In this document: in pieces, positions 1-64,000 of the stretch | Numbering within the stretch: the first letter of the stretch is position 1 | Layout: the number at the start of each line of letters is the position of its first letter | Source of the DNA: Paracoccaceae bacterium | Lineage (GTDB): Bacteria > Pseudomonadota > Alphaproteobacteria > Rhodobacterales > Rhodobacteraceae | Assembly (NCBI GenBank): GCA_021741245.1 | Contig: JAIOYF010000016.1 | Span: 1-64,000 of the forward strand | Direction of reading: 5' to 3' | DNA length: 64,000 nucleotides | Notes under the pieces: model-generated | Seen by the model: only the letters and a program-made list of their open reading frames with translations | What the model was told of the DNA's origin: nothing | Database searches by the model: none | Position numbers and translations under genes: made by a program

Positions 1-99
1 CATAACCGCCGCCTGCTCGAGCCAATCGGGAACATCCCGCCCGCAGAAGCCGAAGCAAAATACTACGCAGCTCTGGAAACTCAAGCCATGGCAGCGTAA
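1..99 (+). CDS. IS3-family transposase OrfB, C-terminal end (partial)
   Basis: The frame open at the left edge encodes 32 residues and a TAA stop. The peptide contains RRLLEPIGNIPPAEAEAKYY, the typical last residues of IS3-family OrfB (DDE integrase-type transposase). The gene starts outside the window, so nothing can be said of its catalytic core. The 39 bases after the stop, ending GCGGTTCA at 138, look like the right terminal inverted repeat of the same element. The element ends abruptly inside another, oppositely oriented IS3 transposase gene (139-391), so it appears to have inserted there. Family assignment is by recognition of the conserved tail and is fairly safe; the IS name is not determined. 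Confidence 0.75.
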   Translation, partial: HNRRLLEPIGNIPPAEAEAKYYAALETQAMAA

Positions 100-138
100 C
101 TAACGTCAATCAGCCTCCGGCAAACCCGGCGCGGTTCA

Positions 139-391
139 GTCCGACGCGCCGGTGCCCTACATCGATGCCGACTTCCTTCAACTCCTCGGTCATTCTCGGC
201 CGACCATAGCTGCCCAGACTTAGGCGCGACTGCTCCTTGATATGGGCCAGAACCACCATGTCCATGCGCTGCCTGCGGCTGGCCGGACGGCTACGAAAGG
301 CCCGCAGGCCACGCGGGCTGACATTCATCACCCGGCACAGCCGATCAACCGGGAAGGTGCCGCGCTGTTCTTCTACGAACCTGAACCTCAC
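139..391 (-). pseudogene. IS3-family transposase OrfB, N-terminal fragment
   Basis: The minus-strand peptide starts MRFRFVEEQRGTFPVDRLC and contains SYGRPRMTEEL, the usual N-terminal helix-turn-helix/HTH_21 region of IS3-family OrfB. It stops matching after about 84 residues, exactly where the right end of another IS3 element begins (138/139), and the frame then runs into the foreign repeat and a stop. The whole DDE catalytic domain is missing here. It overlaps the end of orfA by 4 nt in another frame, the arrangement used for programmed -1 frameshifting in this family. It is a dead fragment unless the rest lies left of the window beyond the inserted element. Confidence 0.75.
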
Positions 392-663
392 GGCTTTTGG
401 CTCGCGAAGAACTGGGTGGCTTTTTTTAGGATGTCCCTCTCCTCCTTGAGGATGCGGATCTCGCGCCGAAGCCGTTCATTCTCCCGCGCCAACTCGCGAT
501 CCTCGGCTGAGACCACATCCGTGCCGCGGTGCGCGTTCACCCACTTGTTCAAGGTCGACAAGCCGACCCCCAGATCATCCGCAACCTGACGCCGCGAAAG
601 CCCGCTGGTCAACGCGATCCGCACCGCATCCTTGCGAAATTCATCCGTTTTGCCTGTGCCCAT
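388..663 (-). CDS. IS3-family transposase OrfA
   Basis: This 91-residue protein has an N-terminal helix-turn-helix (DAVRIALTSGLSRRQVADDLG, DNA-end recognition) followed by a leucine-zipper-like coiled coil (DRELARENERLRREIRILKEERDILKKA), the standard OrfA layout of IS3-family elements. A good ribosome site (GGAGATGAAC) precedes the ATG. The frame itself is intact, but its partner orfB is truncated at 138/139, so no functional OrfAB transposase can be made from this copy. The left terminal repeat expected upstream of orfA was not recognised; the sequence runs straight into an IS5-family remnant at 690. Confidence 0.8.
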   Translation of the reverse strand: MGTGKTDEFRKDAVRIALTSGLSRRQVADDLGVGLSTLNKWVNAHRGTDVVSAEDRELARENERLRREIRILKEERDILKKATQFFASQKP

Positions 664-689
664 AGTTCATCTCCTTTGCTGCACATTAC

Positions 690-893
690 GTGATCAAAGG
701 AGCGGCACCAAACCGTGACAGGTCCAGCAAACCCATCAAGCATGACAAGCGCCGCTACAAACGACGCAACAGGATCGAGATCATGTTCGGGCGTCTGAAA
801 GACTGGCGCAGGGTCGCTACCCGCTACGACAGATGCCCGAAGGTCTTCCTCTCAGCAATCGCCTTCGCCGCAACCGTCATGTTCTGGCTATGA
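690..893 (+). pseudogene. IS5-family transposase, C-terminal remnant
   Basis: About 65 residues ending FAATVMFWL include HDKRRYKRRNRIEIMFGRLK, the conserved C-terminal signature (around the catalytic glutamate) of IS5/IS427-group transposases. The N-terminal three quarters of the protein, including the catalytic aspartates, is absent. Sequence just after the stop (AATGAGTCTGGCCCC) resembles an element end. It is a relic. From here to 1146 I see no gene; frames there have no recognisable product. Confidence 0.7.
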
Positions 894-1146
894 CAATCAA
901 TGAGTCTGGCCCCTAAAGCCGCTCCGGCTGGAGAGTTTCGCGGCCCATCCTCTCTGCATTTTGATGCAGATTTGAACCGCCGACGCGCGTCGCAAGATAA
1001 TGGGACCCTGATCCGTTTTTTCGGCCATGTTCAGGCAGAGTCTGAGCATTCATGGGCGCCGTGTGATGGCTCCAAGTCACATCGCGAGGCCGCCAAGAGC
1101 GCGTAGGCTCATGTCGGCGGTCTGGTGATGGCGGTGGTTTTTCTGC

Positions 1147-2394
1147 TCAGGCGTCCCTTAGCCGCCGGGCGGCAAGCCAACTGGCGAGTGCCATGAACCC
1201 GGCGGTGGCAAGGCAGAGGGGCAACCCGCCGATCTGGTAGCTGAGGCCCGAAAGCAGCGTGCCGATCAGGCGGCCGGCGGCGTTGGCCATATAGTAAAAG
1301 CCCACATCTCGCGTGATCCGTTCGGCCGATCCGAAGGCAAGGATCAGGTAGGAATGGACCGAGGAATTGACCGCAAAGACGAAACCGAACAGCAGCAGGC
1401 CGCCGATCAGCGTGGCCGTCAGCCATGGCGCGGGCGTCTCTGCCGCCCATGCCGCCACGGCCAGAAGGAACGGAATTGGCACCAGAAGTCCGGCCCAGAG
1501 AATGGCCTTGCGGGTTGTCTCGGCCTCGGGCTGAGCTTTGCCACCGAGCAGTCGGGGGGCAAAGGCCTGCACCGCGCCATAGGCGATGATCCAGAGCGCG
1601 AGGAAGCTGCCGATCAGGAAAAACGCTTCACGCCGCCCCTCGGCCGTGCCGTCGGACAGGATGGATTGAAAGTAAACCGGGATGCCAACGACAAACCACA
1701 CATCGCGCGCACCGAAAAGGAACATGCGGGCGAGGCTCAGGCGGTTCACTTTGGAGTCCTTCGACCGCCAGCCGCCCCAGGCTTCGTCGGATTTCATCCG
1801 ACCCGGAAGGCCGGCGGGAAGGAACAGAACAATGGCAATCAAGATCACAGCAAGCACGGCCGCCATGCCCCAGACTGCGGCCTGAAACCCCGCCAGCGCC
1901 AGAAGTACCGCACCAAGAAAGAAGCCCAGACCCTTTACTGCATTTTTTGACCCGGTCAGAGCCGCCACCCAGCGGAAGAGGCCACCGTCCTCCTTGGGCG
2001 CGAGCAGTTTTACGGCGGATTTTGACGACATCTTGGCCAGATCCTTGGCCACGCCCGAGATACCCTGCACGGCCATGACAAAAGCGACCGAGGCGGCGAC
2101 ACCCCAAGACGGGTCAAGCTGCGCAAGCGCCACCAGCGCCCCAATCTGAAGCGCCAGCCCGCCGTACAGCGTTGCAGCCAGCCCGAAGCGGGCGGCCAGC
2201 CAGCCTGCTGCAAGGTTCGTCACGATCCCCGCCACCTCATACAGCAGGAACAGCCAGGCCAGTTGGACAGGCGTGAAGCCAAGGCTGTTGAAGTGCAACA
2301 GCACCAGCATCCGCAGCGCGCCGTCCGACAGCATGAAGGCCCAATAGGCCGCTGTAACGGCGGCATAGGCGCGGATCGGGTTTGGGGCGGACAT
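1147..2394 (-). CDS. arsJ: ArsJ-type MFS exporter of 1-arseno-3-phosphoglycerate
   Basis: A 415-residue polytopic protein of the major facilitator superfamily, beginning MSAPNPIRAYAAVTAAYWAF with the conserved motif FMLSDGALRMLVLLHF near residue 20-35. This N-terminus and the immediately upstream GAPDH gene are characteristic of ArsJ, which exports the unstable arsenylated product of GAPDH so that arsenate leaves the cell. The start at 2394 is preferred over an earlier in-frame codon at 2463 because CAGGAGCCGTAC precedes it at good spacing and the longer form would add a glycine/proline-rich tail from a GC-rich hairpin. It is the last gene of the minus-strand arsRC-GAPDH-arsJ operon. Confidence 0.85.
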   Translation of the reverse strand: MSAPNPIRAYAAVTAAYWAFMLSDGALRMLVLLHFNSLGFTPVQLAWLFLLYEVAGIVTNLAAGWLAARFGLAATLYGGLALQIGALVALAQLDPSWGVAASVAFVMAVQGISGVAKDLAKMSSKSAVKLLAPKEDGGLFRWVAALTGSKNAVKGLGFFLGAVLLALAGFQAAVWGMAAVLAVILIAIVLFLPAGLPGRMKSDEAWGGWRSKDSKVNRLSLARMFLFGARDVWFVVGIPVYFQSILSDGTAEGRREAFFLIGSFLALWIIAYGAVQAFAPRLLGGKAQPEAETTRKAILWAGLLVPIPFLLAVAAWAAETPAPWLTATLIGGLLLFGFVFAVNSSVHSYLILAFGSAERITRDVGFYYMANAAGRLIGTLLSGLSYQIGGLPLCLATAGFMALASWLAARRLRDA

Positions 2395-2420
2395 GTACGG
2401 CTCCTGTCCGGTGTGAGGAA

Positions 2421-2438
2421 CGGGGGGCCAGCCCCCCG
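2421..2438. repeat. GC hairpin between GAPDH and arsJ
   Basis: A perfect 8-bp inverted repeat (CGGGGGGC / GCCCCCCG, loop CA) lies in the 78-nt gap between the GAPDH and arsJ genes, followed by more G/C homopolymer runs and ATATTTATG. GC-rich intergenic palindromes of this look are frequent in Rhodobacteraceae. It could damp or stabilise the distal part of the ars transcript; it has no T-run and is not a canonical terminator. Confidence 0.5.
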
Positions 2439-2472
2439 GACCCCCCGGGATATTTATGAACAAATGAAGGGA

Positions 2473-3480
2473 TCAGACAGGGGTCGACATCATGCGGACC
2501 ACATCGGCCAGACGACAGGCATAGCCCCATTCATTGTCATACCATGCGTAGATCTTTACCTGCGTGCCATTGATGACCATGGTTGACTGCGCGTCTATGA
2601 TCGAAGACCGGCGATCGTTGGTATAGTCAGATGACACCAGAGCCCGCGTTTCATAGCCGAGGATGCCGTTGAGCGGACCCTCTGCGGCGGCTTTGAACAG
2701 CGCGTTCACTTCCTCGACCGTGGTCGCCCGCTCCACCTCGAAGACGCAATCGGTCAGCGAGGCATTCAAGAGCGGCACCCGCACGGCGTGGCCGTTCAGA
2801 CGGCCCTTGAGTTCGGGGTAGATCAGGGTGATGGCTGTGGCTGATCCGGTGGTGGTCGGGATCAGGTTCAAAAGCGCCGACCGCGCGCGGCGCATGTCCT
2901 TGGCGGGGCGGTCCACGATGGTCTGGGTGTTGGTCACGTCATGTATCGTGGTGATGGACCCATGACGGATGCCAAGCGCCTCGTGGATCACCTTGACCAC
3001 CGGAGCGAGGCAGTTCGTCGTGCAGGAGGCCGCCGTGACAAGAGTCTGCGAGCCGTCGTAAAGGTGATGATTTACGCCGTAGACGAGGTTCAGTGCGCCG
3101 CCGTCCTTGACCGGGGCCGAGACGACCACTTTCTTGACCCCGGCAGCATAGTAAGGCGCCACCTTTGCGGCGGTCTTGAAGACCCCCGTGCAGTCGATGA
3201 CCAGATCGACATCCAATTCCGCCAATGGCAGCGCTTCGATGGACTTCTCTTGCGTTAACCGGATGGTCTGACCGTTCAGGATGAGGGCGCCATCGGCATG
3301 GTCAACCGGCGTGCGCCAGCGGCCATGGACGGAATCGAATTCCATCAGCAGGGCATGCTGTTCGGCATCGCCGACGGGATCGTTTAGCAGCACGATCTCA
3401 CCGCCAGCACCGGTGTCGATCAGGTCGCGCAGGACAAGCTTTCCAATGCGGCCAAGGCCGTTAAGGGCGATGCGGGTCAT
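2473..3480 (-). CDS. Glyceraldehyde-3-phosphate dehydrogenase of the ars operon
   Basis: The 335-residue protein starts with a Rossmann fold ([23 protein letters not shown] binding), has the catalytic cysteine in ASCTTNC at about residue 153 and the conserved C-terminal [15 protein letters not shown]. With arsenate in place of phosphate, GAPDH makes 1-arseno-3-phosphoglycerate, the substrate of ArsJ. Its position between an ArsR/ArsC-type gene (5-nt gap) and arsJ marks it as the dedicated arsenate-resistance paralogue rather than the glycolytic enzyme. The length and motifs are complete, so it should be active. Confidence 0.9.
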
Positions 3481-3485
3481 GAGGG

Positions 3486-4340
3486 TCAGGCCTTTGCTTG
3501 TGCGTCAGTGCCGATAGCATCAACACGGGATTGGAGAGACATCCGGCTAAGCGACTCAAAAGGCAGCTCGACAAAGGTCATGATGCGCCGCCGCAGGCCG
3601 GCGTAGGTCTGGGCAAAGACAAGCGCCTTCTCTGCGTCCGTTCCCGTTGCTTTCACCGGGTCTGGCAAGCCCCAATGGCCGGTAATGGGCTGACCCGGCC
3701 AAGGCGGACATTCCTCAGCCGCCGCCGTGTCGCAAACGGTGAAGACGAAATCCATCACGATCGCGCCGGGCTGTTGGAATTCCGAGATGTGCTTTGACCG
3801 TAAGACTGACGTGTCATGCCCGTTGCGCTTCAGGATTTCCAGCGCGAAGGGGTTCAACTCGGTGTTGGGGCGCGTTCCGGCGGAGAAGGCCTGGAACTTG
3901 CCGCCGCCCAGATCGCGGAGCAGTGCCTCGGCAAAGATCGAGCGGGCCGAGTTGCCTGAGCAGATGAAAAGCACGTCAAAGTCGGTGTCGGGGATATTCG
4001 GGTCCATTTGGGCGGCGTCCTTTGGGGCGGAAAGCAAGGGGGCAAGGAGATCGGGCCGGGCACGACCCACATCGAGAGCGAGGTAGCCGATCAAGCCTTC
4101 GGTCGTGTCGAGATCGACCGCGTAGTAGAGGGATCGGCCGACCCGCGTGACCTGCACGAGGCCAGACGCCGTCAGGTCTGCCAGATGGTGCGACAGCGTG
4201 TTCTGTTTCATCCCGAGCGCCTCGGCGATCTCGGTCGGTCGCACGCCCTGCGGGGCAAAGCGCATCAAGAGACGAAAGACAGCCATCCGACCGGGATGGC
4301 CGAGTGTGGCGAAGGCATGGGCGGCGCGATTCTGTTCCAT
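3486..4340 (-). CDS. ArsR-family repressor fused to low-molecular-weight arsenate reductase
   Basis: A 284-residue two-domain protein. Residues 1-105 form an ArsR/SmtB winged helix ([28 protein letters not shown]). Residues 120-265 form a low-Mr phosphatase/arsenate reductase domain with the P-loop CSGNSAR at 127-133 and the general-acid region LPDPVKA. The sensor part lacks an obvious cysteine pair in the DNA-binding helix, so metalloid sensing may use other residues. It heads the arsRC-GAPDH-arsJ operon and probably autoregulates through the dyad directly upstream of its ATG (4341-4360). Fusions of this type are known in Alphaproteobacteria; the reductase part may act in arsenate reduction or only in sensing. 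Confidence 0.85.
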
Positions 4341-4360
4341 ACTTCCCGATTAAAGGAAGT
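4341..4360. promoter_or_regulatory. Candidate operator of the arsRC operon
   Basis: A perfect inverted repeat ACTTCC-N8-GGAAGT abuts the ATG of the ArsR/ArsC fusion gene and covers its ribosome binding site (GGGAAG on the minus strand). Position and symmetry fit an autoregulatory ArsR-type operator, but the site is inferred, not proven. Confidence 0.45.
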
Positions 4361-4416
4361 AAATGAGTGCGTCCAATGAAGGTTTCATGACAACCCCGGT
4401 CGAACTGCCAGGTTGA

Positions 4417-4430
4417 TTGATCCAGATCAC
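4417..4430. promoter_or_regulatory. FNR-like dyad in the divergent ars promoter region
   Basis: TTGATCCAGATCAC matches the Fnr/FnrL consensus TTGAT-N4-ATCAA at all but the final base. It lies 51-64 nt upstream of the arsR-permease operon start. Whether Fnr-type control is used here is unknown. Confidence 0.35.
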
Positions 4431-4448
4431 TGCGGAGATTGCCCGCTT

Positions 4449-4464
4449 ATGCGCAGATGCGCAT
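4449..4464. promoter_or_regulatory. Candidate ArsR operator dyad
   Basis: ATGCGC-AGAT-GCGCAT is a perfect inverted repeat ending 16 nt before the preferred ATG of arsR at 4481, a plausible repressor site for that ArsR protein. Confidence 0.35.
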
Positions 4465-4480
4465 GAAGTGGAGTTCCCTG

Positions 4481-4756
4481 ATGATCGTCTCCGTCCTTTC
4501 CGCCCTTGCCGAGCCAACCCGTCTTGAGGCGATGCGTCTCCTGTCGGACGGCTCGGAGCATTGCGTCTGTGAGCTGATGCGCAAGCTGGGCGCGACGCAA
4601 AGCCGGATGTCGCGGCACATGCAGGTGCTCAAGCAAGCCGGGCTGGTCGTGGACAGGCGGGATGCGCAATGGGTGCGCTACCGGATCAGGACAGACCTGC
4701 CACCGCATCTGCGGTCCCTGCTGGCGGCTGCCTTGGTTGAAGAGGTGATGGCGTGA
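4481..4756 (+). CDS. arsR: ArsR/SmtB-family metalloregulator
   Basis: A 91-residue winged-helix repressor. The recognition region reads ELMRKLGATQSRMSRHMQVLKQAGLV, and the metalloid-binding pair sits in EHCVCEL (Cys28 and Cys30), the classic As(III)/Sb(III) sensor motif of ArsR. The ATG at 4481 has GGAG seven bases upstream; earlier in-frame starts at 4439 (TTG) or 4457 are possible and would overlap the dyad at 4449-4464. Its stop overlaps the start of the following permease gene by 4 nt, so the two are co-translated. It likely represses its own operon and perhaps the divergent one. Confidence 0.85.
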   Translation: MIVSVLSALAEPTRLEAMRLLSDGSEHCVCELMRKLGATQSRMSRHMQVLKQAGLVVDRRDAQWVRYRIRTDLPPHLRSLLAAALVEEVMA

Positions 4757-5751
4757 ACGTTTTCACCTGGATGAACGACCAGCTTTTGCGGATGCAGTGG
4801 CTGTCGGACCTTGTGACGTCAGGGGTGCAGGCGGTCGGGCTGGACCCGGCCTCTCGCATCGGCGGCTCGGTGCAGTTCTTTGTCTATGACGTCATCAAGA
4901 TCTTCATCCTGTTGTCGGTTCTGATCTTCGTCATCTCTTATGTGCAAAGCTATTTCCCTCCCGAACGAACCCGGCGCATCCTTGGCGGGCGGTCCGGGAT
5001 CGGGGCAAATTTCCTTGGCGCACTATTGGGAACCATCACGCCGTTCTGCTCGTGCTCCTCCATCCCGCTGTTCATCGGCTTTACCGCAGCCGGTTTGCCG
5101 CTTGGGGTGACGTTTTCCTTCCTGATCTCGTCGCCGCTGGTCGACATGGCCTCAGTCATCCTGCTGGCCTCAATCTTCAGCTGGCCGATCGCGCTGGCCT
5201 TTGTGGGGGTCGGCCTGCTGGTGGCGATCATCGGTGGTACGATCATTGGCAAGCTGGGGATGGAAGATCAGGTCGCGGCCTTCGTGCGCAACGTGCCGGT
5301 CACGGATGCGGAAGAGACCCTGACAAAGGGAGAGCGTGTGGCCTTTGCCCGCGATCAGGTGATGGATATCGTGCGCAAGGTCTGGCCCTATGTGCTGATC
5401 GGGGTTGGCATCGGGGCCGCGATCCACAATTGGGTTCCGGCTGAAACCATCAGCGCGCTGCTGGGGCAGGACAAGTGGTGGGCGGTGCCGGTGGCCGTGC
5501 TGGTGGGCATCCCGATGTATGCCGACATCTTCGGCACCCTGCCGATTGCCGAGGCGCTGGTGGGCAAGGGCGTCGGCCTTGGCACCGTGCTGGCCTTCAT
5601 GATGGCGGTGACGGCGCTGTCGCTGCCCTCGCTGATCATGCTCAAGCGCGTGGTCAAGCTGCCACTGCTGGCCACCTTTACCGGCGTGGTGACCGTGGGC
5701 ATCCTGACCATCGGCTTCACCTTCAACGCCATCACCCACTGGTTCATCTGA
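4753..5751 (+). CDS. ArsP/DUF318-type permease
   Basis: A 332-residue inner-membrane protein with about eight hydrophobic segments and the family hallmark TPFCSCSSIPLFIGF around residue 100, plus a second conserved GIPMYADIFGTLPIAEAL near residue 255. ArsP members export trivalent organoarsenicals; other DUF318 members have unknown substrates. The cysteine pair, the cysteine-bearing ArsR upstream and the thioredoxin-like gene downstream favour a thiol-reactive metalloid substrate. Start codon is GTG at 4753, overlapping the arsR stop. A highly charged loop (DAEETLTKGERVAFARDQ) separates the two halves. Confidence 0.8.
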   Translation: MNVFTWMNDQLLRMQWLSDLVTSGVQAVGLDPASRIGGSVQFFVYDVIKIFILLSVLIFVISYVQSYFPPERTRRILGGRSGIGANFLGALLGTITPFCSCSSIPLFIGFTAAGLPLGVTFSFLISSPLVDMASVILLASIFSWPIALAFVGVGLLVAIIGGTIIGKLGMEDQVAAFVRNVPVTDAEETLTKGERVAFARDQVMDIVRKVWPYVLIGVGIGAAIHNWVPAETISALLGQDKWWAVPVAVLVGIPMYADIFGTLPIAEALVGKGVGLGTVLAFMMAVTALSLPSLIMLKRVVKLPLLATFTGVVTVGILTIGFTFNAITHWFI

Positions 5752-5762
5752 AAGGGAATATC

Positions 5763-5990
5763 ATGATCATCAAGATCCTCGGTTCGGGCTGCAAGAAATG
5801 CGTGACGCTGGGCGAGAATGCCAAAGCTGCGGCGGATGCCGCGGGCAAGGATGCCCAGATCGTCAAGGTCACCGATTTTGCCGAAATCGCGGCCTATGGC
5901 ATCATGTCCACGCCCGGTCTGGTCGTGGATGAAAAGGTGCTGTCGGCGGGCAAAGTGCTGACCGCCGAAGAAATCGGTCGCCTGCTGTGA
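5763..5990 (+). CDS. Thioredoxin-like small redox disulfide protein
   Basis: A 75-residue thioredoxin-fold protein (MIIKILGSGCKKCVTL...) with a CxxC active site (Cys10 and Cys13, sequence CKKC) and the cis-proline segment MSTPGLVVDEKVLSAGK. This is the glutaredoxin-like 'redox-active disulfide' family often encoded beside ArsP/DUF318 permeases. It follows the permease by 11 nt with GAAAGGGAATATC before the ATG, so it is part of the same operon. It probably keeps the permease or its metalloid-thiol substrate in the right redox state; that role is inference. Confidence 0.85.
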   Translation: MIIKILGSGCKKCVTLGENAKAAADAAGKDAQIVKVTDFAEIAAYGIMSTPGLVVDEKVLSAGKVLTAEEIGRLL

Positions 5991-6403
5991 CGGAGTATCC
6001 GCCCGCGGCATCAACATCCACGCGTCTTCTTGCCGCCAATATTGCCAAGCAAGGCGTGCCAAAACTGGGGGCACCTCAATGCGTGATGGTTTGAGGTCGC
6101 GGTCTTCTGTAGGGATGTTCTATCGCGAGATCGACGTTCAGCCTTTGTCAGAAGGTGGCTATCGCCTTCGATCTGGCGTTGTCGCCGGATCAGGTCTGCT
6201 GTCTGCCCAATGTTTTGGTCAGGCGTTAGCGCAATGGATCTGAGGGTGGCCAGTGCAGTTGGGATGCTTTAGGATCAGGGCCTATTGCTGCACAGCCCGG
6301 CCACAGAGATCACAGATCCAACCCGCATACTCACCATGACGCGCCACTGGCAACCACATGGTCTTTCTACGCGGTCCGATAACCCATTCCCAAGGAGCAT
6401 CGT
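5991..6403. other. 413-nt intergenic region, nothing recognised
   Basis: No frame here has a recognisable product and no terminator, tRNA or convincing promoter was seen. The last bases hold a good ribosome site (CAAGGAGCATC) for the GTG start of the RpoN gene. The region marks the border between the arsenic island and the sigma-54 island. Confidence 0.6.
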
Positions 6404-7720
6404 GTGATTGGAATTGATTTTGGCCTGAAGCAACGGACATCGCTTGCGATGACGCCCTTGCTACGCCAAGCCATCGGTTTCATGTCACTTTCCAATGTAG
6501 AGCTTTCTGCAAGACTGGCTGATCTTACACTCAACACGCCGGTGCTGAAAACCACTACCGGCACCGAGTCTGGGGATTGGCTGACCCTGATGCGCCAGAT
6601 TGCACCGCCGCCGTCGGGGATTCATCGCCAGCCACCTGACATTCATCTTGGACCCGGCGGAAGCGACGCCGAGCGTATTCCGCTGGCCGATGCCGGACTG
6701 ATCGCCCATGTCGAAGCGCAGCTGCCGCTCCTTGTCCGCAACAGCGAAGATCGGCGGATTGCGCAGATCTTTTTGTTTTTCCTTGAACCCTCTGGTTGGC
6801 TTGCGGGGACGGTTGCCGAAATTGCGTCAGAGGCAGGCTGTTCCCTCCAGAAAGCTGAGGCCGTCTTGCAGCAATTGCAGGCGGCAGAGCCAACCGGATT
6901 GTTCGCGCGCTCTTTGGCGGAATGCCTTGCGCTTCAGGCCAAGGAAGAGGGCCTTCTGACCCCGTCCTTTGGGGCGATGTTGCGCAATCTGCCGCTTCTG
7001 GCCGCCGGCGAGACCGAGGCATTGGCAGCGGCCTGCGGCTGCGACAGGACCGAGGCTCTGACCATGGCCCGCAGTTTGCGGCGGCTGAACCCAAAACCGG
7101 GTGCAGCATTTGACCAAGGCACACCCACGATGGGCCGTGCCCCGGATCTGATCTTGCGACGCGACGGCGACGGGTGGCTGCTTGAACTGAATGCGCAGAC
7201 AGCGCCCGTACTGCGTCTGGAGACGGGCGCGACGGCCCCGCCGAATGCACTGAGCGCGGCACGCGCCTTGATACAGGCGATTGAGCGGCGGCACGCAACC
7301 GTGTTGGCCGTCGCGACCGAAATTGTTGCCCGGCAAGATGGCTTTTTGCTGGCAAGAGCGCCCCTTGCTGCCCTGACGATCAATGATTTGGCCGCTGCCA
7401 CAGGGCTTCACCGCAGCACGGTCAGCCGCGTTACAGCCGCCCTGACCCTTTCGTTGCCATCGCGAACACTTGGGCTGCGGGCGCTGCTGAGTGCCTCAGC
7501 CCCCGCCGCCCGGCGACAAGAAGAGCCGCTATCGGTTCAGGCAGTGCTGGAGCGGATGCGCGCGCTTGTTAAATCCGAAGATTGCGCAAACCCGCTGACA
7601 GATGATGCGATTGCAAAGCTGCTGTTGCCCGAAGGGGCGGCGCTCGCCAGACGCACTGTTGCCAAATACCGCGCAATCGCAGGTATCCCGTCCAGGTCTG
7701 CCCGCCGACACCTTGCGTGA
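6404..7720 (+). CDS. rpoN: RNA polymerase sigma-54 factor, RpoN paralogue
   Basis: A 438-residue sigma-54 factor. The N-terminal activator-interacting region (LKQRTSLAMTPLLRQAIGF) is followed by the core-binding domain, a helix-turn-helix around residues 326-345 (LTINDLAAATGLHRSTVSRV) and the RpoN box ARRTVAKYR at 415-423, which contacts the -24 element. It is shorter than enteric RpoN (477 residues), with little acidic region II. Start is GTG at 6404 behind AAGGAG. Some Rhodobacteraceae carry several rpoN genes each devoted to one regulon; the adjacent peptide-transport operon with a -24/-12 promoter and its own activator suggests this one is dedicated to the island from 6.4 to 17.2 kb. Confidence 0.9.
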   Translation: MIGIDFGLKQRTSLAMTPLLRQAIGFMSLSNVELSARLADLTLNTPVLKTTTGTESGDWLTLMRQIAPPPSGIHRQPPDIHLGPGGSDAERIPLADAGLIAHVEAQLPLLVRNSEDRRIAQIFLFFLEPSGWLAGTVAEIASEAGCSLQKAEAVLQQLQAAEPTGLFARSLAECLALQAKEEGLLTPSFGAMLRNLPLLAAGETEALAAACGCDRTEALTMARSLRRLNPKPGAAFDQGTPTMGRAPDLILRRDGDGWLLELNAQTAPVLRLETGATAPPNALSAARALIQAIERRHATVLAVATEIVARQDGFLLARAPLAALTINDLAAATGLHRSTVSRVTAALTLSLPSRTLGLRALLSASAPAARRQEEPLSVQAVLERMRALVKSEDCANPLTDDAIAKLLLPEGAALARRTVAKYRAIAGIPSRSARRHLA

Positions 7721-7750
7721 AACACAAACTGGCATGCGTGAACCTCGCGC
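7715..7750. promoter_or_regulatory. Candidate activator sites (UAS) upstream of the transporter operon
   Basis: GCGTG occurs at 7715 and 7736, 21 bp apart; the second reads GCGTG-N5-CGCGC (7736-7750), a near-dyad. The same motif pair lies upstream of the other sigma-54 promoter of the island (15393-15426). The site overlaps the 3' end of rpoN and ends 40 bp before the -24 GG. It is inferred to bind the sigma-54 activator encoded at 14404-15381. Confidence 0.4.
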
Positions 7751-7788
7751 TATCTGGGGGAACGCGCGCGCAATCGTGCCCCCAATTT

Positions 7789-7806
7789 CTGGCACGTCAT
7801 GTGCAT
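7789..7806 (+). promoter_or_regulatory. Sigma-54 (-24/-12) promoter of the peptide-transport operon
   Basis: CTGGCACGTCATGTGCAT fits the YTGGCACG-N4-TTGCW consensus with one deviation (GTGC for TTGC). GG at 7791-7792 and GC at 7803-7804 are separated by exactly 10 nt as sigma-54 requires. Transcription would begin near 7816, 60 nt before the ATG of the substrate-binding protein. Confidence 0.8.
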
Positions 7807-7875
7807 AACTAAAATGTCCGCATCAGAACGGACCAATCACCCAAAATCGGGGCTCATCCAAAAGGGAGAATTCCA

Positions 7876-9414
7876 ATGAATGCACTGCCGCGACTTTTGT
7901 TGGCCACTGCTTTGGCCACATGCCCCGGGATATTCCCGGCCGCCGTCTTGGCCGAGGATCTGATCATCGGTTTCACACTGGATGCCGATACGCTTGATCC
8001 TGCGAACCACCGCAAGCGCGAGACCGAGACGATCATTCGCAACATCTATGACGGTCTTCTGACCCGTGATGCGAACATGCTTGTCGTGCCGGAAATCGCT
8101 GAATCGATGACGCAGGTTTCGGCAACGGAATATGACTTCAAGATCCGCTCGGGTATCAAGTTCCACGACGGCACCATGCTGACCGCCGAAGATGTCAAAT
8201 TCACCCTCGACCGCATTACCGTCGAGGGGGCAATGGGGGGGCAGACAAGCCCACGTCAGGGCCTGATGGGGCCGGTCGCGTCGGTCGAAGTAACTGCGGC
8301 AGATACAGTCCGGATCACGCTGAAAGAACCTTGGCCTATCTTGCCCGCGATGTTGCCCAACCAGCAGATCGTCTCGAAGGCTTATGTGGAAAAAGTCGGC
8401 AATGAGGGTCTGGCCACGATGGAGAATGGCACTGGTCCCTTCAAGCTGGTGGAATGGCGCAAGGGCGATGCCGTCATTTTGGAGCGGTTCGATGACTACT
8501 ACGGGGGCGCCACAGACATTGCTCCGGTCGGCAAGGCCTGCGTGGATCGGGTGATCTTCAAGATCATCCCCGAAAGCGCAAGCCGTGTGGCGGCGCTTTT
8601 GGCGGGCGAAGTGCAAATCATCAACGAGCTGCCCGCCTTTTCGATGGCGCAGGTTGCCGCAAATGATGGCACGCAGGTGATGACGGTGAACGGCACCCGC
8701 AGCTTCTTTATCGCCATGAACATGGAAGGCGAGGCCTTTGATGACATCAAGGTGCGCCAAGCTGCCGCGATGTCCATCGACAAGGATTTGATCATCGACA
8801 AGATCCTTGCCGGCACTGCGTCGCCCATCGACGGGATATTGTCGCCAGACGCCTTTGGTGCCAGCGAACTGCCGAAAGCAGGCTATGACCTGGAAAAGGC
8901 GAAGGCGCTTTTGGTTGAGGCCGGCTTCCCCGATGGGATCGATGTGACGATGGATACCGAAGGTGCCTTCAAGGACACCGCCGAGGCTGTTGCCTCAATG
9001 CTGACCAAGGCAGGTATCCGCACGACTGTGGTGGTGGGAGAGGGCGCGCAGCTTTCCGATAAATGGCGCACCAAAGGCGCGCCGAAGTCGGGCGACATGT
9101 ACTTCACCAGTTGGGGAAATGGCTCGCTTGATCCTTTCGACATCTTCACCCCCACGCACCGCACCAACGACCGGGGCAATTCGGCAGGCTATGCCAACCC
9201 GGCCCTCGATGCCTTGCTGGATGCGGCGGCCGTAGAACTGGACGTCGAAAAGCGCCGTGCAATGTATCGTGAGGCCGAGTTGATGATCAACGCGGATCAA
9301 CCCTATGTCTACCTGTGGGTTCCCCAAGACATCTATGGCGTCTCAAAGCGGGTGACTGGCTGGCAGCCGAGCGCTGACAGCCGGATCAATCTGCACGACG
9401 CCTGCCTGAACTGA
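7876..9414 (+). CDS. Peptide-type ABC transporter substrate-binding protein (family 5)
   Basis: A 512-residue periplasmic solute-binding protein of the DppA/OppA family. Residues 1-26 form a Sec signal peptide ending AAVLA; the mature part begins EDLIIGFTLDADTLDPANHRK, and the family-5 signature DFKIRSGIKFHDGTMLTAEDVKFTLDR lies around residues 92-118. It binds di-/oligopeptides or peptide-like compounds for the two permeases and two ATPases encoded next. A strong ribosome site (AAAGGGAGAATTCC) precedes the ATG. It is the first gene after the sigma-54 promoter at 7789, so uptake is probably tied to the dedicated RpoN. The ligand cannot be told from sequence. Confidence 0.9.
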   Translation: MNALPRLLLATALATCPGIFPAAVLAEDLIIGFTLDADTLDPANHRKRETETIIRNIYDGLLTRDANMLVVPEIAESMTQVSATEYDFKIRSGIKFHDGTMLTAEDVKFTLDRITVEGAMGGQTSPRQGLMGPVASVEVTAADTVRITLKEPWPILPAMLPNQQIVSKAYVEKVGNEGLATMENGTGPFKLVEWRKGDAVILERFDDYYGGATDIAPVGKACVDRVIFKIIPESASRVAALLAGEVQIINELPAFSMAQVAANDGTQVMTVNGTRSFFIAMNMEGEAFDDIKVRQAAAMSIDKDLIIDKILAGTASPIDGILSPDAFGASELPKAGYDLEKAKALLVEAGFPDGIDVTMDTEGAFKDTAEAVASMLTKAGIRTTVVVGEGAQLSDKWRTKGAPKSGDMYFTSWGNGSLDPFDIFTPTHRTNDRGNSAGYANPALDALLDAAAVELDVEKRRAMYREAELMINADQPYVYLWVPQDIYGVSKRVTGWQPSADSRINLHDACLN

Positions 9415-9436
9415 ATTTGAACCGGGAGCACTTGGG

Positions 9437-10444
9437 ATGAGTTTTGGAAAGCTGCTTGAACGGATTATCCAGCTTATCCCCGTGTTGCTTGGGGTCAGCC
9501 TCATCGTCTTTGTGATGTTGGCGTTGACCCCGGGCGATCCGGTTCAGATCATGGTTGGCGAACAGTCGATCACGCCCGAGCAAGAGGCCGAGCTACGGCG
9601 TGACCTTGGCCTGGACAAACCAATGGTGGAACGGTTCTTTATCTTCCTTGGGAATGCAGCCCAGTTCGATTTCGGGCAAAGCTATTATCACGGTCGCCCT
9701 GTTTCGGCTGTGATCGCAGAGCGGCTGCCTGCGACGATCGAACTTAGCCTTGTTGCGTTGATCGTGGCCCTTGTGACCGCAATCCCATTGGGCGTTCTGG
9801 CCGCAATCCGCAAGAACTCGGTCCTTGACCGATTGGCCACGGTCGGCTCCTTGCTCGGCGTGTCGCTGCCGGGTTTCTGGTTTGGCATCCTCTTGATCAT
9901 GCTTTTCTCGGTTCACCTTCAGATCCTGCCTGTGTCCGGGCGGATCGGCTATGCCAGCGAAGTGCCCACCGTCAGTGGATTTCTTTTGATCGACACCCTT
10001 TTGGCAGGCGACGTCAGGGCCTTTGGCGAGGCCTTGCGATACCTGATCCTTCCGGCCATCACACTGGGCCTGCCAATGACGGCAATCTTGATGCGTGTGA
10101 CCCGAACTTCGATGCTGGAGGTGATGCGACAAGACTATATCACCTTTGCCGAGGCAAAGGGCCTGCCGCGCCGCCGTGTGCTTTTCCGCCATGCATTGAA
10201 GAACGCGCTTATCCCCACCGTATCGGTTGCGGCCATTGAAATGGGCAGCCTTCTGGGTGGGAATATGATCGTGGAAACCGTCTTTGGCTGGCCGGGCTTG
10301 GGTCGGTTGGTCGTGGAGAGTATTTTCTTGCGCAACTACCCGCTCGTGCAGGCGGCGGTGCTGCTCTACGCGGTCACCTATGTGCTGCTCAACTTCATCG
10401 CCGATATCCTTTATACTGTCCTGAACCCAAGGGTGAAGCTGTGA
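9437..10444 (+). CDS. Peptide-type ABC transporter permease (DppB-like)
   Basis: A 335-residue inner-membrane protein with six predicted membrane spans, N-terminal FLERIIQLIPVLLGVSL-type start (here LLERIIQLIPVLLGVSLIVF) and the EAA loop YITFAEAKGLPRRRVLFRHALKNALIP that contacts the ATPases. It is the first of two permease subunits of the importer and typical in length for DppB/OppB. It follows the binding protein by 22 nt and overlaps the next permease gene by 4 nt, so it lies within one operon. Confidence 0.9.
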   Translation: MSFGKLLERIIQLIPVLLGVSLIVFVMLALTPGDPVQIMVGEQSITPEQEAELRRDLGLDKPMVERFFIFLGNAAQFDFGQSYYHGRPVSAVIAERLPATIELSLVALIVALVTAIPLGVLAAIRKNSVLDRLATVGSLLGVSLPGFWFGILLIMLFSVHLQILPVSGRIGYASEVPTVSGFLLIDTLLAGDVRAFGEALRYLILPAITLGLPMTAILMRVTRTSMLEVMRQDYITFAEAKGLPRRRVLFRHALKNALIPTVSVAAIEMGSLLGGNMIVETVFGWPGLGRLVVESIFLRNYPLVQAAVLLYAVTYVLLNFIADILYTVLNPRVKL

Positions 10445-11334
10445 CCGAGGCAACACTGGCATCCGCTCCTCCCGCAGACTCGCTTTTTCGCAGGAACCTG
10501 CGGGATTTCCGCAGCAACCGTCTGGCCATGGCCTCGGTCATTGTGGTTCTGATCTTTGTCATCATGGCAGTGGCGGCCCCGCTGATTGCGCCACAAGACC
10601 CTAATGAAACGGACCTTTTTCGCAGGCTGCAACCGCCTGCCTGGATCGAGGGCGGCGAGTGGGCCTTTGTGCTTGGCTGTGACGGCCTTGGACGAGACAT
10701 CTTTTCACGCATCATCTACGGCGCACGCATCTCGATCTTTATTGGTGTGGCGGTGATTGTTCTGGCGACGGGCGTGGGCATCCTTGCCGGTCTGGCTGCG
10801 GGTTATTTCCGTGGCTGGGTTGATGTGGTGATCGGTCGGATCGTCGATATCTTGCTGGGCTTTCCCTATCTGATCTTCGCTATCGGCCTGATGGCCATGA
10901 TGGGTCCGGGGCTGTTCAATATCGTGCTTGCACTTGCCTACAAGGAATGGGTCATCCCGTGCCGCGTTGTCCGGGGCGAAACACTGGCTGTGCGGGAACT
11001 GGAATATGTCGAGGCGGCCCGCGCCCTTGGTGCCGGGTCACGTCATATCATGTGGCGCGAGATCCTGCCCAATATCCTGTCACCCGTGATCGTTGTCTCA
11101 ACCATCCGCATGGCCAATGTCATCATCCTTGAGGCATCACTGTCATTCCTTGGGCTGGGCGTGCAACCGCCGACCGCAAGTTGGGGCAGCATGGTGTCGG
11201 ACGGGCGCGCCTTCATCCTTGAGGCATGGTGGGTTTCTACCTTTCCCGGCGTTGCCATCTTGCTGTTGGTTCTTGCCATCAATGTTGCGAGCCAAGGCCT
11301 GCGCGACGCCTTTGACCCGAGGTTCAGCGAATGA
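10441..11334 (+). CDS. Peptide-type ABC transporter permease (DppC-like)
   Basis: A 297-residue second permease subunit with an N-terminal cytoplasmic stretch, a first span at about residues 35-55, then the DPNETDLFRRLQPP and LGCDGLGRDIFSRIIYGARIS segments conserved in DppC/OppC. The coupling EAA loop is LEYVEAARALGAGSRHIMWREILPN. Start is GTG at 10441, overlapping the dppB-like stop; its own stop overlaps the next ATPase gene by 4 nt. It forms a heterodimeric channel with the preceding protein. Confidence 0.9.
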   Translation: MTEATLASAPPADSLFRRNLRDFRSNRLAMASVIVVLIFVIMAVAAPLIAPQDPNETDLFRRLQPPAWIEGGEWAFVLGCDGLGRDIFSRIIYGARISIFIGVAVIVLATGVGILAGLAAGYFRGWVDVVIGRIVDILLGFPYLIFAIGLMAMMGPGLFNIVLALAYKEWVIPCRVVRGETLAVRELEYVEAARALGAGSRHIMWREILPNILSPVIVVSTIRMANVIILEASLSFLGLGVQPPTASWGSMVSDGRAFILEAWWVSTFPGVAILLLVLAINVASQGLRDAFDPRFSE

Positions 11335-12320
11335 CCCTGCTTCTTGAAGTGACGAACCTGTGCACCGAATTCAACACCCGCGCCGGGCTGGTCCGGGCGG
11401 TGGATGGCGTCAGCCTGCGGGTATCACGCGGGGAATGTCTTGGCGTGGTTGGCGAAAGTGGTTCGGGAAAATCGGTGACCTTTGCCTCGGTCATGGGGTT
11501 GGTGCGATCTCCCGGTCGGATCACACATGGCATGATTTTCTTTGACGGTCGTGAGTTGCGGGACATGTCGCCCGATGAAATGCGCGCGACCCGCGGCCGT
11601 GACATCGCAATGACGATGCAAGATGCGCTGACCGCCCTGAACCCCGCCCTGACCGTGGGCGAACAATTGTCGGAAGTTCTGATCGCGCATGACGAGACAT
11701 TGCCCGCCGGACGGGCTGCCCGCCGTGTGGCGATCCGCGACAAATGCGTCGAGATGCTGGGTCTTGTCGGCATCCCTTCGCCGCAATCCCGTCTGGCGCA
11801 ATATCCGCACGAATTTTCGGGCGGGATGCGGCAACGGATCATGATCGCCATCGCCTTGGCTTGCCGCCCCAAACTGCTGATCGCCGATGAACCAACGACC
11901 GCGCTGGATGTGACCATACAGGCGCAGGTGCTGGAGCTGATCTCGGATATTCGGGCGCGACTGGGGATGGCGGTGGTGTTAATCACCCATGATCTTGGCG
12001 TGGTTGCCGAGCATTGCGACCGCGTGATGGTCATGTATGCCGGTCAGGTGGTGGAAGAGGGGCCGACAGAGCAGGTTATCACCCAGCCGCGCCACCCCTA
12101 CACTCGGGGGCTTTTGGCCTCTATCCCGCGGCCAGCGATGCGAGGCCAGCCCTTGACCCCGATCAACGGACAGGTGCCCGATCTGGTCGGGCTGCCGCCG
12201 CAATGCCGGTTTCAGTCCCGCTGCCCGATGGCGCGGCCCGAATGTCTGGTCGAGGTGCCGATGTTTGACGCAGGCCCTGACCGTCGTGCCCGCTGTCTGC
12301 GCCTGGAGGATATGCCATGA
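11331..12320 (+). CDS. Peptide-type ABC transporter ATPase (DppD-like)
   Basis: A 329-residue ATPase with Walker A GESGSGKS near residue 40, signature FSGGMRQRIMIAIAL, Walker B LLIADEPTTALD, the H-loop (LITHDLG) and the C-terminal oligopeptide-transporter domain containing a cysteine array (CRFQSRCPMARPECLVEVP) seen in DppD/OppD that may hold an iron-sulfur cluster. It pairs with the next ATPase to power import. Overlaps of 4 nt with both neighbouring genes show tight co-translation. Confidence 0.9.
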   Translation: MTLLLEVTNLCTEFNTRAGLVRAVDGVSLRVSRGECLGVVGESGSGKSVTFASVMGLVRSPGRITHGMIFFDGRELRDMSPDEMRATRGRDIAMTMQDALTALNPALTVGEQLSEVLIAHDETLPAGRAARRVAIRDKCVEMLGLVGIPSPQSRLAQYPHEFSGGMRQRIMIAIALACRPKLLIADEPTTALDVTIQAQVLELISDIRARLGMAVVLITHDLGVVAEHCDRVMVMYAGQVVEEGPTEQVITQPRHPYTRGLLASIPRPAMRGQPLTPINGQVPDLVGLPPQCRFQSRCPMARPECLVEVPMFDAGPDRRARCLRLEDMP

Positions 12321-13321
12321 GCTTGCTTCAGGTTACTGACCTGTCGATGCATTATCAAGGCCGCCAATCTCTGGTCCAGCGCCTGTCGGGCAATCCGCAA
12401 TCGGTTGTTCGAGCGGTAGAGGGCGTTTCGCTGCATGTTGAAAAGGGCGAGGTGCTGGGCCTGATTGGCGAAAGTGGCTGCGGCAAGTCCACCTTGGGCC
12501 GCGCAATCTTGCGACTGCACGAACCGACCGCAGGCAAGGTTTTGTTTGACAACAGCGATGTCACCGCGTTGTCGCCCCCCGCGCTCAAGGCGATGCGGCG
12601 CCGGATGCAGATCATCTTCCAAGACCCTTACGCAAGCCTGAACCCCCGCCGCACCGTGGCCGAAATCGTTGGTCTGCCTTTGGCGCTGCATGGCATCGCA
12701 ATGGGCGATAAAGCACGCGAGATCACAGCACAGGTCCTGGAACGCGTTGGCCTTCGGTCAAGCCAACTTGACCGCTACCCACACCAGTTCTCCGGCGGCC
12801 AGCGGCAGCGTATCGGCATTGCAAGGGCGCTTGTCTCCAACCCCGAGTTCATAGTCTGCGATGAACCCGTATCGGCGCTGGACGTCTCTATTCAGGCACA
12901 GATCATCGCGCTTTTGCTGGAATTGAAGCGTGAACTGGGGTTGACCTATCTTTTCATCAGCCACGATATCTCGGTAATCGGGTACCTGAGTGACAGGGTT
13001 GCGGTGATGTATCTGGGCGAGATCGTTGAAACCGGGCCGGTCGCCGCGGTGTTGGACAATCCGCGCCATCCCTATACGCAAAGCCTGCTGTCTGCCGTGC
13101 CTGAAATCGGGGCCAAACGGGCAAAAGGCCGGGTGCGGTTGCAAGGTGACCTGCCCTCGCCCCTGAACCCACCAAAGGGTTGCAAGTTCCACACGCGCTG
13201 TCCGCTGGCCATTCCGATGTGCCAGACGATCGTCCCCGTTGTGCAAACATTGGGAGAGGGTCATCAGGCCGCCTGCCACCGCCTTGACGAAGGACTAAGC
13301 CTGCTGGACGGTGCCCGATGA
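12317..13321 (+). CDS. Peptide-type ABC transporter ATPase (DppF-like)
   Basis: A 334-residue ATPase with Walker A GESGCGKS, signature FSGGQRQRIGIARAL, Walker B FIVCDEPVSALD, and the C-terminal CKFHTRCPLAIPMCQ cysteine array. With the preceding ATPase it completes a five-gene importer. It overlaps the C45 hydrolase gene by 4 nt (ATGA), which places that enzyme in the same transcript and makes it likely that it processes the imported substrate. Confidence 0.9.
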   Translation: MSLLQVTDLSMHYQGRQSLVQRLSGNPQSVVRAVEGVSLHVEKGEVLGLIGESGCGKSTLGRAILRLHEPTAGKVLFDNSDVTALSPPALKAMRRRMQIIFQDPYASLNPRRTVAEIVGLPLALHGIAMGDKAREITAQVLERVGLRSSQLDRYPHQFSGGQRQRIGIARALVSNPEFIVCDEPVSALDVSIQAQIIALLLELKRELGLTYLFISHDISVIGYLSDRVAVMYLGEIVETGPVAAVLDNPRHPYTQSLLSAVPEIGAKRAKGRVRLQGDLPSPLNPPKGCKFHTRCPLAIPMCQTIVPVVQTLGEGHQAACHRLDEGLSLLDGAR

Positions 13322-14379
13322 TTGAGGTTTCGGCCCGCGGCACCCCCTATGAGCGGGGACGGGCACAACACGGCGCGGCTTTGGCAACAACGGTGCAACA
13401 GGCCACTGTCGCACGGGTCGAACGGGCAAGGGCCGATGGTCTGATCGACGCCGAAGCCCAAACCTATCTGACCGCGCAACGCCAGTTTCACGAAACCCTT
13501 GATCCCGAAGGTCTGGCGGAACTTGCAGGTGTGGCGGATGCTTTTGGCTTGTCCAAGACAGACCTGTTTGCGCATCTGCACTTGGGCACGTTGCGCGACA
13601 TGAAAGGCGGCGCTGTGCTGCTGGACGGGTGCAGCGCATGGGCCGTTCCGGGTGGGCCGGAAGGGCCGCTCGTGGTCAAGAACCGCGACTTTTCAGGCCT
13701 GCACCTTGGAATTCAATGTGTCATGCGCCACGCAGGTCCTGATATCGCAACCGGGCAAGTGCTTAGCCTTGGCAGCCTTGGCAGTCTGGCGGCGTGGTCC
13801 TCTGGCATTAACGCAGCCGGGCTTGCCGTGGCCGACACACAGGTGGCCGTGAACCGACATCGTGTGGGTTGGCTGCGGTATTTCCTGTTGCCCCGCCTCC
13901 TCGCCCGCGCGCAAACGGTGGCCGACGCTCTGGCCCTGATCCGCAGCCTGCCGCATGCGGGGGGAGGGACCTTGGTCCTGGCAGATCGTGATGGGGCAAC
14001 GGCGGCAGTAGAGCTTTCCGCGACGGGCCCGGTAATTGCGACAGGTGGACTGCAATGGCGAACCAACCACTACACCGCCCCTACAACGCAGGGTGAAACG
14101 CTTGGCCCCGATGGTGATCGGATTGCAGGCAATTCCCACCGCCGATTTGACTATCTGGGGCAGGTCTTGCCAGAACGGTCGTGGACAAACGGTGCCGCGA
14201 AAACCCTGATGTCCACCCATCCCGGCCCCAAGGCCGCCCCGCTTTGCCAGCATGCCGATGGTGCAGACGGAGCCGAGACCATTTCTTCGGTCATCTATTC
14301 GTGTAATGTCAACGGAATGGAGATCAGCGAAGGCACGCCCTGTCTTGGCCGCTGGCAGGTGATTACCCCCTGTCAATGA
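13318..14379 (+). CDS. C45-family N-terminal-nucleophile hydrolase/acyltransferase
   Basis: A 353-residue protein of the acyl-CoA:6-aminopenicillanate acyltransferase (C45) family. The N-terminus (IEVSARGTPYERGRAQHGAAL) and the autocleavage/nucleophile site DGCSAWAV (Cys105) followed by VVKNRDFSG are diagnostic; C45 enzymes self-cleave before the cysteine and hydrolyse or transfer amide-linked acyl groups. Here the gene is translationally coupled to a peptide-type importer, so the natural job is probably cleavage of an imported amide or N-acyl compound, not antibiotic synthesis. No signal peptide, hence cytoplasmic. The substrate is unknown. Confidence 0.8.
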   Translation: MIEVSARGTPYERGRAQHGAALATTVQQATVARVERARADGLIDAEAQTYLTAQRQFHETLDPEGLAELAGVADAFGLSKTDLFAHLHLGTLRDMKGGAVLLDGCSAWAVPGGPEGPLVVKNRDFSGLHLGIQCVMRHAGPDIATGQVLSLGSLGSLAAWSSGINAAGLAVADTQVAVNRHRVGWLRYFLLPRLLARAQTVADALALIRSLPHAGGGTLVLADRDGATAAVELSATGPVIATGGLQWRTNHYTAPTTQGETLGPDGDRIAGNSHRRFDYLGQVLPERSWTNGAAKTLMSTHPGPKAAPLCQHADGADGAETISSVIYSCNVNGMEISEGTPCLGRWQVITPCQ

Positions 14380-14403
14380 CCGGTCCGGGTACAAAGGAAC
14401 GGC

Positions 14404-15381
14404 ATGGCAGACTACCGCAACGAACTTGTCGGAACTTCACCGGCCATTGAATCCTTGCGCAGACTGATCGAACGGATTGGCCGCAGCCCAACCCGGACGG
14501 TGTTGATCTATGGTGAAACGGGCACGGGCAAGGGGTTGGTCGCGCGGATGATCCACCAAATCTCCAGCCGGGCGGATCGAGATTTTGTCGACATCAACTG
14601 CGCTGCCTTGCCCGCAAGTCTGATGGAGTCGGAGCTTTTTGGCCATGAAAAAGGCGCCTTCACGGGGGCCGTTGATCGCAAAATGGGGTTGGTTGAGGCT
14701 GCAAATCATGGCAGCGTTTTCTTGGACGAGATCCGGGAAATGGACCTGACCCTGCAGGCAAAGCTGCTGACGCTTCTTGATACTCAACAGTTCCGGCGGG
14801 TCGGGGCCGTCAAACAGGTCAAGGTCGACGTGCGCTTTATTGCGGCCACCAACAAAGTGTTGTTGACCGAAGTCAACTCGGGCCGGTTCCGCGAAGATTT
14901 GTACTATCGGCTTCAGGTGATTGCAGTAAACCTGCCCGCCTTGCGCGAACGGCGCGACGATGTGCTGACACTGGCCCGCCATTTCATTGCGCGCTTCAAC
15001 CGCTCATACGGCCGCAGCGTCCGGGGCCTGGCACCGGAAACCGAGCAGATCTTTCTGCGCTATCCTTGGCCGGGGAATGTGCGTGAATTGGAAAATCTGC
15101 TTGAGCGCATTTTCATTCTTGAGGATGAAGACGAGATATTGCCACGTCATCTGCCTGACCGAATATTGCGCACTGTCTCTGGTCAAGACAACAAGGTGGC
15201 ATCTGCGCCGATGGATGTCGGCGACGACTACCATTCCGCAACCGAGGCGTTTCAGCGCAGCCTTATCGGGCAGGCCATGTCGCAGGCGGACGGTAACCCG
15301 CAAGATGCGGCAAAAACCCTTGGATTGTCGCGCCATGCCCTCCGCCACCAGATGATCAAACTGGGCCTTCTGAAAGCTTGA
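14404..15381 (+). CDS. Sigma-54-dependent activator without a sensor domain
   Basis: A 325-residue enhancer-binding protein. The AAA+ domain starts almost at residue 1: Walker A GETGTGKG at 37-44, the sigma-54-contacting GAFTGA loop at 84-89, Walker B VFLDE at 105-109, and sensor FIAATNK. A Fis-type helix-turn-helix closes the protein (NPQDAAKTLGLSRHALRHQMIKLG). There is no receiver, PAS or other N-terminal input domain, so activity must be controlled by expression, by a partner (as for PspF/HrpR types), or be constitutive. Its position inside the island points to the two -24/-12 promoters at 7789 and 15475 as targets. Confidence 0.9.
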   Translation: MADYRNELVGTSPAIESLRRLIERIGRSPTRTVLIYGETGTGKGLVARMIHQISSRADRDFVDINCAALPASLMESELFGHEKGAFTGAVDRKMGLVEAANHGSVFLDEIREMDLTLQAKLLTLLDTQQFRRVGAVKQVKVDVRFIAATNKVLLTEVNSGRFREDLYYRLQVIAVNLPALRERRDDVLTLARHFIARFNRSYGRSVRGLAPETEQIFLRYPWPGNVRELENLLERIFILEDEDEILPRHLPDRILRTVSGQDNKVASAPMDVGDDYHSATEAFQRSLIGQAMSQADGNPQDAAKTLGLSRHALRHQMIKLGLLKA

Positions 15382-15392
15382 TCGTCGCTTGG

Positions 15393-15426
15393 GCGTGACT
15401 TTCGCACTTTTGCGTGGGTTTCGCGC
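15393..15426. promoter_or_regulatory. Candidate activator sites (UAS) upstream of the AtuA-like operon
   Basis: Two tandem near-dyads, GCGTG-N5-CGCAC (15393-15407) and GCGTG-N5-CGCGC (15412-15426), 19 bp apart and ending 50 bp before the -24 GG. They match the motifs at 7715-7750 and are the best candidates for binding by the local sigma-54 activator. Confidence 0.45.
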
Positions 15427-15474
15427 ACATATCGAGGGATGTGCAGGCTTGGCGTCCCGTTTTGCCCCAGAGTT

Positions 15475-15492
15475 CTGGCACGCTTTGCGCAT
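15475..15492 (+). promoter_or_regulatory. Sigma-54 (-24/-12) promoter of the AtuA-like operon
   Basis: CTGGCACGCTTTGCGCAT has GG at 15477-15478 and GC at 15489-15490 with the required 10-nt interval. It is nearly the same as the promoter at 7789, sharing TTCTGGCACG upstream and GCATAA downstream. Transcription would start near 15502, about 26 nt before the ATG at 15528. Confidence 0.8.
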
Positions 15493-15527
15493 AAGAAGGG
15501 GTATAACGCCGTGTGCAAGAGGATACC

Positions 15528-16886
15528 ATGTCGTCTATTAGGATCATCTGCCCGAATGGGCATCTGGGTTTTGCACCACTCAAAACCGAAAGCTTCCGTT
15601 TTGCCGTGGAAACGCGTCCCGATTTCATTGCTGCCGATTCAGGCAGTGACGACATTGGCCCCGTTCCCCTCGGCAATGACAGCTGTGCCAGCCCTCGTGC
15701 ATGGCAAGAGCATGACCTTGAGGAAATGCTCTTGGCGTCGCGCCGTCTTGGTGTGCCCATGGTCATCGGATCAGCAGGCGATACGGGCACGAATTCCCGG
15801 GTCGACATGTTTGTCCAGATCATTCGCGACATCGCAGCGCGGCACAATCTGCCGCCCTTCAGACTGGGATGGTTCTATTCCGAGGTGGATCGCGAATACG
15901 TTCGTGCAAAGATCCGCAACGGCTCTGCCATTCGGGGGCTTGATGCCCGTGACTACCTCACGGAAGAGGAACTCGACGCCACGTCCCGCGTCGTGGCAAT
16001 GGCGGGCGTGCACCCTTTCGTAAAGCTTCTGGAAGCGGGCTGTGATGTGATCATCGGGGGGCGGTCGTCTGACAGCGCCATCTTTGCGGCCTGCGCCCTG
16101 TTCAAAGGATATCCCGAGGCGGAAAGCTATTATCTTGGCAAGGTGCTTGAATGTGCCTCGTTCTGTGCGGAACCCTATGGCGCCAAAGAGACGGTCATGG
16201 GGGAGATCACGTCCGAGGCTGTGGAAGTGACTGCGATGGCCGCATGGCAGCGCTGCACCGTCGCGTCTGTTGCAGGCCATGCGATGTATGAGCGTTCAAA
16301 CCCGTTCCATGAATTCGTGGCCGGTGGCATGTTGGACATGACGCATTGCCACTATGACCAAGTCAGCGAAAAGACGACCCGTGTCACCGGGATGGACTTT
16401 GTTCCGGCAGAGGATTTCCGGGTCAAGTTGGAAGGGTCGGGCAAGGTGGGCGAGCGATTTATTGGCATGGCCGGCATCCGCGACCCCTATACCATCGCCA
16501 ACGTCGATGCAGTGATCGACTGGGCGCGAACGCAGACGATTGAGCGGTTTGGCCCGACAGGCTGGGAATTGCATTACAACGTCTTTGGACGCAACGGCGT
16601 GATGGGCGATATGGAACCCCTGAAGGACAAGCCCGGCCACGAGCTTTGCGTTGTGGTTCAAGGTGTGGCACCGACGCGCGAAATGGCGGAAGAGGTGTGC
16701 ATGACCGGCACACGGCAGATGTTCTATGCCCGCCTGCCCGACGTCAAGGGAACGGCCGGTGGCGTGTCCTTTGTGCTGGACGAGGTTATTCAGGCCAGCC
16801 CCGCCTATCGCTGGACGCTTAATCACACGATGGCGGTCAGTGATCCGCTGGAACTGTTCCCCACCCATTTCGAAACCGTCGGTTGA
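15528..16886 (+). CDS. AtuA-like (DUF1446) protein
   Basis: A 452-residue member of the acyclic-terpene-utilisation AtuA/DUF1446 family, recognised from IRIICPNGHLGF at the N-terminus, the DSGSDDIGP segment, GSAGDTGTNSRVD, and GCDVIIGGRSSDSAIFAACAL. AtuA was named from citronellol catabolism, but the biochemical activity of this branch is not established; in many genomes it is paired with a DUF4387 gene as here, probably as two subunits. The ATG at 15528 is preferred over GTG at 15513 because AGAGG lies just upstream. It is driven by the sigma-54 promoter at 15475. Confidence 0.8.
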   Translation: MSSIRIICPNGHLGFAPLKTESFRFAVETRPDFIAADSGSDDIGPVPLGNDSCASPRAWQEHDLEEMLLASRRLGVPMVIGSAGDTGTNSRVDMFVQIIRDIAARHNLPPFRLGWFYSEVDREYVRAKIRNGSAIRGLDARDYLTEEELDATSRVVAMAGVHPFVKLLEAGCDVIIGGRSSDSAIFAACALFKGYPEAESYYLGKVLECASFCAEPYGAKETVMGEITSEAVEVTAMAAWQRCTVASVAGHAMYERSNPFHEFVAGGMLDMTHCHYDQVSEKTTRVTGMDFVPAEDFRVKLEGSGKVGERFIGMAGIRDPYTIANVDAVIDWARTQTIERFGPTGWELHYNVFGRNGVMGDMEPLKDKPGHELCVVVQGVAPTREMAEEVCMTGTRQMFYARLPDVKGTAGGVSFVLDEVIQASPAYRWTLNHTMAVSDPLELFPTHFETVG

Positions 16887-16894
16887 GGCGCGCC

Positions 16895-17224
16895 ATGAAC
16901 CATAACAAGAAACTTTCGGATCTTGCAAAGACCATTCGGTCCAAGAATGCGGGCACCGACAAGATCACTTTCGACATCATCTTCCGCGAGCGCGAGACCT
17001 ATGAGATGGTCAAACGCTCAGGCGCGCTGACACGCGATAGCGTCTGCCATATCTTGAAGGTCGCACCCGAGCGCCTGACGGATTTTGTCGAATATGATCC
17101 GGCCTATGCCATCAAGTTCACCATCCTGCGGGTGCGCCCTTCGGGCAGTGCCGGAGATGGGGACATCTTTGGTGCACAGCAATATGCCCCCTTCCTCGAT
17201 CTCGAAGTGGACATTTCGGCCTGA
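16895..17224 (+). CDS. DUF4387 protein, partner of the AtuA-like protein
   Basis: A 109-residue protein (LSDLAKTIRSKNAGTDKITFDIIF...) of the DUF4387 family, which in other genomes is a small subunit or a C-terminal extension of AtuA-like proteins. It contains the conserved NAG and FDIIF elements and ends DLEVDISA. It follows the AtuA-like gene by 8 nt with GAGG upstream of the ATG at 16895; a TTG at 16883 is a less likely start. Function unknown; co-expression with the AtuA-like protein is nearly certain from spacing. Confidence 0.8.
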   Translation: MNHNKKLSDLAKTIRSKNAGTDKITFDIIFRERETYEMVKRSGALTRDSVCHILKVAPERLTDFVEYDPAYAIKFTILRVRPSGSAGDGDIFGAQQYAPFLDLEVDISA

Positions 17225-17236
17225 GTGCAGCGCAGA

Positions 17237-17255
17237 AAACCCTCGATCGGGGTTT
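17237..17255 (+). terminator. Possible terminator after the DUF4387 gene
   Basis: AAACCC-N7-GGGTTT hairpin, with CGATCG in the loop, 12 nt after the stop codon. The T-run is short, so this is only a weak intrinsic terminator. Confidence 0.35.
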
Positions 17256-17405
17256 GCTGTCAAAGGCATGTTGGTGGAAAATCGCTATACAAGGCGGGTG
17301 GTCGGTCAACCTTTGGGGTGACCCATCGCTCGCCGCACGGCGTTCATGGATGATCGACTGCCCCATGGAAAGACAGGTCTTTTGTCGATCAGGGTGGGGG
17401 GCAGA

Positions 17406-17617
17406 TCACACAGGGCGCCCATGCGGCATCCCCGCTTTGACCACACCGAAGGTCGTCAGCCGCAGAAACGACCCGCGCGCCATGCCGAACTCGGTTTCCG
17501 CCAGTGCCGGGATCACAGTGCGCATTAGGCCGATGGCAAGCCGACCAGCAGAACCTGGATCAGCTGATGCGTGAACTGCGCACGGTTTTCGCGGATGCCA
17601 AGGGGAAGCGCAGTCAT
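17406..17617 (-). pseudogene. MFS transporter N-terminal remnant, frameshifted
   Basis: The minus strand from the ATG at 17617 encodes MTALPLGIRENRAQFTHQLIQVLLVGL, then shifts frame and continues AIGLMRTVIPALAETEFG and ARGSFLRLTTFGVVKAG. Joined, this is the first membrane span and following loop of an MFS permease family whose members start in the same way. The sequence stops matching at about 17425, so at most 60 residues of a roughly 400-residue protein remain. Its ATG overlaps the stop of the sterol desaturase gene, so the two were an operon. Both are now broken. Confidence 0.6.
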
Positions 17618-18479
17618 TTCCCGGTCTCCGATCTGCTGTCCAGGGCCCCGCCATTGGCTGGGCCGCGCAGGGGCTGCAGCAGAATCCGGTCCAGCAACAG
17701 ATCGCGACGGGTGCGGAATTGTTCAATGCCGATCGTCATGCCGTCGTGGCCCGCCTTCAGCTGTGCCCTGTAGGTGCCCAGAAGCCGATCCCACCACGGC
17801 AGGTTGAAGCCGAAATTGCTGTTCGTCTCGGCCGGAATGACCGAATGGTGCACGCGGTGCATATCAGGTGTCACCATGACCCACCGCAGCACCCGGTCCC
17901 ACCCGGCAGGCAGGCGGATAGTGCCGTGGTTGAACAGCGCGGTTGCATTCAACAGCACCTCGAACAGCAGAACCGCCACGGCGGGGGCACCAAGGGCTGC
18001 AACCACCGCCAGCTTGATCACCATCGACAGCACAATCTCCACCGGGTGAAACCGCAGGCCGGTGGTCACATCAAACTCCAGATCGGCGTGGTGCATCCGG
18101 AGCAGCCGCCATAGTCCGGGAACCGCGTGGAACAGCACATGCTGCAGATAGATTGCCAGATCAGATCGAGCAGTAGGATCGACAGCAGGCCAGTCAGCCA
18201 CAGCGGCAGATCCAACGCATTGAAAAGGCCCCAGCCGCGTGCCTCGGCCATCTGCGCAAGGCCAACGGCGAGGATCGGGAATGTCAGCCTTAGGATGATG
18301 GTATCGACCACGACCAGAGCGAGGTTGTTGGTCCAGCGCAGAACGCGCGGGATCTCCTGCCGCCTGCGGGGGGCCGCCAGTTCCCAAGCCGCCATCGCCA
18401 CCAGCACGCCCAAAAACACGGCTGGGCGCAGCATCGGTTCGTTTACGAGGAGTGTCTTGGTCAGGGGCCTTGCCTTCAC
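17614..18479 (-). pseudogene. Sterol desaturase/fatty acid hydroxylase family, frameshifted by a 5-bp duplication
   Basis: The N-terminal half (two to three membrane spans, from LVNEPMLRPAVFLGVLVAMAAWELAAP to LLSILLLDL) and the C-terminal half (AIYLQHVLFHAVPGLWRLLRMHHADLEFD, HHSV, ETNSNFGFNLPWWDRLLGTYR) are in different frames. Together they hold the family's histidine motifs (QHVLFH, RMHH, MHRVHHS). The break lies at a tandem CAGAT-CAGAT at 18157-18166; removing one 5-bp unit restores the frame. The protein would be about 270 residues and membrane-bound. It is divergent from an ArsR-rhodanese gene, a common pairing in Rhodobacteraceae, and is now inactive unless the duplication is an assembly error. 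Confidence 0.7.
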
Positions 18480-18550
18480 GCTTGCAGGGTCTGCGGGAAC
18501 CGCTGAAATTCAAGTCATCTCTTGAATGATGGAATATCTGGAGCCCTCCC

Positions 18551-18994
18551 ATGTCAATCAGCCCCAAGGCCGCCCTGATGGAGGAATACGCGATGGTCGC
18601 CCACGCGCTTTCGGCGCCTGCACGGCTGATGTTGCTGGAACAGATCGCCCAAGGGGAACGCGGCGTGGAGGCGCTTGCCGACAAGACCGGCCTCACAATC
18701 GCCAATGCCTCGCAACATCTGCAGCACATGCGCCGGGCCGGGCTGGTCACCAGCCGCCGGGAGGGCAAGTCTGTGCTCTACCGGCTCAGCGACGCAAAGA
18801 CCCTTTCTCTGCTGGACATGATCGGCGTCGTGGCGGATCGCAATTTGGCACAGGTGGAGCGCATTTTGCGCGGCCTTTCAGATGGTGTAGATGCCCCAGA
18901 ACCCCTTACCCGCGCAGAACTGGCTGCACGATTGAAGGAAGGGTCCGTCACACTCTTTGATGTCAGGCCGCCTGATGAGTTTGCGATGGGCCAC
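18551..18994 (+). pseudogene. ArsR-family regulator with rhodanese domain, truncated
   Basis: Residues 1-95 are an ArsR/SmtB winged helix (MLLEQIAQGERGVEALADKTGLTIANASQHLQHM). A linker leads to the start of a rhodanese domain (LTRAELAARLKEGSVTLFDVRPPDEFAMGH), which is cut after about 148 residues where the sequence changes to the reverse complement of an nnrU gene. The missing part includes the rhodanese catalytic cysteine, so sulfur transfer is lost. The open frame continues into junk to 19141. The regulator normally controls the divergent desaturase operon, which is also broken. Confidence 0.7.
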
Positions 18995-19187
18995 AGGGTG
19001 CCCGGCCTGCGGCGGCGATCAGCCAGAACAGCACCACCAAGGATACGATGCCATAACCCGGAAAATACAGGCGGCGGCGGAACTTGCCGATCAGGATTTC
19101 ACGCAGGCCGCCAACTCTGGGCAGGAAATGCGACGCCTTGAAAACCACCAGCGCCAGCGCGAACTCTGCCCAGCCCGAAAGGATCAT
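18995..19187 (-). pseudogene. nnrU: NnrU-family membrane protein, truncated
   Basis: The minus-strand peptide MILSGWAEFALALVVFKASHFL ... RLYFPGYGIVSLVVLFWLIAAAGRAP has the first two membrane spans of NnrU, a protein needed for nitric oxide reductase expression or assembly in denitrifying Rhodobacteraceae. After GRAP, about 64 residues in, the sequence becomes the antisense of a rhodanese-domain gene; about two thirds of the protein is missing. Its ATG overlaps the stop of the preceding nor-cluster gene (ATGA), so it was the distal gene of the nor operon. Confidence 0.65.
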
Positions 19188-19408
19188 TGATCCGCCTTTT
19201 CCATCAAGCTGCGGATATGGCGGGCAAAGGCCCATGTGGTGGGCACACCCAGCATCGCGCCCCCCACGACCGACTGCATGGGTGTCAGCACCGGCCACCC
19301 GATCCACGACCAGATCAGCGAGGCAAAGAACACATTGACGGCCATCGCCCCTGCGCCAAACGGATAGAGGATCAGAAACAGACGCCTCACGCCTGACCGA
19401 GACGTCAT
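19184..19408 (-). CDS. Small two-span membrane protein of the nor operon
   Basis: A 74-residue protein (MTSRSGVRRLFLILYPFGAGAM...) with two hydrophobic segments (about residues 9-31 and 44-62) and charged ends. I do not recognise it with certainty; its size, topology and place after norD suggest a NorF-like or related accessory protein for nitric oxide reductase. The start at 19408 is chosen because its ATG overlaps the stop of the preceding 58-residue gene (ATGA), the spacing used through this operon; an ATG at 19426 is also in frame. Confidence 0.6.
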   Translation of the reverse strand: MTSRSGVRRLFLILYPFGAGAMAVNVFFASLIWSWIGWPVLTPMQSVVGGAMLGVPTTWAFARHIRSLMEKADQ

Positions 19409-19581
19409 CTGCGACTGACCAGCCATTGCACCGCAACCAGCGCCACCAGCAGCAAAAATGATGCGGCGAGGTAGCTGATTTCGGCTTGCTCCGTCTGCGG
19501 TTGCGGGATCGGGCGTTGAAAGGTTTCAGCGGCGGCAAAGGCGGGTGTCAGGATGGCGAAAAGGATCAGGGGCAGGCGCAT
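19405..19581 (-). CDS. 58-residue exported/membrane protein after norD
   Basis: A short protein starting MRLPLILFAILTPAFAAAETFQRP: residues 1-18 form a signal peptide or signal anchor, followed by a proline/glutamine linker (RPIPQPQTEQAE) and one membrane span (YLAASFLLLVALVAVQWLVSRR). It starts 1 nt after the norD stop and overlaps the next gene by 4 nt, so it is certainly translated in the nor operon. Similar short ORFs sit at this position in other Rhodobacteraceae nor clusters; function is unknown, plausibly an assembly or stability factor for NorCB. Confidence 0.65.
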   Translation of the reverse strand: MRLPLILFAILTPAFAAAETFQRPIPQPQTEQAEISYLAASFLLLVALVAVQWLVSRR

Positions 19582-19582
19582 G

Positions 19583-21463
19583 TCAGCTCTCCAGTATCAA
19601 GGATCGGTAGATGTCCGGCAGGGCGCGGCCAAGCCGGGCGGGATCGGGCAGCAGGGTGAAACCTGCCCGGCCAAAGATGCGGGCGAACCAATCCTGCCCG
19701 TCGGCATCCACGATCACGCCATGCACTGCGTGGCCCATGCGGCGGGCCTCACGCACGGCCATGTGGCTGTCTTCGATGCCGTGCGTTCCCTCGTAGTGGT
19801 CAAGGTCGTTGGGCTTGCCATCGGTTAGCACCAAAAGCAGTTTGCGCGCCGAAGGCTCTGTCGCAAGTTGGGCCGTGACGTGGCGGATCGCGGCCCCAAG
19901 GCGCGTGTAGTGGCCGGGGATCAGGCCGCCGATGCGGGCGGTGACCTCGGGCGTGACCCGGCCCTCAAACCCTTTGCAGCGGGTCAGGAACACCCGATCG
20001 CGGCGCAAGGATGAAAACCCCCAGATCGCCAGCCTGTCGCCTGCGGCGTCAATCCCGCCCGCAAGGGCCGCCAGCGACTCGCGCATGGTGTCGATGACGC
20101 TCCGGGTGCCAACCACGGATTCAGTGGAGCGTGAGCAATCCATCAAAATTGCCACCGACAGGTCGCGTTCCACATTGCGCAGATTGCGAAAGATGCGGTC
20201 GCTGCCTTGGCCCGTGGCGCGGATGGCCACTTGGGCTGCAATCAACGCGTCAAGATCAAGCTCTGCGCCCTCCACTTGCCGGGGCAACAGGATGCGGCGG
20301 GGGTGCAGGGCCTGAAACTGCTGCCGGACGCGGGCCATCAGGCGCGGGTCGGGGGCAAAACCCTCGCCGGGGGTGGCATCGGCCTCCAGCACGCGGGTGT
20401 GGTCGGGCATATAGGAACGGGCGCGGTGGTTCCATTCGGGATAGGTGAAGATGTCGGACAGACGTTCGTGGTCGGCATCCTGCGGCGCAAGATCAAGGTG
20501 CAGGCGCAGACGGGTGGCGGCGCGTTTGTGGTGCTTGGTCAGGGCGATATGGTCCTGATCCTCGGCCGCTTTCTGGGCGTTTTCCAGATCGTCATCGTCG
20601 GTCGCGCGGTTCAGGCCCATGCTTTCAACCCATGAGAAGATGGATTCAAAGCGGTGCATGATGAAACTGTCGGTGCGGTTGGCCTGCTCGTTATCCTCGC
20701 GCTTGCCCTGTTTGCGGGTATTGGTCGCAAGACCGGGCGGTGCGTTGATTGCATCCTCTGCCGCGGTTGCTGACAAGCCCGGTGCGGCGCGGTCCAACCG
20801 CAGCCAGATCGGCAGCGGCGGCAAAGGGGCATAGCCACGCGGGGCGGGGCCGGGGGCGGCGTGCAGCAAGGTTTGCCCTTTCAGCAATGCTTGCGCGCAT
20901 TCGGCCAGCAGACCTTCGGTGGGCGAGGCGGCGAATTTTGCCAAAGCGCCGCGCAAATGCACGCAAAATTCGGCATGGCGCGCGCGCAGGCCGGGGCAAA
21001 GCCCAAGCGCGCGGGCTGTGGCCTTTTCCATCGCCGCAAGATGCGCCATGTCCGCCGCCACGGGATCTTGTGGTGCCGGATAGGGCACCGCCACCGCCGC
21101 CAGCGCGGCCAGCCACAGAAAGCCTGCGCGGTTCAGATCAGCGGTTGGAAAGGCATCCATCACTGGCGGCAGGCGCAGGGTTATGCCGTCAAACGTCGCC
21201 ACATGCTCCATCTCCCGCGCCTCGGCCAGTTGCGCGCCGATCCCGCGACGATGACGCGAGGCGGTGGCGGGGCTGGCGGCAATCTCTACCCCCGCAGCCC
21301 CGCCAAGCGCGCGGAACAGCAGCAGCACACTGGGGTGAACCGATTCCAGCGCAACCGCGCTTTTGGCATATCCTGCCACCGGAGCCAGACGTTGGGCCAC
21401 CCCGTGCCAGAGGTTGCCCATCGTCTCTTCCGGGTCCATCAGGTCTTTTGCGTGCAGGGCCAT
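19583..21463 (-). CDS. norD: Nitric oxide reductase activation protein NorD
   Basis: A 626-residue protein with a C-terminal von Willebrand A domain; the metal-ion-dependent adhesion site reads ILMDCSRSTES (DxSxS) near residue 440, with a later LVLTDGKPNDLDHYEG. The N-terminal two thirds is helical and alanine-rich. NorD works with the AAA+ protein NorQ as a chaperone pair that inserts the non-heme iron FeB into NorB. The gene lies 3 nt after norQ. No membrane span is apparent; it is expected at the cytoplasmic face. Confidence 0.9.
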   Translation of the reverse strand: MALHAKDLMDPEETMGNLWHGVAQRLAPVAGYAKSAVALESVHPSVLLLFRALGGAAGVEIAASPATASRHRRGIGAQLAEAREMEHVATFDGITLRLPPVMDAFPTADLNRAGFLWLAALAAVAVPYPAPQDPVAADMAHLAAMEKATARALGLCPGLRARHAEFCVHLRGALAKFAASPTEGLLAECAQALLKGQTLLHAAPGPAPRGYAPLPPLPIWLRLDRAAPGLSATAAEDAINAPPGLATNTRKQGKREDNEQANRTDSFIMHRFESIFSWVESMGLNRATDDDDLENAQKAAEDQDHIALTKHHKRAATRLRLHLDLAPQDADHERLSDIFTYPEWNHRARSYMPDHTRVLEADATPGEGFAPDPRLMARVRQQFQALHPRRILLPRQVEGAELDLDALIAAQVAIRATGQGSDRIFRNLRNVERDLSVAILMDCSRSTESVVGTRSVIDTMRESLAALAGGIDAAGDRLAIWGFSSLRRDRVFLTRCKGFEGRVTPEVTARIGGLIPGHYTRLGAAIRHVTAQLATEPSARKLLLVLTDGKPNDLDHYEGTHGIEDSHMAVREARRMGHAVHGVIVDADGQDWFARIFGRAGFTLLPDPARLGRALPDIYRSLILES

Positions 21464-21466
21464 GGC

Positions 21467-22264
21467 TCAGCCGTACACGCTGGCGATGACGTCGCGCAGC
21501 GCCTGCGCCACGTCAGGTTCGTCCGTCAACGGCTCTACCACCGCCGCCTGCAAGGCGCGTTCGATGGGCATCCCGCCTGCAATCAACGTGGCGGCGTAGA
21601 TCAGCAGGCGGGTGGAAACTCCTTCTTCCAGATCCATCCCCGACAGCGCCCGGATATGCCCGGCCAGCCGCACCAGTGGTGCCACGCGCCCCTCGTCCAG
21701 ACCGCTTTCGCGCGCGACAACTGCGGTTTCCGTGGTGGGGTCGGGAAAGCCAAAGGTGATCGACAGGAACCTCTGGCGGGTGGAGGGTTTCAACCGTTTG
21801 AGGATATTCTGGTAACCGGGGTTATAGCTGGCCACCAGCATGAAGCTGGGCGGGGCCACCAGTTCCTCGCCCGTGCGGTCGATCATCAGGGTGCGGCGGT
21901 TGTCGGTCAGCGGGTGCAGCACTACGGTCACATCCTTGCGTGCCTCGATCACCTCATCCAGATAGCAGATCGCGCCTTCGCGCACGGCGCGGGTCAGCGG
22001 GCCATCGACCCATTCCGTCGCCCCGCCGCGCAGCAGATAGCGCCCGATCAGGTCGGCGGCCGACAGGTCATCGTGGCACGCGACCGTATAAAGCGGGCGG
22101 CCAAGACGCGCCGCCATATGCTCGACAAACCGCGTTTTGCCGCAGCCGGTCGGCCCCTTCAGAAGAAGGGGCAAACCGTTGGCATGAGCTGCCTCGAACA
22201 GGGCGACTTCCTGTGCAACAGGGCGATAGAACGGCGCCATACGTTCTGGGGCCAAGGCGTTCAT
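21467..22264 (-). CDS. norQ: Nitric oxide reductase activation ATPase NorQ
   Basis: A 265-residue MoxR-type AAA+ ATPase with Walker A GPTGCGKTRFVEHMA near residue 37, Walker B ICYLDEVIEA, and a sensor asparagine in LVASYNPGYQ. It partners the von Willebrand protein NorD to load the active-site iron of NorB. Its ATG overlaps the norB stop (ATGA). Length and motifs are typical for NorQ/CbbQ/NirQ proteins. Confidence 0.92.
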   Translation of the reverse strand: MNALAPERMAPFYRPVAQEVALFEAAHANGLPLLLKGPTGCGKTRFVEHMAARLGRPLYTVACHDDLSAADLIGRYLLRGGATEWVDGPLTRAVREGAICYLDEVIEARKDVTVVLHPLTDNRRTLMIDRTGEELVAPPSFMLVASYNPGYQNILKRLKPSTRQRFLSITFGFPDPTTETAVVARESGLDEGRVAPLVRLAGHIRALSGMDLEEGVSTRLLIYAATLIAGGMPIERALQAAVVEPLTDEPDVAQALRDVIASVYG

Positions 22265-23613
22265 GATACCTCTCCCACCGGTTCCGGCATCGTGTTCGGG
22301 GTGATCACCTCACGCCGCACCACGATTTGGGCGTAAATGAATAGGAGCGCGCCGAGCACAACGGCGATACCGGCCCCAAACCGCATCATGTAGAACAGGC
22401 CAAGCTGATCTTGCACGTCCATATAGTAGTCGCCCACGATCCGTTGCATGTGGGTCTGAATGGTGCCAGCAAAGGTCAGCACAAAGGTCATGAACGCCAT
22501 GCCCCCCGTCATCAGCCAGAACGACACCATGTTCAGCACCTGATTATAGGGCGCGCGTCCCCGCAGCAGTGGCATGGCATAGGTGATGATCGCCAGATTC
22601 ATCGCCACATAGGCCCCGTAAAAGGCAAGGTGGCCGTGGGCGGCGGTGATCTGCGTGCCGTGGGTGTAGAAGTTCACCCCGTGGAAGGTGTGCAGAAAGC
22701 CCCAAACCCCTGCGCCAAAGAACGCCACAGTGGCCGAGCCAAGCGCCCAGAGGAGCGCCGCCTTGTTGGGGTGATTGCGCCGCCCCTTCCAGACCATGAT
22801 GAAAGCAAAGGACATCATCGCAAAGAACGGAACCACTTCGAAGGCCGAAAAGATGGAACCGGTCCACTGCCAGTATGCTGGAAGGCCGATCCAGTAGAAG
22901 TGGTGGCCGGTGCCAAGGATGCCGGAAAACAGTGCGGTGGCAACGATGACATAAAGCCACTTTTCCACCACCTCGCGGTCAACCCCGGTCAGCTTCAGCA
23001 TCAGGAAAGCGAGGATCGCGGCCATGACCAGCTCCCACGTGCCTTCGACCCAGAGGTGGACGACGAACCACCAGTACATCTTGTCGAGGCTGAGGTTGTC
23101 GGGGTTGATGAAGGCAAAGATCCACAGAAGTGACAGAAGCCACAGGCCGGTCAGCAAGACGCCGGTGATCGCGGTCTTGCGCCCTGCCAGCACGGTCAGG
23201 GAAATGTTGATCAGAAAGATCACCGCCGCGACAAGGATGCCAAACTTGACCCAAAGGGGTTGCTCCAGAAACTCGCGGCCCCCGTGGATCCCGACAAGAT
23301 AGCTGCCGACCGCGCCAAGGGTGCCAACGACAAGGATGATCAGCTGCAGATAGGCCAGCTTGACCGACCAGATTTCCCGCTCGGATTCCTCTGGCACAAG
23401 GAAATAGGCCGCGCCAAAGAACCCCAGCAGCAGCCAGACGATCAGCGCGTTGGTGTGGATCATGCGGATGATGTTGAACGGCAGCACCGTCGACAGCGTA
23501 TTGGGCGAGACGTAGATCCAGCCCGCCAGCAGCCCGCCCAGCACCTGAATGCCAAACAGGCCCATCGCGACCATGAAGTAGGCGTAAGCCACCTTTTGTG
23601 ATTGATATTTCAT
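22261..23613 (-). CDS. norB: Nitric oxide reductase large subunit NorB
   Basis: A 450-residue protein with twelve predicted membrane spans, homologous to heme-copper oxidases. It carries the low-spin heme histidines (MIHTNALIVW and GAYVAMNLAII regions), the FeB/heme b3 site in LWVEGTWELVMAAILAF and HHFYWIGLPAYWQ, and conserved glutamates. NorCB reduces two NO to N2O at the periplasmic side using electrons from cytochrome c or pseudoazurin. The gene starts 9 nt after norC. The protein is full length for a cNor-type enzyme. Confidence 0.93.
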   Translation of the reverse strand: MKYQSQKVAYAYFMVAMGLFGIQVLGGLLAGWIYVSPNTLSTVLPFNIIRMIHTNALIVWLLLGFFGAAYFLVPEESEREIWSVKLAYLQLIILVVGTLGAVGSYLVGIHGGREFLEQPLWVKFGILVAAVIFLINISLTVLAGRKTAITGVLLTGLWLLSLLWIFAFINPDNLSLDKMYWWFVVHLWVEGTWELVMAAILAFLMLKLTGVDREVVEKWLYVIVATALFSGILGTGHHFYWIGLPAYWQWTGSIFSAFEVVPFFAMMSFAFIMVWKGRRNHPNKAALLWALGSATVAFFGAGVWGFLHTFHGVNFYTHGTQITAAHGHLAFYGAYVAMNLAIITYAMPLLRGRAPYNQVLNMVSFWLMTGGMAFMTFVLTFAGTIQTHMQRIVGDYYMDVQDQLGLFYMMRFGAGIAVVLGALLFIYAQIVVRREVITPNTMPEPVGEVS

Positions 23614-23622
23614 GTCTTTCTC

Positions 23623-24075
23623 CTAGCCCGCGTCCGTGGGCGGCCAGTCTTGGGTGTCTGTCTGATCGGCCCACCGCAAGAACTCGGCCAGGGCGCGCAT
23701 CTCTTCCGGGGTGATCTCGAAATGCGGCATCTGCCGCCGCCCCTCGATGCCGCTCGGCTGCGCGGCCATCCAGCCGTCCAGCACCTCATAGGCGGTCTCG
23801 GGGTCGTCCAGCACGCCCCAGCGGGTCATCACGTTGCCCAACTCAGGCGCGAAATAGGCACCCTCGCCATGCAAGGTGTGGCAGTTGATGCAGCTGTGAC
23901 GCTCCCACACATGCTTGCCAAGGATCACCTCGGGCGTGAGTGGCATTCCAGCGGTGGAAACCCTAACGACGTAAAGGTGCGAGTGGATGGTCATGGCGAC
24001 GAACACGATGATGAAAAACAATGATCCACCGTAAAAGATGTTCCTAGCCCGTGATTTCGTAAGGATCTCTGACAT
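23623..24075 (-). CDS. norC: Nitric oxide reductase cytochrome c subunit NorC
   Basis: A 150-residue membrane-anchored c-type cytochrome. One N-terminal span (FYGGSLFFIIVFVAMTIHSHLYV) is followed by a periplasmic domain with the heme site CINCH (Cys62, Cys65, His66) in CINCHTLHGEGAYFAPELGN and a methionine ligand candidate in GRRQMPHFEI. It delivers electrons to NorB. It heads the nor operon; a TTG-N8-CAA dyad at 24138-24151 sits 63-76 nt upstream of its start, a good place for an Nnr/Dnr-type activator. Confidence 0.93.
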   Translation of the reverse strand: MSEILTKSRARNIFYGGSLFFIIVFVAMTIHSHLYVVRVSTAGMPLTPEVILGKHVWERHSCINCHTLHGEGAYFAPELGNVMTRWGVLDDPETAYEVLDGWMAAQPSGIEGRRQMPHFEITPEEMRALAEFLRWADQTDTQDWPPTDAG

Positions 24076-24137
24076 TGGGTCGGTCCTGGCGATGGTTGCA
24101 GATCATACCGTTCTAGACAGGCAAGAACCGGCAGACG

Positions 24138-24151
24138 TTGTTCCAGCACAA
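24138..24151. promoter_or_regulatory. Nnr/Dnr-type box of norC (and divergent DUF1858 gene)
   Basis: TTGTTCCAGCACAA within the larger dyad GTTGT-N6-ACAAC has the TTG-N8-CAA layout of Crp/Fnr-family sites. Its centre is about 69 nt from the norC start, the same distance as the matching box before nirK. Confidence 0.65.
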
Positions 24152-24213
24152 CGACATGGGGCGATGGCATGGGTAGGTGTCAGCAACGGCACGCCAGCCG
24201 ATGCGGAGGCACA

Positions 24214-24426
24214 ATGTTCGGCCCAAGGATGGACGACCCCGATCTGCCGCTGCGACTGCTGTTTTCGCATTGGCCCGCAACAGCGACCGTTTTCCTGTCG
24301 CATCGCATGCTCTGCTTTGGGTGCCCGTTTGCACCATTTCACACGGTGATTGACGCCTGTGCCGAATACGGGCTGGACGAGTCGCTTTTTCGCGCCGAAT
24401 TGCGCGCGGCTGCGTTCAGGACATAG
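24214..24426 (+). CDS. DUF1858 (hybrid-cluster-associated disulfide) protein
   Basis: A 70-residue cytoplasmic protein with the family core DDPDLPLRLLFSHWPATATVFLSHRMLCFGCPFAPFHTVIDACAEYG. The CxxC pair in MLCFGC is the redox-active element. Members are found near nitrosative-stress and denitrification genes and as domains of hybrid-cluster-linked proteins; a role in NO or thiol chemistry is likely but unproven. GGAGG lies 5 nt before the ATG at 24214. It diverges from norC and shares its regulatory box, and its last 88 nt overlap the 3' end of the convergent regulator gene. Confidence 0.75.
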   Translation: MFGPRMDDPDLPLRLLFSHWPATATVFLSHRMLCFGCPFAPFHTVIDACAEYGLDESLFRAELRAAAFRT

Positions 24427-25163
24427 GGTTCGGCATGTCCTGCGTTCCATGTGGCGTCCCGCTCATTCCCAACCGACGCGCCACTGAGCAGCATCAGGCG
24501 ATGCGGCTTTGTCACCGTGATCAGACAACGGGTGCTTTTCTGAATGCCCTGCCGTTCCCACATCGACAAGATCCGGCTGACCGTGTGCACGGTGGTGCCG
24601 GTCATGTCTGCAATGTTCTGGCGGCTGACCGGAAAACCGATCTCGACCCCACCAAGGACCTTGCGCCCAGATTGAACGACCATCCGAAGCAGCGCACAGG
24701 CAATCCGCTGTTCCACCAACTTTGTCGACAACTCGACGATCCGCGCGCTCATCTCATCGGAACGTGCGCCAAAGGCGCGCAGCGTCTCAGTCGCAAACCC
24801 ATCATATTTCGCCGAAAAACCCGACCAGAGGGTGTTCGGCCATGACAGGACAAGGCAGGGATCGGCGGTGATCGCCGATGTCTGATGTCTGGCCTGCCCC
24901 AGCGCGGTTCCAATGCCAAAAACCTGACCCGGCTGGATGTGAAGCACGATGATCTGGTCACCTTCAACGGTCAGTCTGGAAAACCGGATGTGGCCGGAAA
25001 AAAGCAGATGAAAGCGCCGCACGGGCTGGCCTTCGTCAAACACGGCAACCCCGGTGTCAAAGCACCTGACCTCGGCCAAAGCCAGCGCCTCTTGTACCTG
25101 CCGCGCGTCAACACGGTGGAAGGGCGGCGTCTGGCCAAGTGATGTTGCCGTGGGGAATTTCAT
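24339..25163 (-). CDS. nnrR: Crp/Fnr-family nitric-oxide regulator (NnrR/Dnr type)
   Basis: A 274-residue regulator: cyclic-nucleotide-like domain (FDTGVAVFDEGQPVRRFHLLFSGHIRFSRLT), long dimer helix, and helix-turn-helix VSRQNIADMTGTTVHTVSRILSMWE. It lacks the N-terminal cysteines of Fnr, so like Dnr/NnrR it probably senses NO via heme. The ATG at 25163 has GGGAGA upstream. The frame extends about 45 residues past the usual family end (after LSGAS) into the antisense of the DUF1858 gene; a single-base shift near 24470 would give a stop at the normal place, so the tail may be non-native. It should control nor, nir and paz through the TTG-N8-CAA boxes. Confidence 0.82.
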   Translation of the reverse strand: MKFPTATSLGQTPPFHRVDARQVQEALALAEVRCFDTGVAVFDEGQPVRRFHLLFSGHIRFSRLTVEGDQIIVLHIQPGQVFGIGTALGQARHQTSAITADPCLVLSWPNTLWSGFSAKYDGFATETLRAFGARSDEMSARIVELSTKLVEQRIACALLRMVVQSGRKVLGGVEIGFPVSRQNIADMTGTTVHTVSRILSMWERQGIQKSTRCLITVTKPHRLMLLSGASVGNERDATWNAGHAEPYVLNAAARNSARKSDSSSPYSAQASITV

Positions 25164-25178
25164 CGGAGTCTCCCAAGG

Positions 25179-25192
25179 TTGCGCCGGAACAA
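25179..25192. promoter_or_regulatory. Nnr/Dnr-type box between nnrR and nnrS
   Basis: TTGCGCCGGAACAA, TTG-N8-CAA with flanking G and C extending the dyad. It is centred 23 nt upstream of the nnrR start (possible autoregulation or repression) and about 175 nt upstream of the nnrS start. Confidence 0.5.
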
Positions 25193-25360
25193 CGACGCTG
25201 GCCGCCACGAAAAGGCAGGGTTCTGGGGTACATGGCTACTGAAGATTGGGCGCGGATATCGGCGTCTGACCGCCCGTGTTTTTCAACAGGGGTAGGGCCC
25301 GATCTCTTTCGGCGAGCATACCCTTTTTTGATACAACTTCCAATGGAAAGAAGAAACGGC

Positions 25361-26548
25361 ATGAACAAACAGAACCCTGCGCCCTATTCCGGTCCCGCCT
25401 TGTTTAGCCACGGCTTTCGGCCGCTCTTTCTTGTGGCTGGCATATTTGCGGCTCTGGTGGTGCCGTTGTGGATGGTGATCTGGACTGGCGATCTTGTGTT
25501 GGACGGTCCGTTTTACGGGCTGGACTGGCATATCCATGAAATGCTGTTTGGCTATACCTCTGCCGTAATCGCGGGATTCCTGTTCACCGCCATTCCGAAT
25601 TGGACCGGACGCATGCCAACGCGCGGCTGGCCGTTGATGGTGCTGACGGCACTTTGGCTGCTCGGGCGTTTGGCAGTGGCGGGCGCACTTGGTCTTGGGC
25701 CAGTCGCGGTGATGGTGGTTGACTGCGCCTTCATGGCGGCGATCGGGGCGATGGTCACAGTTGAGATTGTGGCCGGGCGCAATTGGAGCAATCTGAAGGT
25801 CGTGGCTCCGGTGCTGCTTTACCTTGTCTCCAATGTCATCTTTCACCTTGAGGTGATGGTGTCGGGGACGGCCGACTATGGCCGTCGCATGGGAATTGCG
25901 ATGGTGGTGATGCTGATCTTGTTGATCGGTGGGCGGATCATCCCAAGCTTTACCCGCAATTGGCTGGTCAAGCAGTCGCCAAAGCCCGGCGCGCTGCCGG
26001 TGCCGTTCGGTCGGTTTGACGCGGTCAGCCTTGGCACGGTGCTGCTGGCCGTGTTGGTCTGGGTGATTTGGCCGCTGTCGCTGCTGACGGGGGGCTTGTT
26101 GGTGTTGGCCGGTCTGGGACAGGGCGCGCGGATGCTGCGCTGGCGGGGGTGGCGGGTCTGGTCCTCACCGCTGGTCTTGATGCTGCATGTGGCGTTCGGC
26201 TTCATTCCGGCCGGATTGGTGGCACTGGGACTGGCCGCGCTGGGGGTCTGGCCCGCCGCAAGCGGATTTCATCTTCTGGGGATCGGCGGGTTTGGTGGCA
26301 TGACGCTTGCGGTGATGATGCGCGCCTCGCTTGGTCACACCGGGCGCGATTTGCGGGCAGGCCCAGCCTTGACCCTGGCCTTTGCCTGTGTGGCGCTGGC
26401 GGCCATTGTACGGGTGGCAGCACCGCTGCCCTCGGGTCTGTGGATCGCGGCGCTTCTCTGGGCGACTGGCTTTCTGATCTTTGTCTGGCGATTTGCGCCT
26501 GTGTTGAGCGGTCCCAACCCTGCGCGCCGTCAGCCAAATGGCCGCTAA
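25361..26548 (+). CDS. nnrS: NnrS-family heme-copper membrane protein
   Basis: A 395-residue polytopic protein (about twelve spans) of the NnrS family, with ALFSHGFRPLFLVAGIFAAL at the N-terminus, WHIHEMLFGYTSAVIAGFLFTAIPNWTGR and GGRIIPSFTRNWL. NnrS contains heme and copper and protects cells from NO-derived iron nitrosyl complexes. The start is placed at ATG 25361 where the family begins; upstream in-frame codons to 25139 would add a non-family extension across the regulatory region. It converges on the second Crp/Fnr regulator with only 2 nt between stops. Confidence 0.85.
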   Translation: MNKQNPAPYSGPALFSHGFRPLFLVAGIFAALVVPLWMVIWTGDLVLDGPFYGLDWHIHEMLFGYTSAVIAGFLFTAIPNWTGRMPTRGWPLMVLTALWLLGRLAVAGALGLGPVAVMVVDCAFMAAIGAMVTVEIVAGRNWSNLKVVAPVLLYLVSNVIFHLEVMVSGTADYGRRMGIAMVVMLILLIGGRIIPSFTRNWLVKQSPKPGALPVPFGRFDAVSLGTVLLAVLVWVIWPLSLLTGGLLVLAGLGQGARMLRWRGWRVWSSPLVLMLHVAFGFIPAGLVALGLAALGVWPAASGFHLLGIGGFGGMTLAVMMRASLGHTGRDLRAGPALTLAFACVALAAIVRVAAPLPSGLWIAALLWATGFLIFVWRFAPVLSGPNPARRQPNGR

Positions 26549-26550
26549 GG

Positions 26551-27246
26551 TCAAGCGGTTGTGCCGCTCAGGATGACCAGCCTGTGCGGCGCGGTGACCG
26601 TGATCTTGCGGCGTTCCGACATCACAATGCCGTCGCGTTCCCATCCGCTGAGCAATCGGCTGACGGTGTGCAGCGTGGTGCCGGTCATGTCCGAGATGTT
26701 CTGCCGGGTGATCGGCAGGCCGATCTCGACTCCGCCCTCCACCTTGCGCCCGGTCTGGGTGACCAGACGCAAGATGGCGCAGGCCACGCGCTGTTCCACT
26801 GCTTGCGTCGCCAGTTCGACGATGCGGTTGTTCATCTCACCCACGCGTTCGCCAACCACCTTGTAGGTCTCGGTGGCGAAACCCTCATAGCGTTCGGTGA
26901 ACTGGGCCCACATCCGGTTTGGCCATGCCAGCGCCAGACACTCATCTGCCGTCATCGCCGTGGCGGGATAGGTGATGCGCCCCAGTGCCGCCCCGATGCC
27001 GAACAACTGGCCGGGCGCGATGTGCAAGGCGATGATCTGATCGCCGCCGGGTGTGGTGCGGATCACCCGGATATGGCCATCGAGCAGCAGAAAGAAACGC
27101 TCCACCGGCATCCCTTCGCTGAACACCGCCACCCCGGCATCGAAACGCAGGGGCGCGGCCGTGTCCAGAATCTCGCGGATTTGCGGGCGCGAAAGTTTGC
27201 GAAATGGCGGCAGGCTGGTCAGCAGGCTTTCGTCAAGTTTCTTCAC
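26551..27246 (-). CDS. Crp/Fnr-family regulator, second NnrR/Dnr-like copy
   Basis: A 231-residue regulator with the same layout as the one at 24339 (nucleotide-like sensor domain, dimer helix, helix-turn-helix ITRQNISDMTGTTLHTVSRLLSGWE) and a normal family end (LVILSGTTA). There are no Fnr cysteines. The best start is GTG at 27246, with GGAGG seven bases upstream; an upstream TTG at 27276 would lie inside the box at 27263-27276. The two regulators are clear paralogues, close enough to suspect local duplication and division of labour. It is divergent from pseudoazurin. Confidence 0.82.
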   Translation of the reverse strand: MKKLDESLLTSLPPFRKLSRPQIREILDTAAPLRFDAGVAVFSEGMPVERFFLLLDGHIRVIRTTPGGDQIIALHIAPGQLFGIGAALGRITYPATAMTADECLALAWPNRMWAQFTERYEGFATETYKVVGERVGEMNNRIVELATQAVEQRVACAILRLVTQTGRKVEGGVEIGLPITRQNISDMTGTTLHTVSRLLSGWERDGIVMSERRKITVTAPHRLVILSGTTA

Positions 27247-27262
27247 TGCAAAGCCTCCGATG

Positions 27263-27276
27263 TTGTGGCAGCACAA
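27263..27276. promoter_or_regulatory. Nnr/Dnr-type box between the regulator gene and pseudoazurin
   Basis: TTGTGGCAGCACAA inside GTTGT-N6-ACAAC, nearly the same as the norC box. It is centred about 77 nt upstream of the pseudoazurin ATG (activation distance) and only 17 nt from the divergent regulator start (likely repression or autoregulation). Confidence 0.65.
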
Positions 27277-27346
27277 CGAGCCGACCGCGACATTAGCCTA
27301 GAACGGGGGCAAGACCAATCGCTTCTGTTCCCTGAAAGGACACGCC

Positions 27347-27781
27347 ATGTTCCCGAACCTGATCGCCGCCAGCATTGCCGTTCTGCTGATGGCCCCCGCA
27401 GCCGATGCGGAAAACTTTGATGTGAAAATGCTCAACAAAGGGGCCGAAGGCGCGATGGTGTTCGAACCTGCCTTCGTTCAGGCTGCCGTTGGCGACACCA
27501 TCACCTTTATCTCCACCGACAAGGGCCACAATGCCGAAAACATCAAGGGCATGCTGCCCGAAGGCGTTGAGACGTTCAAAAGCGGCATGGGCAAGGATTA
27601 TGTCCTGACCCTGAACGCAGAGGGTTTATATGGGGTGAAATGCACCCCGCATTACACCATGGGCATGGTCGCGCTGATCCAGGCCGGTGCCCCTGTCAAC
27701 AAAGACGCGGTGACGGCACTGGTCCTGAAGGGCAAGGCGAAGACGCGGTTCGAGCCGTTGTTGGCGCAAGTGGCCGAGTAA
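27347..27781 (+). CDS. Pseudoazurin
   Basis: A 144-residue periplasmic type-1 copper protein. Signal peptide residues 1-21 (ending AADA), mature start [11 protein letters not shown]. Copper ligands are His61 (in KGHNAEN), Cys99, His102 and Met107 (in CTPHYTMGM). Pseudoazurin carries electrons from the bc1 complex to copper nitrite reductase and nitric oxide reductase, both encoded in this cluster. The Nnr-type box upstream supports co-regulation, and a strong terminator follows the gene. Confidence 0.93.
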
Positions 27782-27803
27782 CTGATTGCGCAATAACATG
27801 AAG

Positions 27804-27830
27804 GGCGGCCTTGATGATGGGCCGCCTTTT
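27804..27830 (+). terminator. Rho-independent terminator of pseudoazurin
   Basis: Stem GGCGGCC / GGCCGCC with a 9-nt loop, followed directly by TTTT, 23 nt after the stop codon. Confidence 0.8.
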
Positions 27831-28108
27831 ACACATCAAGCAAATCTTCCCTGCAGTCGGGATAGGTGACTGCTTTGCGGACGAAGCTGACGTTTGATAT
27901 CCGCAAACCGTAAGGCACAGACAACCCATGCCTCCCCCTTTGCGAGTGTGTGGCTTGCCCTGGTGTCGTCGTCTGATTGAGCCTTAATGGATCATTGATC
28001 TTGGCGCGACGGCTGGCGTAGCCGACGTGGGAGAGTCCCGTTACAAAGAGCACGAAAGGAAGCCCGCAGGGCTCCAGCTTTTACCCAGCTCCCTTTGGAA
28101 AAGACAAT
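27831..28108. other. Gap between pseudoazurin and the VPLPA protein, no gene seen
   Basis: This stretch lies between two terminators. A minus-strand open frame of 74 codons here has no recognisable product and no good ribosome site. A short dyad (GAAGCCCGCAGGGCTCC, near 28060) is present but its role is unclear. Confidence 0.5.
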
Positions 28109-28133
28109 CGCTCCGGTTTTCCCGGAGCGATGC
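28109..28133 (-). terminator. Rho-independent terminator of the choice-of-anchor-F gene
   Basis: Perfect 10-bp stem ATCGCTCCGG / CCGGAGCGAT with a 5-nt loop; on the minus strand it is followed by TGTCTTTTCC. It lies 30 nt past the stop of the minus-strand gene. Confidence 0.75.
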
Positions 28134-28162
28134 AGGTCTTGAAACTCTTTTCGATCCCCGCC

Positions 28163-29371
28163 TCAAGCGGCCGTTGCACGGCGCCGGCGAAGCGCGGCCA
28201 GCATCCCCAGCCCGCCGACAAGCAGTATGCCACCCGCAGGCAGGGGAACCACCGCTGCCGGTGCAGCAAGGACTGTCGTCCGAAGCGTGAACTCGGACCC
28301 TGTAAAGCCGCTTCCCAGTTCGATCGCAAAGTTCAGGTTCAGGTTCGCCAGATCCTCGATCGAGCCCTGCGAGAACAGGCTCCCAAACTCGGGGAACATG
28401 CCATTGACCAAGTCATCGTAGGTGCCGAAGGTTTGCCAGACCGCCTCGTCGAGAGAATACGGATCGTCGTCGCCGTCGATGGCCCTGCGCGCTTCCCACA
28501 AACCGTCGGGTGTCAACCACGCCATCAGCAGATTGTCTGTGAGCGGGTCGGCATCAAAGTCCCAGAACGCGCCCAAAGGAACATCCTCCTGGGACATCCA
28601 ATCACCGAAATAGCTGCCATAGGGTCCGTAGAACCCGAGGCTCTCCAAAGTGGTATCACTCAGGGCGACCTCATAACCTGTCCTTTGCGGCTCGAAGAAA
28701 CCGTCAAGGGTAAAATTTGGATTGTCGCTGGCATCCCCGAACAGGCCGAAGGGGAACTGGGAATTGGCGGGTCCGCTGCCAGTCGGTTGCGCGGTGAAGG
28801 CAGACGAGAACTTGACTGCGCTGTCCATTGCGGCAGCAACGAAGCCATCTCCGACACCGGTTCCGAGTTCGAGCATGAAACCGGAAAGCGACTGCCCGGT
28901 CACGTTGATCAGCCTATGAAACACCTGATAGACAGACGTTGCGTCGCTGGCGGCGGTATCGAAGACGAGATCGACAGGACCGAAGCCGGTCATCTGCTGC
29001 TTGATGCGTTTGCCGCTTTGAAACGGGCTGGTACAGGTTGCCCCCGGGTTTGACGTCATCAGACAGCCCGTCAGTTCAAGATCGGTGGGGCCGCTGTCAT
29101 TGTAGGTTTCGGGCTGGACCTTGATGCCGGGGGCAAGTGCCTCGGGTGGAGTGAACACAATCCTGCCAGATGTGGTCGATGCCGGATCGGCGGGATCGCC
29201 ATCGTATATTACGCTGGCCCCCGTTTCATAGTCGACAGGTGTGTCGCCGACATCAACGTTCGCAAGGTCCCACGCCGTTATTGTCGCCCCACTTGCAACA
29301 ATCGGGAAGAACGCAGCTATCGTTGCGCAAGAGAGCGTAGAACACAGTTCTCGAAGTGAGTTCTTGGTCAT
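28163..29371 (-). CDS. Choice-of-anchor-F exported protein with VPLPA C-terminal sorting tail
   Basis: A 402-residue secreted protein. N-terminal signal peptide ends near SGATITAW; the middle has the choice-of-anchor-F pattern (TGCLMTSNPGATCTSPFQSGKRIKQQMTGFGPVDLVFDT, VYQVFHRLINVTGQSLSGF); the C-terminus is VVPLPAGGILLVGGLGMLAALRRRRATAA, a VPLPA motif, one membrane span and an arginine cluster. Such tails are processed and anchored by exosortase-type systems in Rhodobacterales; no sorting enzyme is in the window. It sits between pseudoazurin and nirV but has its own terminator, so it need not belong to the denitrification regulon. Function unknown. Confidence 0.8.
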   Translation of the reverse strand: MTKNSLRELCSTLSCATIAAFFPIVASGATITAWDLANVDVGDTPVDYETGASVIYDGDPADPASTTSGRIVFTPPEALAPGIKVQPETYNDSGPTDLELTGCLMTSNPGATCTSPFQSGKRIKQQMTGFGPVDLVFDTAASDATSVYQVFHRLINVTGQSLSGFMLELGTGVGDGFVAAAMDSAVKFSSAFTAQPTGSGPANSQFPFGLFGDASDNPNFTLDGFFEPQRTGYEVALSDTTLESLGFYGPYGSYFGDWMSQEDVPLGAFWDFDADPLTDNLLMAWLTPDGLWEARRAIDGDDDPYSLDEAVWQTFGTYDDLVNGMFPEFGSLFSQGSIEDLANLNLNFAIELGSGFTGSEFTLRTTVLAAPAAVVPLPAGGILLVGGLGMLAALRRRRATAA

Positions 29372-29659
29372 TATCAGTCCCCTATTTACAAAAAATACGC
29401 CCGGAAACGTGGAAGCGCGATTGTGGTCAACTCACGAATCGCACCTTGTCTATATCGAAATGCAAATATTCGAATTTTAATATATAATATGCCTTCAGTC
29501 ATATGGAAGCAATAAAAATATTTGACTATCTGCGGTGAGTCGTGGGGCGGATGAGCCGATGATGCGGGCGCTGAAAGAGATGGCTCTCCGCCTTCCGTGT
29601 ATGGGATGTTGTGGTCGTCGCTATGGCCTGAGATGGGCTCAAACCTATTGCCGTTTCCC

Positions 29660-30463
29660 TCACCCCTCGCGCACCAGCCGGAACCCCAGATAATCCGGCG
29701 GCACGCCTGCCGCACAGCCGCCTGACCGCGCGTCGCGGATGAAGTCGATCACAAAGGCGCGGTGTTTGCCTTGCACGGCGCGCACGCCACAATAGGCCGA
29801 TTGGGTTGCGATGCTCGCGCCGTCGGGGCTCAGCGTCCCGTTCTGAAAGCAGGTCTCGGTCCATTCCCAGACGTTCCCAGCCATATCTGCCACACCTGCG
29901 GTGTTATCCCCGAAATGCCCGATCGGATGGGCCTCAAGGTCGGCCTCGCCGCGTAACTCCACCTCACGCAAGTAGGCGGCGATCCAGCGGCGTGAGGGGT
30001 CAGAGCCATTGGCGTCTTCGGAAAACCCGTCCTCGCTGCCGCGGTCTGCCGCTGCACGCAGCCATTCGGCGTCGGTCGGCAGACGCCAGTGCTGCCCGGT
30101 GCGCGCCGAGAGCCAGAGGGCATAGGCCGTGGCATCGGTGAAATTGACGCCTGTCTGGGCAAAGTCCGCCCGCCCCTTGGAAGGTATAGCCGGGCAGGCA
30201 TCCTCGGCCGCGCAAAGCGTATAGTTCGCCTCGCTGACGTGGTGTTTCATGATGTCGAGGGCGCTTGAATTTTGTCGGAACCGGGGGGCGTCGACGACGC
30301 GGGTGCCCTGTCGAAACGCGCCTGCCGGACGGTAATCCTGCAAGGCGGCTGCCAGATGTACGGTTTCGGGGGCCGCAAGGCGAATTGTGGGGGCGGGCCA
30401 AAGCACCGTGACAGCCCCAAGGGCGGCGACCAAGAGGGATGCACCTGCGATGTGACGTTTCAT
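29660..30463 (-). CDS. nirV: NirV, formylglycine-generating-enzyme-like protein
   Basis: A 267-residue exported or membrane-anchored protein (MKRHIAGASLLVAALGAVTVLWP) with a SUMF1/FGE-sulfatase fold: LPTDAEWLRAAADRG, GVADMAGNVWEWTETCF and the terminal YLGFRLVREG. NirV is the conserved companion of nirK in denitrifying Rhodobacteraceae; it is presumed to help mature or couple nitrite reductase, but its activity is not established. The start at 30463 has GGAGGG five bases upstream. It lies 67 nt after nirK on the same strand. The 288 nt downstream (29372-29659) hold no visible gene. Confidence 0.85.
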   Translation of the reverse strand: MKRHIAGASLLVAALGAVTVLWPAPTIRLAAPETVHLAAALQDYRPAGAFRQGTRVVDAPRFRQNSSALDIMKHHVSEANYTLCAAEDACPAIPSKGRADFAQTGVNFTDATAYALWLSARTGQHWRLPTDAEWLRAAADRGSEDGFSEDANGSDPSRRWIAAYLREVELRGEADLEAHPIGHFGDNTAGVADMAGNVWEWTETCFQNGTLSPDGASIATQSAYCGVRAVQGKHRAFVIDFIRDARSGGCAAGVPPDYLGFRLVREG

Positions 30464-30530
30464 GACTGCCCTCCAGATGAAAATGGGCAGGCCCAAAGCC
30501 GGGACTGCCCAAAGGTCTTGATCGCCAGAG

Positions 30531-31682
30531 TTACGGCAGCGCTGTCCGGCCTTCATGCGCCACATCGTATTCGACCGGGGCCACCACCTGTTCCATCAGG
30601 TCGTTGTTCCAGTCGCCGCCGACGATGATATGCGCCGTGGCGCCCAGATTGACCGCCTCGATCAGGTTGTGGTTGACGTAGGCATAGACGCCGGGTTGCA
30701 AGAAGGTATAGAGCGCCGCCCCTGCAGAACCGCCGCGAATGAACCACGTTTCCAGATCACGTTCCGGCGCGTTGTTGAACTTGCCCGTCTCCCAGACCAG
30801 ATCGCCATGCCCGCCAATCAGGTGCGGGCGGGTGTCGCGGTTGGCCTGAGAGTGGATGAACAACACCCGTTCGCCCTGTTCCGCCGTTAGCGCCTTGTCC
30901 CCGGTCAGTGCCCCCACACGACCGTTGAATACCACATGCGACGGAATCAGACCGTTCATCACCGCCAGCGTATCGGAATAGCTTTCGCCTGCGTCGGCAA
31001 AGCGCATGTAGGCCCCATCTTCGCCGCGTGGGATGTAGAAGTCATTCTCGCCAATGTAGTAAACCTTGTCATAGGACACTGGCTGTCCCAGATGATCCTT
31101 CAGCCCGTCACGCGGCAGCACCATGATGGCACCGGACATCCCCGACACCACATGCCAGGGAATCATCGGGCCGCCCGGTGCGCAGTGGTAGACAAACACC
31201 CCCGGCCGCGTCGCCTTGAACCGCAGCACCGCCTTTTCGCCGGGGTTGACCAGCGTCAAGGATCCGCCACCAAGCGCGCCAGTGGCGGCATGGAAGTCGA
31301 TGTTGTGCTGCATCATGTTTTCTGGCGGGTTGAACAGCGCCAGTTCGACATAGTCGCCCTCATGCACCACCATCAGCGGCCCGGGAACCGATCCGTTGAA
31401 CGTCATTGCCTGAATCCAGGCATCCTCGTCGACCTGCAGTTCCTTCTCGATGATCTTCATTTCGAATTCGATGATCTGCGGGCCGACCGTCGCCACCTGT
31501 TCATGCGCATGCACAAACGGCGGGGCGACAAGTTTAACCTTGCGGCGGGTCAGGGCCGACAGATCGACCGGGGCGGCACCTGAGGTGTCCATCACCTCTT
31601 CCGCCTCAACGGAGGTTTTCAGAACATAGGGCGAGGCAGCTACCAAGGCGGCCCCCATCAATGCAGCGCGTCTGGTCAGCAT
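30531..31682 (-). CDS. nirK: Copper-containing nitrite reductase NirK
   Basis: A 383-residue periplasmic enzyme with a twin-arginine-like leader ([16 protein letters not shown]). Type-1 copper ligands are His126, Cys167, His177 and Met182; type-2 ligands are His131, His166 and His338; the catalytic Asp129 and His287 are present. It reduces nitrite to NO in a homotrimer, taking electrons from the pseudoazurin encoded nearby. The TTG-N8-CAA box at 31744-31757, 68 nt upstream, fits NnrR-type activation. The gene is complete and should be functional. Confidence 0.95.
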
Positions 31683-31743
31683 CTTGTTTCCTTTCGGGAT
31701 AAGGTCGTTTCCCGAAACCTAACTTGTTGGCTGCCGGCCTTCG

Positions 31744-31757
31744 TTGTGCCGCAACAA
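31744..31757. promoter_or_regulatory. Nnr/Dnr-type box of nirK
   Basis: TTGTGCCGCAACAA inside GTTGT-N6-ACAAC, centred 68 nt before the nirK ATG, the same spacing as at norC. The IS21-family element begins only 63 nt further out. Confidence 0.7.
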
Positions 31758-32197
31758 CGTTTCACGCTGATACGGCCATCGGAGATGGAGCGTGCGATAC
31801 GGTCGCGTATCCGCAAGAACTGTTGATTTTCACCCAGAACTGAGCCGGTTTTTTCACCGAGAAGTGAGCCAGCTCTGATTATGGATTTCGGTTCATGCTG
31901 GGGTCAAGATCTGTGTTATCTCCTTCTTTTTCTTTGCTGCGGATGCGGCGGCTGAGCTTGCCTTGAAGCGGGAGCTGTCGTTGCCGGTTTCAAGAATATG
32001 GCAGCGGTGGGTGAGGCGGTCGAGCAATGCCGTGGTCATCTTGGCGTCGCCAAAGACCGTGGCCCATTCGCTGAAGCTAAGGTTCGTGGTTATCACGACG
32101 CTGGTGCGTTCGTAGAGCTTGCTCAGCAGGTGGAACAGCAGCGCCCCGCCTGATGCGCAGAACGGCAGATAGCCCAACTCATCGAGGTCGACGAAGA

Positions 32198-32233
32198 TCA
32201 GAAAACGATCCGGGGGATCGTTTTCCTGAGGAG
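32198..32233. repeat. Palindromic micro-insertion, family B copy 1
   Basis: Perfect 11-bp stem GAAAACGATCC / GGATCGTTTTC around GGG (32201-32225). It interrupts istB between codons for LDL and [10 protein letters not shown]. Core TCC-GGG-GGA is shared with copy 2 at 32581. Confidence 0.7.
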
Positions 32234-32413
32234 GGGAGGTCCAGCTTGGTCAAGCCTTCGGCGATTTGCCCGGCCTTGCCCTTGGCCTTTTCCTGTTCGA
32301 GGGCGTTGACCAGTTCGATGGTCGAGTAGAAGCGAACTTTCCTGCGGTGATGCTCGATGGCTTGGATGCCGAGGGCGGTGGCAACATGGGTTTTGCCGGT
32401 TCCGGGACCGCCC

Positions 32414-32449
32414 CCTCTCGTGCATGTAAACATGCACTGCCGGGCAGCG
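32414..32449. repeat. Palindromic micro-insertion, family C copy 1
   Basis: Perfect 8-bp stem GTGCATGT / ACATGCAC (32420-32437, loop AA) flanked by CCTCTC and CTGCCGGGCA. It breaks istB just before its Walker A motif. The same flanks and a GCATG/CATGC stem recur at 33713-33752. Confidence 0.7.
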
Positions 32450-32575
32450 GATCAGGACTACGTTCTGAGCGCCATCCATGAACTCACAGCGATGAAGCGT
32501 CCGAACAGGAGCCTCGTTGATCTCGCTGGCAGCAAAGTCGAAGCCGGAGAGATCCTTGTAGGCCGGGGTGAGGAG

Positions 32576-32610
32576 GATCAGCGAACAGTCCGGGGGACTG
32601 TTTGCCCGAC
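32576..32610. repeat. Palindromic micro-insertion, family B copy 2
   Basis: Stem GCGAACAGTCC / GGACTGTTTGC around GGG (32581-32605, one mismatch). It interrupts istB after YHMKSA. Shares GATCAG on the left and the TCC-GGG-GGA core with copy 1. Confidence 0.7.
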
Positions 32611-33617
32611 GAACGCGGACTTCATGTGATAGGCACTCGACCGCACCTCGCGCTCGGCCAGTTCTGCCTTCAACAATTGCGACAGCATCGGGACTGCAGC
32701 TTCAAAAGCCGGTGCCCCTTGCTCGATCAGGTCAGTGACGGCTTGGGCCATGCCATACATTTTGAGGCTGCGCAGCATGATGACCACGGCGCCGGCAGCG
32801 GGATCATGACGCATGGCGGCCTCCGGCAATCTGGGCGCGCAGACCATCATAACGTACGACATTGGCCTTGGGTTCACGATGCAGGGCCAGCGCCTGTGGG
32901 GTATCCAGTGGCGGCCCACCGATCACCTTGCCGTCGACCAGCCGGTGCAGCAGGTTCAGGACATGGGTCTTGGTCGGCACGCCCTCGGTCAGTGCCAGCT
33001 CCACCGCGGTCAGCACAGCCTGTTCGTCATGCTGCAGCACGAGGGCGAGGATATCAACCATTTCCCTGTCACCGCCGGGCTTGCGCAGCATGTGATCCTG
33101 CAACTGTCTGAACGCAGGCGGTAATTCCAGGAAGGGTGCGCCGTTGCGAAGGGCTCCGGGCTTTCTCTGCACGACCGCCAGATAATGCCGCCAGTCGTAA
33201 ATCGTCTTCGGCGGCAGCTTGTGACTGCGCTGGATCACGCGGGTATGTTCGCACAGGATGTTGCCTTCTGCCGCCACGACCAGCCGGTCAGGATAAATCC
33301 GCAGGCTGACGGGTCGGTTCGCAAATGACGCCGGAACACTGTAGCGATTGCGCTCAAAGCTGATCAGACAAGTCGGCGAGACGCGCTTGCTCAGTTCGAC
33401 AAAGCCATCAAAGGCGACTGGCAGCGGCATCAAGGCCGCTTGTTCCTCGGCCCAGACATCGGCGATTGTGCCAGAAAGTTTGCCGTGGGCGGTCTCGCGC
33501 CATAGCTCAATGCATCGCCGTTCCAGCCAGGCATTCAGCGCGGCAAGGTCGGGAAAGTCCGGCATTCTTTGCAACATCTGATGGCGGGAATCCCGGACAT
33601 TCTTCTCAACTTGCCCC

Positions 33618-33660
33618 CCTCGCCAGCGGTCTCGAACCGATGGCGACTCGCTGGCTCGAC
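33618..33660. repeat. Palindromic micro-insertion, family A copy 1
   Basis: Stem CGCCAGCGGT / ACCGATGGCG (33622-33646, loop CTCGA, one mismatch), followed by a partial repeat of the arm and TCGAC. It interrupts istA within the CNPAAGW...GQVEKNV region. Confidence 0.7.
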
Positions 33661-33712
33661 CCAACCCGCCGCCGGATTGCAAAACTCGGGCTCGTAGACA
33701 TAATGGTTCGTC

Positions 33713-33752
33713 CCTCTCGGCAGCATGCTGTGCATGCGCCTGCCGGGCAATG
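33713..33752. repeat. Palindromic micro-insertion, family C copy 2
   Basis: CCTCTCGGCA-GCATGC-TGT-GCATGC-GCCTGCCGGGCA: same end sequences (CCTCTCG and TGCCGGGCA) as family C copy 1 with a different stem. It interrupts istA after RFLAM and before TNHYVYEP. Confidence 0.65.
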
Positions 33753-34361
33753 CATGGCGAGGAAGCGCATGTTGATCTGGCGCTCCTTGCCACGGCCGAC
33801 ACGATCCACCGCCGTCTTCATGTTATCGTAGATGCCACGCTCCGGGACACCGCCGAAGACCCGGAATGCGTGCCAGTGGGCATCGAACATCGAAGCCATC
33901 GCGGCGCCATCGGTCCGAGCCCGATGGCTGAGGTCGTGGGTCTGCAATGGATAGGCCCGAAGCAGAAAAGCCCGACTGTGCGACAGCTTGATATGCGCCA
34001 TCTGCAGCTTGGTGCGTTCGCCGCCCAGAACCGCAAAATCCTCGCTCCAGTCAAACTGGAAGGCTTCGCCGGGGTCAAAATGCAACGGCACAAAGGTCCC
34101 GCGCCCTGTCGTCTGCTGTTCGCGCTGCCGATCGGCACGCCACCGTCGTGCAAACGCCGCGACCCGGGCATAAGAGCCGGTGAAGCCAAGCGCCACGAGA
34201 TCGGCGTGCAACTGCTTCATCGTCCGCCGCTGCTTGCGCGACTTCCCGGCCTCGGTCTTCAGCCAGCCCGCCAACTTATCAGCAAAGGGGTCAATCTTGC
34301 TTTGACGTTCCGGTGTCGCGAACTTTGGCTCGATCGTGTTCGCCGCCAGATGCTTGGTCAC

Positions 34362-34405
34362 GCCTCAGCCATTGGTCTCGAACCAATGGCGTCCAATGGC
34401 TTCGA
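34362..34405. repeat. Palindromic micro-insertion, family A copy 2
   Basis: Perfect 9-bp stem GCCATTGGT / ACCAATGGC (34368-34390, loop CTCGA), then CCAATGGC repeated and TTCGA. Aligned with copy 1 it shares GGTCTCGAACC, GGCG and TCGA. It interrupts istA near the end of its helix-turn-helix. Confidence 0.7.
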
Positions 34406-34784
34406 TCCGTGACACGCCCGTCAGCCGTGCAATCTCGCGGATCGACAGCTTCTGCCGCTTATGCATCCGACGAATGATGTTCAATAGTCCCATGTGGATC
34501 ACTCCCTTGCCCCCGCCGCTCACAGCTTCGGGGAAAGGTTCACATGGCTCAGTTCTGGGTGAAAATTATGCGCCTAACCGGCTCAGTTCTGGGTGAAAAT
34601 TAACACCCCCGAAACAAAAATACTAAATTATTACAATGCCATACGCCCCGCCTCGCCGCGGGACCCACGCACGCCCGCCACCCAAGTCAACCGACATCGC
34701 ATGTGCAAAAGTGGTTTTGTCAGACCCAAATCGCAGGAGCCTTCCGTCCCGCAATGTGCACTGGTGGCCTTGCAGCTTGCCTCA

Positions 34785-35543
34785 TCACTTTGGCGGCAGG
34801 CGCAGGCCGCCGTCCAGACGGATCACCTCGGCGTTCAGGTAGGCGTTTGTCAGACACAGGATCACCACCTCGGCAAATTCGGCAGGATCGCCCAGACGGT
34901 TGGGAAACGGGACCGAGGCGGCGATGCCTTGCTGCACATCGGCGGGAAGTTCGGCCAGAAGCGGGGTCAGAAAGATGCCCGGGGCGACAGTGTTCACCCG
35001 GATACCAAAGCGCGCAAGTTCCCGCGCGGCGGGCAGGGCCAACGCCACGATGCCACCCTTGGAGGCGGCATAGGCGGCCTGTCCGATCTGGCCGTCAAAG
35101 GCCGCGACCGAGGCCGTGTTGACGATGGCACCACGCGCGCCATCCGCGTCGGGCTTATTGCCCTGCATCCGTGCGGCGGCAAGGCGCAGCATGTTGAAGG
35201 TGCCGATCAAGTTGACGCGAATGGGTTTTTCGAACGCGTCCAATGCCATCGGGCCATCGCGCCCTACGATGCGAGAGGCCCCGCCGATGCCCGCGCAATT
35301 GACCAGAGCGCGCAGCGGGCCCATGGCCGCGATCGCGCTGTCCAAGGATGTGCCTGCGGACTCATCCGTGACATCCAGCGTCAGAGCATGACCGCCGATC
35401 TGCCCCGCAACACGGGCGGCCCCATCGGGGTTGCGGTCAATCACAGTGACCTTTGCCCCCGCGGCAGCAAGCGCGCGCGCCACGGCCTCACCCAGACCAG
35501 AACCGCCGCCCGTTACGGCCACATGCGCATCTGCAAGGATCAT
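34785..35543 (-). CDS. Short-chain dehydrogenase, type-II 3-hydroxyacyl-CoA dehydrogenase-like
   Basis: A 252-residue SDR with the cofactor motif TGGGSGLGEAVARAL, NCAGIGG, and the catalytic Ser-Tyr-Lys (NTASVAAFDGQIGQAAYAASKGG). Overall it resembles HSD10/FadB2x-type 3-hydroxyacyl-CoA dehydrogenases. Its ATG at 35543 overlaps the stop of the CoA-ligase gene (ATGA), with AAGGGG upstream, so both are one operon. It likely oxidises the beta-hydroxyacyl-CoA made by the hydratase encoded divergently, in a beta-oxidative route for phenylpropanoid side chains. Confidence 0.85.
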   Translation of the reverse strand: MILADAHVAVTGGGSGLGEAVARALAAAGAKVTVIDRNPDGAARVAGQIGGHALTLDVTDESAGTSLDSAIAAMGPLRALVNCAGIGGASRIVGRDGPMALDAFEKPIRVNLIGTFNMLRLAAARMQGNKPDADGARGAIVNTASVAAFDGQIGQAAYAASKGGIVALALPAARELARFGIRVNTVAPGIFLTPLLAELPADVQQGIAASVPFPNRLGDPAEFAEVVILCLTNAYLNAEVIRLDGGLRLPPK

Positions 35544-37396
35544 CTCCACATCCCCTTCGGCTCCGCCACGATCACGACAGAGTCATTGGACCACAGCGAG
35601 GCCACAAGATCGGCCCGTTCGCGCAAAACGGCGCGCTGGTTGACGGAGCCTTTGTCGGTCACCTCGCCCTTTTCAAAGCTGAGCGGGGTTTCCAGCAAGA
35701 TGGCCGCCACCACGCGTGAGGCGCTGCCGGTGGCGGCGTGGGCATGGGCCGTCAACCGTTCGGCAAGGGCGGCGCGCACGGCCGGATGGGCCAGGATCTG
35801 TGCAGGTGTGGCCGCTGGCGTGCCTGCAATCTCAAACAGGGCTGTCCAGTTTGGCATCAGCAGGGCGCGCAGGTCGTCACGGTCTTCGCCTGCGATCACG
35901 GCATCCGAGATCAGCCCACCCATCGCGTTCACCAGCGCGGCACGAAGGGCACCCACGGCCACCCATGTGCCTGTTGTAAGCTTGAAATTCTCGGCCAGAC
36001 GCCCGTCAAATATGAACCCAGCCGCCGGGTCGCCGGGGCTGGCATACCGCAGGGCATCGCCCAGTTTGTAAAAACCTTCTTCGTCATAGGCGGCAGCGGT
36101 CAGGGCGGGGTTGCGCCAATAGCCGGGGGTGACCGAGGGGCTTTTGATGCGGGCCTCCAGCTTATCTTGATGGGGCACAAGCTTGAGCGTGACCCCGGTG
36201 GCCGGAAATCCGATATTACCGGGGTGATCCTTTTTATCGGCATAGTAGAGGGCAAATGGTCCGGTTTCTGTGGCCCCAAGGCCCGAGACGATGGGCACCC
36301 CGCCCTGCACCTTGCCTGCGGCCAGCGCCGAGAGACGGTCCCAGACCGGTTGGCCCATTCCCGCACCCGCATACATCAGCATCCGAAGCCTTGAGAAAAA
36401 GCGGTCAGCAAGAGTGTCATCGCGCTCCATGACATCCAGCAAAAACTGATAGCCAATGGGCACGTTGAAATACCATGTTGGTGCCACCTCGCGCAGGGTG
36501 CGGATGGTCTTGCCAATGTCGGCAGGTGTCGGGCGGCCATCGTCGATGTAATAGGTGCCGCCATGGTAAATTGCCATGTTGAACACCTTGTTGCCGCTGG
36601 CGGTATGGTTCCACGGGGCCCAGTCGACCAAAACAGGTGGTTCATCGGCCAGAAAGTCATAGGCGGTGGCCACCATCGCCTGATTTGCGCAAAGCATGCG
36701 CTGCGTTTGGATCACGGCCTTTGGGCTGCCGGTGGTGCCAGAGGTGAACAGGAACTTGGCCACCGTATCTGGCCCAATTGCGGCATGCGCGGCCTCGGCC
36801 TTCGCGGAAAGGGGTGTGGCAAGCAGGTTGTCAAAGGTCAAAACCTCACGCGCGGGGCTGGTGCCGGTTTGGCAGACAAGCACCACATCGGAGGCAAAGA
36901 CGGCATCAATTGCGGGGATGAACTTTTCGGCGTGTTCGACAAAAATCATGCCGGGCGTCAGTTGTTGCGCCACTTGCGCCAGTTTGCTGCGATCATCGCC
37001 CGAAAGGCCATAGGCGGGCGCAAGCGCCGCAGAGGGAATGCCGACATGCTGCGCGCCAAGGGCCATAAGGGCATGAGACAGGCTATTACCCGACAGGATC
37101 AGCAGGGGGCGTTCGGCTGAAAGCCCATGGGCCAGCAAAGCGGACCCTATCGCCCGGATTGCCGTAGCCCCCTTGCCATAGCTGACGCGGACCCATTCGC
37201 CATCCGCGCCGCGTTCGGCCATCCAAATGCGGTCAGGGTCTTGCGCGGCCCAGTGCATGAACCGTTCGGTCATGCAGCGGGGGTAGGCGGACAGGGCGGC
37301 TTCTTGCCGGATGATGGTCGTGCCATCAGGACGGGTTTCGCTGTGCAGTCGCACGGCGTGTGTGCCCTCCGCCTGCGTGGCATAACCTTCCCTCAT
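35540..37396 (-). CDS. Feruloyl-CoA synthase-type acyl-CoA ligase
   Basis: A 618-residue ANL-superfamily ligase with the AMP-binding loop FLFTSGTTGSPKAVIQTQRML, the WAPWNHTASGNKVFNMAIYHGGTYYIDDG segment characteristic of feruloyl-CoA synthases, GLGATETGPFALYY, and the hinge FKLTTGTWVAVGALRAALV. The C-terminus carries the catalytic-lysine equivalent region SFEKGEVTDKGSVNQRAVL. It activates ferulate or related hydroxycinnamates with CoA and ATP. The start at 37396 (GGGGAGGGGGC upstream) is preferred over an earlier in-frame codon at 37423. Confidence 0.85.
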   Translation of the reverse strand: MREGYATQAEGTHAVRLHSETRPDGTTIIRQEAALSAYPRCMTERFMHWAAQDPDRIWMAERGADGEWVRVSYGKGATAIRAIGSALLAHGLSAERPLLILSGNSLSHALMALGAQHVGIPSAALAPAYGLSGDDRSKLAQVAQQLTPGMIFVEHAEKFIPAIDAVFASDVVLVCQTGTSPAREVLTFDNLLATPLSAKAEAAHAAIGPDTVAKFLFTSGTTGSPKAVIQTQRMLCANQAMVATAYDFLADEPPVLVDWAPWNHTASGNKVFNMAIYHGGTYYIDDGRPTPADIGKTIRTLREVAPTWYFNVPIGYQFLLDVMERDDTLADRFFSRLRMLMYAGAGMGQPVWDRLSALAAGKVQGGVPIVSGLGATETGPFALYYADKKDHPGNIGFPATGVTLKLVPHQDKLEARIKSPSVTPGYWRNPALTAAAYDEEGFYKLGDALRYASPGDPAAGFIFDGRLAENFKLTTGTWVAVGALRAALVNAMGGLISDAVIAGEDRDDLRALLMPNWTALFEIAGTPAATPAQILAHPAVRAALAERLTAHAHAATGSASRVVAAILLETPLSFEKGEVTDKGSVNQRAVLRERADLVASLWSNDSVVIVAEPKGMWR

Positions 37397-37435
37397 GCCC
37401 CCTCCCCGGTGACGCTTGGCCATGGCAAAATGGCA

Positions 37436-37452
37436 TATAGTTATTGGCTATA
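37436..37452. promoter_or_regulatory. Candidate operator between the divergent hydroxycinnamate genes
   Basis: TATAG-N7-CTATA dyad, 40 nt upstream of the ligase start and 113 nt upstream of the hydratase start. MarR-family repressors commonly control such genes through AT-rich dyads, but no regulator gene is in this cluster. The 168-nt region also has AT-rich promoter-like sequence (TTTACA near 37490). Confidence 0.35.
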
Positions 37453-37564
37453 ACGGTAGGGCGAGGCGTGTTGTATCGCAAGAGATGTTTACAAAATAAT
37501 GTTTATATACCATAACAATTGGGTTGGCCGAGTGTAGGCCACGAATGCCGGACAGGAGTGCACA

Positions 37565-38353
37565 ATGGACGGACCTATCGACCAGTTGGTCACCTATGAC
37601 CTTCGCGATGGAATCGCCCTGATCGGGCTGAACCGCCCCGCCAAACGCAACGCGATCAGTGACCGGGTTGTCGAGGCCTTGCACCTTGCCGTTGAGACGG
37701 CGCAAGTTGAGGCCAAGGCCGCCGTCATCTATGGCGAAGGCAAGCATTTCTGCGCAGGGCTTGACCTTGCTGAACATGTTGAAAAGTCGCTGATCGCCGC
37801 CGTTCAAGGCTCCCGGCGTTGGCACAAGGTTTTTGAAGGCGTTGAACGCGGTGGCATCCCATTTGTGGTGGCTTTACAAGGTGCGGTCGTGGGTGGCGGG
37901 TTTGAGCTGGCAGCGGCGGCGCATGTGCGCGTGGCCGAAGAGAGTGCCTTCTTCGCCCTGCCCGAAGGCACACGCGGCATCTTTGTGGGCGGCGGTGGAT
38001 CGGTGCGGATTGCACGGCTGATCGGGTCGCAGCGCGTGACCGATATGATGCTGACCGGGCGCACGGTATCGCCTGTTCAGATGGAACAATGGGGCGGCGT
38101 GAGCTACGTCGTGCCCGAGGGAGAGGCGCTGGCCAAAGCGATTGAACTGGCACAGGCGGCTGCGCAGAATGCGCCGATGTCGAACTATGCCATCCTCAAC
38201 GCCCTGCCGCGCATCCGCGACATGTCGTCCGAAGATGGGCTGTTCGTGGAATCGCTGATGTCCGCGCTGACCAGCGCCACACCCGAGGCAGCCGAACGGC
38301 TGCGCGATTTCCTTGAAAAGCGCACCGCAAAACTGGCAGCACCCAAGGACTGA
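37565..38353 (+). CDS. Enoyl-CoA hydratase/isomerase (crotonase) family protein
   Basis: A 262-residue crotonase-fold enzyme. Oxyanion-hole segments are GKHFCAGLDL and GAVVGGGFELAAAAHVRVAEESAFFALPEGTRGIFVGGGG. It is divergent from the feruloyl-CoA ligase, so it should act on hydroxycinnamoyl-CoA, either as hydratase (then the SDR oxidises the product) or as hydratase/lyase releasing the aldehyde. The PEGTRGIFVGGGG stretch is seen in a crotonase group often found in aromatic catabolic clusters. A good ribosome site (CAGGAG) precedes the ATG. Confidence 0.85.
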   Translation: MDGPIDQLVTYDLRDGIALIGLNRPAKRNAISDRVVEALHLAVETAQVEAKAAVIYGEGKHFCAGLDLAEHVEKSLIAAVQGSRRWHKVFEGVERGGIPFVVALQGAVVGGGFELAAAAHVRVAEESAFFALPEGTRGIFVGGGGSVRIARLIGSQRVTDMMLTGRTVSPVQMEQWGGVSYVVPEGEALAKAIELAQAAAQNAPMSNYAILNALPRIRDMSSEDGLFVESLMSALTSATPEAAERLRDFLEKRTAKLAAPKD

Positions 38354-39234
38354 TGGCCATGAACCTTGACGAGATCATCGCTATCGACTTCCACACCCAT
38401 GCCGAAGAGCCGTGCAATTGCCAACGCGACGACGGATATAACGAATTTCAGGCCGGGATGGCCGCCTATTTCCGCAATCCCGCAGGCGTGGACGGCATGT
38501 TGCCAACCGTGCCACAGACAGCCGCCTATTACCGCGAACGCAAGATTGCAGCGGTGATCTTTGGCGTCGATGCCGAGCGCGAGACGGGGTTCTATCGCCA
38601 CTCCAACGAGGAAATCGCCCGCCATGCCGCTGAAAACAGCGATATCCTGATCCCCTTTGCCAGCATTGACCCTGCCAAGGGCAAACTTGGCGCGCGCGAG
38701 GCCCGGCGATTGGTCCGAGAGTTTGGTGTAAAGGGGTTCAAGTTTCATCCGACGATGCAGGGATTTTTCCCCAATGATCGGATGGCCTATCCGCTTTATG
38801 AGGCGATTGCCGAAGAAGGCGCGATTGCGCTGTTTCACACCGGGCAAACCGGGGTCGGATCGGGCATGCGGGGCGGCATGGGGATGCGTCTGAAATACTC
38901 AAACCCCATTCATGTCGATGATGTAGCGGTAGATTTTCCCGATATGACCATCGTTCTGGCGCACCCTTCCTTTCCTTGGACCGAAGAGGGGCTGGCCGTG
39001 GCCCAGCACAAACCGAATGTTTACATCGACATGTCGGGCTGGTCGCCCAAGTATTTCCCACAGATCTTTGTGCATTACGCCAATACGATCCTGAAGAAAA
39101 AGATGCTGTTCGGGTCGGACTGGCCCGCCATTACGCCGGATCGTTGGTTGAAGGATTTCGCCGACTTGCCAATCCGTGATGAGGTGCGGCCGCTGATCCT
39201 CAAGGAAAACGCACGGCGCATACTAAAGCTGTAG
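38353..39234 (+). CDS. Amidohydrolase-family (ACMSD-like) metal-dependent hydrolase/decarboxylase
   Basis: A 293-residue TIM-barrel amidohydrolase. Metal-site elements are DFHTH near residue 11, GFKFHPTMQGFFPND, IALFHTGQTG, VLAHPSFPW and LFGSDWPAI. It belongs to the group with aminocarboxymuconate semialdehyde decarboxylase and gamma-resorcylate decarboxylase, many of which act on aromatic acids. Its start overlaps the crotonase stop by 1 nt, so the two are co-translated and it probably serves the same aromatic pathway. The actual reaction cannot be decided from sequence. Confidence 0.8.
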   Translation: MAMNLDEIIAIDFHTHAEEPCNCQRDDGYNEFQAGMAAYFRNPAGVDGMLPTVPQTAAYYRERKIAAVIFGVDAERETGFYRHSNEEIARHAAENSDILIPFASIDPAKGKLGAREARRLVREFGVKGFKFHPTMQGFFPNDRMAYPLYEAIAEEGAIALFHTGQTGVGSGMRGGMGMRLKYSNPIHVDDVAVDFPDMTIVLAHPSFPWTEEGLAVAQHKPNVYIDMSGWSPKYFPQIFVHYANTILKKKMLFGSDWPAITPDRWLKDFADLPIRDEVRPLILKENARRILKL

Positions 39235-39265
39235 GGGCGCCAGAACCCGTTTCTTGTCGCGACTC

Positions 39266-40477
39266 TTACGGGACTTGGCTGTGGCGCAGCCAATCCGTGT
39301 CGAACTCCAGCCGCGCGCAGCCCGCGAAATCGGCCAGACGTGACAGCTCCGCCTCCAGCCCCGCAAGCCGCGCCTTGCCCATCTTGACGCCGCGTTCGGG
39401 CCAGAACCCCCGCACGCGCAAACAACCCTCGGCCCGCCAAGCCTTGCAATCCAGCCGCCCGATCAGCTGCGACCCCTCAAGCACAGGGAACACGTAGTAG
39501 CCAAATTGGCGCTGCTTTTCGGGAACGAAAACCTCGATCCGGTAGTGAAAGCCAAACAGACGTTCGACCCTGTCACGATCCCGCAAGGCGGGATCAAAGG
39601 GGGAAAGGATGCGAACGCGGGCAGGGGGCGCAGGCACGTCTTGAAGATTTGCATAGGTTTCTGGCCGGGTCAGGGCCGGGCTCTGCGTGCCATCTGCCTC
39701 GGTCACCATGACCTTTAGCAATCGCCCGACGGCAATCTGCCCCTCGGCCCAAGCCAGTGCCGTCTTCTTGTCGACGGCATACCAATATTTTGCGATTTCC
39801 GAGGCTGTCGCAAAGCCAAGTCGATCCAAGGCCGATGAACAGGCCCACTCTATCAAAGCCTCATGCCCCACCTCGGTGTGGTAAATGCCCGAGGGGACGA
39901 CGTTTTCAGTCAGATCATAAACCTTGCGAAAGCCATCGCGGCGGGTGACGGCGATCTGCCCGGTGCGCCACAGCCACTCCAGCGCGGTTTTGCTGGGGTG
40001 CCAATCCCACCAACCGCCTTTGCCCCGCGCCTCGCCCTCGCCCACGTCAGAGGAGCTGACAGGGCCATCGCGGGCGATCCGGTTCAGAATGGTGTCAAAC
40101 TGCGCCTCATATCCATCACGGAACCAGCGTTTCCAATTTCCATGCAGCCGTTCGGTGTCACTGGCGAAGCGGTACTTCCAATAGGGGAAAAGTGACATGG
40201 GCAGGATGGAGGCGTCGTGCGTCCAATGTTCGAACAAGGCGCGGTCCTGTTCGAGCAAGGATTTAAGGGCAGGCGGGCGATAGCCCTGTCTGCGCGCCCA
40301 CAGGATCATGTGATGGGCGCGCTCAACCGTGTTGATGCTGTCGACCTGAACAAACCCGATGCTGTCGATCAGGGCGGCCAGACCGTTGCCGGTAGAAGCC
40401 CCTTTTGGCATCGCGGCCAAGGCGTGGCGATGCAAAAACAGACGGCGCGCTTCGGCATTGGATAACACTGGGGTCAT
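39266..40477 (-). CDS. YcaQ/AlkZ-like DNA glycosylase
   Basis: A 403-residue winged-helix protein of the YcaQ (HTH_42) family. It has FVQVDSINTVERAHHMILW, with the QxD catalytic motif (Gln-Val-Asp) used to unhook interstrand crosslinks, and LSPFDPALRDRDRVERLFGFHYRIEVF. YcaQ enzymes excise N7-alkylguanine and crosslinked lesions. The start at 40477 gives the normal family N-terminus; an upstream in-frame codon at 40528 would add 17 residues. No operon partner is evident. Confidence 0.85.
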   Translation of the reverse strand: MTPVLSNAEARRLFLHRHALAAMPKGASTGNGLAALIDSIGFVQVDSINTVERAHHMILWARRQGYRPPALKSLLEQDRALFEHWTHDASILPMSLFPYWKYRFASDTERLHGNWKRWFRDGYEAQFDTILNRIARDGPVSSSDVGEGEARGKGGWWDWHPSKTALEWLWRTGQIAVTRRDGFRKVYDLTENVVPSGIYHTEVGHEALIEWACSSALDRLGFATASEIAKYWYAVDKKTALAWAEGQIAVGRLLKVMVTEADGTQSPALTRPETYANLQDVPAPPARVRILSPFDPALRDRDRVERLFGFHYRIEVFVPEKQRQFGYYVFPVLEGSQLIGRLDCKAWRAEGCLRVRGFWPERGVKMGKARLAGLEAELSRLADFAGCARLEFDTDWLRHSQVP

Positions 40478-40528
40478 AGCCCCATCCGACGATGGCACGG
40501 CCCGGAAATCAATCCGAATGTTGCGCAA

Positions 40529-41563
40529 TCAGGCGCGCAGCATCCGGGCGTCGCGGAATGACAACAGGCGTTTGCTGCCCTCATCCCACAGGTGCAACCG
40601 CGCGCAATTCAGGCTTTCGCGCAGCGTCAGAACCTGAGCCTCGGCCAGCACGGGATAGTCGTGCAAGATTTCCGAAAGGCGGTAGAACGGAATGCGGCTG
40701 TACAGGTGGTGTACATGATGCACACCAATATTGGCAGTCATCCAGCGCAGAGGCTGCGGAAGTTTATAATGCGAGCTGCCCAAGAGGGCCGCATCATGCA
40801 TCTGCCAGTCAACCTCACGGCCCCAGTAGGTTTCCTCAAACTGATGCTGCACAAAGAACAGCCAGACCCCGATTGTCGCGGCGACAATCGTTGTCGGCAA
40901 GAAGATCAGAAAAATTGGCGCAAGACCGCCTGCCAGATACACACCAAACAACAATGCGGCCAAGACTATGTTGGTGCCCATGGCCGAAAGCCAATAGCGC
41001 CATCCTGCATTCATCAGGCCAACAGGCAAACGGTATTCGACCATGAACAGATAGGTCGGCCCAAGGACAAACATGACCAGAGGGCTGCGATAGAGGCGGT
41101 ATTTCAGCCGGCCCATAAAGCTGCGCTCTTGATACTCGGCCACCGTAAGGGTCACCACATCGCCAATGCCACGACGGTCAAGGTTGCCTGCATGAGCATG
41201 GTGGATCGAGTGATTGCGGCGCCAGACATCATAGGGTGTCAGCGTCAGCACCCCCAGCGCCCTGCCCAGCCAGTCATTGACCGCACGGCTTTTGAAGAAC
41301 GCCTGATGCCCGCAGTCATGTTGGATAAGAAACAGACGCACAAGAAACATGCCGTTGAACATCGCAAGACCCAAGGCCAGTGGATAGCTGACCGACAATG
41401 CAAGCCAGGCAAGTACCCAAAGGGCGACGAAGGCCACGCCTGTGACCATCACTTCAAACAGTGACCTTGCAAGGGAGGGATCACGATACTTGGCCAGCAA
41501 CGGCACCCAGACTTTAGCGCTCGCCTTTTCTGCGGCGGCAAGATCGTGAGACATATTGGTCAT
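40529..41563 (-). CDS. Membrane fatty acid desaturase
   Basis: A 344-residue integral-membrane di-iron enzyme with the three histidine boxes HDCGH, HSIHHAH and HHVHH, and four predicted spans. It is of the acyl-lipid/omega desaturase type (fatty acid desaturase superfamily). Substrate and position of the double bond are unknown. The gene stands alone; the 140 nt upstream towards rlmN show nothing specific. Confidence 0.85.
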   Translation of the reverse strand: MTNMSHDLAAAEKASAKVWVPLLAKYRDPSLARSLFEVMVTGVAFVALWVLAWLALSVSYPLALGLAMFNGMFLVRLFLIQHDCGHQAFFKSRAVNDWLGRALGVLTLTPYDVWRRNHSIHHAHAGNLDRRGIGDVVTLTVAEYQERSFMGRLKYRLYRSPLVMFVLGPTYLFMVEYRLPVGLMNAGWRYWLSAMGTNIVLAALLFGVYLAGGLAPIFLIFLPTTIVAATIGVWLFFVQHQFEETYWGREVDWQMHDAALLGSSHYKLPQPLRWMTANIGVHHVHHLYSRIPFYRLSEILHDYPVLAEAQVLTLRESLNCARLHLWDEGSKRLLSFRDARMLRA

Positions 41564-41703
41564 GGAAGTCCTTCAGGGCGGTGTGTCTTTGGGGCAAAAC
41601 CGACAGAACCGAACCCTGCCCATTTCGATGCCCACAAGTGATATGTCTAGTGGGGCGCGTAATCCACTACAATTTGCGCCAATTGGCCTCTTGCGGGGAT
41701 GGG

Positions 41704-42888
41704 CTACATGGGTTTCCCAGATTTTCGCAGTTTTTCACTCGCCGATTTCAACTGGCCACAGGCCGCCATGATATCTTCGCCACGGGGCGTCCGGATCGGG
41801 CTTGCGTATCCGGCCTTGTAGATGATGTCGGCAAAGGCCTCGATCCGTTCCCAATCTGACCGCTGATAAGGCGCGCCGGGCCATTCGTTGAAGGGGATCA
41901 GGTTGATCTTTGCCGGGATGCCTTGGATCAGTTTCACAAGCCGCCGCGCGTCTGCATCACTGTCATTCACGTCTTTGAGCATCACATATTCAAACGTGAT
42001 CCGCTCGGAATTCGACAGGCGCGGATACTCACGCAATTCGTTCAACAGGGTTTCGATGTTCCATTTCTTGTTGATCGGAACCAGTTGGTCGCGCACCGCA
42101 TCGGTGGTCGCGTGGAAGGATACGGCCAGCAGACACCCGATTTCGGCCGCCGTGCGCGCAATCTCGGGAACGACCCCGCTTGTCGACAGGGTGATCCGCC
42201 GCCGGGACAGCGTCAGACCTTCGTTGTCCATCACGACATTCATGGCGTCGCGCACGTTGTCGAAATTGTAAAGCGGCTCGCCCATGCCCATCAGCACAAC
42301 ATTGGAGACAAGGCGGGTCTCATCCTTGGGTTGGCCTTGCACGGGCCATTCGCCAAGATCATCGCGGGCCAACATCACCTGACCGACAATTTCCGCCGAG
42401 GTCAGGTTACGGACAAGGCGCTGTGTGCCGGTGTGGCAAAAGGAACAGGTCAGGGTGCAGCCAACCTGACTGGAGATGCAAAGCGTTCCGCGATTCTCTT
42501 CCGGGATGTAGACGGTTTCAACCTCATGCCCGCCCTGAATACGCACCAAATACTTGCGCGTCCCATCGGCCGAGATTTGGCGGGTCACAACCTCGGGCAA
42601 TTCGATGGCGAAGTGTTCCGCCAAAAAGGCACGATAGTCTTTGGACAGGTTTGTCATTCCGGTAAAGTCCCGGATGCCAAAGTGATAGACCCATTGCCAG
42701 ATCTGCCCGAGGCGCATCTTGACCTGTTTTTCCGGCGTCCCGGCGTCGATCAGTGCGGTGCGCAATTGATCACGCGTCAGGCCGATGATATTGACCTTGC
42801 CGCCCTCGGGCAGTTTCCGGGGCAGGGTCAACACATCTTGGGTGATGGGCGCGGAGGCAGGTGCCAAGGCAGTCATGGGTCTATCCAA
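41704..42888 (-). CDS. rlmN: 23S rRNA (adenine2503-C2)/tRNA methyltransferase RlmN
   Basis: A 394-residue radical-SAM methyltransferase. The iron-sulfur motif [20 protein letters not shown] (CxxxCxxC) lies near residue 145, followed by [15 protein letters not shown] and the late catalytic-cysteine region. It methylates A2503 of 23S rRNA and A37 of some tRNAs. Full length, single gene. Confidence 0.95.
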
Positions 42889-42949
42889 TGTCAGGGATGC
42901 GTCATCCTATAAGGGATTCGCAGGGAAAACGGAACCAACATATAAAAAC

Positions 42950-42968
42950 GCCCCGGACTGACCGGGGC
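42950..42968 (-). terminator. Rho-independent terminator of the IalB-like gene
   Basis: Stem GCCCCGG / CCGGGGC with loop ACTGA; on the minus strand it is followed by GTTTTTATA. It lies 25 nt beyond the stop at 42994. Confidence 0.8.
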
Positions 42969-42993
42969 ATTCAACATTCTGGTGCCAAGTGGC

Positions 42994-43518
42994 TTATTTG
43001 CAGCGTGTTTCGGCTTCTTGCATCGCGGCAGTGAACCCGCGCAGGCTGAAGGTATCTTTGGTTTGTGTCCCACGGGCAGAGGCGGCGGTCAGGATCGCTG
43101 TTGATCCCTTTTTCATCGCCGTCAAAAGGGCTGTATCCGCCTCGGGACTTGCTGGCCAAGCCCATTCGCCATCACTGAACATCTCATAGGTTGCGCCATC
43201 AATTTCAACCGTCACGGTCGACTTTGGTGCAAAGGGATAGCCACCCGTAAAGGAAATCTCACCATTCGCGCCAGCACCGGGCCGGAAGGTCACAAACAAC
43301 AAGATATCGCCACGGCGCGCGGAAACGGGCTGGCCATTTCGGCTGTTCACCGTTTCCTTTGGTTTTGAAACGCCCCAACATTCTTTTGGCGTGCCTTCGG
43401 TAAAGACGCTCCAATCCGTCTTTGTCGCCACAAGATTCGTGGATTCCTGCGCAAAGGCTGAGGTTGTGGCCAAGGCCATGGCTGCCGCACACGCGACGCG
43501 CACGAAAATGGTTTTCAT
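42994..43518 (-). CDS. Invasion-associated locus B (IalB) family protein
   Basis: A 174-residue periplasmic protein with a cleaved signal peptide (cleavage after ATTSAFA, residue 23). Cysteines in KECWGV and the terminal ETRCK probably form a disulfide. IalB-like proteins are common in Rhodobacteraceae, where a role in invasion is not implied; their function is unknown. The gene is monocistronic with its own terminator. Confidence 0.8.
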   Translation of the reverse strand: MKTIFVRVACAAAMALATTSAFAQESTNLVATKTDWSVFTEGTPKECWGVSKPKETVNSRNGQPVSARRGDILLFVTFRPGAGANGEISFTGGYPFAPKSTVTVEIDGATYEMFSDGEWAWPASPEADTALLTAMKKGSTAILTAASARGTQTKDTFSLRGFTAAMQEAETRCK

Positions 43519-43692
43519 ATCCTACACAGCCTCCAAGCTGTTTTTGCCTCTGTTCCGGTCGCCGCCGCTCTAAGTACCGGCTTTTGGTCTGGCAACGGTT
43601 CGTTCAACTCGATATCCCATCCATAACGCAAAAAGGCCAATCCGCGAAAGCCCTATGGGCAACAAATCGCGCATCTGTGACGGGAAAATGCA

Positions 43693-44685
43693 ATGGGAAT
43701 GCCAATTCCAATGGTCGAACTCTGGCGTGGGGGCCTGTTGGAAAGCACCCACATGGGCCATGCCGTGATTTGGGGCGATGGGGGCATTGTCGAAAGTTGG
43801 GGAGATCCGGGGGCGATCATTTTCCCAAGATCGTCTTGCAAGATGATTCAGGCCCTCCCCCTGATCGAGACGGGGGCCGCAGACAAAGTTGCGCTGACCG
43901 AGCGCCACCTTGCCCTATCCTGTGCCAGCCATCAGGGATCGGCCTTGCATGTCGAGATGACCGGGCGCTGGTTGGCCGATCTTGGCAAGAACGAAGCCGA
44001 TTTGCGCTGCGGGACGCACGATCCCTATGACAAGGCAGAACGCGATCGGCTGATCGTAGCGGGGGAAGGGGCGTGCCAGCTTCATAACAATTGCTCGGGC
44101 AAGCATTGTGGCTTTGTCACAGTAACCCAGCATTTGCGGGCTGATCCCGAATATCTTGAGTTGGACCACCCTTTGCAAAAGGCGATCTTGGCCGCGACCG
44201 AAGAGGTCACGGGTGAAACAGTGGCTGGCTATGGCATTGATGGCTGTTCGGCCCCCAATTTTGCCGTGTCCCTGTCGGGGCTGGCCCGCGCGATGGCATC
44301 GTTTGCCAAGGCCAAGGAAACCGGGTCCGTTCGGGAACAGGCCATGCACCGACTGACCCGTGCGATGGCAGCCCATCCAGAACTGGTCGCAGGGGAGGGC
44401 CGTGCCTGCACCGAATTGATGCGCGCGATGGATCATCGGGTAACGATCAAGACCGGGGCAGAAGCGGTGTTTGTGGCCATCATTCCAGAGCGCAGACTTG
44501 GCCTTGCGCTGAAGATTGCCGATGGCAACAGCCGGGCCTCCGAGGCTGCGGTGACAGCACTTTTGTCACGCATGGGGGTGCTGGAGGCAAACCATCCGGC
44601 TGCCCTCAAACGCTTGCCTGCGCCACAAAAGAACTGTCGGGGCACGATCACGGGTGAGTTGCGCCTGTCCGAAGGGTTCCTTTAG
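43693..44685 (+). CDS. Asparaginase II (AnsA-like, rhizobial type)
   Basis: A 330-residue cytoplasmic protein of the asparaginase II family typified by the thermolabile Rhizobium enzyme. Conserved segments include VELWRGGLLESTHMGHAVI, PRSSCKMIQALPLIETGAAD with the SxxK-type nucleophile region, and LHNNCSGKHCGFV with paired cysteines. It hydrolyses asparagine to aspartate and ammonia. A hairpin (GCCCCCG / CGGGGGC, 44705-44727) follows but lacks a plus-strand T-run. From there to 44963 nothing else is recognised. Confidence 0.85.
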   Translation: MGMPIPMVELWRGGLLESTHMGHAVIWGDGGIVESWGDPGAIIFPRSSCKMIQALPLIETGAADKVALTERHLALSCASHQGSALHVEMTGRWLADLGKNEADLRCGTHDPYDKAERDRLIVAGEGACQLHNNCSGKHCGFVTVTQHLRADPEYLELDHPLQKAILAATEEVTGETVAGYGIDGCSAPNFAVSLSGLARAMASFAKAKETGSVREQAMHRLTRAMAAHPELVAGEGRACTELMRAMDHRVTIKTGAEAVFVAIIPERRLGLALKIADGNSRASEAAVTALLSRMGVLEANHPAALKRLPAPQKNCRGTITGELRLSEGFL

Positions 44686-44963
44686 ACGCAAGCCAAAGGC
44701 AAAAGCCCCCGCCGTTCTGACGGGGGCCCAGCTTTCGCAGGCGCAAAGGACCCGGGGACCGGATATTGGGTGGGGGCAGTTGATCCAGCCCCCGGGCGAC
44801 TTCAACGCTACGTTCCATCGTTGTGCCGGGAAAAAGCGGCGGCAATGCGGTGGCAATCTGCTCAATCGGAGGCAGAGGGCCTTTTCGGATCGTCTTGGGC
44901 GCTGTCACTATTCCGTTACGGTGAAGGCTTGATTTGTAAGCTTTGGCGCGCAATCATGGGCGC

Positions 44964-45311
44964 ATGACGGTCCAGACACCGACCCCCTTTCCCATGTCCG
45001 ACAAGCTGACCGAGCAGGTTAGCTTTGACCGTCGTGAATTGTCAGTCATTCTGGGTCTTTACGGCCGAATGGTGGCCATGGGCGAATGGCGCGACTATGG
45101 AATTTCCACTTTGCGCGATCTTGCCGTTTTTTCCGTCTTTAGACGCACCGCAGAGAACCCGCTTTACCGGATCGAAAAGCGCCCCAAAATGCGGGCCAAG
45201 CAGGGCATGTATGCGGTTGTTGGCATGGATGGCCAGATCCTGCGCCGTGGACCGGATTTGGCGCAGGTCTTGCGGGTGCTGGAACGCAAGTTGATTCGCC
45301 CGGTCGATTGA
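44964..45311 (+). CDS. DUF2794 protein
   Basis: A 115-residue protein matching DUF2794: VSFDRRELSVILGLYGRMVAMGEWRDYGIS and FSVFRRTAENPLYRIEKRPKMRAKQGMYAVVGMDGQILRRG. The family is restricted to Alphaproteobacteria; function unknown. The ATG at 44964 is chosen over an earlier in-frame codon at 44943 since the family starts near MTVQTPTPF. It converges with the NlpC/P60 gene. Confidence 0.8.
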   Translation: MTVQTPTPFPMSDKLTEQVSFDRRELSVILGLYGRMVAMGEWRDYGISTLRDLAVFSVFRRTAENPLYRIEKRPKMRAKQGMYAVVGMDGQILRRGPDLAQVLRVLERKLIRPVD

Positions 45312-45318
45312 TGCGCGC

Positions 45319-46152
45319 CTAAGACGGAATGCCCAGCCTGCGGCGTGCCGTGACTGGGCCGCCGTTTTGGGTTTCAATGCGTCTGATGCAAGCCTCGATA
45401 TCTTCGTATGCCACAGACATCGAATAGCCATTTGCGTGGATCAGAGTCGTGTCATCGACCACGATTGCCACATGGCCCTTCCAGAACAGCAGATCCCCTC
45501 GGGCAAGGCTGACCTCATGTGGCAGGTCCCAGCCAAGGGATTGTTGCAGATCACTGTCGCCGGGGCAGACCTGCCCGCAAGCCAACAAAGCTGCTTGGAC
45601 CAGACCAGAACAATCAATGCCCGTATGGCTGTTGCCGCCCCAAAGGTAGGGCGCTCCCAGAAACATTGTGGCCACGCAAACCGGGTCAGTTGGTCGGTCG
45701 TTCAATGGGCGCAAATGAACGCTGGGGACAAATCCGAAAGCGGTTTCGGAAAACCTGCCTGATTGGCCCGTGATGCGCACCTTGGCCCCCATTGGCAGGC
45801 GCAGCCCTTCGGGCGCTTGAACCTTGGGGTCTGAGTAGACATGGCTCGCCAAGGCTGCGACCCAATGCGTTGCAGATTGAAAAGGGCCGACCACATCTTT
45901 TGCCAACCAGCCGCAGTATCCGTCTTTGGTCGATTGCACAAAAACGTGGCCCTCCACCTCGTCCAGCACGGTCAGGGCATCGCCAAATATCAGCTGCCTG
46001 TCACGCGGACCGCCGGGGCGGACCAGAATATTGGCCAGGGATGCGGTGACCATCGCAGCCTCACCGTCGGAAAACACCTCGGCCTCGACCTGTCCGTGCA
46101 ATGAGCTATGCGCCACGCGGCCCGAAAACGGGAACAGACGGCGATCCATCAC
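45319..46152 (-). CDS. NlpC/P60 family peptidase with SH3-like domains
   Basis: A 277-residue protein. The N-terminal half has two SH3-like segments, one including GYCGWLAKD. The C-terminal NlpC/P60 domain has PYLWGGNSHTGIDCSGLVQ (catalytic Cys), GHVAIVVDD (catalytic His) and HANGY. Such enzymes cleave gamma-D-Glu-diaminopimelate bonds in cell-wall peptides. No signal peptide is obvious, so it may act in recycling like YkfC. Its start overlaps the leucyl aminopeptidase stop by 4 nt, so a pair of wall-peptide and peptide-degrading enzymes is co-expressed. Confidence 0.88.
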   Translation of the reverse strand: MMDRRLFPFSGRVAHSSLHGQVEAEVFSDGEAAMVTASLANILVRPGGPRDRQLIFGDALTVLDEVEGHVFVQSTKDGYCGWLAKDVVGPFQSATHWVAALASHVYSDPKVQAPEGLRLPMGAKVRITGQSGRFSETAFGFVPSVHLRPLNDRPTDPVCVATMFLGAPYLWGGNSHTGIDCSGLVQAALLACGQVCPGDSDLQQSLGWDLPHEVSLARGDLLFWKGHVAIVVDDTTLIHANGYSMSVAYEDIEACIRRIETQNGGPVTARRRLGIPS

Positions 46153-47540
46153 AGACCCAACAGGTCTGGAAGGGCATAAAGGAGCGCGCGCGCGCCTTGC
46201 CCCCCCGCCCCCTTTGGCCGTGCCGGCGCGGCAGAAGGCACATGGCCATAGATGTCAAAATGCGCATATCGCGGCGTGTTGACAAAGCGGCGCAGGAACA
46301 GCGCGGCGGTGATTGTTCCGGCAAAACCACCCGAAGGGGCATTGTCCAGATCGGCGATCCCCGGTTCGATCATCGCTTCATAGGGGTCCCAGAACGGCAA
46401 GCGCCAGACGGGGTCGAAGCCCGCGATGGCCCCCGCCTCAATCGCGGCGGCAAGCGATGGATCATCTGCGAAAAACGGGGCAAGGTCCGGCCCCACGGCC
46501 ACGCGCGCAGCACCCGTCAAGGTTGCCATCGAAATGATCGTGGCCCCTTCTTCCTCGCAGGCATAGGCCAGCGCGTCGGCCAGCACCAAACGCCCTTCGG
46601 CATCGGTGTTGTTCACCTCAACAGTCAGACCCTTGCGAGAGGTAAGGATATCGCGTGGGCGCATTGCGCTGCCTGAGATGCTGTTTTCAACCGCCGGGAC
46701 AAGGACGCGCAGACGCAGTGGCAGGCCAAGGCGCATGATCATCAAGGCAAGGCCCATGACCGTGGCTGCCCCGCCCATATCCTTTTTCATCTCCAGCATG
46801 CCGCTGGCGGGTTTGATGTCCAGCCCCCCGGTATCAAAGCAAACCCCTTTGCCCACCAATGTCAAAAGCGGCCCTTCGCTCCCCCAGCGCAGCTCAAGCA
46901 ACCGTGGCGCACGGTTAGAGGCGCGGCCCACGGCATGGATCATCGGGAAATTCTGGGCCAAGAGATCATCCCCGACGATGGCCGAGGCGGTGGCCCCGAA
47001 CCGCCCGGCAAGGGCAAAGAACGCCTCTTGCAGCTCTTGCGGACCCATGTCCGAGGCGGGGGTATTGATCAGATCGCGGGTCAGAAACTCCCCCTCTGCC
47101 ATGGCCAAAAGGGTTTCGCTCTCCACGCCATCTGGCAGCTTCAGGCGTGGTTGATCCGATTTGGCCTTGTTTGGGCGATAGCGATCAAAGCTGTAACTTG
47201 CCAAGAGCCACGCCAAGGCAGCCTCTTTTGCATCCGTTTCGCTTGGCGCTCCTTCAAGGTGCCAGGTTCCTGCGGGCAACGTCGAAAACGACTTTGCCAC
47301 CCCGAACCGCATCCGTGCCCGGGCCTGTATGGTGCCAAGACCGACAATCGCCCCGGCGACCCCGTCCTTGGCGGGCAAAAGGCACAGCTCCCCCAAACCC
47401 GCCTTGAAGCCCGTGGCCGCAAGCCATCCGGCCCATTCCCCACCGGGGCCACCGACCCAATCAGGCAGCGTTTCCGGGCATACCAGATGCAAAGGATGTG
47501 ACGGCGCGGCATCATCCGCGAAAGACAGGGGAAATGGCAT
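46149..47540 (-). CDS. Leucyl aminopeptidase (M17)
   Basis: A 463-residue M17 metallopeptidase with the signature NNTDAEGRLVLADALAYA and the zinc-site segments LVGKGVCFDTGGLDIKPASGM and MKKDMGGAATVMG. It removes N-terminal amino acids from peptides in the cytoplasm. The start at 47540 (MPFPLSFADD) is preferred over an in-frame codon at 47603. It is the promoter-proximal gene of the pair with the NlpC/P60 enzyme. Confidence 0.9.
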   Translation of the reverse strand: MPFPLSFADDAAPSHPLHLVCPETLPDWVGGPGGEWAGWLAATGFKAGLGELCLLPAKDGVAGAIVGLGTIQARARMRFGVAKSFSTLPAGTWHLEGAPSETDAKEAALAWLLASYSFDRYRPNKAKSDQPRLKLPDGVESETLLAMAEGEFLTRDLINTPASDMGPQELQEAFFALAGRFGATASAIVGDDLLAQNFPMIHAVGRASNRAPRLLELRWGSEGPLLTLVGKGVCFDTGGLDIKPASGMLEMKKDMGGAATVMGLALMIMRLGLPLRLRVLVPAVENSISGSAMRPRDILTSRKGLTVEVNNTDAEGRLVLADALAYACEEEGATIISMATLTGAARVAVGPDLAPFFADDPSLAAAIEAGAIAGFDPVWRLPFWDPYEAMIEPGIADLDNAPSGGFAGTITAALFLRRFVNTPRYAHFDIYGHVPSAAPARPKGAGGQGARALLYALPDLLGL

Positions 47541-47654
47541 GAGGCGTCCTTTCGGCTTCGGCCAAAGCCTACCCTTTCCATCCGTGCCTGCAAGCCCCCA
47601 CACAGCCCCGAAGGCACTGCCTCGGGGCTTGTATGGTCCACGGGTCGCCCCGGT

Positions 47655-48044
47655 TCAGAGGCGAGATTGATCGAGCAAGTCCTTGTCCGGGGCCAAGGAC
47701 CGTTCAGCGATCCGCATCAGCCGTGCCCAAACTGCGGCAAAAGAGGTTGAATCGGCGCTTTCCAAACAGGCCCGCGCATCTGCAGCCACCAAGCCAAGGC
47801 TGATCATCCCAAGGTTTTCAGACATGCGCTGCAACCGGCGCAATTGGCGCGACAGGTCAGACAGTTCATGTGATCGGACCTGGTTTGCCAATCCTGCCAT
47901 GGTCAGCGCAAGTTCGGCCAAAGCACGCGTGACGACCTGTTCGGCCGAGGTCGTGCCCAAGTTACGATAGATCGTCGCGATGGGTTCGGCGTCTTGATGA
48001 ACCCGTTCCCTCTGTCGCAGCATAACGACATTGTCAGCCTGCAT
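47655..48044 (-). CDS. Conserved hypothetical helical protein
   Basis: A 129-residue, mostly helical protein (MQADNVVMLRQRERVHQDAEPIATIYRNLGTTSAEQVVTRALAEL) with a coiled-coil-prone stretch SDLSRQLRRLQRMSENLGMISLGLVAADARACLES. The pattern of charged and alanine-rich helices recalls Hpt-like four-helix proteins, but no phospho-histidine motif is clear. I do not recognise a function. GAGGTG precedes the ATG at 48044; an earlier in-frame codon at 48119 is less likely. Confidence 0.6.
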   Translation of the reverse strand: MQADNVVMLRQRERVHQDAEPIATIYRNLGTTSAEQVVTRALAELALTMAGLANQVRSHELSDLSRQLRRLQRMSENLGMISLGLVAADARACLESADSTSFAAVWARLMRIAERSLAPDKDLLDQSRL

Positions 48045-48186
48045 GGCCCACACCTCTTGTTTCACACCCGCCACCACCTTGCGCTTTGCTTGCTGAAGAA
48101 AAGGTTGCGGGCATTTCATTATTGCTCTCGAATTTTCTGAAAATGCCCCGTATCAGAGCCTTCACGTGAACCGGAGGACCGTCGGC

Positions 48187-48831
48187 ATGAACGAAGCCCG
48201 CCCCCTTCCCGCCTATTTGATCCAACGTTTTCATGGATGGCGGGCCACCTCGTATCAAGACAACAAAGCTTGGTTCAAGCGTTTGGCCCAAAGCGGGCAG
48301 CATCCGCGCGCCATGGTGATTTCGTGTTGCGACAGCCGGGTGCATGTGACCTCGATCTTTGGGGCGGATGAAGGGGAGTTCTTTATCCACCGCAACGTTG
48401 CAAATCTTGTGCCGCCCTATAACCCGGATGGCGAATACCATGGCACCTCGGCGGCGGTGGAATATGCGGTCACCTCTCTTGGGGTCGCCCATATCGTTGT
48501 GCTTGGTCATTCCAACTGCGGTGGGGTACGGGGATGCCATGACATGTGCTGCGGCAAGGCCCCCGAACTGGAGATGAAATCGTCCTTTGTCGGGCGATGG
48601 ATGGATATCTTGCGCCCCGGTTTTGAGCGTGTGCGCGACGTGCCTGATGATCTGCGCCCCCGTGCGCTGGAGAAAGAGGCCGTGCTTGTCAGCCTCGAAA
48701 ATCTGATGACCTTTCCTTTTGTGCATGAAGCCGTTGCCGATGACCGTCTGACGTTGCACGGCCTTTGGAACGATACGGGTGAGGGGATCTTGGAAAATTA
48801 CGATCCCACGCGGGGTTTTGTGCCGGTCTGA
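48187..48831 (+). CDS. Beta-class carbonic anhydrase
   Basis: A 214-residue zinc enzyme: SCCDSRV (zinc Cys and the Asp-Arg dyad), FIHRNVANLVP and LGHSNCGGVRG (zinc His and Cys). It interconverts CO2 and bicarbonate. GGAGG lies upstream of the ATG at 48187. It precedes, with a 64-nt gap, an SbtA-type bicarbonate transporter and an SbtB-type PII protein, so the three probably handle inorganic carbon together. Confidence 0.92.
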   Translation: MNEARPLPAYLIQRFHGWRATSYQDNKAWFKRLAQSGQHPRAMVISCCDSRVHVTSIFGADEGEFFIHRNVANLVPPYNPDGEYHGTSAAVEYAVTSLGVAHIVVLGHSNCGGVRGCHDMCCGKAPELEMKSSFVGRWMDILRPGFERVRDVPDDLRPRALEKEAVLVSLENLMTFPFVHEAVADDRLTLHGLWNDTGEGILENYDPTRGFVPV

Positions 48832-48895
48832 TGTTCTTTAACGCAGGACGGGTGCCTATATCGCCACTCAGGCGGGGTGGCTCCAAGGGAATAAG

Positions 48896-49882
48896 ATGCA
48901 AGATATTCTGACGTTGGCGGGCGAAAACCTGCTTTCGCCCATGATCCTTTGTTTCGCGCTGGGGCTATTTGCGGCGCTGGCCCGATCAGAGCTTACCGTG
49001 CCAGAGGCTGCGGCAAAGGCATTGTCGATCTATCTGTTGTTTGCCATCGGGTTCAAGGGTGGGGTGGCCGTTGCGGATCATGGCGTTGATGCCAGTCTGA
49101 TTTCGGCACTGATCGGTGGCATCATTTTGTCGTTTGGCCTGCCCTTTGTGGCCTTTGCCCTGTTGCGGGGGATGACACGGTTGTCGGCCACGGATGCGGC
49201 GGCGACGGCGGCGCATTATGGCTCCATTTCAATCGTCACATTCGTGACCGCAACTTCGGTTCTGGCCAGCCGAGGTATCGTTGCCGAAGGGTATATGGTG
49301 GCCGTCGCCGCCGCGATGGAGGCCCCGGCCATTATCTCGGCCTTGTGGTTGGTGTCACGCAACGCCCCGACTGGGCAGGGCAGCCGCATGGATGCCGAGT
49401 TGTGGCGTGAAATCTTGCTCAATGGCTCCATCGTTTTGCTGGTCGGGTCATTTGTGATCGGGTTCATCACGGGCAATGACGGCATGGCGCGGATCGAAAG
49501 CTTTATCGTCTCGCCCTTTCAAGGCGTGCTGTGCCTGTTTTTGTTGGACATGGGGCTTGTGGCCGGGCGGGGCTTGCGTGGGGCGCGGGGCATCTTGTCC
49601 ATGGGGGCGGTTGCCTTTGGGATGGTGATGCCTTTGGTGGGTGCCGCCTGTGGCCTTGCCATGGCGATGGTGCTTGGTCTTTCCGTGGGGGGCGTCGTGT
49701 TGATGATGACGCTTGCCGCATCTGCCAGCTATATTGCTGTTCCCGCTGCCATGCGGGTGGCCCTGCCCGAGGCAAATCCGTCGGTCTATCTGACCCTGTC
49801 GCTTGGCGTGACCTTTCCCTTCAACCTGACGCTTGGCATTCCGGCCTATGTGGCTGTGGCCCAAGCCCTGACCGGAGCGTGA
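48896..49882 (+). CDS. SbtA-type sodium-dependent bicarbonate transporter
   Basis: A 328-residue protein with about ten membrane spans in two inverted halves (LLSPMILCFALGLFAALARSEL ... AAHYGSISIVTFVTATSVLAS; later GFITGNDGMARIESFIVSPFQGVLCLFLLDMGLVAGR). This is the SbtA (DUF897) family, in cyanobacteria a high-affinity Na+/HCO3- symporter. The adjacent carbonic anhydrase and SbtB-like gene support the same role here. AAGGGAATAAG precedes the ATG. Confidence 0.88.
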   Translation: MQDILTLAGENLLSPMILCFALGLFAALARSELTVPEAAAKALSIYLLFAIGFKGGVAVADHGVDASLISALIGGIILSFGLPFVAFALLRGMTRLSATDAAATAAHYGSISIVTFVTATSVLASRGIVAEGYMVAVAAAMEAPAIISALWLVSRNAPTGQGSRMDAELWREILLNGSIVLLVGSFVIGFITGNDGMARIESFIVSPFQGVLCLFLLDMGLVAGRGLRGARGILSMGAVAFGMVMPLVGAACGLAMAMVLGLSVGGVVLMMTLAASASYIAVPAAMRVALPEANPSVYLTLSLGVTFPFNLTLGIPAYVAVAQALTGA

Positions 49883-49884
49883 CA

Positions 49885-50193
49885 ATGCAAACCCACAAAG
49901 CAAAACGGGTTGAGATCATCATCGAGGCCCCAATGGAGGGCCGCCTGACCGATGCGCTGAAAAAGGCTGGTGTGACGGGGTTTACGATCCTGCCAGTTCT
50001 TGGTGGCTCTGGCCGATCCGGCCATTGGACGCGTGAAGGGCAGGTGGGACGGGCAGGCATGGTGGCGGTGATCTGTCTGATCCGACCCGACAGAATGGAC
50101 GCTTTGCTTCAGGCGGCCTTTACCGTGGTGGAGCGGCACATCGGCGTCGTGTCGATCACCGATTGCGAAGTCTTGCGCGCGGAACGCTTTTGA
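49885..50193 (+). CDS. SbtB-like PII signalling protein
   Basis: A 102-residue PII-fold protein: KRVEIIIEAPMEGRLTDALKKAGVTGFTILPVLGGSGRSG (T-loop GGSGRSGHWTREGQV), then GMVAVICLIRPDRMDALLQAAFTVVERHIGVVSITDCEVLR. It lacks the uridylylated tyrosine loop of GlnB and matches SbtB-type proteins, which bind adenyl nucleotides and gate SbtA. It starts 2 nt after the sbtA-like stop, so they are co-translated. Confidence 0.85.
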   Translation: MQTHKAKRVEIIIEAPMEGRLTDALKKAGVTGFTILPVLGGSGRSGHWTREGQVGRAGMVAVICLIRPDRMDALLQAAFTVVERHIGVVSITDCEVLRAERF

Positions 50194-50211
50194 GCGGTCG
50201 CCAAAATGAAC

Positions 50212-50240
50212 AAAGGCAGCCAAGAAGGGCTGCCTTTGCA
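50212..50240 (+). terminator. Rho-independent terminator of the bicarbonate operon
   Basis: Perfect 10-bp stem AAAGGCAGCC / GGCTGCCTTT with loop AAGAAG, 18 nt after the sbtB-like stop. The A/T ends make it usable on both strands, including for the convergent 56-aa gene. Confidence 0.8.
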
Positions 50241-50277
50241 TAAACAGAGGTTGTTCGAGCGACCCGCAAAGGGTCTA

Positions 50278-50448
50278 TCACGCTGCGCGGTGGAACACGT
50301 TGATCTGACGTGCAGCAATCTTTGTGGCAGCGACTTCAGAAGCCGTGCGTTTTGGCATCAGGGGGGCGAGCGTATCCATGTACCGCTTCGACGAGGTCGA
50401 GAACATTTCCGAGATCGAGTAGATCAGGGCTTCTGCTTTCTGGGCCAT
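50278..50448 (-). CDS. Small 56-residue protein, function unknown
   Basis: MAQKAEALIYSISEMFSTSS... ending QINVFHRAA, an amphipathic helical protein with an Arg/Lys-rich middle (PLMPKRTASEVAATKIAARQ). An AAGGAGA ribosome site at ideal spacing supports translation. I do not recognise the family. The 230 nt upstream (50449-50681) hold no other gene and probably its promoter. Confidence 0.6.
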   Translation of the reverse strand: MAQKAEALIYSISEMFSTSSKRYMDTLAPLMPKRTASEVAATKIAARQINVFHRAA

Positions 50449-50681
50449 GGCATGTCTCCTTATGCTGTAACCCTTAGATACCAAAAGATTCCTGTCCCTG
50501 CATTTGCGCGAAATAATGTATTTTGTCCGAGAACGTATGGGGTGACTATCCACAGGGATAGGAAAGACGACGAAAGGAATGGGTCGACCGGTTTTTTCGA
50601 CGCCCTCGACATCCTCACACCAATGCTGACCAAGGCATCGCGGCAAGAAACGACTTGCCCATGATTCTAAGGGAAAATGCA

Positions 50682-50707
50682 AAAGGCCCGCCGTCTGGCG
50701 GGCCTTT
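50682..50707 (-). terminator. Rho-independent terminator of asd
   Basis: Perfect 11-bp stem AAAGGCCCGCC / GGCGGGCCTTT with loop GTCT; on the minus strand followed by TTGC. It lies 22 nt beyond the asd stop. Confidence 0.85.
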
Positions 50708-50729
50708 GTCTTATTCCATAGCTGCGCAC

Positions 50730-51752
50730 TCAGCCCTTTTTCAGGCAGCGGCTTCCCAGCAGTTCCGCAATCTGCACAGCGTTCAGGGCGGCACCCTTGC
50801 GCAGGTTGTCAGAGACACACCAAAGGTTCAGACCGTTTTCCACCGTGCTGTCCTGACGGATGCGGCTGATAAAGGTGGCGTATTCGCCCACACATTCGAT
50901 CGGGGTGATGTAGCCACCCGGTTCGCGCTTGTCGACGACCAGAATACCCGGTGCCTCGCGCAGAATGTCGGTTGCCTCTTCCCAATCAAGGAAATCCTCG
51001 AACTCGATATTGATCGCCTCGGAATGGCCAACGAAAACCGGAACGCGTACGCAGGTGGCTGTAACCTTGATCTTGGGGTCAAGTATCTTCTTGGTCTCGG
51101 CGACCATCTTCCATTCTTCTTTGGTGTCACCAGAATCAAGGAAGACGTCGATTTGCGGGATCACGTTGAACGCGATCTGCTTTGGATAGACCTTGGGGGC
51201 CACTTCTTGTCCGGGAACATACATGCCCTTTGTCTGGTCCCACAGCTCATCAATCGCTTCTTTCCCGGTGCCGGAAACCGACTGATAGGTCGCCACGACC
51301 ACCCGCTTGATCCGCGCACGGTCATGCAGGGGTTTCAAAGCCACAACCATCTGCGCGGTAGAGCAGTTTGGGTTGGCAATGATGTTTTTGTTTTTGTAGC
51401 GCACCACCTGATCGGCGTTCACCTCTGGCACGATCAGCGGGATATCGGGGTCATAGCGGTAAAGCGATGAGTTATCGATGACGACACAGCCTTGGCTGGC
51501 GGCCTTTGGGGCATAGATCTTGGTCGCATCAGAACCGATTGCGAACAGGGCGATATCCCAGCCAGTGAAGTCAAAGGTGTCCAGATCCTTGGTCTTGAGG
51601 GTGCGATCTCCAAAGCTCACCTCGGTGCCCATGGATTTTCGCGACGCAAGCGCCACAATCTCATCCACAGGGAATTCACGCTCGGCGAGGATGTTCAGCA
51701 TTTCTCTGCCAACGTTTCCTGTCGCGCCAACGACAACGATCCTATAGCCCAT
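50730..51752 (-). CDS. asd: Aspartate-semialdehyde dehydrogenase
   Basis: A 340-residue enzyme with NADP-binding GATGNVGREMLNIL, the catalytic cysteine in NPNCSTAQMVVALKPLH and the substrate-binding SVSGTGKEAIDEL. It makes aspartate semialdehyde for lysine/diaminopimelate, threonine and methionine synthesis. It is monocistronic with its own terminator. Confidence 0.95.
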   Translation of the reverse strand: MGYRIVVVGATGNVGREMLNILAEREFPVDEIVALASRKSMGTEVSFGDRTLKTKDLDTFDFTGWDIALFAIGSDATKIYAPKAASQGCVVIDNSSLYRYDPDIPLIVPEVNADQVVRYKNKNIIANPNCSTAQMVVALKPLHDRARIKRVVVATYQSVSGTGKEAIDELWDQTKGMYVPGQEVAPKVYPKQIAFNVIPQIDVFLDSGDTKEEWKMVAETKKILDPKIKVTATCVRVPVFVGHSEAINIEFEDFLDWEEATDILREAPGILVVDKREPGGYITPIECVGEYATFISRIRQDSTVENGLNLWCVSDNLRKGAALNAVQIAELLGSRCLKKG

Positions 51753-51830
51753 CTGGCCCTCCTGACGTCAAAAGTCGTCGTTGCGATAGCGCAAAGGGGG
51801 GGCGGGGGGAAGGGGCTGTGTGATGCGGCG

Positions 51831-53015
51831 TTAGTCTGTGCGGTCTTTGGAAAACAGATAGACGCAAAGACCGGCAATGATCAGCCCCGCATAAGCCGTA
51901 AAGACGGCGGTGTACGCTGCCGTCGGGGCACCTGCCCCGGTGGTCGAGGGGGCAAAGGCCGCATGGATTCGACCTGTGGCAAGCTGCATCAGGCCAGCCG
52001 TGCCAATGCCAAACAGGTTTAGCAAGGTCACCCCCCGCCCCATCAGATGCTGGGGCAAAAAGGCGCGTCCATGGGCCATCACCATCGGGTAAGACGCGCC
52101 AAACAGCCCCGCTGCCGCAAAAAGGGCAATCGTGCGCCATCCACCCAATTCGGGGAACAGGGCAAGAAGTGTGAAGACACAAAAGACGAGGGTATTTCCC
52201 CCAACAACCAACCATTTCCGGGTGCCAAGAAGCCGGTCCAGCGGCCCATAGGCAATGTTTCCGGCAACCATGGCCAGCCCCATGATCAGCGTCACCTTAC
52301 CAATCCCAGCGGCATCCGCGCCAAAGACATCGGAAAGATAGGGTCCGGCCCAAAGCCCCCTCAGGCCCGCCGCTGGTGCGTAACATGCAGCCATCATGAT
52401 CAGCATGGGCCAAAGCGCCTTTATGCGCAAAAGGTCAAGGATGCTGCTTTGCGACGGGCCACCTTGTCGAACCGGGTCCCGAACCAGAAGGGCGATGCAA
52501 ATGGCGGTTGCCAGCGTGACGGCGGCCAAGGCCCAGACCGTTTCGCGCCAGCCAAAGGCCGTTGCGGCCGCAGACAGGGGAAGCGATGCGGCAATATTGC
52601 CCAATGAGCCAACCCCGATCACAACCCCTGCCAAGGTGCCAAAGACGGCGGGCGAATAGCTGCGGGCGAAAAGGTAGTAGCTGGCCATCAAGACTGGCGC
52701 ACAGCCAATCCCGATCAGGGCCATCGCCACTTTGATGGCTGTTGGCCCTGCAGCCATCGCAAATATCCCGGCCCCCACGGCCCCTACCGACAAAAGGGCA
52801 GCAGATGTTCTGCGCGGTCCGATCCGATCCAAGGCCGAGCCGATCGGCAATTGCATCAAGGCAAAGGTCAAGAACCAATAGCCCGAGGCAGATGCCAAAT
52901 CTTGCGCGGTGGCCCCGATATCGGCCTCCAGAAACGGTGCCAGCACGGCCAGATGTGCTCGGTAGAATTGGCTCAGCACATAGGCCACCACAAGGGCAGC
53001 AATTCCGGCGCGCAT
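51831..53015 (-). CDS. MFS transporter
   Basis: A 394-residue twelve-span permease of the major facilitator superfamily. The N-terminus (VVAYVLSQFYRAHLAVLAPFLEADIGATAQDL) and ALMQLPIGSALDRIGPRRT (motif A) resemble the CynX/NIMT-like and sugar-phosphate-like antiporters. The substrate is unknown. The next MFS gene lies upstream on the same strand with an 81-nt gap, possibly a pair. Confidence 0.8.
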   Translation of the reverse strand: MRAGIAALVVAYVLSQFYRAHLAVLAPFLEADIGATAQDLASASGYWFLTFALMQLPIGSALDRIGPRRTSAALLSVGAVGAGIFAMAAGPTAIKVAMALIGIGCAPVLMASYYLFARSYSPAVFGTLAGVVIGVGSLGNIAASLPLSAAATAFGWRETVWALAAVTLATAICIALLVRDPVRQGGPSQSSILDLLRIKALWPMLIMMAACYAPAAGLRGLWAGPYLSDVFGADAAGIGKVTLIMGLAMVAGNIAYGPLDRLLGTRKWLVVGGNTLVFCVFTLLALFPELGGWRTIALFAAAGLFGASYPMVMAHGRAFLPQHLMGRGVTLLNLFGIGTAGLMQLATGRIHAAFAPSTTGAGAPTAAYTAVFTAYAGLIIAGLCVYLFSKDRTD

Positions 53016-53096
53016 TTGTTCCCCTACTCCCCCAAAGGCCGCAGACCATCGCAGCGGGTCTGCTGAAGGTCAATGCCCCCGAACGGGTGCATCAAA

Positions 53097-54332
53097 CTAA
53101 GCCGCCGAGGCCACCATCTGCCGCTCACGGATGGGAAGGTGCACAATGGCCGAAAACGCACCGACACCGACGCCGATCCACCAGACAAGCGTGTAATCCC
53201 CGGTGATGTCGTACATCTTTCCCCCCAGCCAGACGCCAAGGAACCCACCAATCTGATGGGACAGGAACACCACGCCATACAGGGTGCCCATATAACGCAG
53301 TCCGTAAATATGGGCGACAAGACCGCTGGTCAGCGGCACCGTCGCCAGCCAAAGCGCGCCCATCACACCCGAAAAGATCAAGACGGAGGTGGGGGTGATC
53401 GGCATCAAGATAAAAGCTGCCGCCGCTATGGTGCGCCCGGTGTAAATCGTCGCCAGCAGGTACTTCTTGGAATAGCGATTGCCCAGCCAACCGGCGGTGA
53501 TCGTGCCCACAATATTGGCCACGCCGATCACGGCGATGGAAACCGCCCCAAGGGTCGAGGTTGTGGTGATGCCCATGCCCGCCAGCATCCCGCCCGGCGA
53601 AATGGGGCCACACAACTCGGTCACAAAGGCGGGGAAGTGTGCGGTGATAAAGGCCAGTTGATAGCCGCAACTGAAAAACCCAAGAAAGATGAGGCTGTAA
53701 GAGGGGTCCTTGAACGCCCGCACCAGAACCGTTCCCATGGATTCCTCAAGCTCGGCCTTCGTGGCCACATGGGGGGAGCGGATGAAGGGCAGTGCAAAAA
53801 GGGACATCAAGATGACCACGGCAAAGATCAAAAAGACTGTTTGCCAAGGATAGGATTGCAACAAGAGCTCGGCCGTTGGCGCGCCGATCACCTGCCCCAT
53901 GGACCCCGCCGCCGTCGCGATCCCAAGCGTCATGGAACGATGCTGGGGGGCTGCCGCCCGGCCCACCACGGCCAACACAACGCCAAACCCGGTCCCTGCG
54001 ATGCCAAAGCCCACCATGATTTCCAACAGTTGGTGCTGGCCCGGCGTCACCGCATAGGAGGACAGCACAAGCCCCAGCGCATAGGTGAGGGCCCCGACGA
54101 CGATGGCGCGGCGGTCTCCAAACTTTTCGGCCATCGCCCCAAACAGCGGCTGACCAATACCCCAGGCAAGGTTCTGAATGGCGATGGCAAGGCTGAACTC
54201 TGCCCGTGCCCAGCCAAATTCCGAGGCGATGGGGATCTGAAACACCCCAAAACTGGCCCTGATCGCAAAGCCCAGCATCAAGATCACGCAGCCCGCGATC
54301 AAGACCGGGGTGATAAGGGGGGCTTTGGTCAT
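53097..54332 (-). CDS. MFS transporter (oxalate/formate-antiporter-like)
   Basis: A 411-residue twelve-span permease starting MTKAPLITPVLIAGCVILMLGFAIRASFGVFQIPI, with GIGQPLFGAMAEKFGDRRAIV (motif A) and QIGGFLGVWLGGKMYDITGDYTLVWW near the end. This pattern is typical of MFS carboxylate transporters of the MCT/OxlT type. The start at 54332 matches the family N-terminus; an in-frame codon at 54422 would add a charged, unrelated tail. Confidence 0.8.
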   Translation of the reverse strand: MTKAPLITPVLIAGCVILMLGFAIRASFGVFQIPIASEFGWARAEFSLAIAIQNLAWGIGQPLFGAMAEKFGDRRAIVVGALTYALGLVLSSYAVTPGQHQLLEIMVGFGIAGTGFGVVLAVVGRAAAPQHRSMTLGIATAAGSMGQVIGAPTAELLLQSYPWQTVFLIFAVVILMSLFALPFIRSPHVATKAELEESMGTVLVRAFKDPSYSLIFLGFFSCGYQLAFITAHFPAFVTELCGPISPGGMLAGMGITTTSTLGAVSIAVIGVANIVGTITAGWLGNRYSKKYLLATIYTGRTIAAAAFILMPITPTSVLIFSGVMGALWLATVPLTSGLVAHIYGLRYMGTLYGVVFLSHQIGGFLGVWLGGKMYDITGDYTLVWWIGVGVGAFSAIVHLPIRERQMVASAA

Positions 54333-54452
54333 TGGGTTTCTCCTGTCTGGCGCAGAAACGTGATCTTCAGCGGCCTTGCGGTCAAACGCTTTCTTGTGCC
54401 GCGTACAATGCAGGCGGCACAATTCCCAAACCTTGGCGGCGCGGTGGGTGTC

Positions 54453-55265
54453 TTAGGAAAAGAAGGCCGGGTCCGGCCCAAGGCGGCGTCCGTCATCCAG
54501 CGCCGCAATTGCTGCCATGTCGTCTTCGGTCAGCGCAAAATCAAAGATGTCACGGTTTTCGGTCTGGCCTTGCAGGCGCGTGCTGCGCGGGATGGCCGAC
54601 AGGCCCAGTTGCACATGCCAGCGCAAAATCACCTGCGCGGGGGTTTTGCCATGGCGAAGCGCGGCCTCGGCGATGGCGGGCGCATCAAACGCCGTGCCTT
54701 TGCCAAGCGGTGTCCAGGACTGCGTGACGATGCCAAGGCGGTCGTGCAAGGCCCGCAGTTCGGCTTGTTGAAAACGCGGGTGCAACTCGATTTGGTTCAC
54801 AACAGGCGTGACTTCGGTTTCGCCGATAAGCCGCTCCAGCTGTTCAGGGCCAAAGTTTGACACACCGATGGACCGCACGCGCCCATCTTGTTGCAGGCGG
54901 ATCAAAGCGCGCCATGTGTCAATATAAAGGTTCTTTGCCGGGCAGGGCCAATGGATCAAGACCAGATCCGGGTTCAGGCCAAGCCGTTCCACGCTTTCGT
55001 CAAAGGCGCGCAGGGTGGCGTCATAGCCTTGGCGGTCATTCCAGACCTTGGTCGTCACAAACAGGCTTTCGCGGTCGTGGCCAGAGGTGCGAATGCCCTC
55101 GCCCAGACCTTCTTCGTTGCCATAGATCGCAGCGCCATCAATCAGCCGATAGCCAACCCCAATGGCCTGTGCGACAGCCTGACCCGTGCTTGCCGCGGGA
55201 ATTTGCCAGATACCAAGGCCAAGGGAGGGGATCTTGTTCCCGTCGTTCAGCTTTAGCAGTGTCAT
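54453..55265 (-). CDS. Aldo/keto reductase
   Basis: A 270-residue AKR with the catalytic tetrad region GYRLIDGAAIYGNEEGLGEGI (Asp, Tyr), VLIHWPCPA (His) and VSNFGPEQL, ending with nicotinamide-phosphate contacts IPRSTRLQGQTENRDIF. It is of the 2,5-diketo-gluconate reductase type. GGAGAGCGCC precedes the ATG at 55265. It is followed upstream by a Gfo/Idh/MocA gene on the same strand with a 78-nt gap, so both may be one sugar-related operon. Confidence 0.85.
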   Translation of the reverse strand: MTLLKLNDGNKIPSLGLGIWQIPAASTGQAVAQAIGVGYRLIDGAAIYGNEEGLGEGIRTSGHDRESLFVTTKVWNDRQGYDATLRAFDESVERLGLNPDLVLIHWPCPAKNLYIDTWRALIRLQQDGRVRSIGVSNFGPEQLERLIGETEVTPVVNQIELHPRFQQAELRALHDRLGIVTQSWTPLGKGTAFDAPAIAEAALRHGKTPAQVILRWHVQLGLSAIPRSTRLQGQTENRDIFDFALTEDDMAAIAALDDGRRLGPDPAFFS

Positions 55266-55343
55266 GGCGCTCTCCTCTTCAGTCGCGTGCACATGACCTG
55301 CTCTGGGGGTCAAAGGCAAGGCCACCCCTTACTTTTGAGTGGA

Positions 55344-56465
55344 TCAGACGGGTCGGTAAGGGGCGGTTTTCAGGTCCACCGCCTGTCCGGTTGCGGCGCT
55401 TTGCTGGGCAGCCATGCCCATGGCCACGGCCCACCAGCCATCCAAAAGCGTCACGTCCGGGCTTTGCAATCCGCGCACCGTCCGGGCAAAGCCCTGATGT
55501 TGGTAGAAGGTGGAGCCGTTGTGATCGCCCGCGGCCAACAAGGCTGGGTCCACCGGCACATCAAGTTCGCGTGGCCCTTTGGGATCGCGGGGGCTTAGGA
55601 TGACCTTGGGCACCGGGGCGGGCCCCAGATGTGCGGGCCAGAAACGACCGGGGCCGGGCACAAGGCACTCGATCTTGCCCAAGGGACCAATGGCCGAGAT
55701 TTCTTCTTGATAGCGCGCGCCTTCGGCAAACATGCACAGTTCCAGCATGGCCCGCAGCCCATTTTCAAAATCGACAATGACATAGGCATTGTCCCAGATA
55801 TCGGGCACCTCACCCTGATACCGTTCGTCAAGGTGGTTCGCGGCCTGCCCGCCGCTTGCCATTACCCGCACCGGATCACAGCCGGCAATCAGGCGCATCA
55901 GGTCAAAGAAATGGCAGCATTTTTCCACCAAGGTGCCGCCGGAGTTGCGGTTGAATCGGTTCCAGTCGCCGACCTTTTCCAAAAAGGGAAAGCGATGCTC
56001 GCGGATCGTCAGCATCTTTATCCCGCCTGTTGCTGCCTGTGCGTTCTGGATCAGATGCGCGACGGGCGGCATATAGCGATATTCCATCGCAACCCAGATC
56101 GGGGCCGGATAGGCGGCACGCAGCGCGGCCAGACGGGGCGCATCAGCGGGGTCTGTGAACAGTGGCTTTTCGCACAGGATCGGCAGCGCGCGGATGGCAG
56201 CGATCTCCTCAAGCTGGCCAAAATGCATGAAGTTGGGGCTGACGATCAACAGGCAGGTCACTGCGGGATGGCGCACAACCTCGGCCAAGCTGTCAACAAA
56301 AACCGCGCCGGGGCAGAGGGTTGCCGCAATCGCCCGCATCCCAGCATCCGGCTCAAAGATGGCCGCGACACTTGCCCCCTCGATCAGGGCGATATTGCGC
56401 AGGTGTTCCTGCCCCATCATGCCGCAGCCGATTATTCCGAATGTGAGCGGGTGCACGTAAGGCAT
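55344..56465 (-). CDS. Gfo/Idh/MocA-family oxidoreductase
   Basis: A 373-residue NAD(P)-dependent enzyme with Rossmann motif GIIGCGMMGQEHLRNIA, CEKPLF (the EKP motif), and the substrate-domain lysine/histidine region GGTLVEKCCHFFDLMRLI. Family members oxidise sugars, inositols or glycosides; a few are NAD-dependent glycosidases. It begins 3 nt after the GntR regulator stop, which makes them one transcript and suggests the regulator senses its substrate or product. Confidence 0.85.
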   Translation of the reverse strand: MPYVHPLTFGIIGCGMMGQEHLRNIALIEGASVAAIFEPDAGMRAIAATLCPGAVFVDSLAEVVRHPAVTCLLIVSPNFMHFGQLEEIAAIRALPILCEKPLFTDPADAPRLAALRAAYPAPIWVAMEYRYMPPVAHLIQNAQAATGGIKMLTIREHRFPFLEKVGDWNRFNRNSGGTLVEKCCHFFDLMRLIAGCDPVRVMASGGQAANHLDERYQGEVPDIWDNAYVIVDFENGLRAMLELCMFAEGARYQEEISAIGPLGKIECLVPGPGRFWPAHLGPAPVPKVILSPRDPKGPRELDVPVDPALLAAGDHNGSTFYQHQGFARTVRGLQSPDVTLLDGWWAVAMGMAAQQSAATGQAVDLKTAPYRPV

Positions 56466-56468
56466 TCC

Positions 56469-57170
56469 TTATTTCAAACGGGCCACATAGGCCACTTTGT
56501 CGGGGTCAAACCACGTGAAAGAGGCTTCGACCGGGGTGTTGTCTTGCGCCCAAGAGACGCGGGTGATCAGCGGCAGGGGCGTTCCATGGGCATGGGGAAA
56601 CTCTGGCGGGGCCCAGTCAGGCAGGCGGCCAAGGCCAATGCGGTCCTCGGCGCGGGTGATCCAGAGGTTCAGCTTCTGGCGGTAAAAGAGGTAAAGCGAT
56701 TCCGACAAATCCTCTGTCGCGATGCGCGGCGTCTGACTGGCATCAAGCCAGATTTCTTCGACAGCGGCCACCTGTCCCGACAGATACCGCAAGCGCCGGA
56801 TCCGGTGGCCATCAGGCGATCTACCAAAGGCGGGCAGGGCGGGGTCTTTTGGCAGGCAGTCCACCGCAAGCACACGGGCGGTTGGCAGGCCGCCACCTGT
56901 CAAAAGCTCAATGCGCAGCAGCGCATAGACCGAGGTCGCGTCAGTTCTGGCGCGGATGTAATTGCCCGACCCTTGGATCGAGTCGATCAGCCCCTTGTCC
57001 ACCAGCACCTTCAACGCTTGACGCAATGTGCCGACAGCAATGCCAAGGCTGGCGGCCATCTCACGCTCGGGTGGCAGACGCTCGCCATCCATCAAGCGAC
57101 CGGACGCCACATCGCGGATCAGCAACTCGCTGATCTGCAGGTAGAGGGGAAGGGCGCCGTTTTGCGTCAT
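56469..57170 (-). CDS. GntR-family (HutC/UTRA) regulator
   Basis: A 233-residue repressor with an N-terminal GntR winged helix (GERLPPEREMAASLGIAVGTLRQALKVLVDKGLIDSIQGSGNYI) and a C-terminal UTRA ligand-binding domain (VAAVEEIWLDASQ ... PLPLITRVSWAQDNTPVEASFTWFDPD). It is divergent from the monooxygenase operon at 57250 and heads the Gfo/Idh/MocA-AKR operon, so it probably controls both through the 79-nt intergenic region. Confidence 0.88.
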   Translation of the reverse strand: MTQNGALPLYLQISELLIRDVASGRLMDGERLPPEREMAASLGIAVGTLRQALKVLVDKGLIDSIQGSGNYIRARTDATSVYALLRIELLTGGGLPTARVLAVDCLPKDPALPAFGRSPDGHRIRRLRYLSGQVAAVEEIWLDASQTPRIATEDLSESLYLFYRQKLNLWITRAEDRIGLGRLPDWAPPEFPHAHGTPLPLITRVSWAQDNTPVEASFTWFDPDKVAYVARLK

Positions 57171-57208
57171 TCAGGCATCGCTGTCGGGGGGCAAGAATTG
57201 ATATAGTA

Positions 57209-57222
57209 TTGATCTACATCAA
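57209..57222. promoter_or_regulatory. Perfect FNR-type dyad in the divergent gntR/monooxygenase promoter
   Basis: TTGATCTACATCAA is exactly TTGAT-N4-ATCAA. It lies 28-41 nt upstream of the monooxygenase start. The same region holds two ATTGAT direct repeats 11 bp apart, so part of the symmetry could instead serve the local GntR protein. Confidence 0.45.
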
Positions 57223-57249
57223 GCGCGATGATACGCAAGAGGAAATGCA

Positions 57250-58452
57250 GTGGCGCGCGAGAACAATTTTGCGCCCGATGGGGGGGAAGTGGATATGACG
57301 GTGGTGCCTGTCACCTCGGCCGATCTGGATGCAAGCGAGGTCAGTTGGTTTGCCGCGCTCTGTTCGGATGATTATGCATTTCTTGGCGTGCCCGACGGCG
57401 ACCTGAGGTCAAGCTGGGAGCACTGCTCAAGCATCGTCACACGGGCCGAGGGGCACGGGTTTCGCAACATTCTTTGCCCCAGCAGCTATCAGGTTGGCCA
57501 AGATACCTTGTCCTTTGTCGCCGGATGCGCCCCGATCACGGACCGCATCAATTTTTTGGCCGCCATCCGCTGCGGCGAGATGCAGCCCGTGATGCTGGCC
57601 CGCACTGTGGCGACCCTGGACCACATGCTGCAGGGTCGCCTGACGCTGAACGTCATCTCATCCGATTTTCCGGGCGAGGTGGCTGACAGCGCCTATCGCT
57701 ACAAGCGCAGCCATGAGGTGGTCGAGATTTTGCGTCAGGCTTGGACGCGCGATCACATCGAATATGACGGCGATATTTACAAGATCAGCAAACTCAGTGC
57801 CGATCCGGCGCGCCCCTATCAGCAAAACGGGGGGCCGCTGTTGTATTTCGGGGGCTATTCCCCGGATGCGCTGGAACTGTGTGGCGCGCAATGCGACGTT
57901 TATCTGATGTGGCCCGAACCCAAAGAGATGATCGCCCAGCGGATGCAAGATGTGCATGCCCGCGCCGCCGCCCATGGCCGCACGCTGGATTACGGTCTGC
58001 GGGTGCACATGATTGTGCGCGACACCGAGGCCGAGGCGCGGGACTATGCGGAACATTTGGTGAGCAAGCTGGATGACGAATACGGCAGCCTCATCCGTGC
58101 CCGCGCGCATGACAGCATCAGCCTTGGCGTGGCGCACCAATCGCGCGCGCGGGAGCTGGCTGACAAGTTCGGCTATATCGAGCCGCATCTTTGGACGGGC
58201 ATTGGTCGGGCGCGGTCTGGCTGTGGTGCGGCCTTGGTCGGCAGTGTTGATCAGGTGATGACCGAAATCGAGGCTTACCGCAAAATGGGCATTCGCGCCT
58301 TCATCTTTTCGGGCTATCCCCATCTTGATGAGGTGGATCAGTTTGGAACCAAGGTTCTGCCCCAGCTTAAAACCTGCTCTTTACCGCATGAATATGGGCG
58401 TGTGCCATCCAGCACCCCCGCCACCCCCCTTGGAACTGGAGTCCGTCGTTGA
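57250..58452 (+). CDS. LLM-class FMNH2-dependent monooxygenase (SsuD/sulfoquinovose-monooxygenase-like)
   Basis: A 400-residue bacterial-luciferase-like monooxygenase. Features: SWFAALCSDDYAFLG, SSWEHCSSIVTRAEGHGFRNILCPSSYQVGQDTL, HMLQGRLTLNVISSDFPGE, LYFGGYSPDALELCG and LWTGIGRARSGCGAALVGS, the last being typical of alkanesulfonate-type enzymes. They cleave C-S bonds of sulfonates with O2 and FMNH2. The following AKR and flavin reductase genes give the three-enzyme set used for oxidative sulfoquinovose desulfonation. Start GTG 57250 with AAGAGG; ATG 57295 is an alternative. Confidence 0.82.
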   Translation: MARENNFAPDGGEVDMTVVPVTSADLDASEVSWFAALCSDDYAFLGVPDGDLRSSWEHCSSIVTRAEGHGFRNILCPSSYQVGQDTLSFVAGCAPITDRINFLAAIRCGEMQPVMLARTVATLDHMLQGRLTLNVISSDFPGEVADSAYRYKRSHEVVEILRQAWTRDHIEYDGDIYKISKLSADPARPYQQNGGPLLYFGGYSPDALELCGAQCDVYLMWPEPKEMIAQRMQDVHARAAAHGRTLDYGLRVHMIVRDTEAEARDYAEHLVSKLDDEYGSLIRARAHDSISLGVAHQSRARELADKFGYIEPHLWTGIGRARSGCGAALVGSVDQVMTEIEAYRKMGIRAFIFSGYPHLDEVDQFGTKVLPQLKTCSLPHEYGRVPSSTPATPLGTGVRR

Positions 58453-59345
58453 TGCAAAAAATCGCTCTTTCCCCCGATGTCAGCCTGTCGCGCCTTGTCT
58501 ATGGGATGTGGCGGCTGGGGGATGATGGCAACACCAGCGCGTCCCATGTGCAGGCCAAGGTCGAGGCCTGTCTGGCCCAAGGCATCACAACCATGGATCA
58601 GGCGGATATCTATGGTGGCTATGTGGCCGAGGCCCTTTTGGGAGCAGCGCTTAGGGCTGCGCCCGGATTGCGCGACCAGATCGAGATCGTGACCAAGTGC
58701 GATATCGTGGCCCCCGTTGGTCGCCATTCGGCGGCGCGGGTCAAATATTATGACACCAGCGCCGCGCATATCACGGCCAGCGTCGAAGCATCCCTGCGCG
58801 ACATGGCGACGGACCGGATCGACCTTTTGCTGATCCACCGCCCCGATCCCTTGATGGATGCCCAAGAAACCGGTGCCTGCCTAGACGGGTTGATGGCCAG
58901 TGGCAAAGTGCGCAGTGTTGGGGTTTCAAACTTTCGCCCTTGGGATTTCACACTGTTGCAGTCGGCGATGCGTGCGCCCTTGGTGACCAATCAGATCGAG
59001 ATCAGCCTGAAAACCCACGCGCCCTTTACCAATGGCGATATTGCGTTCCATCAAGAGCGTCACATTCCCCTGATGGCGTGGAGCCCGCTTGCCGGGGGAA
59101 GCCTGTTGTCGGGCAGCGACGCGCCGCTGCGTGAGGCGCTGCACCGCATTGGGGCGCAACAGGGCACGGATTGGTCCGCCGTTGCCATTGCTTGGCTGCT
59201 GCGGCATCCCGCGCAGATCATGCCAGTTCTTGGCACAAACAGTCTGGAGCGGATTGCAACGATTTCCGACGCTTTGCGGGTGGAAATGGATCGCCAGATG
59301 TGGTTCGAGCTTTATACCCACGCATTGGGGCATGAAGTCCCCTAG
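58452..59345 (+). CDS. Aldo/keto reductase of the monooxygenase operon
   Basis: A 297-residue AKR (YdhF-like) with LSRLVYGMWRLGDDGN, TMDQADIYGGYVAEALLG (catalytic Asp, Tyr), IDLLLIHRPDPLMD (His) and VSNFRPWDF. Its ATG overlaps the monooxygenase stop by 1 nt. In sulfosugar desulfonation the monooxygenase yields a sugar aldehyde that an AKR reduces to glucose; this enzyme would fit that step. The assignment of substrate is inference from operon composition. Confidence 0.85.
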   Translation: MQKIALSPDVSLSRLVYGMWRLGDDGNTSASHVQAKVEACLAQGITTMDQADIYGGYVAEALLGAALRAAPGLRDQIEIVTKCDIVAPVGRHSAARVKYYDTSAAHITASVEASLRDMATDRIDLLLIHRPDPLMDAQETGACLDGLMASGKVRSVGVSNFRPWDFTLLQSAMRAPLVTNQIEISLKTHAPFTNGDIAFHQERHIPLMAWSPLAGGSLLSGSDAPLREALHRIGAQQGTDWSAVAIAWLLRHPAQIMPVLGTNSLERIATISDALRVEMDRQMWFELYTHALGHEVP

Positions 59346-59362
59346 GGGCAAGCGGAGCAGCG

Positions 59363-59863
59363 ATGACAGAATTGGTTTTTACCCCGGACGCGGATAACGC
59401 GCGTGCCTTTCGGGATGCTTTGGGGCGATATCCGACCGGAGTGACAGTTGTCACCGTGGCTACGGCTGAAGGCCCGATGGGGTTCTTGGCCAACAGCTTT
59501 GCCAGCGTGTCGATGGACCCGCCGCTTGTGCTTTGGTCGCCCGCGAAATCCTCAAGCCGGTTTGCGCACTATGCGGGCGCGCCCTACTTTTCCATCCATG
59601 TGCTTACAAATGATCACGTGGATTGGTTGACCCGGTTTTCCCGCAACGGAGAGGGATTTCACGGCCTGAGCCATGAAGTGACCGCAGAAGGGATTCCCGT
59701 GATCCATGGTGCCCTTGCCCGGTTCGACTGTGCGCAATATGCAACGCACGAAGGCGGGGATCACCTGATCGTCGTGGGCCGTGTGATCCGTGCGGCCTTT
59801 CGGCAAGGAGCCCCCCTTGTCTTTAGCCAAGGAAGCTATGGCGATTTTGTCGCGCGCACCTGA
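59363..59863 (+). CDS. Flavin reductase (HpaC/SsuE-like, FMN_red domain)
   Basis: A 166-residue flavin reductase-like protein: RDALGRYPTGVTVVTVAT, GPMGFLANSFASVSMDPPLVLWSPAKSSSRF, YFSIHVLTNDH and GGDHLIVVGRVI. It supplies reduced FMN to the two-component monooxygenase encoded 0.9 kb upstream in the same operon (17-nt gap after the AKR; GGAGCAGCG before the ATG). Confidence 0.9.
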   Translation: MTELVFTPDADNARAFRDALGRYPTGVTVVTVATAEGPMGFLANSFASVSMDPPLVLWSPAKSSSRFAHYAGAPYFSIHVLTNDHVDWLTRFSRNGEGFHGLSHEVTAEGIPVIHGALARFDCAQYATHEGGDHLIVVGRVIRAAFRQGAPLVFSQGSYGDFVART

Positions 59864-59890
59864 GACGTGATGATCTGCGGATCGGCAGGA

Positions 59891-59916
59891 AAGCGGGCGT
59901 TAGAAAAGGCCCGCTT
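59891..59916. terminator. Shared terminator between flavin reductase and response regulator genes
   Basis: Stem AAGCGGGC / GCCCGCTT with a 10-nt loop, 27 nt after the flavin reductase stop and overlapping the last codons of the convergent regulator gene. Likely works in both directions; T-runs are short. Confidence 0.45.
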
Positions 59917-60514
59917 CCTTGGCAAGCATCGCAGCTTGCGTCCGATTGGCCGCACCGATCTTGCGATACAGGGTTTTCACATGCAACTTAACCGTGGGTT
60001 CCATCAACTCCAGATCGCGGGCAATCTCTTTGTTTGATTTGCCTTCGCACAGGCCCTGAAGAACCTGCAATTCACGACGCGACAACTTTTCACTCATCGC
60101 GTTCTGGGCGGTCTCATCCGGGGTGGCGGTCATGAAATCAATCGGCGCATATTGCTCGCCCATGGCCATGAAACGCACAGCATTGGCCAATGATTTTGCG
60201 GGCAGCGTCTTAGGCAAGAACCCGGCCGCACCCAAAGTAAGCGCCTGTTCTGCAATATCACGCGGGGCAATGCCCGAGATCAGCGCAACACGCGCAGCGC
60301 CCTTTTCCAACAGAGCGGCCTTTAATCCTTCAAGCCCATTCATTCCGGGCATGCCGAAATCCAATAGAACCAGATCAAATGGACCATCAGACCGAATCTT
60401 GTCCAATGCCGAAGGCAAGTCCTTTACGGCAACCGAGTCGATACTCTGGCTTTGCAAGAATAAGACAAGCGTATCACGCAATAGGTCATGATCATCGGCA
60501 ATCAGGATACGCAT
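59900..60514 (-). CDS. NarL/LuxR-type response regulator
   Basis: A 204-residue two-domain regulator: receiver with acidic pocket IADDHD, phospho-Asp52 (LLDFGMPG), Lys switch (LPKTLPAKS), and a LuxR helix-turn-helix (LSRRELQVLQGLCEGKSNKEIARDLELMEPTVKLHVKTLYRKIG). It lies 16 nt downstream of the hybrid histidine kinase and is its likely partner. Confidence 0.92.
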   Translation of the reverse strand: MRILIADDHDLLRDTLVLFLQSQSIDSVAVKDLPSALDKIRSDGPFDLVLLDFGMPGMNGLEGLKAALLEKGAARVALISGIAPRDIAEQALTLGAAGFLPKTLPAKSLANAVRFMAMGEQYAPIDFMTATPDETAQNAMSEKLSRRELQVLQGLCEGKSNKEIARDLELMEPTVKLHVKTLYRKIGAANRTQAAMLAKEAGLF

Positions 60515-60530
60515 TTTGCAACAATCCTTT

Positions 60531-63500
60531 TCAATTCTGACGTGAGTCTAGCGCGGCAATGGCTATATCCACAAGGCCTTGTGAGGAAAGAGGCTTCCCA
60601 AGGACAGCAAAAAATGAAGGATCTTCCTGTCTTTTCGAGTCACGCTGCCGCCAATCTGGAAGGGCAGTGATCAAAATCACTGGCAAACCCGGGTCCCTTT
60701 GGTGCACCGCGCGGGCCAGATCTGCCCCTGTGGTCTCGCCCATGTCAAAATCGGTCAGGACCAGATTGAAGGCATCGCTGTCTTCCAGAAGAATTTCAAT
60801 CGCTGCGTGTGGGTCGGAGGTCGGCGCAACCTCGGCTCCTGCGCGCTCAAGCATCGCCGTGATCACGGAAAGCACATCCTCATCGTCATCAACGACCAAG
60901 ATCGACACCCCTTTCAGGGGCTGTTTTGATGTGGTCGATGCCGCGCGCTTTGTTTGGGAATCCGCTGATTTCCCTTCTGTCGCCACAGGTGTTGCGACAA
61001 TTCCCTCTGGGTCCGACAAGGGCAGCAAGACCTTGAAAATAGAACCTTTCCCGCTTGTTGACAAAAGCTGTATGGACCCTTGGGCCGCCGTGACCACGCC
61101 CGAGACGATAGACAGCCCAAGGCCGCTGCCCTTTTCCCCTTTGGTCGAAAAATAGGGTGTGAAAATCTTGTCGGCTGTGGCGCATTCGATCCTGGGGCCT
61201 GTGTCTTCGACGATCAGGCAGGCATAATTGCGTTCAGGGGATGACACGCCGATGCGGAGTTGCACGTCTGCGCCATCGGACTCTCCGGTGACATCGGCCA
61301 ATGTCGCTTCGCGCAATTGGATGCGGATATGCTTTTCCGCCTCAGATCCATGGTCTTGCGCCATGGCGTCGCGCGCGTTGATCCCAAGATTTAGAACGAT
61401 CTGCAAAATATCTGTTTGCTCAATCTTGGTCATCAAAGGCTCAACGGGCTGTTCAAAACTGAACCTGATCTTGCGGCCCAATCCGGGTCGCAGCAGTTCG
61501 GTCGCCTCACGGACGATCGCGTTCAGGTTGCTGGACGTGGTGCTTGACGGGCGTGCGCCAAGTGCCAAAAGCTTGCGCACCATGATTTCGGCACGTTCGG
61601 CGGATTTCTGAATGCGCTGGGCGTGGTCATGCGCCCGACGGATTGCGCCGTCACCATCATCTTCGGCAATCAATGTGGCCGACCCTGAAATGGCCGCGAT
61701 CAGATTGTTAAAATCATGTGCCAGTCCAGCGGCAAGTTGGCCGATGACCTCACGCCTTTGCGCAATCTGAAGGGTTTCGCGTAAAGTATTGGTCTCAAGT
61801 TCGGCCTGCCTGCGTTCAGCAAGGTCGCGCACAACCCAGACCAAAGCGCCGTCGGCACGCCGGGTCAGCGAGAGTTCGATGTCGGCCAATGACCCATCCT
61901 GGCGGGTGATACGAACCTCTCCTGTCCAGTTCTCACCACTTTCAACCAAATGGGACAGGCCGTTTTCCAAGATTTCTGTCGCCGCGTCCTGCCCAACCAA
62001 AGCACTCCAGTTCCGCCCGATAGCCGAGATCGGTGGCGACACGCCAAAGATCGACCGAAAGGCAAGGTTGGCATAAAGCAAGATGCCATCTGGTGATGAA
62101 ATTGCCATTCCATCGCGCGCGGCGTCCATTGCTGCGGCCCGGTCTGACAAGGCGCGAGCCTCGGCCTCTTTCAGGGCAGTGATGTCAATCCGCAAGCCGA
62201 CGCGCCCACCGTCCGGGGTGATCTTATCAAAAACCCGGATCCAGCGGCCATCGGAAAGGCGAACTTCCAAAGAAACGTCCCCCGCATCATGGGCGGACAG
62301 GCGCGTTTCAAGCCATTCTTGTTCGCGACCGATCGCTTCGGGGTAATGTCCCATCTGCAGACCGCGCTGCAGGATTTCGGTCAGTGTCACGCCCGGTTTG
62401 ATCTCATCTTCAAAGCCGGGTGCAATGCCGCGATAGCGATCATTGCATATGACCAGCCGTCCGTTCTTGTCGAACAGGACAAAGCCATCTTCGAGGGATT
62501 CGACCGCTGCGATCAGGCGATCTTGGGCTTGCTTTGCCTCTCGGGCGGCCTTCTCAATGGCAGCTTCTTGGTTCTTGCGTTCGGTAATCTCGGTTTCGAT
62601 GGCCATAAAACCAGTCAGGATTCCGCGCTCGTTGAACATCGGCTGAATATCAAGCTCGATCCAGTAAACCTCGCCATTGCGTCTTGTGTTGATCAGTTCC
62701 GCGTGGACGGGTTCGCTCTTCTCAAGCGCAGATCGAATTCTGTTGATGGTGCGCGGATCACTGAGATCCGATTGCAACAACCTTGCGGGGTTTGTGCCCT
62801 TTACCTCATCACGCGTCCATCCCGTTACACGTTCAAAGGCTGCGTTGACCCATGTGATACGGCGCTGTGTGTCAGTGACGACGATAAGGTTGCTTGCGCG
62901 TTTTGCAACTTCGTCCAACAGGGCGATGTCTTCGGCTTGTGTCGTCTCGCGGGTGATATCGCGCAACACAAACAGATAACCCGGCTTGTCTGTTGGCGAG
63001 TCTGCTTCGCGCCGGGTGGCGCTGGCACGTATCCAGCGAAGGTCACCGTTGCCAACGTCATAGCGAAAGGTGTGGCCCAAAGAACGTCCGGTTGCCTTTA
63101 CCTCATCAAGCATTTCATGGCCTTGCGTCGCCAGTTTTGCATCCAGCGTTTCTTGCAGCGTTCGGCCCATCAACTGACTTGCGATGCGGCTCATTACACC
63201 GTTCCCGCGTGAGTAGTGGTCAACGAAGCGGCCCTCATCGTCCAGTTCGACGACCAGATCAGGCAGCGCGGCCAAGGTCGCCTGAAGGCGGTTGTGCGCA
63301 CGGTTCAGGGCGTGCTGTGCCTGTCGGTTAAGGTCTTCCGTGCGGTGTTGGCGTGTGACGGCACTGATTGCATTTGCGGCGGAACGGAGCAGGAAGATCT
63401 CACCTTGCAGAAAGCTGCGCGGGGCAGAGATCATCTCAAACCCGACAAAACCGTGGAGTTGGCCATTTGCAAGCATGGGTGTGATAAGCAAAGACTTGGC

Positions 63501-63995
63501 GTTCTCGGAGAGTAAGCCGCGACTTTCGGGTCTGCCATGAGGTGAGGCACTGGCGTATTGAATGAGGATTTCCTGACCCTCGAGCAGCTTTGGCAGCCAT
63601 GGCTCCAGATCTACGGCGGGGAAACGGTTCAGCACGTTTCGGAGGGGGGGCACGCCCGGCGCGACCCATTCATGCGTGCAGGTCAGATGCGCATCATCCT
63701 GCAATTCAACGACATAGCTGCGGTCCGCGTCGCACAACCTGCTTAGGTCTGACAGAGCTTTGTCTATCGTATCATTTAGGGTGCTGTGGGTTGCCGTAAG
63801 AAGGTCGTTCAGCAAATCGACGGCCAGCGCCTGGCCTTGCGTGAGCCTGCCGTAGGCCCGATTGACCGCTTGAAAAGATGGATCCAGCCCGTCATCTACG
63901 GGATCTGCCCTATGACCATCGATAAGCGCCACAAGGTCTGCATTGCGTTGAGCAAGCCGAAGCGCCCGAAGCGGTTGAACCGCAACCCGCGCCAT
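60531..63995 (-). CDS. Multi-PAS/GAF hybrid histidine kinase (may extend past the window edge)
   Basis: A 1,154-residue soluble kinase. A GAF-like domain (about residues 75-225) is followed by four PAS modules (about 235-360, 365-485, 500-620, 625-745), a coiled coil, the phosphoacceptor domain with AHDFNN (His near 758), an HATPase with YFSTKGEKGSGLGLSIV, and a C-terminal receiver (LVVDDDEDVL; phospho-Asp in LTDFDM near 1079). No membrane span is seen, so it senses cytoplasmic cues. The first codon seen is ATG at 63995, 5 nt from the edge; the true start may lie outside. The NarL-type regulator downstream is probably its output. Confidence 0.88.
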   Translation of the reverse strand: MARVAVQPLRALRLAQRNADLVALIDGHRADPVDDGLDPSFQAVNRAYGRLTQGQALAVDLLNDLLTATHSTLNDTIDKALSDLSRLCDADRSYVVELQDDAHLTCTHEWVAPGVPPLRNVLNRFPAVDLEPWLPKLLEGQEILIQYASASPHGRPESRGLLSENAKSLLITPMLANGQLHGFVGFEMISAPRSFLQGEIFLLRSAANAISAVTRQHRTEDLNRQAQHALNRAHNRLQATLAALPDLVVELDDEGRFVDHYSRGNGVMSRIASQLMGRTLQETLDAKLATQGHEMLDEVKATGRSLGHTFRYDVGNGDLRWIRASATRREADSPTDKPGYLFVLRDITRETTQAEDIALLDEVAKRASNLIVVTDTQRRITWVNAAFERVTGWTRDEVKGTNPARLLQSDLSDPRTINRIRSALEKSEPVHAELINTRRNGEVYWIELDIQPMFNERGILTGFMAIETEITERKNQEAAIEKAAREAKQAQDRLIAAVESLEDGFVLFDKNGRLVICNDRYRGIAPGFEDEIKPGVTLTEILQRGLQMGHYPEAIGREQEWLETRLSAHDAGDVSLEVRLSDGRWIRVFDKITPDGGRVGLRIDITALKEAEARALSDRAAAMDAARDGMAISSPDGILLYANLAFRSIFGVSPPISAIGRNWSALVGQDAATEILENGLSHLVESGENWTGEVRITRQDGSLADIELSLTRRADGALVWVVRDLAERRQAELETNTLRETLQIAQRREVIGQLAAGLAHDFNNLIAAISGSATLIAEDDGDGAIRRAHDHAQRIQKSAERAEIMVRKLLALGARPSSTTSSNLNAIVREATELLRPGLGRKIRFSFEQPVEPLMTKIEQTDILQIVLNLGINARDAMAQDHGSEAEKHIRIQLREATLADVTGESDGADVQLRIGVSSPERNYACLIVEDTGPRIECATADKIFTPYFSTKGEKGSGLGLSIVSGVVTAAQGSIQLLSTSGKGSIFKVLLPLSDPEGIVATPVATEGKSADSQTKRAASTTSKQPLKGVSILVVDDDEDVLSVITAMLERAGAEVAPTSDPHAAIEILLEDSDAFNLVLTDFDMGETTGADLARAVHQRDPGLPVILITALPDWRQRDSKRQEDPSFFAVLGKPLSSQGLVDIAIAALDSRQN

Positions 63996-64000
63996 ATGGG

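Follow-up and report, generated by a model that had tools for sequence, protein, structure and literature searches.

We found that a ten-gene island in the 64,000-nucleotide stretch of DNA analysed here (the window) is probably a self-contained, horizontally mobile and self-regulated sigma-54 catabolic cassette, as judged from its sequence and that of its relatives. Sigma-54 is usually regarded as a global factor common to many activators; here one pathway apparently moves together with a sigma-54 copy of its own, which in some genomes is the sole copy found. All ten genes lie on the + strand, and their content and coordinates in the first-pass annotation were borne out except for the starts of AtuA and DUF4387 (Table 1). 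We moved these starts, most likely to the ATG codons at 15528, with AGGA at 15520, and at 16895. A tRNA scan of the 64-kb window returned none.

Table 1. Genes and putative control elements of the island, in window coordinates
Feature	Coordinates	Strand	Evidence
rpoN paralogue (sigma-54, 438 aa, GTG start)	6404..7720	+	Pfam AID/CBD/DBD; recognition helix HRSTVSR, RpoN box ARRTVAKYR
Putative activator binding site (UAS), operon 1, TGCGTGAACCTCGCGCT	7735..7751	.	Profile trained on other loci
-24/-12 promoter, operon 1 (TGGCACG-N4-GTGCAT)	7788..7808	+	Profile from other loci, 26.4 bits
SBP, family 5 extracellular solute-binding protein	7876..9414	+	PF00496 E 3.3e-82
dppB/oppB-type permease	9437..10444	+	Family models
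dppC/oppC-type permease	10441..11334	+	Family models
dppD-type ATPase	11331..12320	+	Family models
dppF-type ATPase	12317..13321	+	Family models
C45 autoproteolytic Ntn hydrolase, Cys105 presumed nucleophile	13318..14379	+	NF040521 151.9 bits (cut-off 85)
Sigma-54 activator (EBP), without input domain, GAFTGA, Fis-type HTH	14404..15381	+	PF00158 E 2.3e-65, HTH_8
Putative UAS, operon 2, TGCGTGGGTTTCGCGCA	15411..15427	.	Profile from other loci, 20.3 bits
-24/-12 promoter, operon 2 (TGGCACG-N4-GCGCAT)	15474..15494	+	Profile from other loci, 25.2 bits
AtuA family protein, CmlA-like lyase subunit A	15528..16886	+	PF07287; PDB 9erq_A E 1.7e-76; alternative GTG start 15513
DUF4387, CmlB-like lyase subunit B	16895..17224	+	PF14330 E 3.6e-34; PDB 9erq_B E 1.5e-22

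Gene order, sites, covariation and the genomes with a single rpoN were read from the sequence, whereas binding, activation, feedback and substrate class are what we infer. The island RpoN would direct RNA polymerase to the -24/-12 promoters of the importer/C45 operon (operon 1) and the AtuA/DUF4387 operon (operon 2). Both promoters would be opened by the island activator, bound to the palindrome TGCGTGAAATTCACGCA at 47-115 bp ahead of the -24 GG. Because the activator gene is the last in operon 1, positive feedback would be expected on induction. The importer may then bring in an amide-type compound whose amide is cut by the C45 Ntn hydrolase, and the CmlAB-like pair could split the freed, citramalate-like hydroxy acid. 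The citramalate lyase reaction yields pyruvate and acetate.

The rpoN paralogue with an RpoN box was recovered as first described, carrying ARRTVAKYR and Sigma54_AID, CBD and DBD domains that all exceed their Pfam cut-offs. Since the NCBIfam model TIGR02395 gave 248 bits against a cut-off of 277, we regarded the protein as a divergent sigma-54 member. Both RRTVAKYR and the R383 position were conserved in the HTH alignment, and the 22 island RpoN proteins formed a group apart from 34 others in the tree, with a support of 73 that is not strong. The description of the activator as a GAFTGA protein lacking an input domain also proved accurate, as the AAA+ domain of this 325-aa protein starts at residue 8 with no domain ahead of it. 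This arrangement of AAA+ plus a Fis-type HTH, with nothing before and at about this length, resembles PspF-type activators. The island EBP differs from them in its scores with the NCBIfam PspF models (258 and 220 bits against cut-offs of 444 and 529) and in the absence of a pspA-type gene among the ten island genes.

Both promoter sites, in which TGGCACG begins at 7790 and 15476, have the GG/GC spacing of 10 bases and the TGGCAC and TGC context of sigma-54 promoters, and promoter 2 carries GCGCA at -12 where TTGCA is expected. Loose consensus counts were uninformative: TGGCACGN5TGC with 2 mismatches occurred at 144 places in the window against 126.6 expected, with 7 of 100 shuffles as high and no useful excess, and the island pattern with 2 mismatches gave 50 and 55 places genome-wide on the two strands where the reversed control gave 33 and 53. 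We therefore turned to stricter patterns, to position and to profiles. When up to 3 mismatches were allowed, the window contained 2 occurrences of TTCTGGCACGNNNNGNGCATAA where 0.19 would be expected (a count of 2 was also reached in 1 of 100 shuffles), and exact TGGCACGN6GCATAA occurred in the 4.2 Mb genome at the two window sites alone; both patterns were derived from these two sites, so the counts show only the absence of a third. A promoter profile built from other loci only ranked the window sites first and second of all places on the two strands (next 11.6 bits), so that the two strong promoters called in the first-pass annotation came out on top without any contribution from the window.

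Across the readable island regions, a -24/-12 site was present before SBP in 22 of 22, lying 65-90 bp ahead of the gene, and before AtuA in 23 of 23, at 18-28 bp. The promoter score was at least 18 in all 45 regions and at least 20 in 42 of them, compared with 8.6% and 0.5% of Markov-resampled regions, although promoter and upstream sites are not independent, nearly all loci coming from one bacterial family and some being near-copies (L079, L081). In L088 the SBP promoter was degenerate (TGGAACA/CTGCA) and scored 18, and in L090 it read CAGCA. Ahead of rpoN, EBP or C45, no consistent -24/-12 site was found among the loci scored.

A palindrome like TGCGTGAAATTCACGCA was present upstream of the promoter in all 45 readable control regions and is likely to be the activator binding site. 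Using a 17-base profile trained on loci other than the one scored, we found that this motif scored above 8 bits in every one of the 45 upstream regions; it totalled 925 bits over these regions compared with 406-422 in four base-shuffled sets, which were run with fewer restarts. The two window palindromes, of which the first-pass annotation made no mention, differ in strength, the operon 2 site being the top of the 64-kb window and the operon 1 site weak (11.8 bits, fourth in 64 kb). The UAS distances were phased in steps of about 11 bp (mean resultant 0.79 over 45 regions; p 0.035 after hand-collapsing near-duplicates), a hint of helical phasing.

Considering that the EBP has no sensor domain and that the flanks contain no recurrent neighbour gene, the activator could keep both operons always on without real regulation, the gene order reflecting mere co-transfer. 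We regard this as unlikely, given that both promoters and both UAS are kept at set distances, which would be needless for constitutive expression, and that activators without an input domain can be restrained by a separate inhibitor, as PspF is by PspA.

The order rpoN-SBP-dppBCDF-C45-EBP-AtuA-DUF4387 was complete in 21 loci, window included, and two further loci were partly visible at contig ends. The RpoN, EBP and metabolic trees were largely congruent: the metabolic tree had 14 of 18 splits in common with each of the other two, and EBP and RpoN shared 13, while 500 label shuffles of RpoN against the metabolic tree yielded a maximum of 2 shared splits. Gene order, promoters and RpoN subtype thus co-occurred, as the first-pass annotation had anticipated. 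The flanks of the 21 loci, compared for proteins (ORFs of at least 110 aa) and GC over 832-4000 bp upstream and 133-5000 bp downstream, had just 3 protein groups in common, each limited to 2 loci, in keeping with the proposal that the island is transferable. A tblastn search against plasmids returned one record, from Ciceribacter.

Related clusters occurred in stages, with the metabolic genes alone, with an added activator, with both activator and sigma factor and, in one case, with sigma-54 absent and a decayed activator loop. Among relatives without EBP, a promoter score of at least 20 was reached in 0 of 15 regions (one L223 region scored 19, out of place), and rpoN was present in 6 of 7 of those genomes. 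The decayed case, G183, has no rpoN in its genome, an EBP loop reading GSFAGA, in which the GAFTGA threonine is lost, and no promoter in place, one region scoring 18 out of place. Four relatives without linked rpoN (L202, L214, L215 and L098) each retained the activator together with one or more -24/-12 sites, only a single one being present in L214 and L098, whose activator is intact. Both sites were therefore missing only where the activator was absent or broken, and homologous islands did not consistently lack them, the outcome named beforehand as contrary to a dedicated regulon. With these stages, it can be tested directly how an enhancer-dependent promoter system is gained and lost. In the available part of PMC3162934, a changed GAFTGA threonine where sigma-54 is absent is likewise described for TyrR, DhaR and HupR, and for Jannaschia sp. 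CCS1; the G183 loss differs in having occurred inside a related version of this very catabolic cluster, which allows a before/after comparison.

The island rpoN was the sole rpoN in 9 of the 16 island genomes searched, and the island EBP was the only G[AS]FTGA-intact activator seen in 4 of 6 genomes examined (G279, G012, G114 and G152). In the other two, G074 and G315, one additional activator (GAFTGA or GSFTGA) was found and the only rpoN was that of the island. The window genome contains two other rpoN genes, one inside a flagellar cluster, and three further G[AS]FTGA activators. The sole-rpoN genomes and the tracking of the activator by the promoters support the earlier description of the system as dedicated. 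Both promoters are very probably driven by the island activator and, with nearly the same assurance, by the island RpoN; that this RpoN is essentially private to the cassette appears moderately likely.

The two additional rpoN genes in the window genome might serve the island promoters, and rpoN was located elsewhere in all three genomes searched among the four relatives without linked rpoN. Since these relatives keep the activator and a site, another RpoN evidently can serve this activator type, and the island promoters could be ordinary sigma-54 promoters open to any RpoN in the cell, with the linked rpoN as a redundant passenger. We give this little credence, because nine of the 16 island genomes searched have no other rpoN, reading frame and domains are preserved in the linked gene, and its phylogeny is largely that of the cassette. 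Moreover, RpoN1, RpoN2 and RpoN3 of C. sphaeroides each pair with their own activator in the portion of PMC11999139 available, and a reference title in PMC12316311 presents the four C. sphaeroides RpoN proteins as not interchangeable. A linked RpoN that is used by the cassette may nevertheless serve additional promoters and activators. In G074 and G315, where a single rpoN accompanies a second activator, the island RpoN probably acts in two regulons. We consider such sharing possible but less likely than not, as no second G[AS]FTGA activator was seen in the other four genomes examined and the window genome has two other rpoN genes as well as its three further activators.

In the clade of the window, Arg occupies the E378 position of the recognition helix, with two sister loci having Pro or Gln there. 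At both promoters of these 11 loci the -12 element begins with G (22 of 22 sites), compared with 1 of 22 sites in the 11 loci that have Glu or Ala at the E378 position. It is conceivable, if rather unlikely, that the island is a portable sigma-54 regulon that introduces sigma-54 transcription to genomes lacking it and whose specificity has become private by drift, forming a natural orthogonal sigma/promoter pair for one catabolic pathway. The cassette is a candidate for an orthogonal sigma-54 tool. A difference at promoter position -11 between RpoN1 and RpoN2 of Cereibacter (Rhodobacter) sphaeroides is cited in the accessible text of PMC11999139.

Among the open-licence papers listed in our searches, judged by titles and abstract starts, we found no system of this composition. 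The RpoN1/NifA, RpoN2/FleQ and RpoN3/AprX pairs of C. sphaeroides, a related bacterium, resemble the island in joining an RpoN paralogue to its own activator and a small gene set, as far as the same partial text of PMC11999139 describes them, and the role of RpoN4 is given there as not known. The regulons in that species are nif, flagella and xrpA, and AprX has a REC domain (PMC11999139), whereas the island activator lacks an input domain and the island unites sigma factor, activator, both target operons and catabolic genes in one cassette. Chlamydia trachomatis and Lactobacillus plantarum also have sigma-54 with one activator, linked in L. plantarum to PTS sugar uptake (PMC3162934, in part), but these belong to other phyla, and the island carries an ABC importer instead of a PTS.

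The C45 hydrolase assignment was upheld by the NF040521 score, and Cys105 was invariant in 20 of 20 aligned sequences. The predicted fold (pLDDT 89.7) gave isopenicillin N acyltransferase 2x1e as its best PDB match (TM 0.78); searching the C45 sequence against solved structures produced no match. AtuA and DUF4387 matched, over nearly their full length, both chains of PDB 9erq, which carry the PDB molecule names 'citramalate lyase' subunits A and B. The earlier label 'amide' is supported for C45 by its fold, and AtuA/DUF4387 are better read as a citramalate-lyase-type pair. Amide cleavage followed by lyase chemistry is a tentative pathway, with a chance somewhat short of even. The SBP matched many ligand types, all under the specific NCBIfam cut-offs, and the importer could instead take up a metal chelate or peptide, with AtuA/DUF4387 having another lyase or hydratase activity. 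This departure from amide catabolism seems questionable, considering that the C45 family and fold are those of amidases or acyltransferases and that both lyase subunits align with the 9erq pair over nearly the whole length.

In the open-licence literature, we found no paper on DUF4387 and none on citramalate lyase with AtuA, and the available part of a methylaspartate-gene paper names a DUF1446 gene with no function given (PMC4682846). The cassette suggests an unstudied route of amide catabolism as well as a function for DUF4387. The likeness to CmlA/CmlB (PDB 9erq, 9evf) extends to both subunits, each matched by one member of the island pair, whose genes adjoin in the window.

Within the window, we confirmed a ten-gene cassette that combines its own rpoN, a GAFTGA-bearing sigma-54 activator (EBP) and two promoters, as the first-pass annotation had claimed. 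The activator comprises an AAA+ domain from residue 8, the GAFTGA loop and a Fis-type HTH, and neither domain search nor alignment revealed an input domain. The two -24/-12 sites, earlier called strong, ranked first and second (26.4 and 25.2 bits; next best 11.6) when both strands of the 64 kb were scanned with a profile built from all compared loci except the window. No third exact TGGCACGN6GCATAA was present in the 4.2 Mb genome; the pattern was derived from these two sites and hence shows only that there is no third.

Coordinates of the cassette, its sites and additional features
Feature	Sequence	Position	Description
Cassette	window	6404-17224	all genes in one direction: sigma-54 factor; family 5 solute-binding protein (SBP); two permeases and two ATPases, dipeptide type (B, C, D, F); C45 hydrolase; sigma-54 activator; AtuA-family protein; DUF4387 protein
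rpoN	window	6404-7720	
-24/-12 site before SBP	window	starts 7790	
-24/-12 site before AtuA	window	starts 15476	
UAS-like word	window	17568-17584	TGCGTGAACTGCGCACG; 13.8 bits; ~350 bp beyond cassette
Arsenic-type group	window	1147-5990	upstream of cassette: MFS protein, GAPDH, ArsR/low-molecular-weight phosphatase fusion, ArsP permease
Small ORF of this group	window	near 5763-5990	
ArsR-type HTH	window	18551-19141	
Nitric oxide reductase-type genes	window	19583-23613 (- strand)	VWA protein, CbbQ/NorQ ATPase, COX1-type subunit
Activator, promoters and UAS; rpoN not linked	L202	5481-14956	1.38 Mb Ciceribacter thiooxidans replicon
Cassette	L077	3083-13902	contig labelled Hoeflea sp. (MAG)
Altered activator	L096 (G183)	8427-9377	

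Searching Rhodobacteraceae for the gene order, as had been proposed for alphaproteobacterial genomes, recovered the complete arrangement rpoN-SBP-B-C-D-F-C45-EBP-AtuA-DUF4387 at 21 loci (the window, L077-L082, L084, L086, L087-L091, L093-L095, L134, L139, L142 and L144), with the duplicates L085 (= L086) and L132 (= L078) dropped. C45 matched in 32 of 295 family genomes, 11 of them (own genome counted) with an identity of at least 50%, and a contig scan gave 9 loci at 72-79%; RpoN matched in 129 of 394 genomes. For comparison we took 16 regions by C45, 18 further ones by rpoN and two rpoN regions of the own genome. At L083, and at L092 and L137 (one genome), contig ends cut the cassette and the visible part agrees. 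The rpoN, EBP and AtuA of the cassette kind were absent at L099, L100 and L101, where C45 is distant (27-31%), and 12 of the 18 rpoN regions from other genomes held no such cassette (L145 and L147 of these having little sequence downstream of rpoN), so the cassette is not a general feature of rpoN loci. Among cassettes, AtuA (77-94% identity to the window) was more conserved than C45 (50-79%).

The proposed check of whether promoters accompany this gene order found a -24/-12 site in every readable region: before SBP in 22/22, with the GC 65-90 bp ahead of the start, and before AtuA in 23/23, 18-28 bp ahead of it. On an ad hoc score, all 45 regions reached at least 18 and 42 at least 20, compared with 8.6% and 0.5% of Markov-resampled copies of the same regions. 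Motif search upstream of both promoters in the 45 regions yielded a single palindrome, TGCGTGAAATTCACGCA, a putative EBP binding site (UAS), whose total of 925 bits is inflated by near-copies among loci and compares with 406-422 in four base-shuffled sets that got fewer restarts. A 17-base profile from the non-window loci placed a site above 8 bits in 45/45 regions (lowest best 10.7), compared with 8 such sites in the whole 64 kb. UAS centres lie 47-115 bp upstream of the -24 GG, and their distances hint at clustering in ~11 bp steps, with p only 0.035 once near-copies were collapsed. The window's AtuA-side UAS was the top site of the 64 kb (20.3 bits), and its SBP-side UAS was weak (11.8 bits, fourth best). 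Near the additional UAS-like word beyond the cassette, no -24/-12 site occurred among the top profile matches.

A C45 search of the Alphaproteobacteria (385 genomes, 29 with a match) led to 11 of the best places, examined together with an extension of L098, and in these relatives no rpoN is linked to the metabolic genes. Four (L202, L214, L215 and L098) have an intact GAFTGA activator: both promoters and the UAS occur at L202 and L215, the SBP promoter only and no UAS at L214, and a single AtuA promoter with a perfect UAS at L098. One rpoN lies elsewhere in the genomes of L214, L215 and L098; L202 was examined in its plasmid record only. Seven relatives (L216, L217, L219, L220, L221, L223 and L097) lack the activator, and none of their 15 regions reached a promoter score of 20, one standing at 19; rpoN is present in six of the seven genomes, the exception being that of L097 (G014). 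L218 and L222 (incomplete) and L224 (another cluster) were left out of this scoring. In G183 (L096), gene order is changed and the activator carries GSFAGA in place of GAFTGA; its best promoter score was 14 on the SBP side, and on the AtuA side it was 18, at a site 93 bp ahead of the start and so out of place, while a UAS-like word (13.8 bits) persists. No rpoN was found in this genome (completeness 100). PMC3162934 describes substitutions of the GAFTGA phenylalanine and threonine as mostly abolishing activation of sigma-54, and places activators altered in this way where sigma-54 is missing. An intact activator of the cassette kind was not seen in either relative with an rpoN-free genome (G183, G014). 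Across these activator-bearing, activator-less and GSFAGA relatives, the scores indicated that the predicted promoters track an intact activator.

In a tree of 56 RpoN, one branch, whose support of 73 is not strong, separated 22 island RpoN from 34 others. Over the 21 loci, 14 of 18 splits of the metabolic tree recurred in the RpoN tree and likewise 14 in the EBP tree, 13 were common to the trees of EBP and RpoN, and 500 label shuffles of RpoN against the metabolic tree gave at most 2; this agreement points to inheritance of the cassette largely as one unit. Branch lengths show RpoN evolving at several times the rate of the metabolic genes in the cassette. Flanks of the 21 loci (832-4000 bp upstream, 133-5000 downstream) had almost nothing in common, namely three protein groups each in two loci, with none common to L079 and L081 although their RpoN are nearly identical, which suggests either that the cassette moves as a block or that its surroundings are often rearranged. 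Island GC roughly follows flank GC. At L077, RpoN, EBP and the metabolic set group with Pseudotabrizicola loci, reflecting transfer or mis-binning.

We also compared the recognition helix (HE378STISR383, numbered after PMC5505868) with the -12 element. The E378 position aligns with Arg in nine loci including the window, Pro in L087 and Gln in L134, and here the first base of the -12 pentamer is G at both promoters (22/22). Where the residue is Glu (ten loci) or Ala (L142), G stands at 1/22 sites (L095, SBP). This count takes L092 and L137 as one genome and leaves out L083 (GCGCA, rpoN out of view). Genetics, as described in PMC4496707, implicates E378 in -12 recognition, and the covariation may reflect a change of specificity; the 11 Arg/Pro/Gln loci form one tree group and thus represent one evolutionary event, not 11.

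A sigma-54 DNA-binding family search covered 19 genomes, 16 of them island genomes (those of L077 and L079-L084 not among them), and the island copy was the sole rpoN in nine of the 16 (G279, G012, G114, G074, G129, G152, G168, G315 and G353). Activator-type proteins were inspected in six of these nine. Among those inspected in G279, G012, G114 and G152 there was no second G[AS]FTGA activator, the others having GAFPGA, GAMPGA or no loop; this survey excludes contig-end fragments with the loop out of view (G114:C71, G012:C11) and unread weak matches. G074 and G315 each hold one further intact activator. In the window genome, one of three rpoN genes, on contig C11, lies in a flagellar cluster (FliM, FliR, FlhB), and besides the island EBP there are activators with GAFTGA (two, C11) and GSFTGA (one, C7), a set that fits the one-RpoN-one-activator pattern reported for C. 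sphaeroides in PMC11999139.

AtuA and DUF4387 matched PDB 9erq_A (E 1.7e-76) and 9erq_B (E 1.5e-22), chains named citramalate lyase subunits CmlA and CmlB. The predicted C45 fold (20 sequences, pLDDT 89.7) best matched isopenicillin N acyltransferase among solved structures (TM 0.78) and, less closely, acid ceramidase, NAAA and bile salt hydrolases, likening it to these Ntn amidases or acyltransferases. We infer that the importer would bring in an amide, which would be hydrolysed after import to a hydroxy acid that then undergoes aldol-type cleavage.

Taken across loci, these comparisons support the earlier proposal of a dedicated, transferable sigma-54 catabolic regulon. RpoN/activator pairs with small regulons are already known; among the papers listed by literature searches, none showed a cassette in which catabolic genes travel with a sigma-54, an activator and enhancer sites of their own, and the presence of these parts together, with the enhancer sites putative, appears to be what is new here. 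Around the cassette in the window, the small ORF of the arsenic-type group is thioredoxin-like by eye, and the ArsR-type HTH is followed by a match to the first part only of a rhodanese domain, which looks cut short.
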